The position numbers and the translations under genes are program-made. The notes under the pieces were generated by a model, which saw only the letters and a list, made by a program, of their open reading frames with translations, was not told the DNA's origin and ran no database searches. A stretch of DNA of 64,000 nt from Zygnema cylindricum (lineage: Eukaryota > Streptophyta > Zygnematophyceae > Zygnematales > Zygnemataceae): contig JBBHKE010001155.1 in NCBI GenBank assembly GCA_037447655.1, forward strand, positions 455,961 to 519,960, given 5' to 3'. Position 1 is the first letter of the stretch; each line of letters starts with the position of its first letter. Positions 1 to 64,000 of the stretch are shown piece after piece.

Positions 1-219
1 CTACCGCCGCCGCTTCCTCTGCCGCCGGCTCCTCCATTTCGGCCTTTGAATAGCATTGGGGGCTAATATGGCCCCATTTCCCGCAAAAATGGGTGCGCTT
101 CTTGGGAACTCGTCATTCGTCTTCTTGCGCCCGCTTAGCCTCTCGCTTCGCGCGTCACTGCTCCTTGTCCGGGGAAGAAGCAGCCATGTGACCAAGTTTG
201 CCACACTGAAAGCAAGCAA
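1..219 (-). pseudogene. N1 gag C-terminus: two degenerate CCHC zinc knuckles
   Basis: The ATG-initiated open frame here is the wrong one. In another minus-strand frame two knuckles can be read: CFQCGKLGHMA (about 175-216), whose final Cys is replaced, and FCGKWGHISPQC (about 51-95), whose first Cys is replaced. At least two stops interrupt the frame. Tandem CX2CX4HX4C knuckles bind genomic RNA in retrotransposon Gag. The intact-looking short ORF is a shadow of this broken module. Confidence 0.6.
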
Positions 220-348
220 TATTGGTTAGATCTCAATATCCGGGTTGGGAAGGAGATCTCCTAGCCCTTTCGTGTCCTCTTCCCCCTCTTCCTCTCGGAT
301 TTCCACCTCTCCTACCTCCTCTTCCCGAAGATAATTGAGATCGGGCGT

Positions 349-1182
349 TTACGGTTTCGTCGCATTGAGGGAACCGGTCGGTTGGGGTCCCCTCGATGAA
401 CTTGGACGATTCGCCTCAGTGGATTTGAGGAAAGTGATAATCGAATCCAAAGTGTTCGAATCCCTCGATAAAAAAATGTCCATTAAATGTATCATTTTCT
501 CCGGTAAGGCATGGATGAAGACCGATGCCTTATCACTCTCATCGATAAACTTTCCCAAGTTTGCGAGTTGCTCGATAATAATGTTGAATCTGTTTGCGGC
601 TTCATCGATCGACTCACTCGACTTGACCTTAAAGGAGGTATAATTAGTATAAATGGGTTGCCCTTTATTTTGAAGACTCTTTTCGAAGTGATTCTCAAAA
701 GCCACCCAACAATCATGGGCGAATCTTCGGGTAAGGAATAGATCATGTATAGAAGTGCTACATGATTGAAATAAACCGCCGATAGCGGAAAGAATTTTCT
801 TCGTCCACACACGATAAGCTCTCCGATGCGAAGTAGGCATCTTATCTACCCCTTTTACCACCTTCCAAAGCCGTTTCAATTTAAATTGACCTTTAATATA
901 TTTCTTCCACGATTGATAATTCGTCCTATTGAAGATGACAATTTTTCCGGACATAGATTCAACTTGCTCGTCCCCTTCACTCCAATCGCCAAGATCGGAA
1001 TCGTCATCGATGGGAAGTTTCCCCTTTCGAATCAATTCCCTCGTTTCCTCCTCATCTCCTTCACCTCCTTCCGTATCGTCGATACTTTGATCCGGAATCG
1101 GATCTTCGAATAATGGAGATCTAGTAACACGGATTGCCTCGGAGATCCGTTGATCCACATAAAGGAAAAGACCATCCATCAT
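349..1182 (-). CDS. N1 Gag capsid region (copia, UBN2-like)
   Basis: A 277-residue reading frame. Residues of about 80-200 carry the signature of plant copia Gag: IVIFNRTNYQSWKKYIKGQF, then a W-x-V-V-x-G block, then a helical stretch with an acidic 'SIDEAANRFNIIIEQLANLG' segment and a 'VFIHALPEKM' motif like the usual L-L-x-x-L-P-x-x-Y. The N-terminal 75 residues are acidic and low in complexity. Gag forms the virus-like particle in the cytoplasm. Its start overlaps the stop of the upstream ORF by ATGA, so the real protein probably began upstream and a one-base shift split it. It ends about 130 bases before the zinc-knuckle remnant. Confidence 0.7.
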   Translation of the reverse strand: MMDGLFLYVDQRISEAIRVTRSPLFEDPIPDQSIDDTEGGEGDEEETRELIRKGKLPIDDDSDLGDWSEGDEQVESMSGKIVIFNRTNYQSWKKYIKGQFKLKRLWKVVKGVDKMPTSHRRAYRVWTKKILSAIGGLFQSCSTSIHDLFLTRRFAHDCWVAFENHFEKSLQNKGQPIYTNYTSFKVKSSESIDEAANRFNIIIEQLANLGKFIDESDKASVFIHALPEKMIHLMDIFLSRDSNTLDSIITFLKSTEANRPSSSRGPQPTGSLNATKP

Positions 1183-1481
1183 TTTTGTAGACGATCTCCC
1201 ATCGCGTCATCTTCCTCCTTCTTTTTCCCCTCACTCTCCTTCTTTTGTCCGAACGGATCACTCGGAACGGCTTCCTCAAAGGTTTTGCCGGTGAAGGCAA
1301 ATGGAGTTTCTACTTCCGAATACGATGATGATTCGGATTCGGTTGGATCTGGAGGATCCGGATCCGGAGGTCGAGGAATCATCGTAGAAGAAGAAGGCAT
1401 CATTTGAGTAGGGGTATTTTTCTCCTTTCTCCCTATTGCGACCAAACTAGCCACACTTCTACACCTCAAGGGAGCACACAA
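1179..1481 (-). CDS. N1 Gag N-terminal extension (split by frame break)
   Basis: A 100-residue frame running from the primer site to the main Gag ORF, overlapping it by the four bases ATGA. The segment is rich in Ser, Pro, Asp and Glu (DPDPPDPTESESSSYSEVET) and ends in a Lys/Glu-rich patch. I recognise no domain. The acidic composition continues into the next ORF, which supports one ancestral Gag that is now frameshifted. A genuine upstream small ORF is the alternative. Confidence 0.45.
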   Translation of the reverse strand: MCAPLRCRSVASLVAIGRKEKNTPTQMMPSSSTMIPRPPDPDPPDPTESESSSYSEVETPFAFTGKTFEEAVPSDPFGQKKESEGKKKEEDDAMGDRLQK

Positions 1482-1493
1482 GCTCCGATACCA
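1482..1493 (-). promoter_or_regulatory. N1 primer-binding site (initiator tRNA-Met 3' end)
   Basis: On the minus strand the sequence is TGGTATCGGAGC. It differs at one base from TGGTATCAGAGC, the standard plant primer site complementary to the 3' terminus of initiator tRNA-Met. It lies two bases inside the LTR end CTATCA, as expected. This fixes the direction of the element and marks where minus-strand DNA synthesis would begin. Confidence 0.8.
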
Positions 1494-1495
1494 CT

Positions 1496-2001
1496 TGATA
1501 GGATCTCACACAAAAATGCAGAGTGCAAGATTACAGCGGAAGCAAAAAAAAAAACATTCAGACAAGAGAAAACTGTCCACGAAAGCCAATATATTTCACG
1601 GACATTTTCTCCCATAAAAGATTAAGTTTTCCCTCCCACTAAGCTGCAGTATATAGTACTGCAAGTGAAGCGTCACACTATCAAACTAAAAAACAAACCA
1701 AACAATAAAGTGCGCACTGAGCGCCTACAAATCAAATCGCGTCTTTAAGCGAAACGATATAATACAAGGTACATGACACACGTACAAACAATACAAATAA
1801 AAACAAACCGACCCCACTAACCGTAACACCAAACGAAACATAATCTGGTCGTCGTCAAACAAAATCTCCACGAGACCACGAAACTACAATCCGTACTACA
1901 CGACTTAATAAAACCACCCTGGACCACTAACTCCACGTAAAGACAAATTAGCCAGCCGCCCGACAGACCGCGACGGCCGATTTACAAACTTTGACTTAAC
2001 A
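1496..2001 (-). repeat. N1 5' LTR (candidate boundaries)
   Basis: On the minus strand this segment starts TGTTAAG and ends CTATCA just before the primer site. Only one LTR copy is in the window, so the outer end is inferred from the TG and from the abrupt change to a (TC)n tract. It contains the purine-rich 'GCTTCCGCTGTAATC' type of sequence typical of plant copia LTR ends. No paired copy or target-site duplication can be checked. Confidence 0.5.
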
Positions 2002-2065
2002 CCCCCTCCCTCCCTCCCCCCCCTCCCCCTCCCCCTCCCTTCCCCCCTCCCCCTCCTCCCCTCTC

Positions 2066-2104
<39 letters not shown>

Positions 2105-2120
2105 CTCTCTCTCTCTCTCC

Positions 2121-2164
<44 letters not shown>

Positions 2165-2281
2165 CCTCTCTCTCCCTCCTCTCTCCTCTCTCTCACCTCT
2201 CCTCTCTCCCTCTCTCTCTCTCTCTCCTCTCTCTCTCTCCTCTCCTCTCTCCTCTCTCTCTCTCTCTCTCTCTCCTCTCAC
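2002..2281. repeat. (TC)n / C-rich polypyrimidine microsatellite
   Basis: About 280 bases almost entirely of C and T on the plus strand, C-rich in the first 60 bases and then imperfect (CT)n. It abuts the outer end of the N1 LTR. Such homopurine-homopyrimidine mirror tracts can adopt triplex (H-DNA) structures. The overlapping minus-strand Arg/Glu/Gly-rich ORFs are artefacts of this composition. Confidence 0.9.
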
Positions 2282-3430
2282 AGGTTGGAGAAAAACACAC
2301 AAAAACTAACCTTATTTATTTGAAAATGTATTTATTTTCCACTCCTACTATCCCAGATAAATGCTGAAATACGCCTCAAAAATTGTAAATTATTTCAATG
2401 TTCAAAATGAATACAAAACTACATATTATACTATATCAAACATATAGTACATTTTTAATGTGTCTTTTATAAAAAGCTCTATTGCTCAGATACATCTATT
2501 CCATATTAGACGTTAGAGAGGAACAACCAAACTAAAAATGTTGTAAAAAAAAACCAGGAGAGGGAACAGTAAGCAACTAACCGTAAATAAGTTGCAGAAA
2601 AATGGGAAGGAAGGAATAATTAGCACTAAAAAAGTAGAAAAACGGGAGAGAGGGACAAATAGGCATACTCTGGGTGGGTTCTTAGAGCCGCTTGGATGAT
2701 TGGCAGCCGCATGAGTCATGGCCCCATTTTGCCGCGCGGGTGCATGCCGAAGTGAACAAGTCTACCATCACAAAAACTTGTTTATTTTTGTTTTTGTTTT
2801 TTTGTTCTTTATTTCTTTTTACTGAACCAGCTTGTTTCTTGTTTCGCTTAGATTGCTCAGTAACAAATTCACAATTCAAATCTTACTCATATTTTCATGA
2901 AATAACATTAAATTTATCGTCATACGCCTGTTTAGAAACGAATTGAAACTCGTTGTTTAACAAGAAACTCACCTTTGAAGACAACACTGCCCACCACTAT
3001 AAGTGCTTAACATTTTCTAGCACTCAAACGTCTTTCAACTTTATTTCCATATGTTGTATTTTTATTTTTAATAGAACAATCGAAAGGTACAGTAACGGCC
3101 TCATATTGTAATCGGGATGTCACAATTTAAAATCGAGAAAACACTATGAGAATAAAACTCCAAAAAAAAATCAACATTAATAGCGTTGGGCAATTGTACC
3201 TTAACACCCACCTTCATAAACTCGAAGCGGTTCAATAATTGATTTTTTGAGTTGTAGAAATTGAGATTTAAAGGACGAATAATGATTTAAAGTTTCCGAA
3301 CCAAATTTTTTGTAAGTTTTGAACTTACCGCATCTATCGTTGATTGGTCAAGGACATAATAAAAACCAAGGTACTGAGTTCCATACCTATAGATGGCGTT
3401 AGCATTATTCTAATAATTGAACAAGAATTA
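2282..3430. other. AT-rich sequence with no recognised feature
   Basis: I see no coding region, LTR or RNA gene here. The short ORFs lack recognisable motifs, and base composition shifts gradually from AT-rich to the pyrimidine tract that follows. Confidence 0.5.
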
Positions 3431-3905
3431 CACTTAACCTTCCTCTTTTCTCTCTATTCCCTCCCCAATCCCTCTCCTCCTCCCACTTTTAACTGTTCCT
3501 CTCAACCCCTCTACATCCTCCACTCCAAACACTCCTCTCCCCCCCTCTATTTCCATCTCTCACCCTCTATTCCCGCCCCTCCCTCTCGCACTACCCCCTC
3601 CCCCTCACCTACTCTCACTCCCCCCCCTCTCCCCCCTATCTCTTACCTAGCCTCGACCTCTCCCTCCCACCCTCTCCCCTCCTTCCCCCCCTCCCTCTCT
3701 CCTGACTCTCACTTTCCCACTCACTCCCTAGCACGTTTCTCCACTCCCTTCTCCTTCCCTCACCTTCAGCTCCCCCCACTTTCTCTTCCCTTCCCTCTTG
3801 CCTCTCTGCCTCTCCCTCTGCCCCGTCTCCCTCTCCCTCTACCCCTCATCTCCTTCTCCCTCCATCCCTTCCCCCCCCAACCCCACCCTTTTTCACGCCC
3901 ACCCA
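3431..3905. repeat. Polypyrimidine tract (C/T-rich)
   Basis: About 475 bases dominated by C and T on the plus strand, with few purine interruptions. The 207-residue Pro/Ser/Leu-rich ORF across it has no domain and is compositional. It is followed after about 100 bases, including a short (AAAT)n run, by a purine tract of similar length, which makes an opposed pair. Confidence 0.85.
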
Positions 3906-4009
3906 GATCCCCACATCGCAAAAGTCCTCCTCCGCACCCGCCCAAACTCCGCCTGCCGCAAAAATAAATAAATAAATAAATTAAAAAAAAAAGGGAATAC
4001 ATAAAAAAA

Positions 4010-4290
4010 AGGAAAAAAAGGAGAAGAGGAGAGGGAGGGAGAGGCGGAGGAAGGGAGGGAGGAGGGGAGAGAAGGAGGAGAGGGGTGTGGGTGGAGGGAG
4101 GGAGGGAAGAGGGGATGGAAAGAGAGAGGAAGAGCGAGGGAGAGGGAGAGGGAGAGGGGAGGGAGGGGGAGTGGGAGGGGGAGGGGGAGGGGGAGAAAGA
4201 GGGGAGGGAGAAGGAGAGGGAGAGCGAGGAGAGGGTGAGGGTGAGGGAGAGGGGAGAGGGAGAGAGGAAAGTGATTGAGAGAGAGAGAGA
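4010..4290. repeat. Polypurine tract (G/A-rich)
   Basis: About 280 bases, nearly all G and A on the plus strand, the mirror composition of the upstream polypyrimidine tract. The Arg/Glu/Gly ORFs here are compositional. Purines continue less strictly to about 4370, and A-rich sequence reaches about 4480. Confidence 0.85.
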
Positions 4291-4949
4291 ACAACGTCAA
4301 TGTTGTATAATATGATCCTTCCTTCTTTAAAAAGAAGAAGAAAAAAAAGAAAAAAAAGAGAAAAGAGTAAGATTTGCCACAGTTTTCAAATATTATCCTA
4401 CTCAAACAAACAAAAAAAAAGGTAAAATAAAAACAAAAAAAAAGGTAAAATAAAAACAAAAAAAAGGAAATGGAGAAAATGGGGTTAGTCCACAATTAAT
4501 CCTTACCTCTACCCCATTTTCCTGCAAAAGTTCCTTAAAATCCGAAAGTTTTAACTCTCCAACGAATACGGTTCTATGCGGGGATATTTCCTTCGTTTTC
4601 CGTGGGACGAGTTTGACACTGCCAGTGGCATGAGTATTATTCTAATAATAGAATAACCTATTATTGTTATTGAGCAACCTGCATTTTTCAAAAATGTGAA
4701 TGTTTGTCGACGGCAATATTAAAACGGTTCAACTCAACTTTTTTTACTAGTTGTTTTCAATTCATAGGAGTGGATGTTATGGTACAATGCCCATCGCCAT
4801 TATAGTTAATCACTCAAATTGGAGTGTGTGATTTTACGAGCCTCGAGGCCAAACATAATTTATTTTATATAACACTAATACATGGTTAACCTTAATAATT
4901 CACTTATTCTAATACCGATGTAAAGTGTAGCACATGATTGAAACCCGAA
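4291..4949. other. A-rich then mixed spacer, nothing recognised
   Basis: After the purine tract there is an A-rich stretch with a duplicated GGTAAAATAAAAACAAAAAA unit around 4420-4467, then ordinary AT-rich sequence. The 16-base string TATTCTAATAAT-type at 4633-4653 resembles 3401-3420, so the two tracts lie between similar short direct repeats. No gene is visible. Confidence 0.5.
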
Positions 4950-5535
4950 ACCCTAACATTTAAGATAACATTCTAAATTCCATTTTGGATAACATTTAGA
5001 TAACGTTCTAATAACATTTTAAAGACATTCCAATTACATTTTTGTTAACATTCTAATAACATTATAAATTTTAGCTAACATTAGATAACAATTTAGATTA
5101 TATTTTAAAAAACATTTTAGATAAACATTTTTAATAATATTATAAGAAAGAAATAGATAACATTCTAAGTAACATTTTGGATAAAATTCAGATAACGTTC
5201 TAATAATATTCTAATAACATTTTAGATAATCTTCAAATAACATTTTCGATACCATTTTGGATAACATTGAGATAACGTTTTAATACCATTTTCCGTAACT
5301 TATTAGATAACGTTTTAGATGACATTCCGAGTGACATTTTAGGTGCCATTCTAGATGATGTTCTTATAAAATTATCTATAACATTGAAGATAAAACTCTA
5401 GATAACATTCTAATAATATTATCTAAAATTAAAAAAAATTAAAAATTAGATAACATTTTAGATAACATTATGGATAACATTTTAGATAATAACATTAAAA
5501 ATAGTATTATAGATAATGCATTATAAATAACATTT
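4950..5535. repeat. Degenerate minisatellite of ATAACATT-type units
   Basis: Dozens of copies of ATAACATT, mostly separated by TYTAG, TTTAG or CTA, follow one another for nearly 600 bases. The period is loose, roughly 10-12 and about 20-24 bases. The tract has no open frame. Unit variants such as GATAACGTTC and GATGACATTC suggest old amplification by slippage followed by point mutation. Confidence 0.8.
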
Positions 5536-7695
5536 AACTTTGCCTTAACAACATTTAAGATCTGATGCACCTATACACAATTCCCAGTCAAATTCTTCAG
5601 CAAAAAAATACATTTTCAAAGCTGATCCAGCAATTTCCTTGACGGTACATATAGATGTAAACCTTATAAATGTATAAACCTTAAAACTCAAAATTCTAAT
5701 AATATCAATGGACAGAATTATAATATTTAAACTCAAAACTCTCATTCACACTTAAAAAAATAATGTTGCTTGTCTTCATATGCTCCTTTCATTTTCATAA
5801 AGTGAGGCGGAAACACAAGAAAAGAGAAAGATAAAAAATAATTGAAAGATGGACCTTGCCACCATATCCGAGCCAAATTCAAAGTACGACAATACATAGT
5901 AACAAACGCAGAAAAACAAACAACAATCAGCGGATAAATAGAACATTCAATGTTTTAATAGGTAGGAATACCTAATTTAGGCGTGCAAAACTTTCTTATC
6001 GAAGGAAACCTTCACTTGCTATATCAGAAATAAAGCACAAACCTCCATCAGCGTGTACACAATCAATCGTTACTAGGGTAACAAATTATACGCGGGGGGT
6101 TTATATAGTGTTATTGATCCTAATATAGCTAAAAATGAATGTTTGTTTGTAACTATTTAAAAAATGAGCATTAAGAAGAAAAAAATAGTAAATTAGTGTT
6201 ATAACGCTATAACAACTCAAGGTTTATTAACGCTATAGGTATACTGCACAAGCAAGAGGAAATGAATGAGAAATATTTCCCTATTTATAAATCAAAAGAA
6301 AGGCACCATCCAAAAAAAAGCGTATAAAATTATTTAGCATGGGTGAAAAACCATGTTGGTTGTGCAGATTGCATACAAAAGACTAGCTTTTTTCTAACAC
6401 TATCATAGAGTATCGACATCAGATGTCAATACCGATCAAATTAATCTTACCGATAACTCACATATATGGACCAAACTTGAATGTTCCAATGTCCACAAAA
6501 AAGTCGTAAGATACGATTGCTTTCTGCAACCAGGGACAAGATAAGCAGTATGTAAAACAGATTCCGAAGACACCAAATTCTCATAATCCAAATGATGGAA
6601 TTCATTAGTTTCAAAAAGCAAGTAGCATGAAGTGAAGAAGCCAAAATTTGCATCACACACATATGAAAAGATGCAAAAATAAAAATAAATAAACTGTGAC
6701 ATCTAATTGTTAGCTGCGACTTACCAAGTTGTGCTCAAATTATTCATTCAAGTAAACTCAAAACAGATTGACCCAATACTTTCTTGGTGACTAAGATACA
6801 AAGAGTCAACAGGAGAGCATACCACTTTGCCTTCATAACTTTGCCCGACTTGCAAGTCTTCATGTCTACAGTGACCCTCCTTCGTTGACAGGAAAGTGGA
6901 CCCTACCGTCGATTGACTTTACGAACAAGATCGCCGGAAAAGGTTTCGAAACCAACCATCACCAATGATTTGCCCGTTGATTGAGTTTACGAACGAGAAC
7001 CGCCGTCAATTCGCCGTCGAAGCACAATATATGAACCGACAATTGTACCAAATCATGACACGGGCGACCTCATCGGCCGTCAAACCTCCAAGTAGGACAT
7101 TAGTAATACATTTCCGTCCGCCGGTACAATACAAACGTTTCGAAACCGTTCGTGTAACTTCCGCAGTACACCCTTAAGTCCTTAACTATACATTTTGCCG
7201 TACCGCCAACAAAATGTATCGTTTGGAAACCGCAAAAAGTGTCGTCGACGCTAGATGACGTCACTCATATTGTCGTGATACCAATGTCGGCCCCATAACG
7301 TACAGTTTTGCCGGGCAGCTTTGTTTTTTTGCCACCGCCATTGTGCGATTTTTCCGTCGTTTGTGCAAGCAGCCAATCACAAAAGTGGAAAAAGTCACGG
7401 ATATGGAAAATGTCACTGGCAGACGGACTGCTAGACAGAACAACTAAAATTAAATCCGCTGCTGTACTGTACTGTACTACCGTTTTGATATAAAAGTATA
7501 AGATTTTGTTATCGAAACGGCGAACTAAACAAAGTGCGAATAGGTCTACCTCCGACGGCCAGGATCCATGGGTGGCTGGCCACCTTTTTTTGGTTTGGTT
7601 CATCAGATGTACGGCTAATATCTACAAATAGTCCAAATACAAACCTAATAGATCACAAGTACATCGACAACCATGTAATTTTCTGTGATTCCGCC
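5536..7695. other. AT-rich spacer, nothing recognised
   Basis: Several short ORFs on either strand show no motifs and overlap one another. A weak duplication is visible at 6903-7000 (two versions of a GATTGA-TTTACGAAC block). No LTR, tRNA or coding signature was found. Confidence 0.45.
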
Positions 7696-7878
7696 AGCCG
7701 TACAATCGTATTTGTTGTATTTCGCGTGGTTGTAATGGTATGATAAACGCCAGACAAATTCGGACGTCACGCCAAAATGTTGTGTTAGCCGTACAATCGT
7801 TTTTGTTGTATTTCCGCGTGGCTGCAATGATATGATAAACGCCAGACAAATTCGACGTCACGCCAAAATGTCGTGTTA
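7696..7878. repeat. Two-copy tandem duplication, unit about 91 bp
   Basis: The unit beginning AGCCGTACAATCGT starts at 7696 and again at 7787. Both copies run through TGATAAACGCCAGACAAATT and CACGCCAAAATG to a GTGTTA end. The copies differ at only a few positions, mostly single bases, so the duplication is fairly recent against its decayed surroundings. The overlapping minus-strand ORF simply reflects the repeat. Confidence 0.85.
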
Positions 7879-10800
7879 TCAATACGGGTAGAGTTACGTA
7901 CAGTATCGTACTTTTCATTTTTGCGCGTTCGATCCCGTCACATCACGACACGCTGACGTGTTCTCAATATCGGTACACTACCGGAAACGGAATGATACGT
8001 GGAGTGCATGTAACTCCTACGATAAATTGTGACGCTTTTATTGGTCCGCGTGTACAAAACGACAGGCCCTTGGCAACCAAAGGGCAAAGCACCGCGTCGC
8101 CCGCGACTAATATTTATTTGCGTGGCTCATTTGGTACCACGTAGAAACTGTTGCCATTCTGCGAATCTACAAAGAATCTTACAAAGAATCTAACAGAGTA
8201 TTAACACTTTAACAGAGGAGATAAAAAGTGAATTGTACTGTACTACTGTACTGTAGCCATCGAATAATAATATGTACGGGTGGACGAAACTTAAGATTTG
8301 TAAGGGGTACGAAAATGTCAGAATGGTTAGTGGATGGCAAAACGATCGTCAAATAATATCCTCCGTCAAAGATTTTCTCGCGGCTTTTGGTGGCCGCTTA
8401 CACCCTGGCGGAAGGCTCATGGCCTATATGACACGTAGGCACCTAAACACGTAGGCGTATTCATCGTGGATCTATTCGATCTTTCCACGCCGCACAATGT
8501 CGTACGTTCAGTCCTTATGACGATTGTAGTCCTTGAGGTTAATTGTCGTAAACCTAATTGTTCGACCTATGGCGTATCTGATTCTGTGAAGCATCTGACT
8601 CAGTGAGGCAGAACATCCGACGGTGGATGTTTACGACCATAACCTCGACGAATCAAATGAGTCAGCTATTATCCTTGTTCTTCTGACAAAAGAAAAATGG
8701 TACAATATTGTAAAAAACAGTACAGCAGTCAGTTAACAGCCTCATTTTCCCGTAATGGAACTTCACCTTATTATGCACCAATAACAACGCTGGATTAAAC
8801 TGGCAGTTGCTGTTTTGACGCCTAACGGACTCTGACTGGTCGGTGTCCATAGAAAAGGTCAAATTGACAAGCTTTAGGGTATGTCCCCATGTGCATAAGT
8901 AAGGGTTTTTTTTCTGTCGTTTTGCTGTAAAACTTAGCGCCGTACTACCTAAGTTCCAACCGTACGAAAGAATCGCAAATTTGTAGAGTACATTTTGGGT
9001 CATCCTCGAACTTCCGATGTACAAAATTTTGTCTTCTTGTGTTTTTCGACCCACTTTGACGACCAAAAACGTCATCTTCAACCTTATCTTTAAAACACAT
9101 GCGCGATGTGTTTTAAAACTAGGGATTTTCTATAAACAAATAGGAACATATATTCGCACGTGTCGTAATATTCGAATATTTTCATTCGATTTCTAAGGAC
9201 AAATAAAAGTACACATTTCGCTATTTTTTGTCCGTTTGCATTCTAATACGACAAAGAAAAGTACACAATTTGTTTGGATTTGTCCGTTTTTGTCCAGTAC
9301 GGATTTATTTTTTGCAGGGGTCTTCATGTTCCGATGCCATTTCACGTCAACCGGACAGGAGTCGCAAAGGCAAAACGCCTCGTCTTCAACCGTGAAACGG
9401 CACAGGTTGGAATGCGGTACGTCTACAATGTCACGGTAAGACATGCGACGTCACAAGTAGTTCCAAAAAATATCGTGCGACCACAAATTGTAGACGGTGA
9501 CAGCCGTCACAGGTATTGTTGACGTATACAATCGTCACATGCGTAAGTTACGATTTCGTCATTACAGACATAGGGACACTTGAAAACCGGGTCCGACGGA
9601 TCCGCGCTAAAATACAAAGTAAGTTCGCTAAGTAGTACATGGGGACAAACCCTCAGTCGGAATTGCGACAGAATAATCGCACTGACGTGGCGACTCGTAT
9701 TTCAAGACAAATCAATGTCGATAGAAAAAAAGAAAAAGTCATACTCACAGCCCTCTGAGAATTTCCTACCACCTGTCAAGCAATCTAGCGACAACGAGGA
9801 ACCAGAGACGTGAGAGTACTATCGTACGGCATATAAATACTGTTAATTACATAGTTCAAAAGTAGGTTTTTTTATGGTAGGCCTTTGGTGGGCGCACAAA
9901 ACTTTGCACAAAACTCGCGCAACATAGGCATACTGTATGTATGTGCGTCGTGCACACTCATGTACGAACGTCCGAATCTGACGTAAGATCAAAGTACAGC
10001 GCACGCCGCCGGACGGAAATTTTTAACGAACTGACACGGCGTAGGATGACACTCCGTGGGAAAAATAATCGGGAAAAAAAAAACCTGGAATATTCTCAAA
10101 GAGCGTAGTTTATTCTATATTTTCATTACTCTAATTAGGGCTATTTTCCAAGTACCGTAATAAATGAAAGTACGTTGTCTCTTAAATAGAGTGGTGTACG
10201 GTCAGTGTCAGACCGTACATAAATGTACCTTTTTCAGTTAAAAAGTACAATAAATCAGTTTTAGTAACCGCAGATGCATGAGAATGTGCGTTCTAAAAAG
10301 GGAAAAAACCATGTCGTAAAAAATCTCCTTCACACATATTTGTCTAACAGCCGCATTTCGACCGTGTGAACGCCAAAGGGGTTGGTCCGTAGGTTTTGGT
10401 AATTTTTCTGGCAGTGTGGTATTTTTGTTTTTTTTATCGTCCTATACTGCCTGGTTGGTCAATTTGAGGCTTTATTTAGTGTGGCTCTCAAAATTGCAGA
10501 CGCTAATATGACAGGTTGTCCTTTCGTAAGTTGTGTTATGGGCTTTTCATGTGATCTTCTTAATCGCCTACTTTGATCAACGACCTTCCGATCGTTCGAA
10601 TCTGACAGTTTAAGTAAAAAGTCGCTCAAAACTCACAAAAAATATTTTTTTGTCCGATTATTTTATCATATTTAGACATGATGTTTAATTCTCTATCGAT
10701 CCATGTGCAACTCAACCCTGTTACTATTTTATTTCATTTTGCGACCATATGGGTCTTAAGGCCATATTGTATATTTTGCATACAATAGGCATATTGTATA

Positions 10801-11050
10801 GGCGTATGGTCACCTACTTTTGAACTACGGTTAGTTAGGATCAAATTTGTAACCGGGCGTCGCGTGACTGATGTGAGGCCGTATATTTTGCTTTTTAGTT
10901 TAGTGTGTGTGTGGTTTTGTTATTCGATTCTTAAGTAGATTCTTAGCATAAATGTCCAATTCGTACGGACTAGGACTTGTTTAAGATAATTACGTAGTAT
11001 TCGTGGATTTGATTCTTTTCATTGTAAGAACTGTACAAAAATGTACGAAA
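7879..11050. other. Spacer rich in GTAC, no gene recognised
   Basis: This stretch contains many GTAC tetramers and short TGTAC runs (for example 7464-7480 and 8234-8256). ORFs of 60-139 codons occur on both strands but overlap and lack motifs. Some GTAC phrases resemble those in the copia LTR promoters further right, so old LTR debris is possible. I cannot define an element. Confidence 0.4.
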
Positions 11051-11452
11051 AGCGTGACCCTAGATAATCCTGAAAATATCTGAAAATGATGGATATGTTC
11101 AAAATTGTACGAAATATCTACGACAGCTGTACCGAAATATATATTGAAGCGTTCAAAAATGTACTCTAAAAACTATAAAATCTAGGAAAATCTAAGAAAG
11201 TTGTATGGAAATATACAAGAACGTACGAGAATGTACCCTAAAAACCATAAATACTCGCTTAAATGACCCTAAATGGCTAAAATGCACGAAAAGGTAGAGA
11301 ATTCTACCAGAAGCGTGACTGTAGAAAATGTAATCCATTAAAAATCTGAAAATGTACGAAGAATATTCGGAAATGTACAAAATTATACAAAAAATATACG
11401 ACAGCTGTACTGAAATATACGCAAACGTTCGGGAATGTACCTTAAAAAGTAC
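11051..11452. repeat. Imperfect direct repeat of a GTAC-rich block (about 262 bp spacing)
   Basis: A block beginning AGCGTGAC at 11051 and again at 11313 continues in both copies through CTGAAAAT, a TACGACAGCTGTAC core, GAAATATA and a GTAC-TAAAAA end. A shorter related piece lies at about 11840-11910. The match is imperfect, indicating an old duplication. No coding capacity is evident. Confidence 0.65.
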
Positions 11453-12639
11453 ATCGTGAATCGTTAGTAGCCTTATGTACGCTATATCGGCACCCCAAAA
11501 TCTTGACATTGATATCTTAAATATAATAAATTACACTATTTAAGAACGTGGACCATAATTTGCCACGTCTCCTGGAATTATATTAGAATGAATGACGCTA
11601 AATTTTTCTTTACACTAATCATTTCTATACGCTAATAACGATTCAAGGTGTAGTAATGTTGGGGCCCCTTGCCGATATTCGATCTGTACCGAAATTCGGG
11701 TACCCGAAAATAGATATATTGCCTCGATATATCGAGGAGCTTAATATCACTATGCTTGCGTGATATATCGGCCGATATTACGATATATTTTAATCGCGAT
11801 ATATCGAAGTGACGCTAGGTCAATTTTTTTCCAAAATCATGAATAAATCTAAGAGAGTTTTATTGAAGTATACGGAAACGTACAAAAATGTACCTTAAAA
11901 ACCATAGTTGTTCAAACCATTTAGTACTAACGAATCTATCGCGGCGAATTATACGTAAGTAACGAATTCAACGATTTGAAAAAATCGTTAAAATAGTTAG
12001 TGATTTGATATCCGTAATATTCCATACATGTAAAAAAAAAAATCGTACGATTGTAATGAATTCAAACTTACAACGCGCAAATGGTGGAACATTGCAACAT
12101 CTCTTTCTGTAAAAGTCTATACATTTTCGGTAAAAAGTCGTACATTTCCGTAGAATTTTGTACATTTCGCGTAAAAGTTATGTTCAGTTTACCGGACAGA
12201 AAGTACTAAGAAGTGCAACGAATCTTTTTGTCAAAGTTCGTACATTTCCCGTAAATTTTCCGTTCACTTTATCGGACAAAAAGTACTCCACATTTTAGTG
12301 TGATTTTTCCGAAAGTCACGAATTATACGTAGAAATCGAAAAAAAGCAAAAAATCGCACGATTTGAACAACAGCGCTAAAAACCCTTAAATCCCACAAAA
12401 ATAACCCTAAAATTCACTGAAATGTACGAAAATGTACAAAAATTGTATGGGTGCACAGTTAGGTACGAATTTCATTGACTTTTCAAAACCCTAAAAAATG
12501 GGCAATGTACGTAGTATTTGTTACACCACCATTCGTTATTAGCGTTTAGAAATTATTAGTGTTAAAAATTAATTAGCGTTATTAACGCTAATTTGAGTTT
12601 GTTAAGATTTTGAAAAAAAATAAAATTACTCATAAAATT
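11453..12639. other. AT-rich spacer with a palindrome cluster
   Basis: No gene is visible. Between 11722 and 11806 there are perfect palindromes: CCTCGATATATCGAGG (11722-11737), ATATCGGCCGATAT (11765-11778) and CGATATATCG (11797-11806). The rest is AT-rich with more GTAC-containing phrases. Confidence 0.5.
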
Positions 12640-13359
12640 ACTAATGTATCTAGTTAATCAGAAGACTGTATCGTACAAGAAGGTACTAAAGCCATGGTAC
12701 TTACTGTACTGTCAGTGTACGACATGGACGAAAGCCAAACGCCCTTCGTCTCTAGACTCGTTCTGGTGCTCTCAGGGAATTCCGCTAAGCAATGAGACTA
12801 TGCCATGTGTCCTCCGATGACGCTATGGCCGTAGACCGCCAAAGGGGTCATTCCGCGATGTCGGCTTGCATGTGAGCCATCCAATGTAAACCGGTTTTTA
12901 ATGTAAGCTGTCAAACAAATGTCTGGTACATTTATTTCGTGCGATGCACCGTACATGCTAATCTACAACTGAATCTTTGTCACAAAGGTGCGTTAATCTG
13001 TTGAATGATTTATTCTACAGTTATAACTTTAAAAAGATATGAAACCCTATATACTTCAACGATCTTCTTTGACTAACCGGTTAAAGCTCACGGCTTTGCC
13101 TCGCTCTGCCGATGTAAGGGTCGAGTCCTACTGGATTCACCATTTTGTTAAGAGTGACTTGCGTCACTCTTATCTTCCCTATCTTTATACCTTCTCCTCA
13201 CCTCAGCTATGGCTCTCTCTCCTTCTCTAGTCCTTAGTGACTGCAACAAGTGTGGGGACTTGAGAGAGATGTTTAGAGCCAGCTGCCTTGACTTAACTAA
13301 CCCATTTTGTTTTACCTTACAAGACCTAGATAATACCTCAAAAATCACTAGTTTTTACA
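12640..13359 (-). repeat. M1 3' LTR (partial)
   Basis: On the minus strand it starts TGTAAAAACTAG directly after the polypurine tract. It resembles the A-family LTR start and, over its middle part, LTR H1. It carries an antisense tRNA-like segment (13071-13128) and GTAC motifs. The distal end near 12640 is approximate, because AT-rich unrelated sequence replaces it. Confidence 0.7.
13071..13128 (+). other. tRNA-like segment inside M1 LTR, antisense to the element
   Basis: On the plus strand an A-box-like GACTAACCGGTTAAAGCT (13071-13088) is followed after 29 bases by a B-box-like GGGTCGAGTCC (13118-13128; consensus GGTTCRANTCC). Spacing fits an internal RNA polymerase III promoter. M1 runs on the minus strand, so the tRNA-like unit is antisense to it, as in the other LTR families here. 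I cannot fold a full cloverleaf, so this is probably tRNA-derived rather than a working tRNA. Confidence 0.55.
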
Positions 13360-13372
13360 CTCCCTTTATTTT
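13360..13372 (-). other. M1 polypurine tract
   Basis: On the minus strand this reads AAAATAAAGGGAG immediately before the LTR start TGTAAAAAC. It is the plus-strand primer of reverse transcription and matches the AAGGGGAG tracts of A1, C1 and E1. Confidence 0.75.
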
Positions 13373-13679
13373 CTAGTCAACTTTTAGTTTTAGTCCACAC
13401 TTATCTCTATAAAAGAGTAATTTGGGAGAGGGGGCAAGCTTTGTTTTCATGTCAGCTGATTTATATTCCAAACGGATTACCCTATTCTCAACTTTTTCCC
13501 TCACAAAGCTTAGTCTTATATCCGTATGTTTTTCCTTTAAGTGATGCTTTGGATTCTCTACAATGGTAATCGCAGCCTAATTATCACAAAAGATTTTTCT
13601 GTACTCCATTCTTCATAAAACTAAGCTCTTGCAATAATGACTTCACCCTCATCAATTCTTTCACTACTGAACAAGAGGC

Positions 13680-14227
13680 CATATACTCAACCTCCATGGT
13701 GGACTGAACAATCACCTTTTGTTAGTTGCTACTCCAACAATAACATTTCCAACATACGACACATATCCAGAAGTACATCTCTTTATTAGAGCATCACCAT
13801 AACTGGCATCGCTTTATGTGGTGATGTCATTATTGTCCCCACAGAGATGCAACCATAATTCTAGAGTTCCTACAAGATATCTCATGACTCTCTTAGCTGC
13901 CTCGCAATCTCTCTTTCTAGGATAATTAAGACTCCTACTCAAAACCCCAACTGCTGATGCGATGTCACGTATAGTACAATTTATAAAATATATCAGACTT
14001 TCGACAACCTGTCTTTTTGGAATACCTCTCATGAATTCCTCCTCTTTTTCATTCATCTGATCATCTAAAATCACAACACCTTCCTGAATGCACCCCTCAC
14101 TCATTTTGTTAAATTCCATTAGAGTAGGGCAACTGTTGGCTTTCTCCATTTGGAATTTTTCTAACATATTTCGTAATCCCTCTTTCTGTGTTACTCTGAT
14201 GTTTCTTTTCTCTCTATCTCTTTCCAT
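13680..14227 (-). pseudogene. M1 RT tail and RNase H, broken
   Basis: The open frame 13814-14227 gives the end of the RT domain (ESLIYFINCTIRDIASAVGV, compare the usual SLIYFMNCTRPD) and the start of RNase H. Remaining RNase H sequence, recognisable as the S-T-M-E-V-E-Y-M-A block, lies at 13690-13760 beyond stops. RNase H removes the RNA strand during reverse transcription. Frame breaks at both ends make it non-functional. Confidence 0.75.
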
Positions 14228-14257
14228 TTTGATCCGTAAGATATATTTAGCCTCTCT

Positions 14258-14926
14258 TTAATCCTTCATATCTAAGCGACCCTTTAAGTCCCTCTTCAAT
14301 TTTTTGATCTTTTCCAATGACCGACTTAACACCTGTAAATCATCAACATAGATTGCAATAAAAATGACACCCTCTTCATCTTCAAACAAGTAAATTGAGT
14401 GATCTGGGCCAATTTTGATGTATCGAAGGTCGATCAAAAATTCATTTAATTTCTTGTTCCATTGCTTTGGCCCTTGTTTCAACCCATACAGTGATTTTGT
14501 TAACCTGCATACCTTGTTTTCCTCACCTTCCTCCACAAACCCCCTTGGGTGTTTCATGAAGATCTTCTCTTCTAGTTCTCCATTAAAAAAGGTTGTTTTT
14601 ATGTCCATTTGATGCACTTCCATGTCTTTTGTTGCCAAGCTTAGGAGAATCTAGATTGAAGGAAATTTGACCACTAAAGTGAATGTCTCCTCATAGTCAA
14701 TATCCTCTTTCTGTGTATACCTTTTTGCCACTAACCGAGCCTTATATCTCTCAATGGTATTGTCCAGGTTCAGTTTGAGTTTATAAACCCACTTACATCC
14801 CCACTTACATCCGTTCCATTCTCTGTCTGGTGGACAGTCCACCAGCTCCCAAATGATTGCCTCCATAATCGAAGTCATCTCCTGAATAATAGCAGTCACC
14901 CATCGTTTGCTCTTCGGACTGTTCAC
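14258..14926 (-). pseudogene. M1 reverse transcriptase, two frames
   Basis: Two ORFs, 14651-14926 and 14258-14638, carry the copia RT. The first has TWELVDCPP-like and [20 protein letters not shown] blocks. The second has MDIKTTFFNGELEEKIFM, SLYGLKQGPKQWNKKL and the catalytic YVDD (14339-14350 on the minus strand). A stop separates them. Alignment with A1 and C1 shows the same order without large deletions. Confidence 0.85.
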
Positions 14927-14986
14927 CGCTTCTTAAAATGTATGTGGCTCACTTGGATGAGACAACTTAGTGACCTTATTATTAAG

Positions 14987-16400
14987 CTATCTCTCCTGGA
15001 TTTGTTTGCTGCTCCTTCGTCCTCCCTCAAACTCAGAAGCTGGTATTGAGGGCAATCTCGAATTTCTTCTTTCTTTTTCCTCATCTCCCCTTTGGGTTGG
15101 ATTCAACTGTCTTTCTTCTACTTCTTCTCCCATTATTTTAGTTTCCATTTGAATCACATCATTAAATTTTTGCTCATCTTCTGTATGATATCTAGCCAAG
15201 ATGGATTCATCCACTTGACTATTTTCTATACCAGCACTCCTTATAGCATCCTCTTGCTCATTTTCAAATCTGATTCTCACTATTTTGGTTATTTAAATGG
15301 ATCTACGGATTTCCCTTCATCCATAACCACTAAGTGTTTTGTCAAAATTATATCTTTCCTCTCAAGGTCATACACTCTATACCCCTTTGTGTCATTATCA
15401 TAGCCCACTAGATATCCTGCTTTTCCCCTTGAGTCTAGTTTTCACTTCGACTTTTCATTGTCCAAGGTGTATACTTGACTTCCAAAGGCATTGAGATGAG
15501 ACAAAACCGGGTTTCTACCTGTCCATCTTTCATAGGGTGTTTTGTCTTTTACAGTTGAGGTCTCAAAACCGGGTTTTTACCAGTCCATCTTTTATAGGGT
15601 GTTTTGTCTTTTGTAGTTGAGGCTAGTACCCTATTTCTAAGATGATTAGCACATTTTATGGCCACCCTCCTGAAACGTCTTCCCATCTTCTTGTCATTTA
15701 ACATTCATCGTGCACCCTCCCTTAAAGTTCTGTTTAGTCTTTCTGCCACACCATTTTGTTTAGGATTATTTGGAACAGTTTTTCGGTGTTGGATTCCCTC
15801 CCCTTTCAATTATTCCTCAAACTGAGTTGAGGTGTATTCCCCCCCCCCATTTTCACATTCTTATTCTCTTAATGGGTGTCCCATGTAAATTTTCACTCCA
15901 GACTTTGTATTCTTTAAAACATCTGGTTTCTTCTAACTTGTGTGTAATAAAGTGAACCTTCGATTACCTAGACCAATCATTTGTGTGTGATAAAGTAAGC
16001 CCTCGATTTACTAGACTAGTCATCTATCACAGTCATCATATACCTCTTTCCTTCATGTGAGGGACCTTCGAGTACCTAGACCAGTTATCTGTCACAGTCA
16101 TTATATACCTCTTTCCTCCGGGTGAGGGAACTCTAGCAGGTCACCAAATGTCCTTGTACACTAGATCTAGTACAATATGTCCCTTGTAGGTGGCATATTT
16201 TGGAAAAGGCAACTTATGTATTTTGCCTTGAGCACATCGAATGCAATCTCCTAAGATCTCATCATCCCAAAATGCATTCCCTATATAACTCTTTTTTTCT
16301 TCATTTCTTTTAATCTTTCTACATGCACATGCTCAAGTCTTTTGTGCCAGATCACTATACATTCACATGGGAAAACATAAGTCTTTTTTTTTCATTACTT
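14987..16400 (-). pseudogene. M1 integrase and linker, heavily degraded
   Basis: The minus-strand translation recovers integrase fragments in several frames, including QNGVAERLNRTL (near 15730-15770), which carries the catalytic Glu of D-D-E. The ORF 14987-15280 is the acidic linker to RT, ending GGRRSSKQIQER as in A1. Two near-identical fragments at 15500-15620 (ACCGGGTTT...TCCATCTTT) show a local duplication of about 70 bases. Non-functional. Confidence 0.7.
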
Positions 16401-16559
16401 AAGACCAACCTGAACATTCATTGACTTCTTTTCACACCATAAAAAAAAATGCTACCCTCAAAGATAGCTATGAAGACACCCTTCTTAGTGTTTGTTTCAA
16501 AATCTTTATCATCTAGCACAAAGGTAGATATAAGGTTTGTGCTAAGCTGAGTAATATAG

Positions 16560-17378
16560 AGCACATTTATAAGAGTTATAATATACACTTGTCCCTCTAC
16601 CTTGACTTTCAGATCTACTAATCATACTAAAGTAGTGGTGACAACCCTTCCATCTCCATATTCTATCTCAACTGATGGGATCTTCCTAAGTTTGACAAAC
16701 AACCTCTTCTCTCTACACATGTGCATGGATGCACCTGGATCAACGATACATCCTTCCTCAAGTTCCCGCATTCCTCTGATGGCACACTTTTGCCTTCTTA
16801 GAATTTCCGGTTTGGTCTCTTTCTCTAGCTGTTCGTTCAGAAGAAAATCATCGATCTCCTCATTTAGATCATCCACATTGTCCTCTTGCACTTGTGTTTC
16901 CGTGAGTGTTTTATTCTTTCGACCTGAATTCGGATTTTTAGACCCCTCCTTGTTTTGCTGATTAGCCACCCGGTTGCAATCAGCCATTAAGTGTCCAAGC
17001 TTCTTACAAAAATGACACAATCCCTTTGGAGGACCCCTTGCCGATCCCTCTCCTTGATTTCCACGATCTCCTCCAAAATTCTTATAGGGTTTCTTGGAGT
17101 CTCTATTCTTCCAATCTGTTCCGGCACCTAATGCCTCAACACTCTTCACTCCCCTCCGAATCTCCATGGTATTTTCAAGAACAAGGATCATCCCTACAAC
17201 TGAGTTCCAAATCCACCTGTGACTTGTCAACTCTTATTCTCGGTTCACTATGTTTTTTTACTCATTTGGTAGCTTCATGATTAGAGTGTTCACTTTTTAT
17301 TTTTTCGTTAACTGTCTTTCGACACTCTCAAGTTCCATAAAGAGTCCGGCTAAGTCATTACAAAAATCAAACAGTTTT
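16560..17378 (-). pseudogene. M1 gag C-terminus and protease
   Basis: The longest frame, 16622-17230, contains the zinc knuckle CHFCKKLGHLMADC (CX2CX4HX4C intact) and the protease start IVDPGASMHMC, where the usual DSG triad is DPG. It then continues VEIEYGDGRVVTTTLV as in A1 and C1. More gag (KLFDFCNDLAGLFMELES) lies beyond a stop up to 17378, where B1 cuts in. The altered triad would inactivate the aspartic protease. Confidence 0.8.
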
Positions 17379-18152
17379 TGTTGTTTTGGAAACCTTTAGT
17401 CCTCTCTGTGAGAATGAGATTCCGGAATTAGTCATTTTTGTGTACAGACTGAATTAGCGTAGTCAAGAGTTAGTGTGGTATATATCTCCGAAAGAATTAC
17501 ACAGGGTTTGGTACACTCCAAAGACACGTGTTGGTCCATGAGGGTGTCAAGGTTGTTTGATCTGAGAGAGTCAAGGTTGTTTGAGCTGATGAAGTACAAA
17601 TTTATTCGTTAAGAAGATTCACACGTGAAGGTTCATCTACGTTGATGATGTAATGTACAGACGGCGGAAAGAGTCTGTCGTCATTTTTGGAAGAGAAATA
17701 TTGACTGAGCCGTCATTTTAGTGGACGAACTTTGATCGCGAACTATTTCATTTTAATGACAGCCAGGTTTTAAGGTTGATGTAAATATTTGTACGGAAGA
17801 CGGCGGTGTTTTTGTTTTGATAAATGTTAGTGTACCAGTCGACCACGGGAATAGTGTTACGGTGTAGATTAGCTGTAGGCTCACTTGTATATGTAGGACT
17901 TAGAATATTTTGTAGTTTGGACTTCCTTGTATGAAAAACTGTGAAGACGTTGTTGAGAGTTTTTAAATTGTAAGATCATTATGATCTTTTGGCAGAACCT
18001 AATGAAAGTCTACATGTGGTGTTTTTGGTGTACTTTTTTTATTTTGGCAAATTTGCAAACCTAGGGTGTGTTTGGTTTGCTTCGAGCTTTATTGAGAAGT
18101 TGGTCATTTTGTGGGTTTTCGTGAGAGTTTCCTCTTTTGTGATTTGATTATT
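17379..18152 (+). repeat. B1 5' LTR and leader
   Basis: The TG start and the phrase GGAAACCTTTAGTCCTCTC match the starts of the K1 LTRs (51541, 54492). Later parts (GGCAAATTTGCAAACCTA, AGAAGTTGGTCAT) also match K1. The 3' end of the LTR is not resolved because no second copy exists and I find no clear primer-binding site before the gag ATG at 18153. Confidence 0.55.
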
Positions 18153-19196
18153 ATGGCAACTGCTGGTGCTTCTTCATCTTCTTTTGGTACACCAACTGCC
18201 TCAAATCAATAGGTTGCGGGCCCGTCCTCACGAATCTCGGTGTTCAATGGGCAACAATATTTATACTGGGCGGATTTGACTAAGTCTTACCTTAAGCAAG
18301 TAAAATTATATGATGTGGTCTCTGGTGTTCTTCGCGATACGGATCCATATTTTTAAAAGAAAAACGAGGATGCATTGCATGTTCTAAAATTACTCTTGTC
18401 CGAAGATTTGAACATGATATAAATCACTATCTCCATGGTATTTGAAATATGAAAGGCTTTGCAGGAATCTTATGTCCTAGCTAATGAGCAAAATGAGGTT
18501 ATAACTGCTAGAAAAATTTGGGATTATAAATATACAGGGGGTGATATGACTCATATTGTAATGGCTTGAAACTTTTATTGTCAGAAAATGCATGTTCCAA
18601 AAGAAATTTTCCTCCCTATCATCAAACTATGATTTTAATGAGAGGGCTTCTTACTGAATATAAAAGAGCCGCGTAACAGTTAAAGCGGTTAGAGAAGAGT
18701 AAATGGAATATAGTTATAGCTGAAGCTTCTGTTTTAGAAAAAGAGGCCACTCAAATAGCCTTAAACAGTGGAAAGTCATCAGTAGCTTACAATGCTCACA
18801 TATATAGGCCCGCTCTATTATCCGGAAATAGAAACTTCACCCTAATCCGATTTATAGCCAATATGATAGGTGTGTCTATTGCTTTGGTCAAGGTCATGTT
18901 TTTCGCCTGTGTTCGACATTTATTAAAGCGTGTGAAAAAGGAAGCTATCGTGCGGGGTGGAAGGTACGGCCGTGGGATTCATCATCAAAATTGTCGGCAT
19001 TAAAACTGCTGGTTAAAAATGCGTCGTTTTTTGCAATCGACGAGACGCCCCAAGACGAACCGACGGAGAAAAAAGACAATGTGGTCATATTTCCGCAATC
19101 GGATGACGATGAGTTCTTTGCTCTTGCAAAAGATCTCATGGAGGGACCTCAAGAGAACGTGTGGATTATGGACTTCGGGTGCTCCTCCCACATTTG
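18153..19196 (+). pseudogene. B1 gag and start of protease
   Basis: From ATG at 18153 the frame reads a Ser/Ala/Thr-rich start, then an in-frame stop, then ISVFNGQQYLYWADLTKSYL, the copia Gag signature shared with B2. Further stops and frame changes follow. The zinc knuckle CVYCFGQGHVFRLC is intact near 18870-18912. The protease block IMDFGCSSH near 19170 has Phe where Ser is expected in the DSG triad. A1 inserts three codons later. Confidence 0.75.
19192..19196. other. Target-site duplication of A1, left copy (ATTTG)
   Basis: ATTTG lies immediately before the A1 LTR start and again at 25636-25640 immediately after the A1 3' LTR. A five-base duplication is typical of copia integrase. The intact pair proves that A1 inserted as one unit. 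Confidence 0.92.
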
Positions 19197-20242
19197 TGTA
19201 GAAACTAATGGTTTTTATTAGTATTTTCTAGGTCTGAAAAGAAATATAGAAGCCGAGGCAGTCTATCTCTAACTTCTCTCTCCAACTCTCAAACTTGTCG
19301 CATTCACTAAGAAATTGGAGAGGAAGCTAGAGCCATGGCTACCTTGGCTATCCTGAGGTTTACAAGAATTTTATATTAGGGTTTATTTATTTAAAAGGTA
19401 TGTGCCGGCGACAGGATTTGATCCTTGTACCTACCGGCCGGCATACAGGAAATAGCCGGTAGCCTTAGCCGTTAAGTCTAGCCGTAGTATTACGTAACAT
19501 ATAGTTTGATATTTATTTAAATGATTAGACGTGCGATAAATCATTAAACTGAAATGGATTACGGGATACATAGATCCAATAATATATAATGTACGAATTA
19601 CGATACGGACGAAAATCAATACCGCGCATTTGTTTCGTAAGTGAAACAAATACCGCGCATGTATTTATTATGGCTACGATTAAAACCGAATTTAATCGCA
19701 CGGCCGAGATTAGCGCCGAGATCGCGGAGGAAGATTTCGGCCGTTTGTAGCCATCGCCACATCGGATGACGCGTGGCGAAATTCCGTTGGATTGTGGAAT
19801 CTCCGGAGATTATGGCACCGAATCCGAATTTGACATGTGTCGTCATTTTGGCCATGTCGTACAATATCCGTACATAAAGTACACCGGCAGTTGTACTTTT
19901 GCGTACGGAACTCAATTCTGATTGGTTCCGTACATCAGTAAATAGAGTCTGTGAGAGAGATAGGACTTAGAAAAATTAGAAGATATGACCCCCTCTCCCA
20001 AAGAGCTTCTGTACAAAAGGTCAACTTTGACCCTCCAAAACTTACTGCTCAGGGGAGCAAATTCAGAGATTCTTTTTGCTATCGACTCAGGGGAGTCTTT
20101 CCTTCACAAGGGTGCACGTGGTCAGGGTTTTTTTCTGCCAGGGTGACAGTTATTTTTGCCGAAACACAAAGGGGTCAGGATTATCCTAGAGGCTTCTTGG
20201 AAGCTGTTTACTCTGAGGACTTATGGAGGTCTCAGAGTTGCA
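19197..20242 (+). repeat. A1 5' LTR
   Basis: It starts TGTAGAAACTAATGG and ends GAGTTGCA. It holds an antisense tRNA-like segment (19414-19480), a G-box-like GACGCGTGGC site, six GTAC motifs at 19857-19935, a mutated TATA (TACAAAAG, 20012-20019) and leader hairpins (20046-20059, 20084-20097). The length matches the 3' copy to within one base. Confidence 0.95.
19414..19480 (-). other. tRNA-like segment in A1 5' LTR (antisense)
   Basis: On the minus strand a TAGACTTAACGGCTAAGGC A-box-like block (19462-19480; compare Ser/Leu tRNA TGGCCGAGTGGTTAAGGC) precedes a B-box GGATCAAATCC (19414-19424) after a long variable-arm-like stretch. The same unit is conserved in the A1 3' LTR (24806-24872) and the solo LTR (46818-46884). 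It may be a tRNA-derived insert or a pol III promoter directed against the element. Confidence 0.6.
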
Positions 20243-20257
20243 GGTTATGGGCCCACC
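20243..20257 (+). promoter_or_regulatory. A1 primer-binding site containing the gag ATG
   Basis: GGTTATGGGCCCACC directly follows the LTR end CA. It is complementary to the anticodon stem-loop of plant initiator tRNA-Met (GGTGGGCCCATAACC). This is the half-tRNA priming mode known for Drosophila copia. The ATG at 20247-20249, which pairs with the CAU anticodon, is in frame with gag. An in-frame ATG also lies upstream in the LTR at 20223. Confidence 0.85.
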
Positions 20258-21340
20258 CTCTAGGGTACCAATCTTTAATGGAACCGGCTTTATATACTGG
20301 GATAGTATGATGATAGGAGCTCTATGTGAAAAAAGGTTTTGGGGGATAGTGAGTGGACGGTTGGGGCGTCCATCAAGTCTTCGAATTCCTCCAAGATTTG
20401 GAGGAACCAGATTCACCAGGAAAGAGAATCCATCTTCAACAGAGGAACAAAAAGAAGGAGAGGTGGTGGACAAAGGAAAGGAGAAGGAGACGACCACACC
20501 AATAGCAACTAGTTCGACATTCATGTCGCCTATTCCGAGGAATGAGGAGAATGATACTGAAACCTGGGACTTCAACAATATGGCGGCAAAGCACTTCATC
20601 CTACGCCATCTCACTCAAGGACTTGCATGTCCTCATTTGCAGGTAGAAAGGGCATCCGATCTTTGGATGGCTCTCATAGAGATGTACCGAAGTGGTACGA
20701 TTCAGCAACAACAGTTGGCTGTTCAGAAAGTTAAGGAGTTTGATAAAAGGGGGGAAGATGTTCGATTTTTTCAATGAGCTTGCAACACTCTTCATGGAGC
20801 TAGAGAGTGCGGGAAAAGATTTTAGTGAAAAGGAAAAGGTTAATTGTTTACTGATGAAGTTACCCGATGAGTTCGTGAACATAGTTTACCGTGTGCAGGA
20901 CTTGCCTGACTCAAGGTGGATATGGAACTCAGTGGTAGGGATGATTCTCGTTCAAGAGAATACAATTGAGATCCGAAGGGGAGGAAAGAGTGGCCAAGCC
21001 TTGGCACCAGCGACTGATTGGAGGAACAAGGATTCTCGAAAACCGGTCGGAAACTATGGGGGTAAAGAGCAGATAAAACAATCCGACGAGTTCGAACCGA
21101 GGGCTCCCAAAGGTTTATGTCATTTTTGTAAGAAACTGGGGCACTATATGGCAGAGTGCACTAAGCTAACCGAGCTGAGGTTAAAGGAGGGGCAGACCGG
21201 TGGTACTCGAGAGGAAAGAAAAAGGCCCTTGTCACACAGGTACTTAAGGCGGAATCCGAGGACGAGGACGATGAGCTCCTTTTGGATGAGGAGTTGGAGG
21301 CGAAAAATGAGGTCGAAATTCCACGAAGGCAGAAATGTGC
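20247..21340 (+). pseudogene. A1 Gag with zinc knuckle, two frame shifts
   Basis: From the primer-site ATG: MGPPSRVPIFNGTGFIYW, the copia Gag start, then a low-complexity insert and LILRHLTQGL/MYRSGTIQQQQL helices to about 20757. The frame then shifts to 20692-21354 (MKLPDEFVNIVYRVQ, then the zinc knuckle CHFCKKLGHYMAEC near 21118-21159). It shifts back into the protease frame at about 21240-21282. Gag assembles the particle and binds genomic RNA. Comparison with C1 shows the breaks are mutations and not programmed sites. Confidence 0.85.
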
Positions 21341-21743
21341 TTACGGTGGATTGAAAGGTGAAGCAGGCTGGATTGTAGATTCAGGTGCCTCCATGCACCT
21401 GTGTAAGGATAGACACCTGTTCACTAAGATAAGAAAGATTCCCACCGTAGAGATAGAGTACGGGGATGGGAGGATAGTCACCACTACTCTTGTAGGATCG
21501 GTAGATCTGAAAGTGTTAGTAGAAGGAAAGACATCTATATTATCATTCTCCGATGTATTGTTTATTCCGGAGCTGAACAAAAATCTTATCTCTACATCAG
21601 TATTAGATGATAAGGGTTTTTTCACTAGCACTAGGGAAGGAGTCTTTACTGCTAGTTTTGAGGAGGATGTCTATTTCATTGCTGAGAAAGGTAGCCATGG
21701 GATGTTTAGGCTCGTTTTAAGTAATGAAAAGAAGAAACTTTAA
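21341..21743 (+). pseudogene. A1 aspartic protease
   Basis: In frame 21282-21743, the WIVDSGASMHLCKD block carries the catalytic DSG (21378-21386). It is followed by VEIEYGDGRIVTTTLVGSVD and a SFSDVLFIPELNKNLISTS flap-like region. The copia protease cleaves the Gag-Pol polyprotein. The catalytic triad is intact. A stop at 21741-21743 separates it from integrase. Confidence 0.85.
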
Positions 21744-21746
21744 TAT

Positions 21747-22955
21747 GCTGGTGTTCATGATATTATGATGTGGCATAAGAGGCTTGGGCATGTGAATCTA
21801 GATAAGTTAAGAGAGATGAAAAAGATGGGAGTGGTGGAAGGAATTTAGTTCAGTGAAAGTGATGATATAAGTGATTGTAGTGGATGTGCTCAAGGTAAAG
21901 CACACAGATTATCCTTTCCTAAATCAGCCACCTATAAGGGAGAAAAAATTCTAGATCTAGTACACACAGATATTTGGGGACCAGCTAAAGTGCCCTCACC
22001 GGGGGGGAAGAGATTTATGATGACTATAACTGATGATTGGTCTCGGTATTCCCGGGTATATTTCTTGAAAAACAAGTCCGAAGCTGAGGATTGTTTTAGA
22101 CAATATAAAGCATGGAGCAAAAAACTCCATGAAACTCCAATCAAGAGAGTAAGGAGTGACAATAGTGGAGAGTATACTTCTAACTTGTTTGAGGATTTTC
22201 TGAGGGAAGATGGGGTTCAACACCAAAAGACAGTTCCAGAACTTCCGGAACAGAATGGGGTAGCTGAAAGGTTAAATAGAACACTAAGTGATAGTGCTAG
22301 AAGTATGTTGTCAGATAACAAGATAGGAAAAAGGTTTTGGGCAAAAGCAATGAACTGTGCTAATTACCTCAATAATAGAATTCTTACTTCAGCTATAAAA
22401 GATCAAACACCTTATGAGAGATGGACAGGCCGGAAACCAGACATATCTCACTTAAAGGTTTTCGGCAGTCAAGTGTTTAGTCTAGATACTGATCGGTCCA
22501 ATTGGAAGCTAGATCCTAAAGGAAAACCGGGATACTTATTAGGATATGATGAAGATGTTAAAGGATATAGAGTTTATGATCTAAAAAGGGAAGATATAAT
22601 CTTAGTAAAACATCTAGTAGTTATGGATGAAGGAAAGTCTGTGGATCCCTTCAAATATACGAAGTCAGTAAAAATCAGATTTGAGTCAGAAAATTCCGAT
22701 GACTTTGAGCTTCCTAACTATCCAGGTTTTAGAGAAGATGACATTCTTGCAGGATCAAATCACACCGAAAAGGACTCGGCTGTGGAAACTCCAGTGACAA
22801 CTCTACTCGAAGCGAAAGACGTGGTGGAAATTGATTCGGAATCAAGGGATAGGGGAGAAGCCGAGTTTGTTCGAAAGAATCCACGAGAACCATCTATTCC
22901 GGCCTCATATTTTGAGGGGGGGAGGAGAAGTAGCACAAGACTGCAAGAAAAATAG
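21747..22955 (+). pseudogene. A1 GAG-pre-integrase and integrase
   Basis: MMWHKRLGHVNLDKLREM and CSGCAQGKAHRLSFPK give the HHCC zinc-binding part; a stop lies at 21846-21848. The core in ORF 21990-22955 has D (HTDIWGP, 21969-21971), D (RSDNSGEY, 22158-22160) and E (NGVAERLNRT, 22266-22268), so all three catalytic residues are present. The C-terminal WTGRKPDISHLKVFGS and LLGYDEDVKGYRVY blocks follow, and an acidic linker ends EGGRRSSTRLQEK. Integrase inserts the cDNA with 5-bp stagger, matching ATTTG. Confidence 0.9.
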
Positions 22956-23015
22956 GTTAATAACAAGGTAACTAAACTATCTCATCAAGATGAACCTCAA
23001 ACTTATGGAGAGACG

Positions 23016-24000
23016 ATGACTTGTCCAAAAAGAAACCGGTGGAAGACAACTATCAAGGAGGAGATGGCTTCAATCATGGCAGCCGATACTTGGGAGCTGG
23101 TGGACTGTCCACCTAACCGAAAACCAATCGGTTGTAAGCGGGTTTTCAAATTAAAACTGAATCCAGATAACACAATCGAGCGCTACAAGGCCAGATTAGT
23201 GGCAAAGGGATTTACACAAAAGGAAGGAATTGATTACGAGGAAACCTTTGCCCCGGTGGTCAAATTTCCCTCTGTCCGCATACTTCTCAGTTTAGCAGCG
23301 GCGGAAGACATGGAAGTGCATCACATGGACATCAAGACAGCCTTTTGCATGAAGAATTGAAAGAGGAGATCTTCATGCGACAACCCGAAGGTTTTGTGGA
23401 GGAAGGAGAGGAGAGTAAGGTATGCCGGCTGATTAAATCTCTTTATGGTTTGAAACAGGCACCTCGACAATGGAATAAGAAGCTTGATGAGTTTCTTACC
23501 GGTCTAGGATATACTCGGATCAGCTCAGATCACTCAATCTATGTTTTCGAAGATGAGGAAGGTTTAATATTTATCGCAATTTATGTTGATGATTTGCTTG
23601 TTTTAAGTAAATCAATGGAAAAAATTAACAAACTGAAAACCGATCTTAAGGGGAGATTTGAAAGGAAGGATATGGAAGAAGCAAGATATATTTTGGGAAT
23701 TCAAGTAGAGATAGACCGAAAAAGGAAAATTATAAGACTGACTCAAAAGGAAGCAATAGGGAACATGTTTGAAAAATTTCAAGTGGATAAAGCTAATAGT
23801 TGTACAACTCCAATGGAGTTGAAGAAGGGAAGTGAGGGAAGTGAGGAAGAAGGAGTCATAGTCTTAGACGAGGAATTATCTCCTGATGAACAGAAGTTCA
23901 TGCAGACTATTCGTTACAGGCAAGTAGTGGGAAGTCTAATCTATTTTATGAATTGTACCCGGCCGGATTTAGCTGCAGCTGTAGGAGTGCTGAGTAGAAG
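23016..24000 (+). pseudogene. A1 reverse transcriptase with one frameshift
   Basis: ORF 23016-23360 holds [29 protein letters not shown] and MDIKTAF. The frame then changes in a T-run near 23340, and RT continues in 23345-24577 with [19 protein letters not shown] and the catalytic YVDD (23582-23593). Spacing of all RT blocks is normal for copia, so a single-base loss is the only large defect of the domain. Confidence 0.9.
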
Positions 24001-24577
24001 TCTAAATGCCCCCACTAAGAAGGATTGGGAAGCAGCTAAGAGAGTCCTTAGATATTTGGTAGGAACTAGGGATCTATGGTTGCATTTGGGTGGGGAGAAT
24101 AGTGACATCACTACTTGGAGTGATGCCAGTTATGGTGATGCTCCGATGAGGAGATGCACTTCTGGATATGTATTATATGTGGGTGATGGGGCTTGCTGTT
24201 GGAGTAGTAAACAGCAAAAGGTTATTGCTCAGTCCACCATGGAGGCTGAGTATATGGCCTCTTGTTCTGCTGTAAAAGAATTGATGTGGGTCAAGTCTTT
24301 ACTTGGTGAGCTTGGCTACCTTAAGAGTGGTGTGCAGAAAATATTTTGTGATAATCAGGCAGCAATCGCTATTTTTGCCAATCCTAAACATCATTTTAAA
24401 GCCAAACACATGGACATCAAACTCAGCTTTGTTAGAGAAAAAGTAGAAAACAAAAAAATTAGTTTAGAGTACAGACCAGATAGTGAGATGCTAGCGGATA
24501 TGATGACCAAACCTGTGCCTTCCCCTAAGCTAATGTTTTGCAGGGAGAAGTGTGGTCTGAAATTAAAGATTGACTAG
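24001..24577 (+). CDS. A1 RNase H (C-terminal part of Pol)
   Basis: Continues in the same frame as RT. DITTWSDASYGDAPMRRCTSG carries the first acidic residue, STMEAEYMA the second and FCDNQAAIAI the third, followed by HHFKAKHMDIKLSFVREKVE and a DMMTKP end. All landmark residues of copia RNase H are present. The stop at 24575-24577 lies 13 bases before the 3' LTR. Confidence 0.88.
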
Positions 24578-24578
24578 A

Positions 24579-24590
24579 AATTAAGGGGAG
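24579..24590 (+). other. A1 polypurine tract
   Basis: AATTAAGGGGAG directly before the 3' LTR TGTAGAAAC. The same AAGGGGAG core precedes the C1 and E1 3' LTRs. It primes plus-strand synthesis. Confidence 0.9.
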
Positions 24591-25635
24591 TGTAGAAACT
24601 AATGGTTTTTATTAGTATTTTCTAGGTCTGAAAAGAAATATAGAAGCCGAGGCAGTCTATCTCTAACTTCTCTCTCCAACTCTCAAACTTGTCTGTCACT
24701 GAGAAATTGGAGAGGAAGCTAGAGCCATGGCTACCTTGGCTATCCTGAGGTTTACGGGAATTTTATATTAGGGTTTTTTTATTTAAAAGGTATGTGCCGG
24801 CGGCAGGATTTGATCCTTGTACCTACCGGCCGGCAGACAGGAAATAGCCGGTAGCCTTAGCCGTTAAGTCTAGCCGTAGTATTACGTAACATGTAGTGTT
24901 ATATTTATTTAAATGATTAGACGTGCGATAAATCATTTAACTGAAATGGATAACGGGACACATAGATCCAGTAATATATAATGTACGAATTACGGTACGG
25001 ACGAAAATCAATACCGCGCATTTGTTTCGTAAGTGAAACAAATACCGCGCATATATTAATTACGGCTACGATTAAATCCGAATTTAATCGGACGGCCGGG
25101 ATTAGCGCCGAGATTGAGGAGGAAGATTTCGGCGGGTTGTGGCCATCGCCACATCGGATGACGCGTGGCGAAATTCCGTTGGATTGTGGAATCTTTGGAG
25201 ATTATGACACCGAATCCGGATTTGACATGTGTCGACATTTTGGCCATGTCGTACAATGTCCGTACATAAAGTACACCGGCAGTTGTACTTTTGCGTATGG
25301 AACTCAATTCTGATTGGTTCCGTACATCAGTAGATAGAGTTTGTGAGAGAGATAGGACTTAGAAAAATTTAGAAGATAGGACCCTCTCTCCTAGAGAGCT
25401 TCTGTATAAAAGGTCAACTTTGACCCTCCATAACTTACTGCTCAGGGGAGCAAATTCAAAGATTCTTTTTGCTATCGACTCAGGGGAGTCTTGCCTTCAC
25501 AAGGGTGCAGGTGGTCAGGGTTTTTGTTTGCCAAGGTGGCAGTTTTTTTTGCTCAAACACAAAGGGGTCAGGATTATCCTAGAGGCTTCTTGGAAGCTGT
25601 TTACTCTGAGGATTTATGGAGGTCTCAGAGTTGCA
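24591..25635 (+). repeat. A1 3' LTR
   Basis: TGTAGAAACTAATGG to GAGTTGCA, 1045 bp, followed by the second ATTTG. It keeps the TATAAAAG box (25405-25412) that is altered in the 5' copy, and the antisense tRNA-like unit with B-box 24806-24816. It shares the leader hairpins TGCTCAGGGGAGCA and GACTCAGGGGAGTC with the 5' LTR. Confidence 0.95.
25405..25412 (+). promoter_or_regulatory. TATA box of A-family LTR
   Basis: TATAAAAG sits just upstream of the hairpin-rich leader. Equivalent boxes occur in C1 (TATAAAGG, 28547-28554 and 33869-33876) and E1 (TATAAATG, 35625-35632 and 38754-38761). The A1 5' LTR and the solo LTR instead have TACAAAAG. Position relative to GTAC motifs and primer site fits the U3 core promoter. 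Confidence 0.75.
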
Positions 25636-25640
25636 ATTTG

Positions 25641-26061
25641 CGGCAACCCTGCTTACTTCAAGACGCTTATTTTAATCCCCACTCGTTGGATTTATTATAC
25701 GGATGAGAGCCGTGTGGAGGCTAGGGCAAAGGGAAGCGTGGAGTTAGCATGTGACAACAATGGTCATATTGTTAAAAGGACCTTACATGGTGTTCTATAT
25801 ATTCTAAAATTTAAAAAAAAATTGTTTACCACTTCGGTGGCTGAAATGAAGGGACTTGAAATTTTGCAAAAGAATGAGAAAAATGTAGTAAGCAAAGATG
25901 GGAGAGTAGCTTTGGTATGAACTAGTGGCCCAAACCTGTTATGCTGGATAGACTTCGCTAATGAAATTGTCTTTGCATACTCCAGTGTCCTTTTGGAAAA
26001 AAAATTGTCGCATAAGCGACTCGGTCATGTCTTGATAAAATGGTAAAACAAAATATGATAG
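25641..26061 (+). pseudogene. B1 protease remainder and GAG-pre-integrase start
   Basis: This resumes exactly where 19196 stops. It contains ELACDNNGHIVKRTLHGVLY and KGLEILQKNEKNVVSKDGRV, homologous to B2 56222-56430, then a decayed pre-integrase block (KRLGHVLIKW-like). Sequence identity to B2 ends at 26061. Confidence 0.75.
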
Positions 26062-26498
26062 TGTTGTCCATAGCCTGTTTCAGCCATGGATTACTCTCGG
26101 AAGCACCACAGACTACCCCCAAAACAATTATGTTTCAGACAACACAGATTACTCCACAATAAACAAAATCACCTCAAACTGCACCAATATGTAGTTTAAC
26201 CTAGACAATATATTCTCCCAAAGTTGCAGCAAAATCCACAAAGGAATCTAAAAGATATGAGTTGTAGAATCCCCCAAAAATATCTGACAGCTTACCAAAC
26301 TAACCAGGTAAACTCCTCACAAAATTCTACAAAACAACAAAACAACTGAAAATAAACACACAAACAGTTTCTAGATCATACAAAATATCCACAAAGTCTC
26401 ACATCAAAATAACAACTAGAGTGATCACACTAACAAGTCAAATTTGCAAAAAAATAGTCTGTCATGTCTTTGATTAACTTAACTGTGATATAAAATTT
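26062..26498 (-). repeat. K-like LTR fragment, minus strand
   Basis: The minus-strand end reads GTCTGTGGTGCTTCCGAG, then ATGGCTGAAACAGGCTATGG and ACAACA. This is nearly the same as the 3' end of the K1 LTR (55480-55547). It joins B1 sequence at 26061. Only the LTR end is clearly homologous; the rest is AT-rich and is replaced by LTR H1 at 26499. Confidence 0.65.
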
Positions 26499-27437
26499 TG
26501 TGTTCCCCATTGGACTACAAGATTCAGAAAGCCTCTAAGTAGTTTTTAACTAACCCTTCTTCAGCTAGGATCACAGATACCCAACTAGGCAAGCAAGCAC
26601 TCTGACTGCACCCTTGTGCAGTCTGGACTCCTCTAAGTTCGCAGCAAAAAAAATCACTGAAAACGCCAAACCACGCGATTAGTTATCAAGTGGCAAAGAT
26701 GCCAAAATATATACAAGCTCATAGTGAGAGAGGCGGCTACCTCCTAAATCTCCTAAGTCCTAAACCCCTCTCACAACCCCTATCTATTCATGTACGAACC
26801 AATCAGAGAACTCTAAAGAACAGAAAGGTACTGTGGCCGGTGTATTTTTTGTACGGTGTGTGTACGACTCGGCCATTGAGTGGACGCCTGTCTCCACCAG
26901 ACTTGCCCTCATGCTCTCCGGGAATCGCGCTACCCAATTTTTTTTTGTCACGTGGCGCTAAGTCATGTCACGCTCGAAAAACTGACAAAGCCACCATTTC
27001 GCGATCTCGGCGATGATGCGTGCCGTCGGATCCAAACTGGCTTTGAATGTTAGCCGTTGAAAATCAATGTTAGGTAAATTTGTTTCAATGTTAGTTATCT
27101 GTAATTTTTTTTATCGGATTAGTGAATCCTGGCATATTTAAATACTCATCATACCCCATGTACTCTAATGTACTTCAACGAGAGGCGAGCTACGGCTGAC
27201 ACTATGCCTCGGTCTGCTTGTCAGAGGTTCGAGTCCTGCCGTACTCAACCTTTTTGTTAGAAGTGACTTATGTCACTTCTTCTAACCTTCTTGATGAGCC
27301 AAGGAAGCCATGGCTCCACCACCCTATCTGTTCTTCTGTGATTTCAACAAGTATGGGGCTTAGAGGTGTCAAGATTGTGTGCATTTTTGGCACACCTTAA
27401 CACCACCAAGGATTTCTAGGCCTTTCCCACATGTACA
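26499..27437 (-). repeat. H1: LTR of an M1/A-related copia family, minus strand
   Basis: Homologous to the M1 LTR over GTAC-rich and tRNA-like parts and to the window-edge LTR at 63884. On the plus strand it runs from TGTGTTCC to CATGTACA. It carries the perfect hairpin ACTGCACCCTTGTGCAGT (26605-26622), equivalent to hairpin 3 of the other families, and a plus-strand tRNA-like unit with B-box 27226-27236. No target-site duplication or internal region is attached, so it may be a solo or recombined LTR. Ends are approximate. Confidence 0.6.
27190..27236 (+). other. tRNA-like segment in LTR H1 (antisense to the LTR)
   Basis: It ends in the exact B-box GGTTCGAGTCC (27226-27236), with a weaker A-box-like region around 27188-27205. 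It aligns with the M1 unit at 13071-13128. On its own it might be called a SINE, but flanking similarity places it inside an LTR. Confidence 0.55.
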
Positions 27438-27887
27438 GTCATCAGAGTACGGAGGAGGGAGTGCACCCAGCCACACGAAATCCTTGTATTTCTTAAACAG
27501 TGCGAAACGCACTTTAATTCACGCTTAACAGAGGCCGGATGACCAAGTTTTACCGTCTAACAGACTGGAATTCCGTTACATGGGTCCAGTTACTACCAGC
27601 CTTGGTGGAGGGTACATTGTGGATTGCTGCGTAACTTTTCGGATTGTCGTCTAGAATATGCTGTTAGGTTTCCGTAGGAATTGAGTTCAAACTCAGCTGA
27701 CTTACATTCCATTAATTACCTTAGGTCAAAGTTTGGTACGTTCCGACCCTTTTCAGGACTTTGTCTAAACATATGGAACAAATAATAACTTCAGGTCACA
27801 GATCTAGCTGCCATCAGAAGCATAAATTTTGGCCACAAGTGTAGTACAGGTCAATTTGTCCTATTTCAGTTCTATTACCATCGCTTG
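27438..27887. other. Unassigned sequence between H1 and C1
   Basis: No coding frame or LTR homology was recognised on either strand. It does not continue B1 or D1, so neither C1 nor H1 can be shown to have inserted into a known element here. Confidence 0.4.
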
Positions 27888-28776
27888 TGTTGAAAAGAGG
27901 TAATTATAGTTCACTTCCCTATTTTAGTTTTGCTTTAAAGAAAGAGAGTGAGGATCAAAGGCGCGCCATGGCTGCCGCCATATTTAGAAAGTGGCAGATT
28001 TTGAAGTAAAGGGTATTTGACTAAAATGATGCCTAAGTCTAGATTTGAACCTGAGACATCTAGATTCTCTATAGCCTAACGCCTTAACAATTAAGGCGCT
28101 ACGAAACGATACACGTGATGGGTTTCATAGATGAATAAACATTAACGCAACATCTAATTAACAGCATACTAACCAAAAGGAGCAATTCCTGCATATATGC
28201 GAATCTAAACCGTGTAAAATATGTTTTGATCGGACGGCCTGCATTATAGCAGCCACGCGAAGTGAGTTTTTTGGCGGCATACGGAGATAGCGTCACGCGG
28301 TGCCACGTGGCGCCACATTATTTGATACCGGAGAAGATGGGAGGAGGAACCATGGCTTCCGATATGACAGGTGTCACCTTGTAGACCTTGTCCTACAATG
28401 GTCGTACAATAAGTACATCGCCCATTGTACCTTCTTGTACTTTATAGTGTTCCTATTGGACTAGGGTTTAGTAGTAGGTAGTCGTGAGTAGGCAGACCGA
28501 GACTTAGTAATATTTAGGTACCTCTCTCTCTAAGAGAGCTTGTAACTATAAAGGTCATCTTTGACTAGCCATAACTTACTGCTCAGGTGAGCAAATTCAG
28601 TGATTCTTTTTGCGTTTGATTTAGGGGAGTCTTATCCTCACAAGGGTGAGAGTGGTCAGAATATTTGTGTGCCTGGGAGGCGCTTATTCAGCGGGAAAGT
28701 AGAAGGGGCAAATATTATCCTAGAGGCTTTACATAGGCTGCTAATTCTGTGGGTCAACGGAGACCACAAAATTTCA
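27888..28776 (+). repeat. C1 5' LTR
   Basis: TGTTGAAAAGAGG to AATTTCA. It contains an antisense tRNA-like unit (28041-28101), a GATCGGACGGCC motif, a G-box CACGTG (in GCCACGTGGC), GTAC motifs at about 28400-28440, TATAAAGG (28547-28554) and leader hairpins TGCTCAGGTGAGCA (28580-28593) and CTCACAAGGGTGAG (28637-28650). Confidence 0.93.
28041..28101 (-). other. tRNA-like segment in C1 5' LTR (antisense)
   Basis: On the minus strand, a block TTGTTAAGGCGTTAGGC, close to Ser/Leu tRNA GTGGTTAAGGCG, is followed by B-box GGTTCAAATCT (28041-28051). The 3' LTR copy (33363-33423) reads TAATGGTTAAGGTG, even closer to a tRNA A-box. This is the most tRNA-like of the five families. Confidence 0.65.
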
Positions 28777-28791
28777 GGTTATGGGCCCACC
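28777..28791 (+). promoter_or_regulatory. C1 primer-binding site containing the gag ATG
   Basis: GGTTATGGGCCCACC directly after LTR end CA, identical to that of A1. The ATG at 28781-28783 is in frame with the 526-residue gag-protease frame, from which it is separated by one in-frame stop at 28814-28816. Confidence 0.85.
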
Positions 28792-30418
28792 CTCTAGGGT
28801 GCCCATATTTGATTGATCGGAATTTCTTTATTGGGAAATGATGATGGAGGGAGAACTATTTGAGAAGCATCTATGGGGCATAGTGTGTGGACAAATTCGA
28901 TGCCCACCTCCACTTGGGTTTGGAGGGACACGTTTTTCTCGCACCTCCGCCTCTACAGTTGGTAGAACAGCTGCCACCATCACCGAGGATGAAGATGAGG
29001 AAGGAGAGGAGATTGTCATGGAAGAAGAAAAGGGAGGAGTTGCAACTCAAGTGACACCATTACCGAAGGCGATACCGGCAGCAGCACCACCAAAAACGGC
29101 GACAAGGGTTCAAACCGAAAGATCGGAGTATGAAAAGTGGAACAACAAACACAAGGTTGCTAAACTCTTAATTCTTAAAAGTGTAGCAAAGGGCATTGCC
29201 ATTCCCCTTATGCATGTGAAATCTTCATCTCAGATTTGGATATCACTAGTTAACAAATATAAGAGTGGATCATTGCAGCAGCAACAGTTGGCCGAAAATA
29301 AGATTGCAGCTTATACTTATAAAGGAGGAAGTATGAATAATTATTGCAATGATTTAGGAGCATTATTTGGTGAGTTAGAGATTGCAGGTAACTCATGGTC
29401 CAAGAGAAAAAGAGTGAACACATTAATGATGAAACTACCTGAAGAGTATGAGAATATCATTAACCGATTGCAGGACATGGGAGATAGCAATTGGAATTGG
29501 GATGACACAGTGGGAATGATTTTAGTGAAAGAAAGCACCATAGAGCCTAGGAGAGGGAGTCCAAGTGTTCAAACATTGTCTGCAAGAGCTGATTGGCAAA
29601 AGCGTGATGAGGAGAGAGGGAAAGATCCCTATCGAAACTTTGGTGGAAGAGGACAAGGAGGTGGCAGATTTGATAGACAGAGGAGAGGAACTTCTCGAGG
29701 AGGATTATATCACTTCTGCAAGAAACCAGGACACTATATGGCAGATTGTGTCAAACTTGCAGATCTTCGACTGAAAGATGGTCAAGGAACCTCAAGGGAT
29801 GGAGGAAAGAAAAAGGCTCTCGTGACTCAAGTTCATGATGAAGAAGTGGAAGGAAAAACTGAACCAGAAGAGGAGCTTGAGGAGCTTCTTCTTAATCCGA
29901 AAAACATTGAAAAGCATGTTGACACTCCACGGAGACAAAAGTGTGCTTTTGGAGGTAAGAGGGATCCACCCAAGGATGGGTGGATCATAGACTCAGGGGC
30001 TTCAATGCATATGTGCAAAGATAAGCGGTGGTTCACTAAACTGAGAAAGATCCCAACAGTTGAGATAGAGTACGGAGATGGTAGAGTGGAAACCACAAGT
30101 CTTGTTGGAACTCTTGACTTGAAGGTTCTAGTTGATGGAAAGGCCTCAATTGTAACACTCTCAGACGTTCTTTACATTCCACAGCTTAGCAAGAACCTAG
30201 TCTCAACAGCTATCCTAGATGAAAAGGAGTTTGAAACAGGAACTAGGAAAGGAATCTTGACAGCAAGCTTTGACAATGAGGTTTATTTCATAGCTGAGAA
30301 GGGCAGTCAAGGAATGTTCAGAATTTTTCTTTGCACTGAAAAAATGGTTTTCTTCTCGTATGCAAGTGAGATGATGCTTTGGCATAAAAGGTTGGGGCAT
30401 GTGCATCTAGATAGATAA
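28781..30418 (+). pseudogene. C1 Gag, zinc knuckle and protease
   Basis: The frame from the primer-site ATG has a stop at 28814; the open part 28838-30418 (526 aa) follows. Gag has LFEKHLWGIVCGQIRCPPP, AKLLILKSVAKGIAIPL, YKSGSLQQQQLAENKI and MMKLPEEYENIINRLQ. The zinc knuckle YHFCKKPGHYMADC has Tyr for the first Cys. The protease WIIDSGASMHMCKD keeps DSG, followed by VEIEYGDGRVETTSLVGTLD. The end (MLWHKRLGHVHLD) begins GAG-pre-integrase before a stop at 30416-30418. This is the longest open frame in the window. Confidence 0.9.
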
Positions 30419-30424
30419 AAGAAA

Positions 30425-31330
30425 ATGAAGAAAAAGGGAATAGTGGAGGGTATTACTTTTGAGGATGATGAGACCTTTGATGGTTGTAGTGGATGTGCCC
30501 AAGGGAAGATTCATAGACTTCCATTTCCAAAGGCAACCACATTTAGGAGAGAGAAAGTATTAGATCTAGTTCACACTGATGTTTGGGGACCTGCTAGGTA
30601 TGTTTCACATGGGGGGAAGAGATGGATGTTAACCATCACAGGTGATTGGTCTAGATACACGAAGGTATACTTTCTCAGACATAAGTCAAAGATATTAAGA
30701 TGTTTCAAAGAGTATAAAGTATGGAGTGAAAAACTACATGAAACCTCAATAAAAGAGATAAGAAGTGATAATGGGAAAGAATACACCTCAAGGGATTTTG
30801 AAGAATATCTTAAAGAAGAAGGAATTCATCATGAGAAAACTGTTCCCTATAATCCGGAACAAAATGGAGTAGCAGAAAGAGTGAATAGAACTTTAGGAGA
30901 TATGTCCAGAAGTATGTTAACTGATAAGAGGATAGGGTTGCAGTTTTGGGCAGAGTCTATAAACTATGCTAATTTCATCAAAAATAGAGTCCTAACTTCA
31001 GCAAATAAGGAGGAAACTCCGTATGAGAGGTGGACAAGAAGAAAGCCTGATTTGTCTAGTTTGAGAGTGTTCGGAAGTCAAGTCTACAGTTTGGATTCCG
31101 ATAAGACTAAATGGAAGTTAGAGGGGAGAGGGAATCTTGGATATCTTTTAGGATATGATGAGAGCACAAAAGGATAACGAGTGTATGACTTGAAAAAGAG
31201 AGATATAATTTTGGTAAAACACATAGTGGTGATGAATGAAGAGAAGCCCATTGATCCATTCAAATATAATAGAGAAGTCAAAATCAGATTTGAAACGGAT
31301 CAGTTTTCTGACTTTGACTTTTAAAATGAA
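30425..31330 (+). pseudogene. C1 integrase
   Basis: Same frame as gag. CSGCAQGKIHRLPFPK completes the zinc-binding part. D-D-E is intact: HTDVWGP, RSDNGKEY and NGVAERVNRT. The WTRRKPDLSSLRVFGSQVY and YLLGYDESTKG blocks follow. A stop at 31175-31177 interrupts the C-terminus, and the frame then continues VYDLKKRDIILVKHIVVM to about 31321. The core ORF is open for 250 residues. Confidence 0.9.
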
Positions 31331-32541
31331 GAGAAGGAATAGGGAGAAAAAGAAAAATCTGCGGATCTACCAAAAGAGAAGGAGGAAAGGACAACATCCG
31401 AGGCAACGCCACAATACGAAGTGGAAACCGATGAGGAACTTGATGAGACACCGGAATTGGAAGATAGGGGAGCTGAAAATCTCCCTAAACGAAACCCAAG
31501 GATGCCTTCCATACCGGCGTCCGATTTTGAAAGAGGGAAGAAGAAGTAGTAAACGACTTCAAGAAAGACAAGTAAATAACCAACTCACAAAGATGTCTCA
31601 CCCAGATGAACCTCAAACATACTTAGAGGCCATAAACACTCCAGAAAGTAGCCGGTGGATCACAGCTATAAATGAAGAAATTGCCTCTATCATGGAAGCC
31701 AATACATGGGAGTTGGAAGATTCTCCACCGGACCGAAAACCGATCGGATGTAAGTGGGTGTTTAAACTTAAATTAAACCCGGATAATACCATTGAGAGGT
31801 TTAAAGCTAGGTTAGTTGCAAAAGGTTATACTCAGAAAGAGGGGATAGACTACGAAGAAACCTTTGCACCTGTAGTCAGATTTCCTTCTATTAGAATCCT
31901 TTTAAGTATAGCCGCAGCGGAGGATATGGAAATCCACCAGATGGATATTAAAACTGCCTTTTTGCACGGAGAGTTGGAAGAAGAAATTTACATGAGGCAA
32001 CCGGAAGGATTCGTGGAAAGTGGGGAAGAAAACAAAGTTTGCAAACTGATAAAATCACTTTATGGGCTTAAACAAGCCCCGCGACAGTGGAATATAAAGC
32101 TCGACGAATTTCTGACCGGTTTGGGGTATATCAGAATTAGTTCAGATCACTCTATATATTTATTTGAGGATGAGAATGGAGTGATATTTATTGCTATTTA
32201 TGTGGATGATTTGTTGGTCTTAAGCAAGTCCTGAGATAAAATTAACAAACTAAAACGGGATCTTAGAAGCAGTTTTGATATGAAAGATCTCGGCGAAGCA
32301 AATTACATTTTGGGAATTCAGATGGAGAGAGATAGAGGGAATAGAATTATAAGACTCACTCAAAAAGAAGCAATTGGTAATTTGCTAGAAAAATTTCAGA
32401 TGGAAAAAGCAAACGGATGCACTACTTCTATGGATTTGAAAAAAGTGTCTAAGGGGAGTGAAGAGAGAGGAATATTGATAATTAATGATGAGATGGATGA
32501 GATAGAAAGATTTTTTTTTGAAAATATCCCTTATCGGTAGA
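31331..32541 (+). pseudogene. C1 linker and reverse transcriptase
   Basis: After an acidic linker the frame changes near 31540. RT then runs in ORF 31236-32234 with [77 protein letters not shown] and catalytic YVDD (32199-32210). A stop at 32232-32234 is followed by the same frame to 32540 (YILGIQMERD, IIRLTQKEAIGNLLEKFQ). A further stop lies at 32538. Few defects. Confidence 0.9.
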
Positions 32542-33159
32542 TTGTAGGCAGTTTAATTTATTTTATGAACTGTACCCGTCCGGATATAGCTACAGCTGCA
32601 GGTGTCCTTAGTAGAAATCTAAATGAACCAAAAAAGAGAGACTGGGAGGCTCCCAAAAGGGTGATGAGGTATTTGGTGGGGACAAGGGAATTATGGTTGC
32701 ATTTGGGAGGGGAGCACACTGACATCACCACTTGGAGTGATGCCAATTATGGAGATGTTCCTTTAAGGAGGTGTACGACTGGATATGTGTTGCAAATTGG
32801 ATCTGATGCATGTTGTTGGAGTAGCAAGCAACGAAAAAGTAGTTGCTCGGTCCACTATGGAGGCTGAATACATGGCTTCTTGTGCTGCCACCAAAGAATT
32901 AATGTGGGTTAAATCTCTTCTTGAAGAACTTGGGTTCATGAAGTCTGGAACTCAAAATGTTTTTTGTGATAATCAAGCTGCTATCTCTATTGCGGCTAAT
33001 CCGAAACATCACTTCAAAGCTAAGCATATGGATATTAGACTAAGCTTTATCAGAGAGAAGGTAGAAAATAAATTTATTAAACTAGTTTATAAAACTGATA
33101 GAGAAATGATTGCAGACATGATGACAAAAGCAGTGCTTGCAGAGAAAACTGTGGATTAA
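32541..33159 (+). pseudogene. C1 RNase H with one frameshift
   Basis: ORF 32565-32867 has NCTRPDIATAAGVLSRNL and DITTWSDANYGDVPLRRCTTG. A shift near 32830 moves the rest to 32785-33159, with STMEAEYMASC, VFCDNQAAISIAANPKHHFK and AKHMDIRLSFIREKVE. All three acidic landmark residues remain, split across two frames. It ends 30 bases before the LTR. Confidence 0.88.
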
Positions 33160-33177
33160 AATTGAAAAGTGACTAGG

Positions 33178-33189
33178 AATTAAGGGGAG
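33178..33189 (+). other. C1 polypurine tract
   Basis: AATTAAGGGGAG immediately before TGTTGAAAAGAGG, the same core as A1. Confidence 0.88.
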
Positions 33190-34098
33190 TGTTGAAAAGA
33201 GGTAATTAATCGTTCACTTCCCTATTTTAGTTTTATTTAAAGAAAGAGAGTGAGGATCAAAGGCGCGCCATGGCTGCCGCCATATTTAGAAAGTGGCCCC
33301 CATATTTAGAAAGTGGCAGTTTTTGCAGTTAAAGGTATTTTACTAAAATGATGCATAAGTCTAGATTTGAACCTGTGACCTCTAGATTCTCTATAGCCTA
33401 ACACCTTAACCATTAAGGCGTTACGAAACGATACACGTGACGGGTTTCATAAATATATAAACATTAACGTAACAGCTATTTAACAGGAGACTAACCAAAA
33501 AGAGCAATTTCTACATGTACGCGAATCTGAACTGTGTAAAATATGTTTTGATCGGACGGCCGGCATTATAGCCGCCACGTGAAGTGAGCTTTTTGGTGGC
33601 ATACGGAGATAGCGTCACGCGGTGCCACGTGGCACCACATTATTTGATACCAGAGAAGATGGGAGGAGGAACCATGGCTTCCGATATGACAGGTGTCACC
33701 TTGTAGACCTTGTCGTACAATGGTCGTACAATAAGTACATCGCCCATTGTACCTTCTTGTACTTTATAGTGTTCCTATTGGACTAGGGTTTAGTAATAGG
33801 TAGTCGTGAGTAGGCAGACCGAGACTTAGTAATATTTAGGTACCTCTCTCTCTAAGAGAGCTTGTAACTATAAAGGTCATCTTTGACCAGCCATAACTTA
33901 CTGCTCGGGTGAGCAAATTCAGTGATTCTTTTTGCGTTTGACTCAGGGGAGTCTTGTCCTCACAAGGGTGAGAGTGATTAGAATATTTGTGTGCCTGGGC
34001 GGCGCTTATTCAGCGGGAAATTAGAAGGGGCAAATATTATCCTAGAGGCTTTACATAGGCTGCTAATTCTGTGGGTCAACGGAGACCACAGAATTTCA
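33190..34098 (+). repeat. C1 3' LTR
   Basis: TGTTGAAAAGAGG to AATTTCA, 909 bp. It includes a 20-bp duplicated ATATTTAGAAAGTGG unit near 33297 that is absent from the 5' LTR. TATAAAGG lies at 33869-33876, the tRNA-like unit at 33363-33423, and hairpins at 33902-33915, 33940-33953 and 33959-33972. Confidence 0.93.
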
Positions 34099-34827
34099 GA
34101 ATTCTTCATAATGTTCTCTATGTACCAGATTTTAAGAAAAGTTTGTTTTCAACTACTTTGGTAGAAAGTAAAGGGTTAGAGGTCAATCTGAAACATGGCA
34201 GGCAAGTTGTTAGCAAAGATGGAAAATTTGCAGTTATAGGAACTAGAGATGCTACGAAAATGTATCGAATGGATATGCCGGATAATAAAGAAAATGATGT
34301 TTTGTATTCCGATGCATCATCCTCAGATGAGTTGTGGTATAAATGATTATACCATGTGAACTATGACTGTATGAAAAAGATGGTCAATGTTGGCAAAATA
34401 GAAGGAGTCACTTTGTCAAATTAGTCACCTAAAACGTGTGATAGCTATGCATTAGGAAATATACACAGATTACGGTTTCCTCAAGAGTCTGAACATAAAT
34501 CTACTAAACTTTTGCAACTCATTCATTCTGACGTATTCGATCCTGCAAAGGTACCATATGCCGGAGGGATGAAATATATGGTTACATTTACAGATGATTT
34601 TTCGAGGTTTACTAAAGTCTACTTCATAAACGCTAAGAGTGAAGTCTTTACTCATTTTCAACACTACAAAGCGTGGGAGGAGAAACTGCACGGTTTGCCA
34701 TTTATGGAGATCAGATCGGACAATGGTGGAGAATATGCGTCAAAAGAGTTTGAAAATTTCTTACACCAAGAAGGTATAAGTCACAAGCTAACTGTTCCAT
34801 ACTCTCTAGAACAAAATGGGGTCTTAG
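34099..34827 (+). pseudogene. D1 protease end, GAG-pre-integrase and integrase (left part)
   Basis: LHNVLYVPDFKKSLFSTTLV and VVSKDGKFAVIGTRDATKMY give the end of protease. A decayed pre-integrase block follows, with stops. The integrase frame 34512-34889 has IHSDVFDPAKVPYAGGMKYM (first Asp) and IRSDNGGEYASKEFENFL (second Asp), and reaches LEQNGV before E1. The last residues of that ORF belong to the E1 LTR. Confidence 0.85.
34823..34827. other. Target-site duplication of E1, left copy (CTTAG)
   Basis: CTTAG lies directly before the E1 5' LTR and again at 39130-39134 directly after the 3' LTR. It confirms the E1 boundaries and the insertion into D1. Confidence 0.92.
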
Positions 34828-36001
34828 TGTTGATATTTGAGTATTTTCTAGGTTTTTATAGAAAAAAAGCAAAGGCAGTCTGTCCCTGACTCCCTTCTCC
34901 AAGCCCCCACACTTGTTGTAGTCACTGAAGGCTTGATAAGGAGCTAGAACCATGGTTGCCTAAGCTCACTAGAGAAGACAGGGAGTAGATTAGGAAGATT
35001 TACCAAAAGGTACTTGACAGACCCAAGAATTGATCCTGGTACTTGCCGTCCGTCAAGTTACCATAGCCGTTAGCTCTAACCGTTAAGTCTAGGACTAATG
35101 TTACGATATATAGGGTTTAATAAACATATAAATTGTTACACGTAGACTAATTCGTTTAACGCGGAATAGATACGTAGTGCATAGATACAGTTTGATTTTG
35201 TACGGAGTACCGTATAGGGACGGAACGGATACCGCGCATTTGTTTCGATAGCGAAACAAATACCGCGCGTTTAATTTCGCAAGCTAGGATTACAACCGGT
35301 TTTGATCGGACGGCCGCGATAGGCGTCGCAATCATGGAAGAGGTAATTTTGGCTTTTTACGGTCTTTGCCACGTCAAATGACATGTGGCGTGATAACATT
35401 GGACTACGGGAACTTCGGAGATTACGGGAACAAATCCCGATTTGACACGTGTCGACATTTTGGCCATGGATTACAATGGCCGTATAGAAAGTACATCGCC
35501 ACCTGTACTTTATGTACGACACAGTAATTTGATTAGTGCCGTACTTAAATAGATAGAGTTTTAGAGGGCGAATAGGACTTAGAAAATTTTGGGTAGGTAG
35601 CTGCCTATCCCAGAGAACACCTTGTATAAATGGCAAACTTTGGCCAGCCATAACTATCAATTTACTTAACCATTTTCGGTGATTCTTTTTGTTGCGGACT
35701 CAGAGGAGTTCAGGCTACACAGTGGTGTAGTCGTTCAGAGTTTTTGTCCGCCAGGGTGGCTTCATTTATAAGGGAAAGTCAAAGTGGGTGAATGTGTCCA
35801 AATATCATATTCTAACTTTGCATTCTGTGGTGGAACTGAGCACACATAAATTGTTACTTCACAAGGGTGAATCTATATTGGGGTTCTGACTGTCAAGGGG
35901 TCAATCATTTGGGTTTATATCAAGTTAGAAGTCGGCACTATCTGGATTAGCTTCTTTTGGATCTGCATACTCTGAGGGCCAATGGAGGTCTCATAGTTTC
36001 A
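34828..36001 (+). repeat. E1 5' LTR
   Basis: TGTTGATATTTGAGTATTTTC to TAGTTTCA. It holds an antisense tRNA-like unit (B-box-like 35026-35036, A-box-like 35073-35091), GATCGGACGGCC, GTAC motifs near 35490-35550, TATAAATG (35625-35632) and hairpins GGACTCAGAGGAGTTC (35696-35711) and CTACACAGTGGTGTAG (35715-35730). Confidence 0.93.
35026..35091 (-). other. tRNA-like segment in E1 5' LTR (antisense)
   Basis: On the minus strand TAGACTTAACGGTTAGAGC, nearly the A-family block, precedes GGATCAATTCT (B-box-like). The 3' LTR keeps the A-box part at 38202-38220, but its B-box-like sequence at 38155-38165 has drifted. Confidence 0.6.
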
Positions 36002-36014
36002 GGTTATTGGCCCA
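36002..36014 (+). promoter_or_regulatory. E1 primer-binding site (one mismatch)
   Basis: GGTTATTGGCCCA follows the LTR end CA. It differs from the A1/C1 site at one base, which also destroys the ATG. The gag frame reads through from this point (SRVSMFDGTDFTYW), so in E1 the start codon of the primer site has been lost. Confidence 0.8.
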
Positions 36015-37228
36015 CGATCTAGGGTGTCTATGTTCGATGGAACAGACTTCACTTATTGGGAGTTTACTATGGAGGGATTGCTTTTCGAGAAGCACTTATG
36101 GGGAATTGTTTTGGGACAAGTGAGATGTCCGCCACCTGGCTTTAGAGGAGCTTACTATGGAGAATCATTTGTGGCTGCCTAGAATATCAACCGGAGTTCA
36201 GATGCAACGGAAGGTGAAGGGAAAAATCTTTCCGTGGATGGGGAAATAGGGGAGAAGGAAAAAGGGACACCTATGGTGAGGAGAGCTAGGCTCTTAGCTA
36301 TGGTACCACTAGTAGGGATTAAAACTAAAGAAAATGACAGGAAAATATGGGAATACAAAAACACTATAGCAAAACATCTCATACTTAGAAACGTGTCTAA
36401 GTCCATAGCTATCACTGTTTTAAGTCTAACTAAGTCTTCAGAGATATGGGAAGCACTAATTCAGATTTATAAGAGTGAGACTATTCAGAGGCAGCAGTTA
36501 GTAAAACAAGAAATAGAGGCCTATGTTTATTAAGGCGGTAACATGATAGTTTTGCAAAGATATTGCTGCGTTATATGTTGAGCTTGCTAGTGCGCGATAT
36601 ATAGAATCTGAGGAGAGGAAAATTAATACACTACTTATGAAACTCCCAGATGAGTACGAAAATATCATTTGTCGTATGCAGGCAATGGATGGCTCCTCAT
36701 GGACTTGGAGCTTTACCATAGGGATAATTCTTATGAGGGAAAGCACTTTGGAGCTTCGTAGGGGAAGTGATAGGGTGAATGCATTTACAGCTGCTGGTGA
36801 TTGGCGGAAGCGTGGTAAGAGGAACGGGAGTGACGAGCGGAAGCGTGATGAGAGGAATAAAGACAAAGGTAAACCTTATCGGAACTTTGGTGGAAAGAGA
36901 GGGAGAGGAAAGAAAGGGAAGCTTTGAAAAAGGGGGTTTACTTCTTTTGTAGGGAACCGGGTCATTATATAGAGGAATAATCTTGTTTGAAAAACTTAGA
37001 AGTTGGAATGTGGATGAGGAGGAAGAAGGGGAAGAGGAGAAAGAGGCTGAAGGTATTTTAGAGCTTCTCCGGATTAGTAGTATGGGGAAGAGAGAAAAGC
37101 AAACAGAAATTCCACGAAAGCAACAGTGTGCTTTTGGAGGTATAAGGGAAGTAAAGAGAGAGGAGGTACTTGAGGATGTCGAGGAGTGTAGAGTGTATGA
37201 CTTGGAAATGAGAAAGTCAGATCTATGA
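36015..37228 (+). pseudogene. E1 gag remnants
   Basis: Fragments in order: FDGTDFTYWEFTMEGLLFEK; AKHLILRNVSKSIAITVL and IYKSETIQRQQLVKQEIEAY (36234-36533); MKLPDEYENIICRMQ (36637-36927). A knuckle remnant FFCREPGHYIEE then lies near 36945-36975 without its first and last Cys. After it comes an acidic linker with RKQQCAFGGI. The protease catalytic region is missing. Several frame breaks; non-coding as it stands. Confidence 0.75.
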
Positions 37229-37282
37229 TCCATAAGTAAAAACAAGAAAGATAAAATTAATGAGGATAATTTTATAGATAAT

Positions 37283-37753
37283 ATGGAAACAGAAAAGTGG
37301 TCGGAAAGGGAGACTTCAACGGATTCCAAGGAAAGAGGAGAAGTGAAACTCGAAGAGGTTTTAAAGGATAGGGGAGAAGAGAAATATTTGATTAAAGGTT
37401 TAGGGGAGAAGAATTACTTATTGGGAATTAAAATAGAAAGTGATAGTGGAAAGAATTCCATGGGAGAGAGTGAGGGAAGTTCAAAAAATGGGGTAGTTAT
37501 CATGGATAAAAATATGAGTACGGAAGATGTAGATCTTATGAGGAACTTAGTGGGGACTATTGTTTTTTGGGATTATTTGGGGGTGGATGGATTTGACATC
37601 ACTACTTGGTGTGATGTCGCTTGTGAAGATGTGCGTGTAAAAGGGTTATCATCCGGGTATGTGTTGCAAGTTGGGGATGGGGCTGACTGTTGGAAATGCA
37701 AAAGGGAAAGTAGATTGTGGTTGGATGAAAAGGGGGGGTGGATAAACCTTTGA
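37283..37753 (+). pseudogene. E1 RT/RNase H tail remnant
   Basis: A 156-residue frame in which NYLLGIKIESDSG matches the RT 'YILGIQMERD' block. DITTWCDVACEDVRVKGLSSG and YVLQVGDGADCWKC then match early RNase H. The joint between the gag linker and this tail marks a deletion removing protease, integrase and the RT core. Open for its whole length but without catalytic RT residues. Confidence 0.7.
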
Positions 37754-37941
37754 TCGGATTTTTGATAAGTGGGGTGCTAAATGAAATGTGTGATGCAATT
37801 ATTATTTCAGTTCATCTAATGCATTGTTTAAATACAAGAATTTTTCTCTTAAGTTTTATTAAAGGAAAAAGAAAAAGAAAAAGGAAATAGGGGAAAGAGT
37901 GTTTGTTTATTTTGTTTGTAAGAGTTGAAAGGAAGTAGACT

Positions 37942-37956
37942 AGAAAAAAAGGGGAG
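37942..37956 (+). other. E1 polypurine tract
   Basis: AGAAAAAAAGGGGAG directly before TGTTAATATTTGAG. Confidence 0.85.
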
Positions 37957-39129
37957 TGTTAATATTTGAGTATTTTCTAGGTCTTTATAGAAAAAGAGCA
38001 AAGGCAGTCTGTCCCTGAATCCCTTCTCCAAGCCCCCACACTTTTTGTAGTCACTGAAGGCTTGATAAGGAGCTAGAACCATGGCTGCCTAAGCTCCCTA
38101 GAGAAGACAGGGGGTAGATTAGGAAGATTTACCAAAAGGTACTTGATGGACCCAAGAATTGATCTTAGAACTTGCCGTCCGTCAAGTTACCATAGCCGTT
38201 AGCTCTAACCGTTAAGTCTAGGACTAATGTTACGATATATAGGGTTTAATAAACATAAAAATTGTTACACGTAGACTAATTCGTTTAACGCGGAATAGAT
38301 ACGTAGTGCATAGATACAGTTTGATTTTGTACGGAGTACGGTATAAGGACGTAACGAATACCGCGCATTTGTTTCGATAGCGAAACAAATACCGCGCGTC
38401 TAATTTCAGCGGCTAGGATTACAACCGGTTTTGATCGGACGACCGCGATAGGCGCAACGATTACGAAAGAGGTACTTTTGGAGTTTTACGGTCTTTGCCA
38501 TGTCAAATGACACGTGGCGTGATAACATTGGATTACGGGAACTCCGGAGATTACGGGAACAAATCCCGATTTGACACGTGTCGACATTTTGGCCATGTTG
38601 TACAATGGCCGTATAGAAAGTACATCGCCACCTGTACTTTATGTACGACACAGTAATTTGATTGGTGCCGTACTTCAGTAGATAGAGTTTTAGAGGGGGA
38701 ATAAGACTTAGAAAATTTTGGGTAGGTAGCTGCCTCTCCCTGAGAACACCTTGTATAAATGGCAAACTTTTGCCAACCATAACTATCAATTTACTTGACC
38801 ATTTTCAGTGATTCTTTCTGCTGCGGACTCAGGGGAGTTCACGCTACACATGGGTGTAGCTAGTTAGCGTTTTTGTCTGCGAGGGTAGTTACACTTATAA
38901 GGGAAAGTCAAAGTGGGTGAATGTGTCCAAATATCATATTCTAACTTTGCATTCTGTGGTGGAAATGAGCACACACAAAGTGTTACTTCACAGGGGTGAA
39001 TCTATATTGGAGTTTTGACGGTCAAGGGGTCAATCATATGGGTTTATATCAAGTTAGGAGTCGGCACTATCTTGATTAGCTTCTTTGGATCTGCGTACTC
39101 TGAGGGCCAATGGAGGTCTCAGAGTTTCA
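37957..39129 (+). repeat. E1 3' LTR
   Basis: TGTTAATATTTGAG to GAGTTTCA, 1173 bp, followed by CTTAG. TATAAATG lies at 38754-38761. Hairpins GGACTCAGGGGAGTTC (38825-38840) and GCTACACATGGGTGTAGC (38843-38860) are intact. Confidence 0.93.
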
Positions 39130-39433
39130 CTTAGAAAGACTAAATAAAACTCTTACGGAAAGCTCTAGGTCCATGCTTGCGGATAAGGCTGTTGATCCGA
39201 AATTTTTGGCTGAAGCATTTAATTCTGCAAAGTATATCAAAAACGCGATAGGTTCAAGATCAGTAGAAACCACTCCTTACGAGATCTGGACAGGTAGAAA
39301 ACCGGATGTCTGTCATTTCAAAGTCTTTAGAAGTAAATGCTTTATTTTGGATACATCTAATGATAAATGGAAAATGAAACCTAAGGGATTGTCGGGCACT
39401 CTATTAGGATATGATGATCATTCTAAAGGTTAT
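39130..39433 (+). pseudogene. D1 integrase (right part)
   Basis: After E1, and counting one CTTAG copy, the frame continues through the catalytic Glu region (LERLNKTLTESSRSMLADKA) to YEIWTGRKPDVCHFKVFRSK and GLSGTLLGYDDHSKGY. F1 then begins. Positions 39262-39433 have a diverged second version at 47860-48030 in D2. Confidence 0.85.
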
Positions 39434-40804
39434 TGTCATGCCGCATCGTGTCGGTTGCCCGCGCGCACGATATAATCCACGCACGCGCAGTACATTGCAA
39501 GCATGCGCGGTATTTATCACGCGCGCGCAGTATTTCTCACGCACGCGCGGTATTTCTCACGCGGTCGCAGTATTTCTCACGCACGCACTGTATTTCTTAC
39601 GCGCTCGCATAATTTCTCACGCACGTGCAGTATTTCACACGCACGCGTGGTATTTTGCATGCACTCGCGGTTTTTTTACATGCACGCGCAATATTCCGCG
39701 CGCATGCACAGTTTTGGGCACGCGCGCAAGATTTTATGCATCCATGCGCGATTTCATGCATGCACGCACGATTTAATGCATGCACGCACGATTTTCGCAC
39801 GCATATATGTTTCGTTCTCACGTGCGATTTAATTTGGATTCATATTTTTAGGTTTCATTGAATAGTACTAATATCGTGCGATATGTTTCATTTCATGCGT
39901 AGGTTCACGATTATCGAAGTTGGTCGCGAAACATCGTTTGGGCGACGTGACGCGATTTCAAGTATTTCGTGCTAGACCTTTTATTTCGTGCGATATGGTT
40001 CATTTCGTGCGATATATTTCGTTTCGTGCGTATGCACGCGATTTCGGGAGTATCGACGTGAAGTATCTTTTGGAGGCGCATAGCGATTTCCGGGCGACGT
40101 TTCGATTCACTATCTATTTATTTAAGTCGCGAACCCATGTAGGTTCGCGCACACATGTAGTTAGGGAGGGTTTTTACCCCGGACGGTGGATTTTGTCAAG
40201 CGTACGGCAGACGATGTTGGCCGCCTATTGGCCAACATCTTTAGTAGTTTCATGCATGTAAAGTAGACTAGACGTAGGCTAATTTTGCTTAGGCCTAGCG
40301 TAGCTCTTACTTAGCCTAATTCTTAGACTTAGAGAATTTAGCTTTTGGATAAGAATTTTCTCTTAGCAGCGGAGCTTTTCTCTTGCTCTCTCTCTCACCG
40401 ATTGCCCACGTGTCTTTCTTCTCCTTGCTAGCTAGTTGTAGAGGTTGGATAGGTTAAGAATATTTCCCCTTTCATTTCTGCCCACGTTTTTAATCCACAC
40501 GGCCTAAGGCCACGTCCGGAAGGTTTCCCTCCAAACTTGGTCTTTTGGTGGAAGTGTGGAATTGGAGATCGTGGGGGAGCACATCTGGACCTTGCTGTGC
40601 CTTCCTCGGGCAGCTTGACGGTTTGGTTGGGTGTTTGTGTCTTGTTTGTATTTCGTTTGGCTTGAAAGGAGTGTATTTTTGATCGGATTTGGATTTTCCC
40701 TTGTTTCGGTTGGAATATTTCTTGCTTTGTTGTCGTAACGGGATAACTCTTGTAGGGAATGTGATAAATACCAGAGAGCCTAGTGGCTACCTCTTGGCTT
40801 AGCA
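39434..40804 (+). repeat. F1 left LTR
   Basis: TGTCATGCCGCATCG to GGCTTAGCA, 1371 bp, matching the right copy (about 1356 bp without the A2 insertion). It opens with a CpG-dense minisatellite (39470-39800), then a run of TTTCGTGCGATATG phrases (39870-40035), then a unique part. The pentamer to its left (GTTAT) is not repeated at the far end. Confidence 0.8.
39470..39800. repeat. CpG-dense minisatellite in F1 left LTR
   Basis: About 15 units of roughly 20 bases with consensus TATTTCTCACGCACGCGCAG, changing later to GATTTYATGCATGCACGCAC. Alternating CG/CA dinucleotides give high CpG density and Z-DNA-forming potential. Reading frames of Arg/Ala/His repeats across it are artefacts. The right LTR has the same array at 45455-45760. 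Confidence 0.88.
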
Positions 40805-42479
40805 TTCTTGTCCAAAAGCTACACTTTTTAAAAATCACATTTTCTAAAAGTTTATGTTTATAAAAATAAATTATTAAAAATAAAAATTATATTTCATTAA
40901 AAAAATGTTACTTTTCAAATTCAGTTTTTATTCTTGTTTTTTTCTTCCCATTTTCCTACCTATTTACCTTTCATTTTCAGTTTTACTTCTTAGTTTTGTG
41001 TGATAAAATAAAGCTAAAGGAAAAAAAATTATATAAAAATTACATTATTTTCAATATAAAATCTATCTTTTCATTTCTAGATTTTCTTCCACCTTTTATT
41101 TGAGTTGGTTTTTTTTCCTTTTGATCTAGCTTTATTTTACTACAAGCTTTATTCTACATTCTCTCTATTTTTGCTTTCGCTTTCAGTTTTGCTTTGGGAA
41201 AATATATTATAAAAATAATTTAATTTATAAATTTTGTTTTATAAAAAAATAAAAACATTTTGTTTTGGTTTTTTGTTTTATTCTTTCTTGCTTTCAATTC
41301 TTGTCTTCTATCTTGCTTCCACTCTATTTCTGGTCTACAGATTTAGGTCTGATTTTGTGTCAGATTTTTAGGGTTAATCTGCGGAATTAAGGTTTGGCTG
41401 CAGATTTAGGGTTTTGGCCGCAGATTTAGGGTTTGGGCGGATTTAGGGTTTATTTTTTGGAATTCTTAACCCTAGGTCAGCATATTACCATTCCTTGATC
41501 GCAGATTTTTGATTTTTGCAGCGTGGTATTAGGGTTTGGGAAACCTTTTTGCCCAATTTTACCGTATTTTGTGTTTTATTTTGATTTTTTCTCAATATTC
41601 CTCATATTTCTTTCCTTTGGTGCAACTTAATTTGCTATCTTATTGATGTTTGGATTGTGTTGGATTTGATATTTTCTTTATTTTCCTCTTACCAACCTTC
41701 ATCATTCAAAACACTTAGCAAAATAAAAATATATATTCATATATATTAGAATTGCACGAATTATAACCTAAAATTATCATTGTTTTATAGTTGGGTATAG
41801 CGTGGCATAGCGCTAATACGCATACCCTAGCAGGATACTAATTGCTTGGGTGTTTAGCGGTGGTTCTTGTTACAATTATTTGGAATCAGAGCGGGTTCGG
41901 TTCCAGGGAGCCTTGCAAAATCCGACTTGCCTCGACCAAGTCCGGTTCACTTTGAGTACTCACTAGAGTATTAAAAATGTTTGTAAGTATCACGATGCTT
42001 TGCGGGTGCAGGAGCGTTCCTTTGTAATTTGGACACTCGTGTAGGGGTGCGGTGTGTATTGGTTTTATTACAAACCTTTCTTTTTGAGCATTTGCATTTT
42101 CCTTGCTTTCGTTGCACGTTATCTAGCGGTGAGTGGCCTTGAGGTTTTTATGTGACTATCTGGATTGGATTTTCTTTCATAGATCTTGTCGTTGGTGGCA
42201 CTGTTTAGACAATTTTCTGTCTGTGCCGTTGTAGATCTGTACCGAAAGGTGTCTGGATAGTTTCTCTGTTTGTTTTTATAGATCTGGCACTTTGGCCTTG
42301 CCCCATTGTTTGCAGGGTAGAGGTTTTGGTATTCCGACTTCTTGCTAGATCTGACCACCGGGTCTTAATAGATACTTCGTGTGTTAGCTTGTTTTGTGTG
42401 GTTTGGCCTTCCATTTGACGCACCTCGATTAGGCCGTTCCGTTTTTTCCTAGTCGTAATCGAGGGTTTTCTCTTCGTTT
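40805..42479 (+). other. F1 leader between LTR and gag
   Basis: AT-rich sequence, then three AGATTTAGGGTTT-type phrases at 41395-41455 (plant telomere-like TTTAGGG words), then a part homologous to G1 (41740-41900 against 59775-59930). TTGGAATCAGAGC at about 41881 resembles a tRNA-Met primer site but lies about 1.07 kb beyond the LTR end. No other primer site was found next to the LTR. Confidence 0.5.
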
Positions 42480-44084
42480 ATGCCCACGGATTGGGATAAC
42501 TTACGTTATCAATCCGGATCTACCCGCGGCGGGACAATTTTCCGTCCACCGCAGTTAGATCTTTCTAGTTTCTCCGAGTCTACGGACGCACCAGTTTCGG
42601 TTGCGGCCCCTAGATCTCCGTCTGTTCGGTCAGTATTCACCACAACCTCATTATTATCCTCAGTTTCCTCTAGGTCATCCCTAGATAGAACCGAAGGAGA
42701 CTTTCAGGGGAAATCTTTTTCCATCCTCTCACATTTCAGTTTTTCGGTCGATCCAATTTTGGAACCACTAGTGCATTCTTCCTTTGACGACATGGCTTCC
42801 TCTTCAGAGGGGGGCATGGGGAAAATGCAATTTTGCTTTTCAAGGATGAATGATACCATGTCATTATCCCATTTTTGTATACTCTATAATACCGAAATGC
42901 GTGATTTGGCATTTCGCTATCAAGATCAATTTTATCTTCGTGTGGCATTTTCTCTTCTTGGGCGGTAACTCAGAGGTTCGGCCCTTACATTATATTCCCG
43001 CAAGTATGATCCTATACTCGCGATGACAGAATTTTCCCCTCATTTTGCCGGTACACCCGAGGTCATAGGTCAAGCGGATTTTCCGTTCCAGGCCGCTTTT
43101 CTCGAGGTCTTAGATGCCCAAGGTGTTGTCCTAATTCCCGCAGTCCCAAAAATTTCTCGCCAATATGCTTTGGCCGCTCGTGCTGCTGTCCCAACACGAC
43201 CAGGGATGATAATTCCGTTGCGAGATCCACTATCTGTTATGTTCGATTTCTTAGAAGCCGAGTATCGGATGCAAAACCCCGATCAGGTGAAAGAATTGAT
43301 GAATTTTACGCGTAAACTAGGAGAGACCGGCCCTGCTTTACGTGCTCGCATGGAGACTTTGCGAGAAGCTTTACTGGACCTGATGTCCGATGCGGAAGCT
43401 GTTCAAAAATTTGTTGGACAATTTCCAGATCAATCAAAACGTTTTATACAAAGTCATCTCACTCAGACTTACGGTCTGAAATTTACATTTGATCAAGCCG
43501 CTCAATATGCGGTAGAATATGAGATGCAATCATGTTGGTGGGAAGCGCATGATCGTTCGGAAGTTGCTTCACCACTTTCTCCACCTGGTAGCCCATGGCC
43601 CAACAATAGGCCTCTAAAGACGTCGGCCATGGGAAATCCGCCATTTAATTCTGGAGAGCGATTGTGTTTCCGATGTGGAAACACGGGGCACGATGCCCGC
43701 ATGTGCCCGGATAAGTCGGCCACATGTACCCATTGCAACCAAAAGGGACATTATGTTCAACGTTGCCATGTTAAAGATCCTAATTTTTCCTATTGGAATC
43801 AGATTCAAAACGGTGGAATTCCTGCCCGTTCTGCCAAGCCGGTCACTCCTCCTTCCGAGACAGAGAAAGAGGCGACTCGGCCTAAGACCTCTCGCAGAGA
43901 GAGGGAAAAAGCCGAGTTACAAGTTATGATGGCCGCCATGATGAAGGAGCAATTCGCTGCCTTCATGTCCGAAATGAAACTCCAGTTCACGGGGATGGCA
44001 AGGACAGTCATCCACACGCCATCGTTGGTTTGTCGAATCCTCCGGGATTCCACGGTCCAACAACGGGTAGCCACTTTCGATTAG
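42480..44084 (+). pseudogene. F1 Gag with two zinc knuckles, one internal stop
   Basis: From ATG 42480: a Ser/Thr/Pro-rich N-terminus, then MSLSHFCILYNTEMRDLAFR and LRVAFSLLGR, a stop at 42966-42968, then the same frame to 44084. The capsid-like part has MNFTRKLGETGPALRARME and FVGQFPDQSKRFIQSHL. The knuckles CFRCGNTGHDARMC (43665-43706) and CTHCNQKGHYVQRC (43725-43766) are both intact CX2CX4HX4C. A basic/acidic coiled region follows. G1 has the same protein, and lacks the stop at this position. Confidence 0.85.
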
Positions 44085-45194
44085 GGATCCCCTGATCATA
44101 ATCGGGACGGTAAATTACAGAATTCGCGTATTCCACTTTCTTTCGAGAAAGAATCTCTCTCTCCTCTACCAGACACAGCTTCCTCCATTGTGGTTGAAGC
44201 TCTCATCATTCTCGATAATACCATACATGATGCACATCGAGTCAAGGAAAGGCTAAGCATCCTCTCTACCATAATTGATAAGGCCCCCAGGGCCTCTCCC
44301 TTTCCTAATGAGGTTCCCAAAGCCTCTCCCCTTGTTGGCGAGTTCGCTGCAGCCGCCGATTTGAGGGCGTTGCAATTGAACCATAGTCTTTCAGTCATTC
44401 AGCCGGTTACCGCGGATGAGCACCGTGACCTTGATCCTCACATCAGTTTCCTAGACAATTCTCGAATGTCCTTCTCTGTTAACGGTGTTTCTCCTTCTCT
44501 CCTTCTCATGGACACCGGAGCCAAACCCGTGATCCTTGGATCTGGATTTGCGCTCAAGCTTGGTCTGACAGCAGATTAGCTCCAAGCCACGTCTACTCGG
44601 CTTCTTACTTAAGCCGGTACCACGGAGTCGGTGCTTGGAATTACCAAGGACCCGCTTGTCTTTCGGTTTCATAACGGAACCGAGTGTAAGTCCGTAGAGG
44701 TTTCTGTCCGAGCATAGGTCACCAAATCAAACGACTATGAATACTTAGTGGGACAGGATGTTATCTTCCGAGTCGGTGGAGGAGTAGATATGCATGATCA
44801 GACCTTCTCCTGTCGTCCCTCTAATTTTCCCGGCCGCAAAATCCGCCTCCCTCTTGTCTCTGCTTGTAAGCCGTTGCCCACTATGGCACATTTGGCTTCC
44901 GCTCTCCCTGCATTTTCTAGCATCGACCTTCGAGATAGTTTTAGTGAGCCTGGTTTTCTCCTCGACTCGCGTCATCTCTTTGATACCGTTGACACTGAGG
45001 TCTTTCCATACATTTTCCATGTAGTGGATTGCGATACTAATGGGATGTTGAGTTTGCCGGGGGTTCACACATGTACAGGTGGTGATCAAGGGTTCCACAT
45101 GGAGTGCCTCTCTCCTCCATTATCTTTCAACCCGGCTGACCATTGCTGGTGTTCAAGGCCCTCAGCTGTTTTAACCAGCTCCTCCACACGCTAA
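44085..45194 (+). pseudogene. F1 aspartic protease and PHD-finger-like C-terminus
   Basis: Same frame as Gag, interrupted by four stops between 44082 and 44718. The protease is LLLMDTGAKPVILGSGFALK with DTG at 44511-44519 and a second lobe YLVGQDVIFRVGGGVDMHDQ. The last open part (44748-45194) ends in a Cys/His pattern at 45030-45161: Cys, then C-TGG-DQGFHMECLSPPL, then C-W-C. This is like the C-terminal half of a PHD finger (D-x-G-F-H-x2-C-L-x-P-P-L...W-x-C), with some Cys missing. PHD fingers read histone tails. Confidence 0.65.
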
Positions 45195-45403
45195 GGAGCT
45201 GGTGGGGGGGAAATTATTGGGTTCACTTCACTCTAGGAGAGTATTCTTCCCCTTCTTTCTTGGGTCATTTTCACCTTTTTTCCTTCTCATGGTGTATATA
45301 TTTTATTGACTTTTCATATTTATTTCCGTTGTTGTATATGTTTGTGAGCATGACTTTGCTGGTTGTGATGCATTTTGCTTGCTTGCCTCTCATGCACGAC
45401 TGC
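45195..45403 (+). other. F1 3' untranslated segment
   Basis: It begins with a purine-rich GGAGCTGGTGGGGGGGAAA, a possible polypurine tract. It then has ATTATTGGGTTCACTTCACT and CTAGGAGAG, which reappear at 47812-47860 beyond the right LTR. T-rich to the LTR start at 45404. Confidence 0.5.
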
Positions 45404-46599
45404 TGTCATGCCGCATCGTGTCGGTTGCCCGCGCGCACTATATAATCCACGCACGCGCAATAGTTTGCATGCATGCGCGGTGTTTATCACGCGCGCGCAA
45501 TATTTCTCATGCACGCGCGGTATTTCTCACGCGCTCGCAGTATTTCTCACCCACGCGCGGTATTTCTCACGCGCTTGCATTATTTCTCACGCACGCGCGG
45601 TATTTTGCACGCACGCGCGATTTTTTTACATGCACACGCAGTATTCCGCGCGCATGCACAGTTTTGGGCACACGCGCGAGATTTTATGCATCCACGCGCG
45701 ATTTCAAGCATGCACGCACGATTTAATACATGCACGCACAATTTTCGCACGCATATATAAGTTTCGTTCTCACGTGCGATTTAATTTCGATTCATATTTT
45801 TAGGCTTCATTGAATAGTACTAATTTCGTGCGATATGTTTCATTTCGTGCGTAGGTACACGATTTTCGAAGTTGGACGCGAAACATCGTTTGGGCGACGT
45901 GACGCGATTTCAAGTATTTGGTGCTAGACCTTTTATTTCGTGCGATATGGTTCATTTCGTGCGGTATGTTTTGTTTCGTCCGTATGCACGCGATTTTGGG
46001 AGTATCCACGTGAAGTATCTTTTTGATGTGCATCGTGATTTTCGGGCGACGTTTCGATTCACTATCTATTTATTTCAGTGGCAAACCCATGTAGGTTCGC
46101 GCGCACATGTAGTTAGGGAGGGTTTTTACCCTCGGACAGTGGATTTTGTCAAGCGTACGGCAGACGATGTTGGCCGCCTATTTGCCAACATCTTTAGTAT
46201 TTTCATGCATGTAAAGTAGACAAGACGTAGGCTAATTTTGCTTAGGCCTAGTGTAGCTCTTACTTAGCCTAATTCTCAGACTTAGAGAATTTAGCTTTCG
46301 CACAAGAATTTTCTCTGGGCAGCGGAGCTTTTCTCTTGCTCTCTCTCTCTCACCGATTACCCACATGTCTTTCTTCTCCTTGCTAGCTAGTTGTAGAGGC
46401 TAGATAGGTTAAGAATATTTCCCCTTTTATTTCTGCCAACGTTTTTAATCCACACGGCCTAAGGTCACATCCGGAAGGTTTCCCTCCAAACTTGGTCTTT
46501 TGGTGGAAGTGTGGAATTGGAGATCTTGGGGAAGCACATCTAGACCTTGCTGTGCCTTCCTCGGGCAGCTTGACGGTTTGGTTGGGTGTTTGTGTCTTG

Positions 46600-47646
46600 T
46601 GTAGGAATTAATGGTTTAAAGTATTTTCTAGGTCTAAATAGAAACAAAGAAGCCGAGGCAGTCTACCTCTAACTTCTCTCTCCAACTCTCAAACTTGTCG
46701 CAGTCACTGAGAAATTGGAGAGGAAGCTAGAGCCATGGCTACCTAAGCTATCCTCAGGTTTACGGGAAATTTATATTAGTCTACGGATTAATTACTAAAA
46801 GGTATATGCCGGCGGCAGGATTTGATCCTGGTACCTGCCGGCCGACAGCTAGGAGATAGCCGGTAGCCTTAGCCGTTAAGTCTAGTGGTACTGATGCATA
46901 GTATATAGTACGATAATTATTTATATAGATACACGTAGAATAATTCATTTAACTATAACTATTTACGGGACACATAGATATGGAATTGTAAAAGTACGAA
47001 TTGCGGTACGGATATGAAATCAATACCGCGCATTGATTTCGGAAGCGAAACAAATACCGCGCATGTATTTATTACGGCTACGATCAAAAACGAGTTTAAT
47101 CGGACGGCCGGAAATTGCGCCGAGATCGCGGAAGGAGAATTCGGCGGTTTGTGGGCAGCGCCACATCGGATGACACGTGGCGATGTAACATTGGAGCGCG
47201 GCATCTCCGAGGATTTAAGGAGCGAATCCGGATACTCCACGTGTGGACATTTAGGCCATATCGTACAATATCCGTACATAAAGTACACCGGCAGTTGTAC
47301 TTTTACGTACGGAACTGAAATCTGATTGGTTCCGTACATCAGTAGATAGAGTCTGTGAGAGGGATAGGACTTAGAAAAATTAGAAGATAGGACCCTCTCT
47401 CCCAGAGAGCTTCTGTACAAAAGGTCAACTTTGACCCTCCATAACTTACTGCTCAGGGGAGCAAATTCAGAGATTCTTTTTGCTATCGACTCAGGGGAGT
47501 CTTGTCTTCACAGGGGTGAAGTTGGTTAGCGTTTTTGTCTGCCAGGGTGGCAGTTATTTTTGCTTAAACACAAAGGGGTCAGGATTATCCTAGAGGCTTC
47601 TTGGAAGCTGTCCACTCTGAGGACTTATGGAGGTCTCAGTGTTACA
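46600..47646 (+). mobile_element. A2: solo LTR of family A
   Basis: A 1047-bp A-family LTR (TGTAGGAATTAATGG to GTGTTACA) with target-site duplication TCTTG at 46595-46599 and 47647-47651 and no internal region. It arose by LTR-LTR recombination after a full insertion. It holds the clearest hairpin set: GGTCAACTTTGACC (47423-47436), TGCTCAGGGGAGCA (47450-47463), GACTCAGGGGAGTC (47488-47501), CTTCACAGGGGTGAAG (47506-47521) and CTGCCAGGGTGGCAG (47539-47553). The tRNA-like unit is at 46818-46884 on the minus strand. Confidence 0.95.
47450..47553 (+). promoter_or_regulatory. Leader hairpin cluster, family A reference copy
   Basis: Four perfect short inverted repeats in a row, about 10-25 bases apart, each with a loop built around AGGG: TGCTC/GAGCA, GACTC/GAGTC, CTTCAC/GTGAAG and CTGCCA/TGGCAG. 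They lie 30-130 bases downstream of the TATA-like box, in the transcribed R/U5 part. C1, E1 and H1 have equivalents with changed but still paired stems, which points to RNA structure. Confidence 0.75.
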
Positions 47647-47811
47647 TCTTGTTTGTATTTCGGTTGGCTTGAAAGGAGTGTATTTTTGATCGGATTTGGA
47701 TTTTCCCTTGTTTCGGTTGGAATATTTCTTGCTTTGTTGTCGTAACAGGATAACTCTTGCACGGAATGTGATAAAGACCAGAGAGCCTAGTGGCAACCTC
47801 CTGGCTTAGCA

Positions 47812-47859
47812 GAATTATTGGGTTCACTTCACTCTAGGGGAGTATTCTACCCCTTCTTC
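47812..47859 (+). other. Displaced F1-like fragment
   Basis: GAATTATTGGGTTCACTTC, then CTCTAGGGGAG and TATTCTACCCC, matching F1 45209-45260 (upstream of its right LTR). It sits between the F1 right LTR end and D2, where simple insertion would predict target sequence. Confidence 0.6.
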
Positions 47860-50146
47860 CAAATCGGTAGAAACCACTCCTTATGAGATCTCGACAGGTA
47901 GAAAACCGGATGTCAGTCATTTCAAAGTCTTTGGAAGTAAATGCTTTATTTTGGATACGTTTATTGATAGATGGAAAATAATATCTAAGGGATTGACGGG
48001 CATTCTGTTAGGATATGATTATCAGTCTAAAGGTTATGTAGTATTTGATTTTTAGAGACAGAAAATCATTGTAGGAAGGAACATTGTTGTGAAAGATGAA
48101 CTAGCCTCGAAAGACTTATTTAAAATGAGAGAGCAGCAGAAGCAGCAAAAAATACAGGAATATGTCATTTTACATAGCATCCATAATATTGTCCCACAGG
48201 TTGAAAATTCACCAGTGGTACCACCGCAGTCGGAACATAATCGGGTTCCAAAACAAGTTCGTTTCGAAAGGCAATAACAGCAGTCACTTTCTACCGATCG
48301 CAACCAGCGCAACAAGCGCAACGCACGGAATCCGACAATTTCAGCCTCAGAATTTCCGAGGGGAAGAAGATCCAGTAGCCGCCTGCAAGCAAGTTCTCAC
48401 TTTGCCTACTCGGCAACCTCAGGGGAGCCTCTGACCATCCGAGAAGCCTTCTCATCACCGGAGCGAATCAGTAGATCGAGGCGGCAAACGATGAAATGAA
48501 GTCGATCATGGAGGCTCAGACATGGGAGCTTCTGGACCTTCCTCCGGATCAAAAAGCGATCGGCAACAAATGGGTATTCAAGGTGAAGTTAAATCTAGAT
48601 AATACTATTGAACAATATAAGGCTAGACTTGTGGCAAAAGGATATAATCAAAAGGGAGGAATTGATTTTGAATAATCTTTTTCTCTGGTTGAAAGATTTC
48701 CGACAGTTATGATTTTGCTATCTCTTCTTGCTATAAAGGATATGGAAATACATCAGATGGATGTAAAGACGGCCTTTTTGAAAGGAGAACTTGAAGAGAC
48801 CATTTATATATAGCAGCGTGAAATGTATGCAGAACTAGGAAAATATCACTTAGTATGTAACCTGCTAAAATTTCTGTACGGACTAAAACAAGCCCCAATG
48901 AAATTGAATTTATAACTTGATGAATTCTTAACTAGCCTAGGATTTAAAAGGATAAGCTCTAATCACTCTGTCTATGTTTTAAAAGGAGAGAACGGTGTAT
49001 GTATATGATTTACTATTAGTTAGCAAATCAATGGTAGAAATTAACAAAATTAAATTTGCTTTAAACTTAGGGTTCGAGATGAAAGACCTCGGTGAGGCAA
49101 AATACATATTTTGGGCATCCAGGTAGAGAGGGACAGGAAAAACAGATTTATAAAATTGACTCAAAAGGAGGCTATTGGGAACATGTTAGATGAATATCGA
49201 ATGCGGGGGGCAAAAAGATGTGTAACACCAATGGAGTTTCGGCATTAGTTAGAAAGGGAACAAACACAACCAGGTATTATTGTCAGTGAAACTTTTGAGT
49301 CAGGGGAGAATAATCGTATGGCTCTGATACATTACAGACAGATAGTGGGAAGTCTAATATATTTCATGAACTATACCCGTCTGGACATCACTGCAGCAGT
49401 TGGGGTACTGAGCAGAAGTCTAGAAAATCCAAAGAAATCAGACCGTGATGCTGCAAAAATATTTTTAAGATACTTGGCAGTAACCAAAGACCTGAAACTC
49501 ACACTAGGTGGAGGAGAAGTGAAGCTGCAAACATGGAGTGATGCGAGCTATGGCGATATGCCAAGCTGAAAGTCCACCACGGGATTCGATCTGCAAATTG
49601 GGAAGAGGACTTGTTGTTAGAGCAGCAAACTTCAAAAGGTCACGGCACAATCAAAGATGGAGACAGAATATATGGCACCAATCTCGGCCCTCAAAGAACT
49701 CTTATGGGTGAAATCGATAATGCAAGAACTGGGATACATGCAGGTTGGTCCATAAGTGATCTGGTGTGATAACCAGGCTGCCATTGCTATTGCTTCTAAC
49801 CTGAGTCACCACTTCAAAAGCAAGCACATAGATGTAATATTACATTATGTAAGAGAAAAAGTCTTCTCTAGAGTGATTAAATTATGTTATTTTCCAAATG
49901 CTAAAATGATTGCAGATATGCTCACTAAAGCTCTTCCTGCTTTTAAGTTGAAGTATTGTAGGGTCAGTGGGATTAAGTGAATAGCTGAGTTGCTGCATTA
50001 CTATATTGCCATGCTGCGCTAGTCCGACAACGAGGATATAGTGGGACTACGTGACTTGCTAAAATTGCTACGTTGTTATGCTGCGATGTTGCGCTAGTTC
50101 AACATCGTAGCTGCGCTGGCATAATGAGTCTAAAGCTTTAGGGGAG
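47860..50146 (+). pseudogene. D2: copia integrase end, RT and RNase H, heavily broken
   Basis: It starts inside integrase (RKPDVSHFKVFGSKCFILD, then GYDYQSKGYVVFDF and a stop). RT follows with many frame changes: [54 protein letters not shown] and FLYGLKQAP. The YVDD site near 49005 is damaged. RNase H is better preserved: 49318-49569 (TWSDASYGDM) and 49756-49980 (WCDNQAAIAIASNLSHHFKS, MIADMLTKALP). It is related to D1 and B2. Confidence 0.85.
50132..50146 (+). other. D2 polypurine tract
   Basis: Ends in TTTAGGGGAG immediately before an LTR start TGTTGGTTTTTG at 50147. Confidence 0.75.
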
Positions 50147-51067
50147 TGTTGGTTTTTGAAAGCTAAAGTCTCACCAAATTTATACAATGGTGGGAAAATA
50201 GATGTATAGGGACACGCGTTGTCACTTGAAGCATAATGAAAGTTTTAATGGTACCGACACCAGCATTGGAACAGCGCAGCTGCAACGCAGATGGAACAAG
50301 CGCAGCAACGGTTATGTTTGATATAGTCCGTACGGACGAACATAGCCTGCGACGCAACAAGACAATGCAACTACAGATATCTTGGTAAAAGACAATGCAG
50401 TTGCTACACAACAAGACAAACGCAACTGCGGCTATATTTGGTATGGGACAACGCAACTGCTACGAAGCTGTAGATATTTGAATGTGATCAAGAATTGGAC
50501 TGCGCTGCTACGGTTGAACAGAATCGAGTCAACGAACGAGAATCACTGATGACTTACTGACAGATGTTTTCACAACAACTGAGTGGATATATCCGGACAA
50601 ATGTTACTAGCTGGAGGCTAGTATTTGTACAACCACTTATTACACATTCTCAGTAATATTGATTGTACAGTGGTAAATTAGTATTAGTGTGATTAGGATT
50701 AATTAGATCTCAGTGGTAGTTTTGTGTTTTGGATATATCTTTTAGGAACACCTGTGTCGGCGGTACATCATTATATAAAAGGACAACTAAGATTAGATAC
50801 TCTCTAAGAGTAAAAGAGTTAGGACTTAGAATGTTTTTGTATCCAGACTTCCAGACTGTGTAATCTGCAAACTGTTTTTTGGGGAACTTCTGAGTTGTAT
50901 ATCTTGGTGTATGTTGGATCAATTGAGCTAAAACTTTGGGAGTTGTCAGACTTTGTGATACACTATATTGTGGTATATCTTGAAGCAGTTTGACCTTTGT
51001 GTCAACCTTATTGAGCTGTAAAAGACAGCTGTCTGATACGATTCTTGGTAAGCTTCTGTGGTGGATT
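50147..51067 (+). repeat. LTR shared by D2 (3') and B2 (5'), plus leader
   Basis: It begins TGTTGGTTTTTGAAAGC after the D2 polypurine tract and is followed by the B2 gag ATG at 51068. One LTR therefore ends one element and begins another. Within 50270-50470 lie several AACGCAACTGC-type repeats. The exact LTR end and the primer site are not recognised. Confidence 0.6.
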
Positions 51068-51535
51068 ATGTCTACTTCTTCTACTACTGCTGATGCTCCA
51101 CCTGCTCCTGTGGTCGTAGAACAACATGGGTCACCGCTTACCTCAATACAACAGGTCACGAATCCACCTTCAAAGATCGCGGTGTTTAATGGCCAAAAAT
51201 ATATATATTGGGCAGATTTGACTAAGTCTTACCTTAAGCAAGTGAGATTGAATGATGTGATTTCCGGTGTTTTTCCGGATATGGATCCAAATTTTGAAAA
51301 GAAAAATGAGGATGCATTGCATGTTTTTAAGCTACTCTTGAACAAGTATATAAACATGACATATATAAATATCTCTAAAGCATCTGATATATGGAAGGCA
51401 TTGCAGGAGTCTTATGTCTTAGCAATTGAGCAGAATGAGGTTATAACTGCTGGGGAAATTTGAGATTATAAGTATTCCGGGGGTGATATGAACTCCTACA
51501 ATAATGGCTAAAAGAATTTTTTGTCGAAAAATAAA
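51068..51535 (+). pseudogene. B2 Gag, N-terminal part
   Basis: From ATG 51068: a Ser/Thr/Pro-rich start, then IAVFNGQKYIYWADLTKSYL and LNDVISGVFPDMDPNFEKKN, WKALQESYVLAIEQNEVITA and a stop at 51461-51463. More Gag in frame fragments reaches the K1 insertion. Same family as B1 18153 onward, but better preserved. Confidence 0.8.
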
Positions 51536-51540
51536 TGTTC
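51536..51540. other. Target-site duplication of K1, left copy (TGTTC)
   Basis: TGTTC before the K1 LTR and again at 55548-55552 after it. The flanking B2 sequence becomes continuous with B1 when K1 is ignored. Confidence 0.88.
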
Positions 51541-52592
51541 TGTTGGTTTTTCGAAACCTTTAGTCCTCTCTATTTCTCATTGTTATGTTGCCATGACGCG
51601 CCGGTCACACCGCAGCCATAGCAACATGTATGGAAAAGACATTGTGCTGCCATGATGCGCTAGTCACATCGCAGTCATAGCAGCTTGTGTACTAGGTACT
51701 AAGAGTACTGAACGTACAGAATTGGACTTCAAGTGACGCAAAGAAAAATAGACGAAAGTGTTGAATGTGTTGGAGAAATGGACGGCGGATCGCGAAGCGA
51801 TCCGATGATTAATACTGGAAATGATTTAAATTATACGTCCGCCGTACGAAACATAATGCGGCGATCAATATGTGATGAATTGGACGCCACCGGAGTGACC
51901 GACGCAAGCGCCGTCAGTTTGGTGAGGGACGCGAAATCGCGTCCATCACATGATATTTATTTTGGACGGTCCTGATTTGTTTGACGAAATTCGTAAGACG
52001 TGTAAATATTTAACAATATTTTGTCATGTGTATTAATTATTAGTGTAGATCTCACGTACACTCATATTAATAAAGGTAGTTGATTTATTACGTACGGCTG
52101 GTATACCTCCGTACAGCTAGTAGTAAGCTGTAGTGTATATTTGTAGGACTTAGTCAAATCTAGACTTAAGAACTTCTTGGAAAGAAATTGTGTTACTTCT
52201 TTTTGGGAATTTCATCTGAGAATTGATCTCAGGTCTATTTGCAAAATTATGTGATATTTTTCATGTGTGTTCCTCCTTTTATTGGAAATATTGTGGCAAA
52301 TTTGCAGACGTATTATGTGCCTTATTTGCTTGGGTTTCATTGTGAAGTTGGTCATATTTAAAAATGTTATGGTAGGCTGACTTTCTGCAACTTTGACTGG
52401 GTGTTGCCATTATTCGGTTTGGTATTGTTATATGAAAATTAGTGGGCATAATTAGTGGCCTAGGAACTATCTGGTTGAGTAGTTTTAGCTTGGTTTGGTT
52501 ATTCTGTAGAATTCTGAGTGGAATCAAAGGAGGCTATTTCGGGGTAGTCTGTGGTGCTTCCGAGGGTACATTCATGGCTTACATGAACAAGA
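51541..52592 (+). repeat. K1 5' LTR
   Basis: TGTTGGTTTTTCG to ATGAACAAGA (the expected CA end is GA). It contains two tandem hairpins of GTTGCCATGACGCG/CGCAGCCATAGCAAC type at about 51589-51693. Two more perfect ones are GGATCGCGAAGCGATCC (51787-51803) and GGACGCGAAATCGCGTCC (51927-51944). Confidence 0.88.
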
Positions 52593-52605
52593 GGTTATGG
52601 GCCCA
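52593..52605 (+). promoter_or_regulatory. K1 primer-binding site with ATG
   Basis: GGTTATGGGCCCA, the same half-tRNA-Met site as A1 and C1. The ATG at 52597 is in the same frame as the Gag start PIFDGSKYYYW at 52642. A small local duplication between them introduces a stop. Confidence 0.8.
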
Positions 52606-53350
52606 CGCCCTTGGCTACCCATATTGGATGAATCAATCTAACCCATATTTGATGGATCTAAATATTACTATTGGAGGAGTATTATGGAGAGCTACTTCAA
52701 GTCGAGGAAGTTAATGGATGTGGTGGAGGGGACATGTGGTGAATCATGGATTCGATGGGAGGAGAAGAACAATGATTGTTTGCTGACTATCAAGCTATCC
52801 TTGAACGAGGAACTTGTAATGACTTACCTTGGTTTAGAAAGTGCAGCTGAATTATGGAAGTGTTTAGAACGTGAATATCGAAAAGACTTCTATGTATCAC
52901 TGGATGAGTAATGTTACAAACATGATTGAGTATAAGTATGATGGAGGTAGTATATTGAATTATTGTATTGGGATACAAATACTATTTGCAGAAAATAATA
53001 TTGTAGGAGGGAACTTCACAAATACTCAAAAGGTTTTCTTGTTAATGAAAGGATTACCGAAGGAATATAGGTGTTTTTTAGATAGATTAAAACAAGTTGA
53101 TAAAAAGGATTGGAACTTACCTTTAGCAATCAGGTGTGTCTTAGAGGAAGAGGCTAATAACAAGGCTCTAAAGAATAGGGGGAATTTTCAAGATATTAGT
53201 TCACAGTTCCAGAGAAATAAGAAAAGTTGTAAGGGAGAAAACTGTTTTTACTGTAATGATGTAGGGCATACTTTTAGGGTATGTCCGCTATATAAAAGTG
53301 CATGTGTCACAGGAACTTTCACGAATGGATGGGATGACAATCGAAATTGA
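52597..53350 (+). pseudogene. K1 Gag with zinc knuckle
   Basis: Frames 52684-52911 and 52871-53350 together cover Gag: MESYFKSRKLMDVVEGTCGE, LLTIKLSLNEELVMTYLGLE, LMKGLPKEYRCFLDRLKQ and the knuckle CFYCNDVGHTFRVC (CX2CX4HX4C, near 53243-53284). One frame change lies near 52900. Downstream, 53351-54030 is acidic, broken and without domains. Confidence 0.8.
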
Positions 53351-54029
53351 CCCCTAAACAAATGGTTACACTCGTCAAGAATTTGTAAACTTTATGATTG
53401 TTACCTTCGAGATGGAACATAGGAAGGAAAAAGAGAAAATGTTGTCACCGAAATGGAGGAGAAAGAGGTACGCGACAAGGTTTTTTTCAATTTGCCAAAT
53501 GATGACAGGAGTGATGAAGATGTGCAAGAGGAAGAGGCACAAGAATATTAGGACGAAGGAAGGGATTTAGAAGTTGAAATGAATATAATTTACAAGGAGA
53601 TTAATAACGGAGAAGGAGAGAGAAAAGGTTCAAAATTGGAGTAAGTGAAGAGGGTTATCATACGGAAGAAGAAAACAAAATTGAGAAAATTGGAAACACA
53701 TCAAAATTCACCAAGAAAATGAAAAAAATAAGTAGGATTCAAAGGATGAACCGTAAACAAAAACGTGTGCCAAAAGTGGTCAAAAAAAAACGGTGTGGAA
53801 AATAATGGAGGGGATTACCTTTAACACTCGTAAATATTTGTGGAAATTCTTAATTTTCCACTTAGTTTTGAAATTAGCTGGAGATGAAAGTTTTATTTTT
53901 GAAGACCTAGAAAGAGGTAGCGGAAGCAATGGTGTGGTTAGGAAGGATGCATTTTGGAAAGAGATGGCAGCAGAAAGCTCGAGCAGTCTTGACATCAGCA
54001 GTAGTAGTGGAGACGTTAGACACATTTTT

Positions 54030-54160
54030 GCGGCGTTGCTATGTTGATATGCTGCTATGCGGCTTTGCAATGTTGTTATGGTGCTATGCGCTATTGCTAT
54101 GCTGCTATGCAGTGTTGCTATGCTGTTATGCTGCTACGCGGCGTTGCTATGCTGCCTTTA
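54030..54160. repeat. TGCTATGC minisatellite in K1
   Basis: Repeated GCTGCTATGC and TTGCTATGCT words over about 130 bases, producing Cys/Tyr/Ala-rich artefact ORFs. It lies in the 3' untranslated part of K1. A second LTR-like start (GGGGGAG then TGTTAGTTTTT) at about 54231-54241 follows it, 250 bases before the real 3' LTR. Confidence 0.8.
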
Positions 54161-54491
54161 TCTGACATCGTAATCAAAGCAACCACTCTGCTCATATTTT
54201 ACTCTGGGTGCACGCAACTAAATTTTCGGGGGAGTGTTAGTTTTTTTGGAAAATGAGTTTCGTGCGTACGCGACATTTTGTGCGTGTACAATGTTTGGTG
54301 AGTACATTACGCGGTTTAAAATTGTTATGCTATCTAGATTTACAATGGAGGTTCGAATGGATATGCGAATTGGGGGAGTAATGATACTAACTGTTTTGGG
54401 ATGTACGTAATTATTTGAGTGACAGTTAACAAAAGGGAATAAGGGAGGAATGTGGACTCAGTGGCTAAGAGAGTCTAAAGGTTTGGGGAAG

Positions 54492-55547
54492 TCTTAGTTT
54501 TTGGAAACCTTTAGTCCTCTCTATATCACATTGTTATGCTGCCATGCCACGCTGGTCACACCGCAGCCATAGCAGCATGTATGGAAAAGACATTGTGCTG
54601 CCATGCTGCGCTGGTCACATCGCAGTCATAGCAGCTTGTGTACTACGTACTAAGAGTATTGAACGTACGGAATTGGACTTCAAGTGACGGAAAGAAAAAT
54701 AGACGAAAGTGTTGAATGTGTTGGAGAAATGGACGGCGGATCGCGAAGCGATCCGATGATTAATACTGGAAATGATTTAAATTATACGTCGGCCGTACGA
54801 AACATAATGCGGCAATGAACATGTGCTGAATTGGACGCCACCAGAGCGACGGACGCAAGCGCCGTCAGTTTAGTGAGGGACGCAAAATCGTGTCCATCAC
54901 ATGATATTTATTTTGGACGGTCTTGATTCGTTTGAAGGAATTAAGACATGTAAATACTTAACAATATTTTGTCCTGTGTATTAATTATTAGTGTAGATCT
55001 CACGTACACTCATATTAATAGAGGTATTTGATTCATTACGTATAGCTGGTATGCCTCCGTACAGCTAGTTGTAAGCTGTAGTGTATATTTGTAGGACTTA
55101 GTCAAATCTAGACTTAATAACTTCTTGGAAAGAAACTCTGTTACTCCTTTTTGGGAATTTCATATGAGAATTGATCTCAAGTCTATTTGCAAAATTATGT
55201 GATATTTTTCATGTGTGTTCCTCCTTTTATTGGAAATATTGTGGCAAATTTGCAGACCTATTATGTGCCTTATTTGCTTGGGGTTTCATTGTGAAGTTGG
55301 TCATATTTATCAAAGTTGTGACAAGCTGTCTTTTTGTAACTTTGGCTGGGTGTTGCGATTATTTGGTTTGGTATTGTTATATGAAAATTAGTGGAATAAT
55401 TAGTGGCATAGGAACTATCTGGTTGAGTAGTTTTAGCTTGGTTTGGTTATTCTGTAGAATTCTGAGTGGAATCAAAGGAGGCTATTTCGGGGTAGTCTGT
55501 GGTGCTTCCGAGGGTACATTCATGGCTGAAAATGGCTATGAACAACA
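54492..55547 (+). repeat. K1 3' LTR
   Basis: TCTTAGTTTTTGG (TG changed to TC) to ATGAACAACA, 1056 bp, followed by TGTTC. It matches 51541-52592, including the paired hairpins, and is preceded by purine-rich GTTTGGGGAAG. Confidence 0.88.
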
Positions 55548-55552
55548 TGTTC

Positions 55553-56218
55553 TGGGGGGAATTTTCCTCCTTATCATTAAGCTAGAAATTTAATGAGAGG
55601 GCTTCCTACAGTATATAAAGGAGCCGCGGAACAATTGAAAATGCTAGAAAACGCTAGATGGAATATAGTTGTAGCTAAAGCTTACATTCCAGAGGAAGAA
55701 GCAACTCAGATAGCATTGAATGGTGGAAAATCAGCGATAGCGTACATTGGTCAGACATATAGGTTGGTTGGATTTTTTCGGAAATAGGAACTTCACCCGT
55801 AATCCTAATTATAGGCAATATGATAGGTGTGTCTATTGCTTCGGTCAAGGTCATGTTTTCCGGCTCTGCCCGGCATTTATAAAAGCGTGTGAGATAGGAA
55901 TTCAGCGTGCGAGATGGAAGGTGCGATCAGAGGAACCACCTTCAAATGGGTCGGCGTCAAAACTGCTGGTGAAAAATGCAGGTTCTTTGCATTTGATGAG
56001 ACGCCACAAGATGAACCGTTGGGGGAAAAAGATGATGTGGTTAGATTTCCGCATGAAAGACGATGAGTTCTTTGCCCTTGCAAAAGATCTCATGGAGGGG
56101 CCTCAAGAGAATGGATGGATTATGGACTCCGGGTGCTCTTCCCACTGTGGGGCAACCAGGCTTACTTTAAAACCCTTCATCGATTCAGACTCGTCGAATA
56201 TATTACGCAGATGACAAC
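55553..56218 (+). pseudogene. B2 Gag end, zinc knuckle and protease start
   Basis: MRGLPTVYKGAAEQLKMLEN (55593 on) continues Gag from before K1. The zinc knuckle CVYCFGQGHVFRLC (in ORF 55747-56214) is intact. The protease IMDSGCSSH keeps DSG, but the following residues are replaced by a frame change. Confidence 0.8.
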
Positions 56219-56221
56219 GGT

Positions 56222-57380
56222 GTGGAGGCTACGGCAAAGGGAACCGTGGAGTTAGCATGTGACATCAATGGTCAAATTGTAAAGAGAACCTTACATGATG
56301 TTCTATATATTCCAAAATTTAAGAAAAACTTGTTTTCCAATTCGGTGGCTGAAATTCAAGGATTTGAAATTTTTACAAAAGAATGGGAAAAGGGTAGTAA
56401 GCAAAGATGGGAGAGTAGCCTTGGTAAGAACTAGAGGCCCAAACCTATTGTACCGGATGGACTTGGCTAATGAAATTGACTTTGCATACTCCAATGTCCT
56501 TCCAGAAAATGTTTTGTGGCATAAGAGGCTCGGTCATATTCATCATGAGAAACTTGATAAAATGGTGAAACAAAATGTGATACATGGTGTAAAGATAAGA
56601 CAAAATGAGTCTCATGCATATGATGGTTTGTCTTTGGGGAAGATTCATAAGCTACCCCTTCCTTAGATCGCAGATAACCGGGCCACGGATTTGCTACAAA
56701 TAATTCATTCGGACATGTGCGGACCGTCAAAAGTCCCTTCCCTAAGTGGCAGCCGGTTTCTAGTTACTTTTACGGATGACTTTTTGCGGTACAGTAGAGT
56801 TTACTTCAAGAAAGAGAAGAGTGAAGTGTTCACTCACTTCAAGCATTTTCGGACGTGGGCGGAAAACCTTCACGAGAAGCCAATTCTCTCTCTTGGGTCC
56901 GACAACGCGGGAGAATATATTTTGAATGCATTCTCGGACTATTTAAGGAAACACGACATCTCTCGTCAATTTAAAGCTCCCTGTACTCCGGAGCAAAACG
57001 GAGTATCTGAAAGACTTAACAGGACTTTAACGAAGAGTGCAAAATCTATGAGGTTGGATAAAGGAATATATTTTAAACTTCGGGGTTAGGCTTTCTCTTG
57101 TGCATCTTATATTAGAAATAGAATAGAAACTAAGGCGGTAAAAGGGAAGACAACCTATGATTTGTGGACCGGATAGAAACCTAATGTTAGTCACTTGCGG
57201 GTTTTTGGTAGCAAATATTTTATTTTGGATAATTTTCCTATTTCTAAGCTTCATCCAAAACATGTTCCGGGAATTTTTATGGGCTATAATAATGAGTCAG
57301 TAAGCTATAGAGTTTACAATCCAGATAGGAAAACTCTTCAAGTTGCTAAGAATATTCAAGTTAAGGAATAAAGTCAATCG
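56222..57380 (+). pseudogene. B2 protease end, GAG-pre-integrase and integrase
   Basis: ELACDINGQIVKRTLHDVLY is protease. ORF 56295-56666 holds VLWHKRLGHIHHEKLDKMVK (pre-integrase). ORF 56691-57089 holds the integrase core with IHSDMCGPSKVP, GSDNAGEYILNAF and NGVSERLNRTL, so D, D and E are present. Stops at about 57087 and 57173 break the C-terminus, which continues to LHPKHVPGIFMGYNNES. Confidence 0.85.
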
Positions 57381-58528
57381 GTTGATGTTTTTGGCTTGAC
57401 AGATTTTGAGAAAAATGCCAAAATCAAAAATATGCAATTTTTGAAATTGTTCCTCTTTCCTCTTTCACAAGACCTTCCTCTATTCCTACTCCGGTATTTA
57501 CGATCATTCAACCTGTACAACTAACTCCTCCTCCTCCACCACATCCTCCTCCTCCTCCTCCTCCTCAACGATAGCTTACGGATCTAACAGTTTCAGCCTC
57601 AAATTTTCCGGGGGGAAGAAGGCAAAGCAGCAGCCTCAGATTTTCCGGGGGAAAGAAGGCAAAACAGCAAGCTGCGAGGTGAACCGGTGGAACATGCTCT
57701 ACTTTCTGCCCCCAAACTGGAGCCGGTCACCATACAAGAAGCTTTATCAGCCTCGGAAAAGGATCAATGGATCTCCGCGGCGAATGATGAAATGCGATAG
57801 ATAAACTTGGGAGCTTGTGGAGCTTCCGCCAGATCGAAAGGCCATCGGTTGTAAGTGGGTCATCAAAGTTAGGCTGAATCCGGATAAATCTATTGAAAGA
57901 TATAAAGCTAGGCTTGTTGCAAAGGGCTATAGTATGAAGGAGGGAATTGACTATGAGGAGACTTTTTCTCCGATTGTCCAGTTTCCAAGTTAAATTCTTT
58001 TGTCTTAGCACCCATGAGGATATGAAATTCATCAAATGGATGTTAGACAACTTTCTTACATGGAGATTTAAAGGAACTTATCTATATGAAGCAGCCTAAA
58101 ATGTATGTAGAGACTGGAAAAGAAATCTGGTCTGTAAACTATTAAAATCTTTGTACACTTTGAAGTAGGCTCCACGTCAGTGGAATCTGAAACTAGATGA
58201 GTAAAGATGAGTTTGTAACTGTTCTCGGTTTTTTAAGGACTATTTCAGATCACTCAATCTATGTTATGGAAGGGGAAGATGGAATTATTTACATTGCTGT
58301 CTATGTAGATGATTCGCTGCTACTAAGTAAGTCATTGAATGAGATAAACAAAATAAAGGCAGCCTTGAATTCGATATTTGAGATGAAAGATTTAGGGGAG
58401 TTAAAGTATATTCTCACGATTAAGGTAGAAAGGGATAAAGATAGGAGAATAATCTATCTAACATAGCAGGAAAATGATTGGGAATATGCTTGAGAAGTTT
58501 GGCATGGCTGAGGCAAAGGGAAGTTATC
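57381..58528 (+). pseudogene. B2 linker and reverse transcriptase, truncated
   Basis: A Pro-rich linker with (CCT)n codons near 57530-57570 precedes [22 protein letters not shown] and [23 protein letters not shown] 58197-58466 then has the catalytic YVDD (58302-58313) and FEMKDLGELKYIL. Many stops. A 38-base phrase around 57593-57665 is duplicated (CAGCCTCA...TTTTCCGGGG). G1 replaces the rest at about 58529. Confidence 0.8.
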
Positions 58529-59442
58529 TTGCCGCAAGGCGTCGGCGGGTATTATTGCTCAATCCTATACTAATTCGCGTTGTGTGACGTGATAGGTTTG
58601 TAATTTTGCGTACAAATAAAGGTACAAGATAAACAAAGGCCATACTAGATGCACGTACAATAAAACGGGAAACGGACGTGGAACTGGATTGCGGTTAGGC
58701 ATTGGTTGTCAAGAACTCAAACGGCTCCGAACTTGACAGAAACCCTCGGAGGTTTATGCATTATTTTTTGTAGTGTAGGAAGGGTTTTTATCCTCAAGGT
58801 GTACATGAAAGGCATCCTGAGGCAACCACACAGCGGCCGTCTCTAGAAACTGGCAGCGTGTGCACATACAAACCGCTTGCTCAAAGACATATAGGAATTA
58901 GTGTAGCTGTACGATAAGCAACAACATAGGATAAAAGCCATGTGGCTGCGTAAAAATAGCAGCAAATTACAGCACGGGAATCTAACATTGGGAATCTGTC
59001 ATTTTTTGGCAATCTTTGTTCTCGGAATTTGTCAAACTTTGTCCGGTTAGAGTTTCAGTCGTATATTTAGTATCAAGCTAGTTGTTGAATTAGGGATTTT
59101 TTTCCGAATCATTAGTTTTTGCTAGCTCTTGTCTTTGAGCTTTCTAACTTTTCTTCTCTTGTACCTAAGTCCTTACCTGATCTACCGGCGCAAGCCAGCC
59201 TACAAGGTTTCCCTCCAGACTATGTTCCACTTGCCGTGGGTTATGAATCTTGGTGTGCACATCTAGTGTTTTCAGGTTGCTTGTGCGTTGACCCCGCAGT
59301 CTAGCATCTTTCCAGTCTAACGTCAAAAGTGTCGGCTTTCTCGGCTTCTTCGTTTGGTTACGGATGGTTTGGTGCATGCTGGTTGGACTCCTATAGGGAA
59401 TATTAAAGACTTCATGGCCTAGTGGCCACTAACGCAAATGTT
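58529..59442 (+). repeat. G1 5' LTR (approximate)
   Basis: It starts near TCTTGCCGCAAGGCG. From about 59200 it aligns with the end of the F1 LTR (AAGGTTTCCCTCCA, then TAGGGAATATTAAAGAC, then CCTAGTGGCCAC). The end at ...AACGCA is placed by that alignment. There is no second copy in the window, and the CpG minisatellite of F1 is not present. Confidence 0.55.
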
Positions 59443-60471
59443 CCCGTGCTGTAATTTGTCTTTTTTTTTTCAGTCAGTATTAAATCGATGTTTTGTTTTC
59501 TTTCCCAGTCTAGTTGTTTTCTTTGGATTGCTTTAATCTATTTTGATTCTATATCTTTAGGGTTTTTTCTTGTTTGGTGGACTATGGGTTTGATATTTCT
59601 GATTTTGTCTGTAAATCCGGTATAGTTTCCTTTTTCTGTCTACCTACTAGATTAACTCATTCAGAAAACCTAGCGAACCTAACAACTTAAAAAAAAAATA
59701 TACATATATATTAAAAACCAAGAGAAAAAAAAATATATATATATATATATAAATATATATATTTAAATATATAAATTAGGTTGCACGAATTATCACATAA
59801 AATTATAACTGTTTTAATAGTTGGGTAGAGCGTGGCTTAAAGCTGATACACATACCCTAACAGGCTACTAACTACTTTGGCATTGAGCTGTGGTGTGATA
59901 ACGATCACGTGGAACCGAAGCCACTCTGGAAGGCGTTTATAGTATCCTACTGGATGTTATAGCTTTAGGTGAGTAACAGATCCTTGTGGGTGCAGGCGCG
60001 ACGTAGGCTATCGAGTGTACTCGCTTTATTCTTCCCATAGGACATCATTATTGCATGGTCCTAGATCTGACCTTTATTGGTCTTGAGTCGCAGTTTCTTG
60101 CTTTATTACATCTGGCAGTATTGGCCTTGAACAGTTTCCTGCTTTATTAAATCTGGTCGTGTTGGCCCTGAACAGTTTCTTGCTTTATTACATCTGGTCG
60201 TGTTGGCCCTGAACACTTTCTTGCTTTATTACATCTAGCCGTGTAGGCCTTGAATAGTCTCCTGCTTATTACATCTGGGCGCAAGTGGCCTTGTATAGGT
60301 GATATGAGTTTGCTTCGTGTGGCTTGATGTGAGTGGAATTGTGAACGGGTAGACTAACTCTGGTGACGCAAGATAGACCAAACATCTTGGTGTTTTGGTT
60401 TGCGGTTATTGGTATACTTCTATGTGTGTTCAACATTTAGTTGCATTCGGATAGGACGATCTTCTGGTTAA
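59443..60471 (+). other. G1 leader
   Basis: It contains an AT-only (TA)n stretch (59690-59775), a block homologous to the F1 leader (59775-59930) and a 41-bp tandem repeat in five copies (60091-60295; unit with TTGCTTTATTACATCTGG and GTTGGCC). No ORF. Confidence 0.7.
60091..60295. repeat. Five-copy 41-bp tandem repeat in G1 leader
   Basis: Units start at about 60091, 60132, 60173, 60214 and 60255, each carrying CTGCTTTATTACATCTG-like and GGCCYTGAA words. Copies 2-4 are nearly identical. F1 has related sequence at 42110-42310 without a clear array. Confidence 0.85.
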
Positions 60472-62060
60472 ATGCGAACAAACTGGAATAATTTATAGTT
60501 TCCGCCTGGTACCACCAGAAGCTCAAGTTCTTACCGGTGCCCTCCAAAAGAGTCGATTACGGTTGGATCCCCTCCGATATCTTTCCCAAACTCAACAATT
60601 CAGTCGCAATTTTTAGGATCACCCAGTGCATCTAGATCTAGTTTTTCTTCTCTCCGAAGGTCTACGTCATCTATTTTTTTGTCTTTCACCAACAGTTCGA
60701 GGGAAGATTCGAACACCGACTAACTTGACATACAGGGTCTAAGGCTACCGTTGTCAATTTTTTCAGTGAACAGTACCTTTCACACTAATTCCAATCCTTC
60801 TAACGTGGACATGGCTTCATCCATGGACACCGAAAGAGGAAAACATCATTTTTGTTTTTTTGGTCTCAAGGACACCATGTCTTTGTCACACTTTTGCATG
60901 CTTTTTGATACCAAAATGCATGACCTCGCATTTCGGTACCAAGACCGTTATGACCTACGGGTTGCTTTTTCTTTGCTAGGAAGATACCTCAGAGGATCTG
61001 CCCTATCTCTTTATACACCGAAATTTGAAGAAACTTGTGTTATGACTGAAAAAGCACCCGCCTATGCCGGAGCTCTAGCCATACTTGGCAGCTCCGAAGT
61101 TCCTTACCAACGCGATGTCCCTGCAGTTTATGACTCCGCGGGCAATGAAATTTCACCTGCAATACCAAAGGTTCCTCATCAATTTGCAGTGGCACCTAGG
61201 GCTGTAATTTTGGCTAAACCTAAAATGCTGGTCCCTCTAAGAGATCGAGTCTCGTTAATATTCAATTTATTACAGGACGATCGAATGCAGAATCTTGACC
61301 AAGTCAGAGAATTAATGAATTTCGAATGCAAACCGGGTGAAACAGCCCCGACATTGCGGTCACGTTTGGAAACTTTGTGTGAAGCCCTATTGGATCTAAT
61401 GTCAAAGGCTGAGGCGGTACAAAAATATGTGGGTCAATTTCACACACAATCTCGGTTGTTCATTCAGAATCGTCTGACCGAAGCATATGGCCTTAAATTC
61501 ACTTTCAAGCAGGCTATAGAGTATGCTGTAAAGTATGAAATGCAGACTAGCTGGTGGGACACTCATGAGCTACCAAACCTTCACATCACGATTCCTAATC
61601 AAATCCTACTTTGAATCTTAGCAGAGGGCTGACATGTGGCCAGAAGACCTCAGGGCCGCCAGAGATCTTCCCGGCGACTCATGGGAGTGTGTATATGTTT
61701 CGGTCGGTCATAGTGGCCCGCGCCTGGTAATTCGACAAAGGCAGACCGCGGTACTCATTGCAATCAAATAGGTCATTACGTACATCGATGTCACATTAAA
61801 AATCTTGATTTCAATTTTCAAAATCAAATCAAAAACGGCGGTATACCTGCTCGCTCGGCAAAATTGGCCACTCCACCTAAAGGGGAAGAGAAAGACACTC
61901 CCCCCAAAATCAGCCAGAGGGACCGAGATAGAGCAAAGACGCAGGCTATTGTGGCGGCCATGATGAAGGAACAGTTTGCCGTGCTTATGGCGCGGGTCAA
62001 ACCGCAATTAACTGTAATGGCCCGAACCATATGCCATATGCCCTCCTTTGCTGGATGATC
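60472..62060 (+). pseudogene. G1 Gag with degenerate zinc knuckles
   Basis: ATG 60472 aligns with the F1 start. Stops at about 60496 and 60721 precede the long open part to 61614. This has MSLSHFCMLFDTKMHDLAFR, FSLLGRYLRGSALSLY, MNFECKPGETAPTLRSRLE and YVGQFHTQSRLFIQNRL. Knuckle remnants lie at 61690-61800 (HCNQIGHYVHRC without its first Cys). The charged tail KMKEQFAVLMARVK-like (61864-62058) matches F1. Confidence 0.8.
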
Positions 62061-62830
62061 TCTCCGAGAGATAACTGTCCAACAGCGGGGAGCTCTTTTC
62101 AAAGGGACTCTCGATCATAATCATGAGTCTAAATCCATTAACAATCGCAAACCATTATAATTTGCTAAAGAACGTAAAACATCACCGCTGAGGCATTAAC
62201 CATTCTAGAGGGGAGTATACAAGATGCTTATAACGTCAAAGAACGGTTTGCATTATTGTCCACTATGCTTCTTGAATCGACTAGCGAGGGTAAATCCTCA
62301 GATCTACGCATCAACACGCGCGTACAAGCACTTTGGAACCATCGTAGTACCCCTCTTCGCTATTACCCATGAAGAGCGTTCTAGTTTTACGCCACACATC
62401 AGTTTTTTGAATAACAGGCTAGGTGTGTTCACAGTTTATAGGGTAGCCCTAGCTTTACCTCTTATGGACACAAGGGCAAAACCAATTATCCTCGTATCAA
62501 ATTCTGCCAAGAAAAGAGGTCTTACTGCAGATACACTACAACCCGCTACCACTCGTTTGTTGTCTTCCCCAGGGACCACAGAACCAGTCTTGGGTATGAC
62601 AAAACAACCACTCTGTTTTCATTTTCAGGTTTAATGTGAAACCGATTTCGTAGAAATATACGCTCACGCCTTGGTCACCAAGTGTAGTGATTAAGAATGC
62701 TTAGTTGGTCAAGACGTTATTTTTCGAGTGGAGGGGGGTTTTGATATGCATGATCAAACATTTTCGTACAGACCTAACAATTTTCCAAACCTCAAATTTT
62801 GATTACCTCTCATCTCGCCTCGGTAACCTA
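62061..62830 (+). pseudogene. G1 aspartic protease, active site altered
   Basis: ORF 62224-62634 contains HISFLNNRLGVFTVYRVALA and LPLMDTRAKPIILVS. The DTG triad is DTR (62467-62475), so the protease is inactive. The second lobe reads CLVGQDVIFRVEGGFDMHDQ (about 62700-62760) with stops before and after. Same frame as Gag and as the start of the methyltransferase. Confidence 0.75.
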
Positions 62831-63883
62831 TGCCGACTACGGCCCATTCTGCGTTTGTCTTGCCAGCCTATGCCGCAATTAGCATAGGCGCCAAAATTCT
62901 TGAATCTTTAACATCGGACAAAATCTTACCACATTTGCAAGGAGTACCGGAATTATTTGGCACACCCGGATTTATCATTGACTCTTCAGAATTTTACACA
63001 TTGTATAAATTTACGGTACCGATTCCCTTATTCAGTATTCTGGATCCACCCGCTATTGCATTGGATCCTTCCGGGTTCTTGCCCATTAGCTGGAAACCAG
63101 TCAGTTTACAACCTAACCCAAACTTTTTCGTTATCTTAGACCTTTTTGTAGGAATAGGTACCACACTTCTCTCTTGCCTTTGGAACGGTCTTCTAATTAA
63201 ACAATATTATCTGTAGATATTGACCCTTTGGCTAGACGCGCTCAGTTACACCACTGTCAAATCTTGCATGAACAATACCCTCACCTCTTACCACAGTCAG
63301 CATTTCACAGAATGCACTCCGCTATACCATAGGATATTCGCCTTATAGGAAATTATCATTTGTAAGAATTAGAATTGATCGATCTCCTTTTCGCCGAATG
63401 AGAATGTCATGGTATGTTTAGGGCTGGGAAGGGTTTAGGTCTTGCAGATCTGCGTACTAAATTGTTCTTCGAGGTAGTGCACTTATCCATTTTTTTTAAA
63501 TCACTGAACCGCCCTTTTGGATACATCTTAGAAAACATCGCAGCTTATAATTATCCTTGACCCACAGTTCTCGCATATGACAAACGCATTAAATCATTAC
63601 TTCGACCGCCACTAATCATAGATGTCGCACGTCACGGCTCGCTAGCCCACCGAGTTCTTTCCAAGTTGACTAACTTGGTGGCCATACGCCGGCTCTGAGA
63701 AGCTAACCTCGTTGTCCGGCCACCTAAACTTTCCATTTAAGAAGCACTTGTTCCATTTCATAACGTCCAGTTATGTGTCCAGACATACTATCCTCCTGCA
63801 TTTTGTCTTAACATCCCTAGCGAGCCATTACGTGTACTTCCTACACTAGTCGCATATCCGAAATCTCACGCATATTGCAATTC
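62830..63883 (+). pseudogene. G1 DNMT3-like C5-cytosine methyltransferase, broken
   Basis: An open frame to 63213 ends with motif I-like ILDLFVGIGTTL (DLFVGIG 63139-63159; S-adenosylmethionine binding). A one-base shift follows and the domain continues in the next frame: VDIDPLARR (63213-63239); DLLFAE-stop-ECHG with a Cys at 63405-63407 where the PC catalytic motif IV is expected; KGLGLADLRTKLFFEVVHL (63429-63485); LENI (motif VI, EN at 63531-63536); IID-6 residues-SLAHR ending 63653. At least six stops. The order, and the K-G-L...LFFE and S-x-AHR blocks, resemble DNMT3/DRM. It would methylate cytosine in DNA. Confidence 0.7.
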
Positions 63884-64000
63884 TGTGTCCTCCATTGGAC
63901 CACAGAATACAGGAAGCCTCTAGATAGTATTTAACTAACCCACTTTAAGCCACAACCACTGCTGCCCAAGAAGGCAAACTGACAATTTGACTGCACCCCT
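63884..64000 (-). repeat. H2: edge of an H-family copia LTR, minus strand
   Basis: TGTGTCCTCCATTGGAC onward aligns with H1 26499-26628 (GGAAGCCTCTAGATAG, TTTAACTAACCC, GACTGCACCC). It interrupts the G1 methyltransferase and continues beyond the window. Confidence 0.7.

Follow-up and report, generated by a model that had tools for sequence, protein, structure and literature searches.

A decayed LTR retrotransposon copy in Zygnema cylindricum with a probable DNMT3-like cytosine methyltransferase relic just after the protease

Cytosine methylation is a main defence against transposons, and elements that carry a methyltransferase of their own are a puzzle. The capture of a methyl-binding domain is also said to have been described, by de Mendoza in 2019. 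Two lineages of methyltransferase-bearing retrotransposons were reported in 2018 (de Mendoza et al. 2018, PMC5890265). In KnitGypsy-Dnmt3 of Klebsormidium nitens a DNMT3 lies in the Pol of a Gypsy element with a Ka/Ks <0.2, and the element is described with DIRS-like repeats, a feature of KnitGypsy (PMC5890265). According to the same source, retrotransposon DNMTs are capable of de novo CG methylation, although the SymbioLINE enzyme showed none when tested in yeast. A survey from 2025 mentions LTR and DIRS elements with a DNMT3, from streptophytes and dinoflagellates (PMC12344493); the LTR type with DNMT3 is named Copia there and Gypsy in PMC5890265. Morozov et al. (2019, PMC6338049) state that transposon DNA methylases are absent from land plants.

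We analysed a stretch of 64,000 nucleotides from Zygnema cylindricum, here called the window, and found in its last 4 kb a decayed LTR element on the + strand (G1, about 59.75-63.88 kb) and further upstream a relative of it (copy 2, 41.7-45.2 kb). All features of the two copies given below lie on the + strand. The explanation we prefer, and consider likely, is that G1 is a dead LTR retrotransposon copy, probably of the Ty3/gypsy type, whose Gag-Pol encoded a DNMT3-like C5-cytosine methyltransferase just after the protease. A DNMT3 in an LTR element is already published (KnitGypsy-Dnmt3, 2018), and G1 is a variant of this known arrangement. As in KnitGypsy-Dnmt3, an LTR element has a DNMT3-related domain within its Pol frame, without the DRM rearrangement (PMC5890265). 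Compared by description only, G1 stands apart in that a PHD finger is present in a related copy and in that the domain directly follows the protease, a detail of placement that the consulted account of KnitGypsy does not give. SymbioDIRS-Dnmt3 and SymbioLINE-Dnmt of Symbiodinium are likewise retrotransposon-encoded C5-methyltransferases (PMC5890265), but they belong to dinoflagellate DIRS or LINE elements, whereas G1 is an LTR element with gag and protease. What is apparently new is the slot after the protease together with the PHD relic in the related copy, for which we found no description in the literature. For a PHD finger plus methyltransferase in an LTR element no published description was found either, including in the portions consulted of PMC9033089 and PMC12477816, which is short of proof of absence.

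The two copies share a block directly 5' of the primer-binding site, which is either an LTR end or leader (59749-59894 in G1 and 41723-41864 in copy 2, 80% identity). The primer-binding site of copy 2, TGGAATCAGAGC (41881-41892), was the sole site in the window with at most two mismatches in a scan of the + strand, and we take it to match 11 of the 12 bases of the plant initiator-tRNA-Met site. At the equivalent position G1 has a probable decayed primer-binding site (59910-59922). The leader of G1, from primer site to gag, holds a 41-base tandem repeat of 4.6 copies (60091-60278), and Tandem Repeats Finder listed none in the leader of copy 2. The gag of G1 is an ATG-to-stop open reading frame (60811-61614) with 54% identity to copy 2, and over 196 codons the mismatches between the two number 62, 44 and 133 at codon positions 1, 2 and 3. 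This concentration at third positions indicates that the family once evolved as a working protein. Gag is followed in the same frame by a zinc-knuckle region (61714-62055, 58% identity to copy 2 over 105 positions) and an aspartic protease region whose active-site motif has decayed to DTRAKP (62209-62634, 40% identity over 95 positions). Then come the protease end and a linker (LVGQDVIFRV...MHDQTFS, 62635-62826), which contain three stops and, taken together with the sequence from 62827 onward, have 41% identity to copy 2 over 138 positions. One frame is common to gag, knuckle region, protease and methyltransferase motif I.

Copy 2 confirms the Gag-protease backbone of the family. Its gag has two CCHC knuckles and one stop (42792-44084) and matched PF00098 with 22.2 bits against a cut-off of 20.8, and its protease (LLMDTGAKPV, 44085-44579) matched Asp_protease_2 with E 0.0076, below the cut-off. 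In the Pfam scan the knuckle and protease pieces of G1 matched no gag or protease family, hence the naming of gag and protease in G1 rests on copy 2, and the order of a gag with zinc knuckle and then an aspartic protease follows from the matches of copy 2 and the homology of G1 to it. The protease style and the primer site point to an element that is probably of the Ty3/gypsy type. We found no long pair of terminal repeats in 59000-64000, where G1 runs to the window end, and recognised no reverse transcriptase or integrase of this family within the 64-kb window. Rfam at gathering thresholds and a tRNA scan gave no matches.

The original prediction held that the motif strings of a C5-methyltransferase follow Gag and protease in G1, and they were indeed present on the + strand in the order I, IV, VI and VIII. 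Open frame A (62827-63213, 129 stop-free codons) starts with the linker common to copy 2 and continues into motif I, ILDLFVGIG (63133-63159, with LDLFVGIG starting at 63136). The remainder of the DNMT3-like relic is in frame B (63204-63878). Here we find VDIDPLARR (63213-63239), DLLFAE (63381-63398) with a stop directly after it at 63399, ECHGMFR with the motif IV Cys (63402-63422), the KGL..LFFE region KGLGLADLRTKLFFE (63429-63473), motif VI as PFGYILENI (63513-63539), of which LENI at 63528 aligned to FENV of DNMT3A, and motif VIII in LIIDVARHGSLAHR (63612-63653), of which SLAHR aligned to SAAHR. In its motif order, KGL..LFFE, ENV/ENI and S-x-AHR the relic resembles the catalytic domain of animal DNMT3A/3B/3C, and S-x-AHR with the unrearranged motif order is unlike DRM. 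The motif I pattern had one match in the six frames of the 64 kb, exactly at G1, and the KGL..LFFE and S[AL]A[HQ]R patterns had two matches each in the six frames of the window; the loose patterns for motif IV (15 matches) and motif VI (10 matches) are not rare alone in the window.

Not all of the canonical set was recovered. Motifs I, IV, VI and VIII are in order as expected, but motif IX is a resemblance seen by eye only (PLRVLPTLVA, 63825-63854), and no motif X was seen before 63879 in G1. The residue before the motif IV Cys of C5-methyltransferases is usually Pro. The ECHG block had been proposed as motif IV, and its Cys is aligned in place; it is, however, preceded by Glu instead of Pro, with a stop one codon further 5', which fits a decayed copy. 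The predicted breakage was also seen, as a single change from the gag/protease frame to frame B between about 63160 and 63213 and as 6 stops in the 225 codons of frame B. Judged from this the G1 copy is dead and would make no active enzyme.

At 63879 the readable enzyme ends, because the repeat piece found there has mismatches that are even over the codon positions. This piece (63879-63998) has 75% identity to 26494-26613 with 9, 10 and 11 mismatches at the three positions, and a continuation of the methyltransferase into it was rejected since third-position bias is missing. The 120-base repeat thus has a non-coding mismatch pattern, and its copy at 63879 adjoins the methyltransferase relic. 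Another, dispersed repeat of the window was found at 38590-38859, 35480-35732, 47261-47522, 25241-25539 and 19849-20116, with 67-70% identity to 26581-26876, where the orientation is opposite.

For the profile comparison we used three HMMs, based on 70 animal-type DNMT3 domains, on 36 viral-contig C5-methyltransferases and on both combined. The animal set consists of the 70 domain-covering proteins from the best 120 of 1808 (E<=1), 102 of these 120 having at least 250 aa. For the viral set 43 of 44 loci were tried, 38 gave a protein and two over-long ones were dropped, leaving 36. We recognised no DNMT3 of plants or algae in either reference set. Frame B scored 11.1 bits with the animal-DNMT3 HMM (single-test E 1.2e-5), 22.7 bits with the viral-contig HMM (single-test E 2.6e-9) and 24.1 bits with the combined HMM (single-test E 8.8e-10). 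The sets were chosen using an alignment that included G1, so these scores could lean slightly towards it, a bias that does not touch the results from Pfam, NCBIfam, PHROGs and PDB. As controls, the highest scores among 1569 overlapping window pieces from all six frames were 5.8, 8.4 and 9.2 bits, and those among 2 x 2000 shuffles were 4.9, 4.5 and 4.7 bits (animal, viral and combined). One weak signal of methyltransferase type at 38.3 kb (9.2 bits) was rejected, being part of a repeat with four other copies in the window (69-93%) and having a frame broken by stops. Frame A alone was below zero in all three HMMs (-1.2 to -1.6 bits) and gave NdhO only in Pfam (E 0.11), so motif I is assigned by pattern, position and frame.

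PF00145, the profile proposed for checking the prediction, was reached at E 0.11 by frame B alone and at E 0.039 by the joined read-through, in both cases below the curated cut-off. The joined read-through further matched TIGR00675 dcm of NCBIfam (E 0.0098, below the curated cut-off) and PHROG 363 DNA methyltransferase (E 0.065), and in each of Pfam, NCBIfam and PHROGs it matched one family only, each time a DNA methyltransferase. These library scans are weak on their own. Searched against PDB (E<=10), frame B had 13 matches with a best E of 0.14, and 11 of these were DNMT3A/DNMT3C, for the most part variants of a single protein; the joined read-through had five, four of them DNMT3A. Against 5.8 billion proteins the methyltransferase read-through gave no match at E 10 (3205 candidates scored), and the two-copy gag alignment gave no intact relative among the 7993 candidates with most shared words. 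Relatives of the gag were found neither in viral contigs nor in bacterial and archaeal genome contigs.

In copy 2 the place of the methyltransferase is taken by something else. An open frame (44718-45194) contains the protease end, the linker and a PHD-like finger, HTCTGGDQGFHMECLSPPLSFNPADHCWC, at about 45030-45152 and in frame with the protease end. With the whole frame as query PF00628 was the sole Pfam family (E 0.14), and with a trimmed piece it was the better of two (E 0.031); neither match reached the cut-off. The frame had 29 matches in PDB (best E 0.016), of which 27 are PHD-finger proteins (KAT6A/B, UHRF1, AIRE, DPF3, Lid and KMT2D, with many UHRF1); the other two are Zika NS1. The second half of the finger fits (C..GFH.EC.PPL...C), but by eye the C4HC3 set is incomplete, with some of its Cys absent. 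Clear homology between the copies ends at about 63045 in G1 and at 45029 in copy 2, hence PHD and methyltransferase occupy the same slot. We found no PHD in the roughly 30 residues ahead of motif I in G1, no methyltransferase in copy 2 with frame B of G1 as query, and nothing recognisable of the element beyond 45194. Copy 2 may once have had a methyltransferase that has since been lost. The claim that the family had captured a methyltransferase thus stands for G1, where the relic shares the Gag-Pol frame of the LTR element and follows the protease, but carriage throughout the family is not supported, as copy 2, the only other copy in the window, has a PHD relic. Tandem arrays of a 20-base unit (CACGCACGCGCAGTATTTCT) are present at 39478-39695 and at 45448-45645.

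It seems highly improbable that decayed sequence has come to look like a C5-methyltransferase by chance. Such a coincidence could explain why no library match was above its curated cut-off and why the large protein search with the read-through was empty at E 10, but the motifs are collinear, the same enzyme class came up in four collections (PDB, Pfam, NCBIfam and PHROGs), and the HMM and pattern controls (window pieces, shuffles and six-frame counts) together with the alignment scores argue against it. As to the class of enzyme, DNMT3 is tentatively favoured over other C5 enzymes. The enzyme of G1 might be of viral or bacterial type and not a captured host DNMT3, which we regard as possible though doubtful. 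Frame B scored about twice as high with the viral-contig profile as with the animal-DNMT3 profile, and the top eight alignment scores to G1 all belong to viral-contig enzymes, in a comparison where the mean scores for animal DNMT3 are also low. However, the viral-contig enzymes were themselves selected for likeness to DNMT3A and G1, the references are without plant or algal DNMT3, and the methyltransferases in the PDB matches of frame B are DNMT3A/3C alone. The IMG/VR C5-methyltransferases (L001-L044) also differ from G1 in that they are from viral contigs and were not seen as retroelements, and their motif VIII is SAQ.R or SGQHR where the pattern was found (19/36). Two of these contigs, L002 and L018, encode a DNMT3-like methyltransferase domain within an open frame some 3600 codons long.

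The position of the domain in the element can also be read in other ways. The methyltransferase was seen in one copy only, another repeat adjoins the end of its readable part, and copy 2 has a PHD finger and no detectable methyltransferase at the equivalent place, all of which would agree with a separate pseudogene, e.g. a processed host DNMT3, that landed beside the protease of the decayed element and was never in Gag-Pol. We find this quite unlikely, as motif I shares its open frame with the copy 2-type linker and the gag/protease frame, no insertion ends were noticed at about 63045-63133 in an unsystematic look, and the published precedent has the DNMT3 in Pol. It is also conceivable, but in our view unlikely, that the captured domain was used less for methylation than for targeting, with the PHD reader or methyltransferase after the protease guiding integration as chromodomains do in chromoviruses. 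The chromoviruses (chromodomain Ty3/gypsy) are likewise LTR elements that carry a chromatin-related domain. In favour of targeting, the related copy 2 has its PHD relic in the methyltransferase slot, the linker ahead of the slot is conserved, and G1 is without CpG depletion. On the other hand, PHD and methyltransferase were never found together in one copy, the Cys/His set of the PHD in copy 2 is incomplete, and the chromodomain of chromoviruses, which is another domain than that of G1, sits at the end of the integrase and not after the protease.

CpG observed/expected was 0.84 in G1, 0.96 in the methyltransferase region, 0.90 in copy 2 and 0.82 in the window; two copia-like stretches had lower values, 0.53 and 0.45. 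The window is copia-rich with 41% GC, which together with the plant-like primer site would suggest a streptophyte, and the copia-like elements at 20200-24600 and 28800-32250, recognised by eye, have long open frames and low CpG. A depletion of CpG from self-methylation was looked for in G1, which is one copy, and not seen, hence CG self-methylation is not supported. It should be noted that the CpG test is blind to CHH methylation, and moss DNMT3 acts on CHH (PMC6453930).

Returning to the methyltransferase as a part of Gag-Pol, the domain, its order, its frame and its decay are directly visible in G1. By analogy with the published cases, the best-supported function would be that of a de novo methyltransferase that the retrotransposon encodes and that modifies its own cDNA. 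In an intact ancestor the methyltransferase would be made as part of Gag-Pol, and the protease would either free it or keep it within the particle. If active, the enzyme would have the new double-stranded cDNA as its target and methylate it before or at integration, and a new copy would on arrival carry marks like those of silent host DNA. The benefit to the element might be to evade responses to unmethylated foreign DNA, or to limit the damage to the host.

Further, we speculate that between protease and reverse transcriptase the intact family had a reader-writer cassette of PHD finger and DNMT3-like methyltransferase, which would read the state of the histones and place DNA methylation at or on the family's own insertions. 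We offer this tentatively and think it rather doubtful; if true, the cassette would be a case of a retrotransposon bringing its own silencing mark, and in a land plant host it would also be at odds with the statement in PMC6338049. The relics of a methyltransferase and a PHD finger in one slot would suggest a site in Pol that has taken up chromatin domains more than once, and the G1 family would be a test case for the question whether enzymes of this kind mark the cDNA of the element itself.
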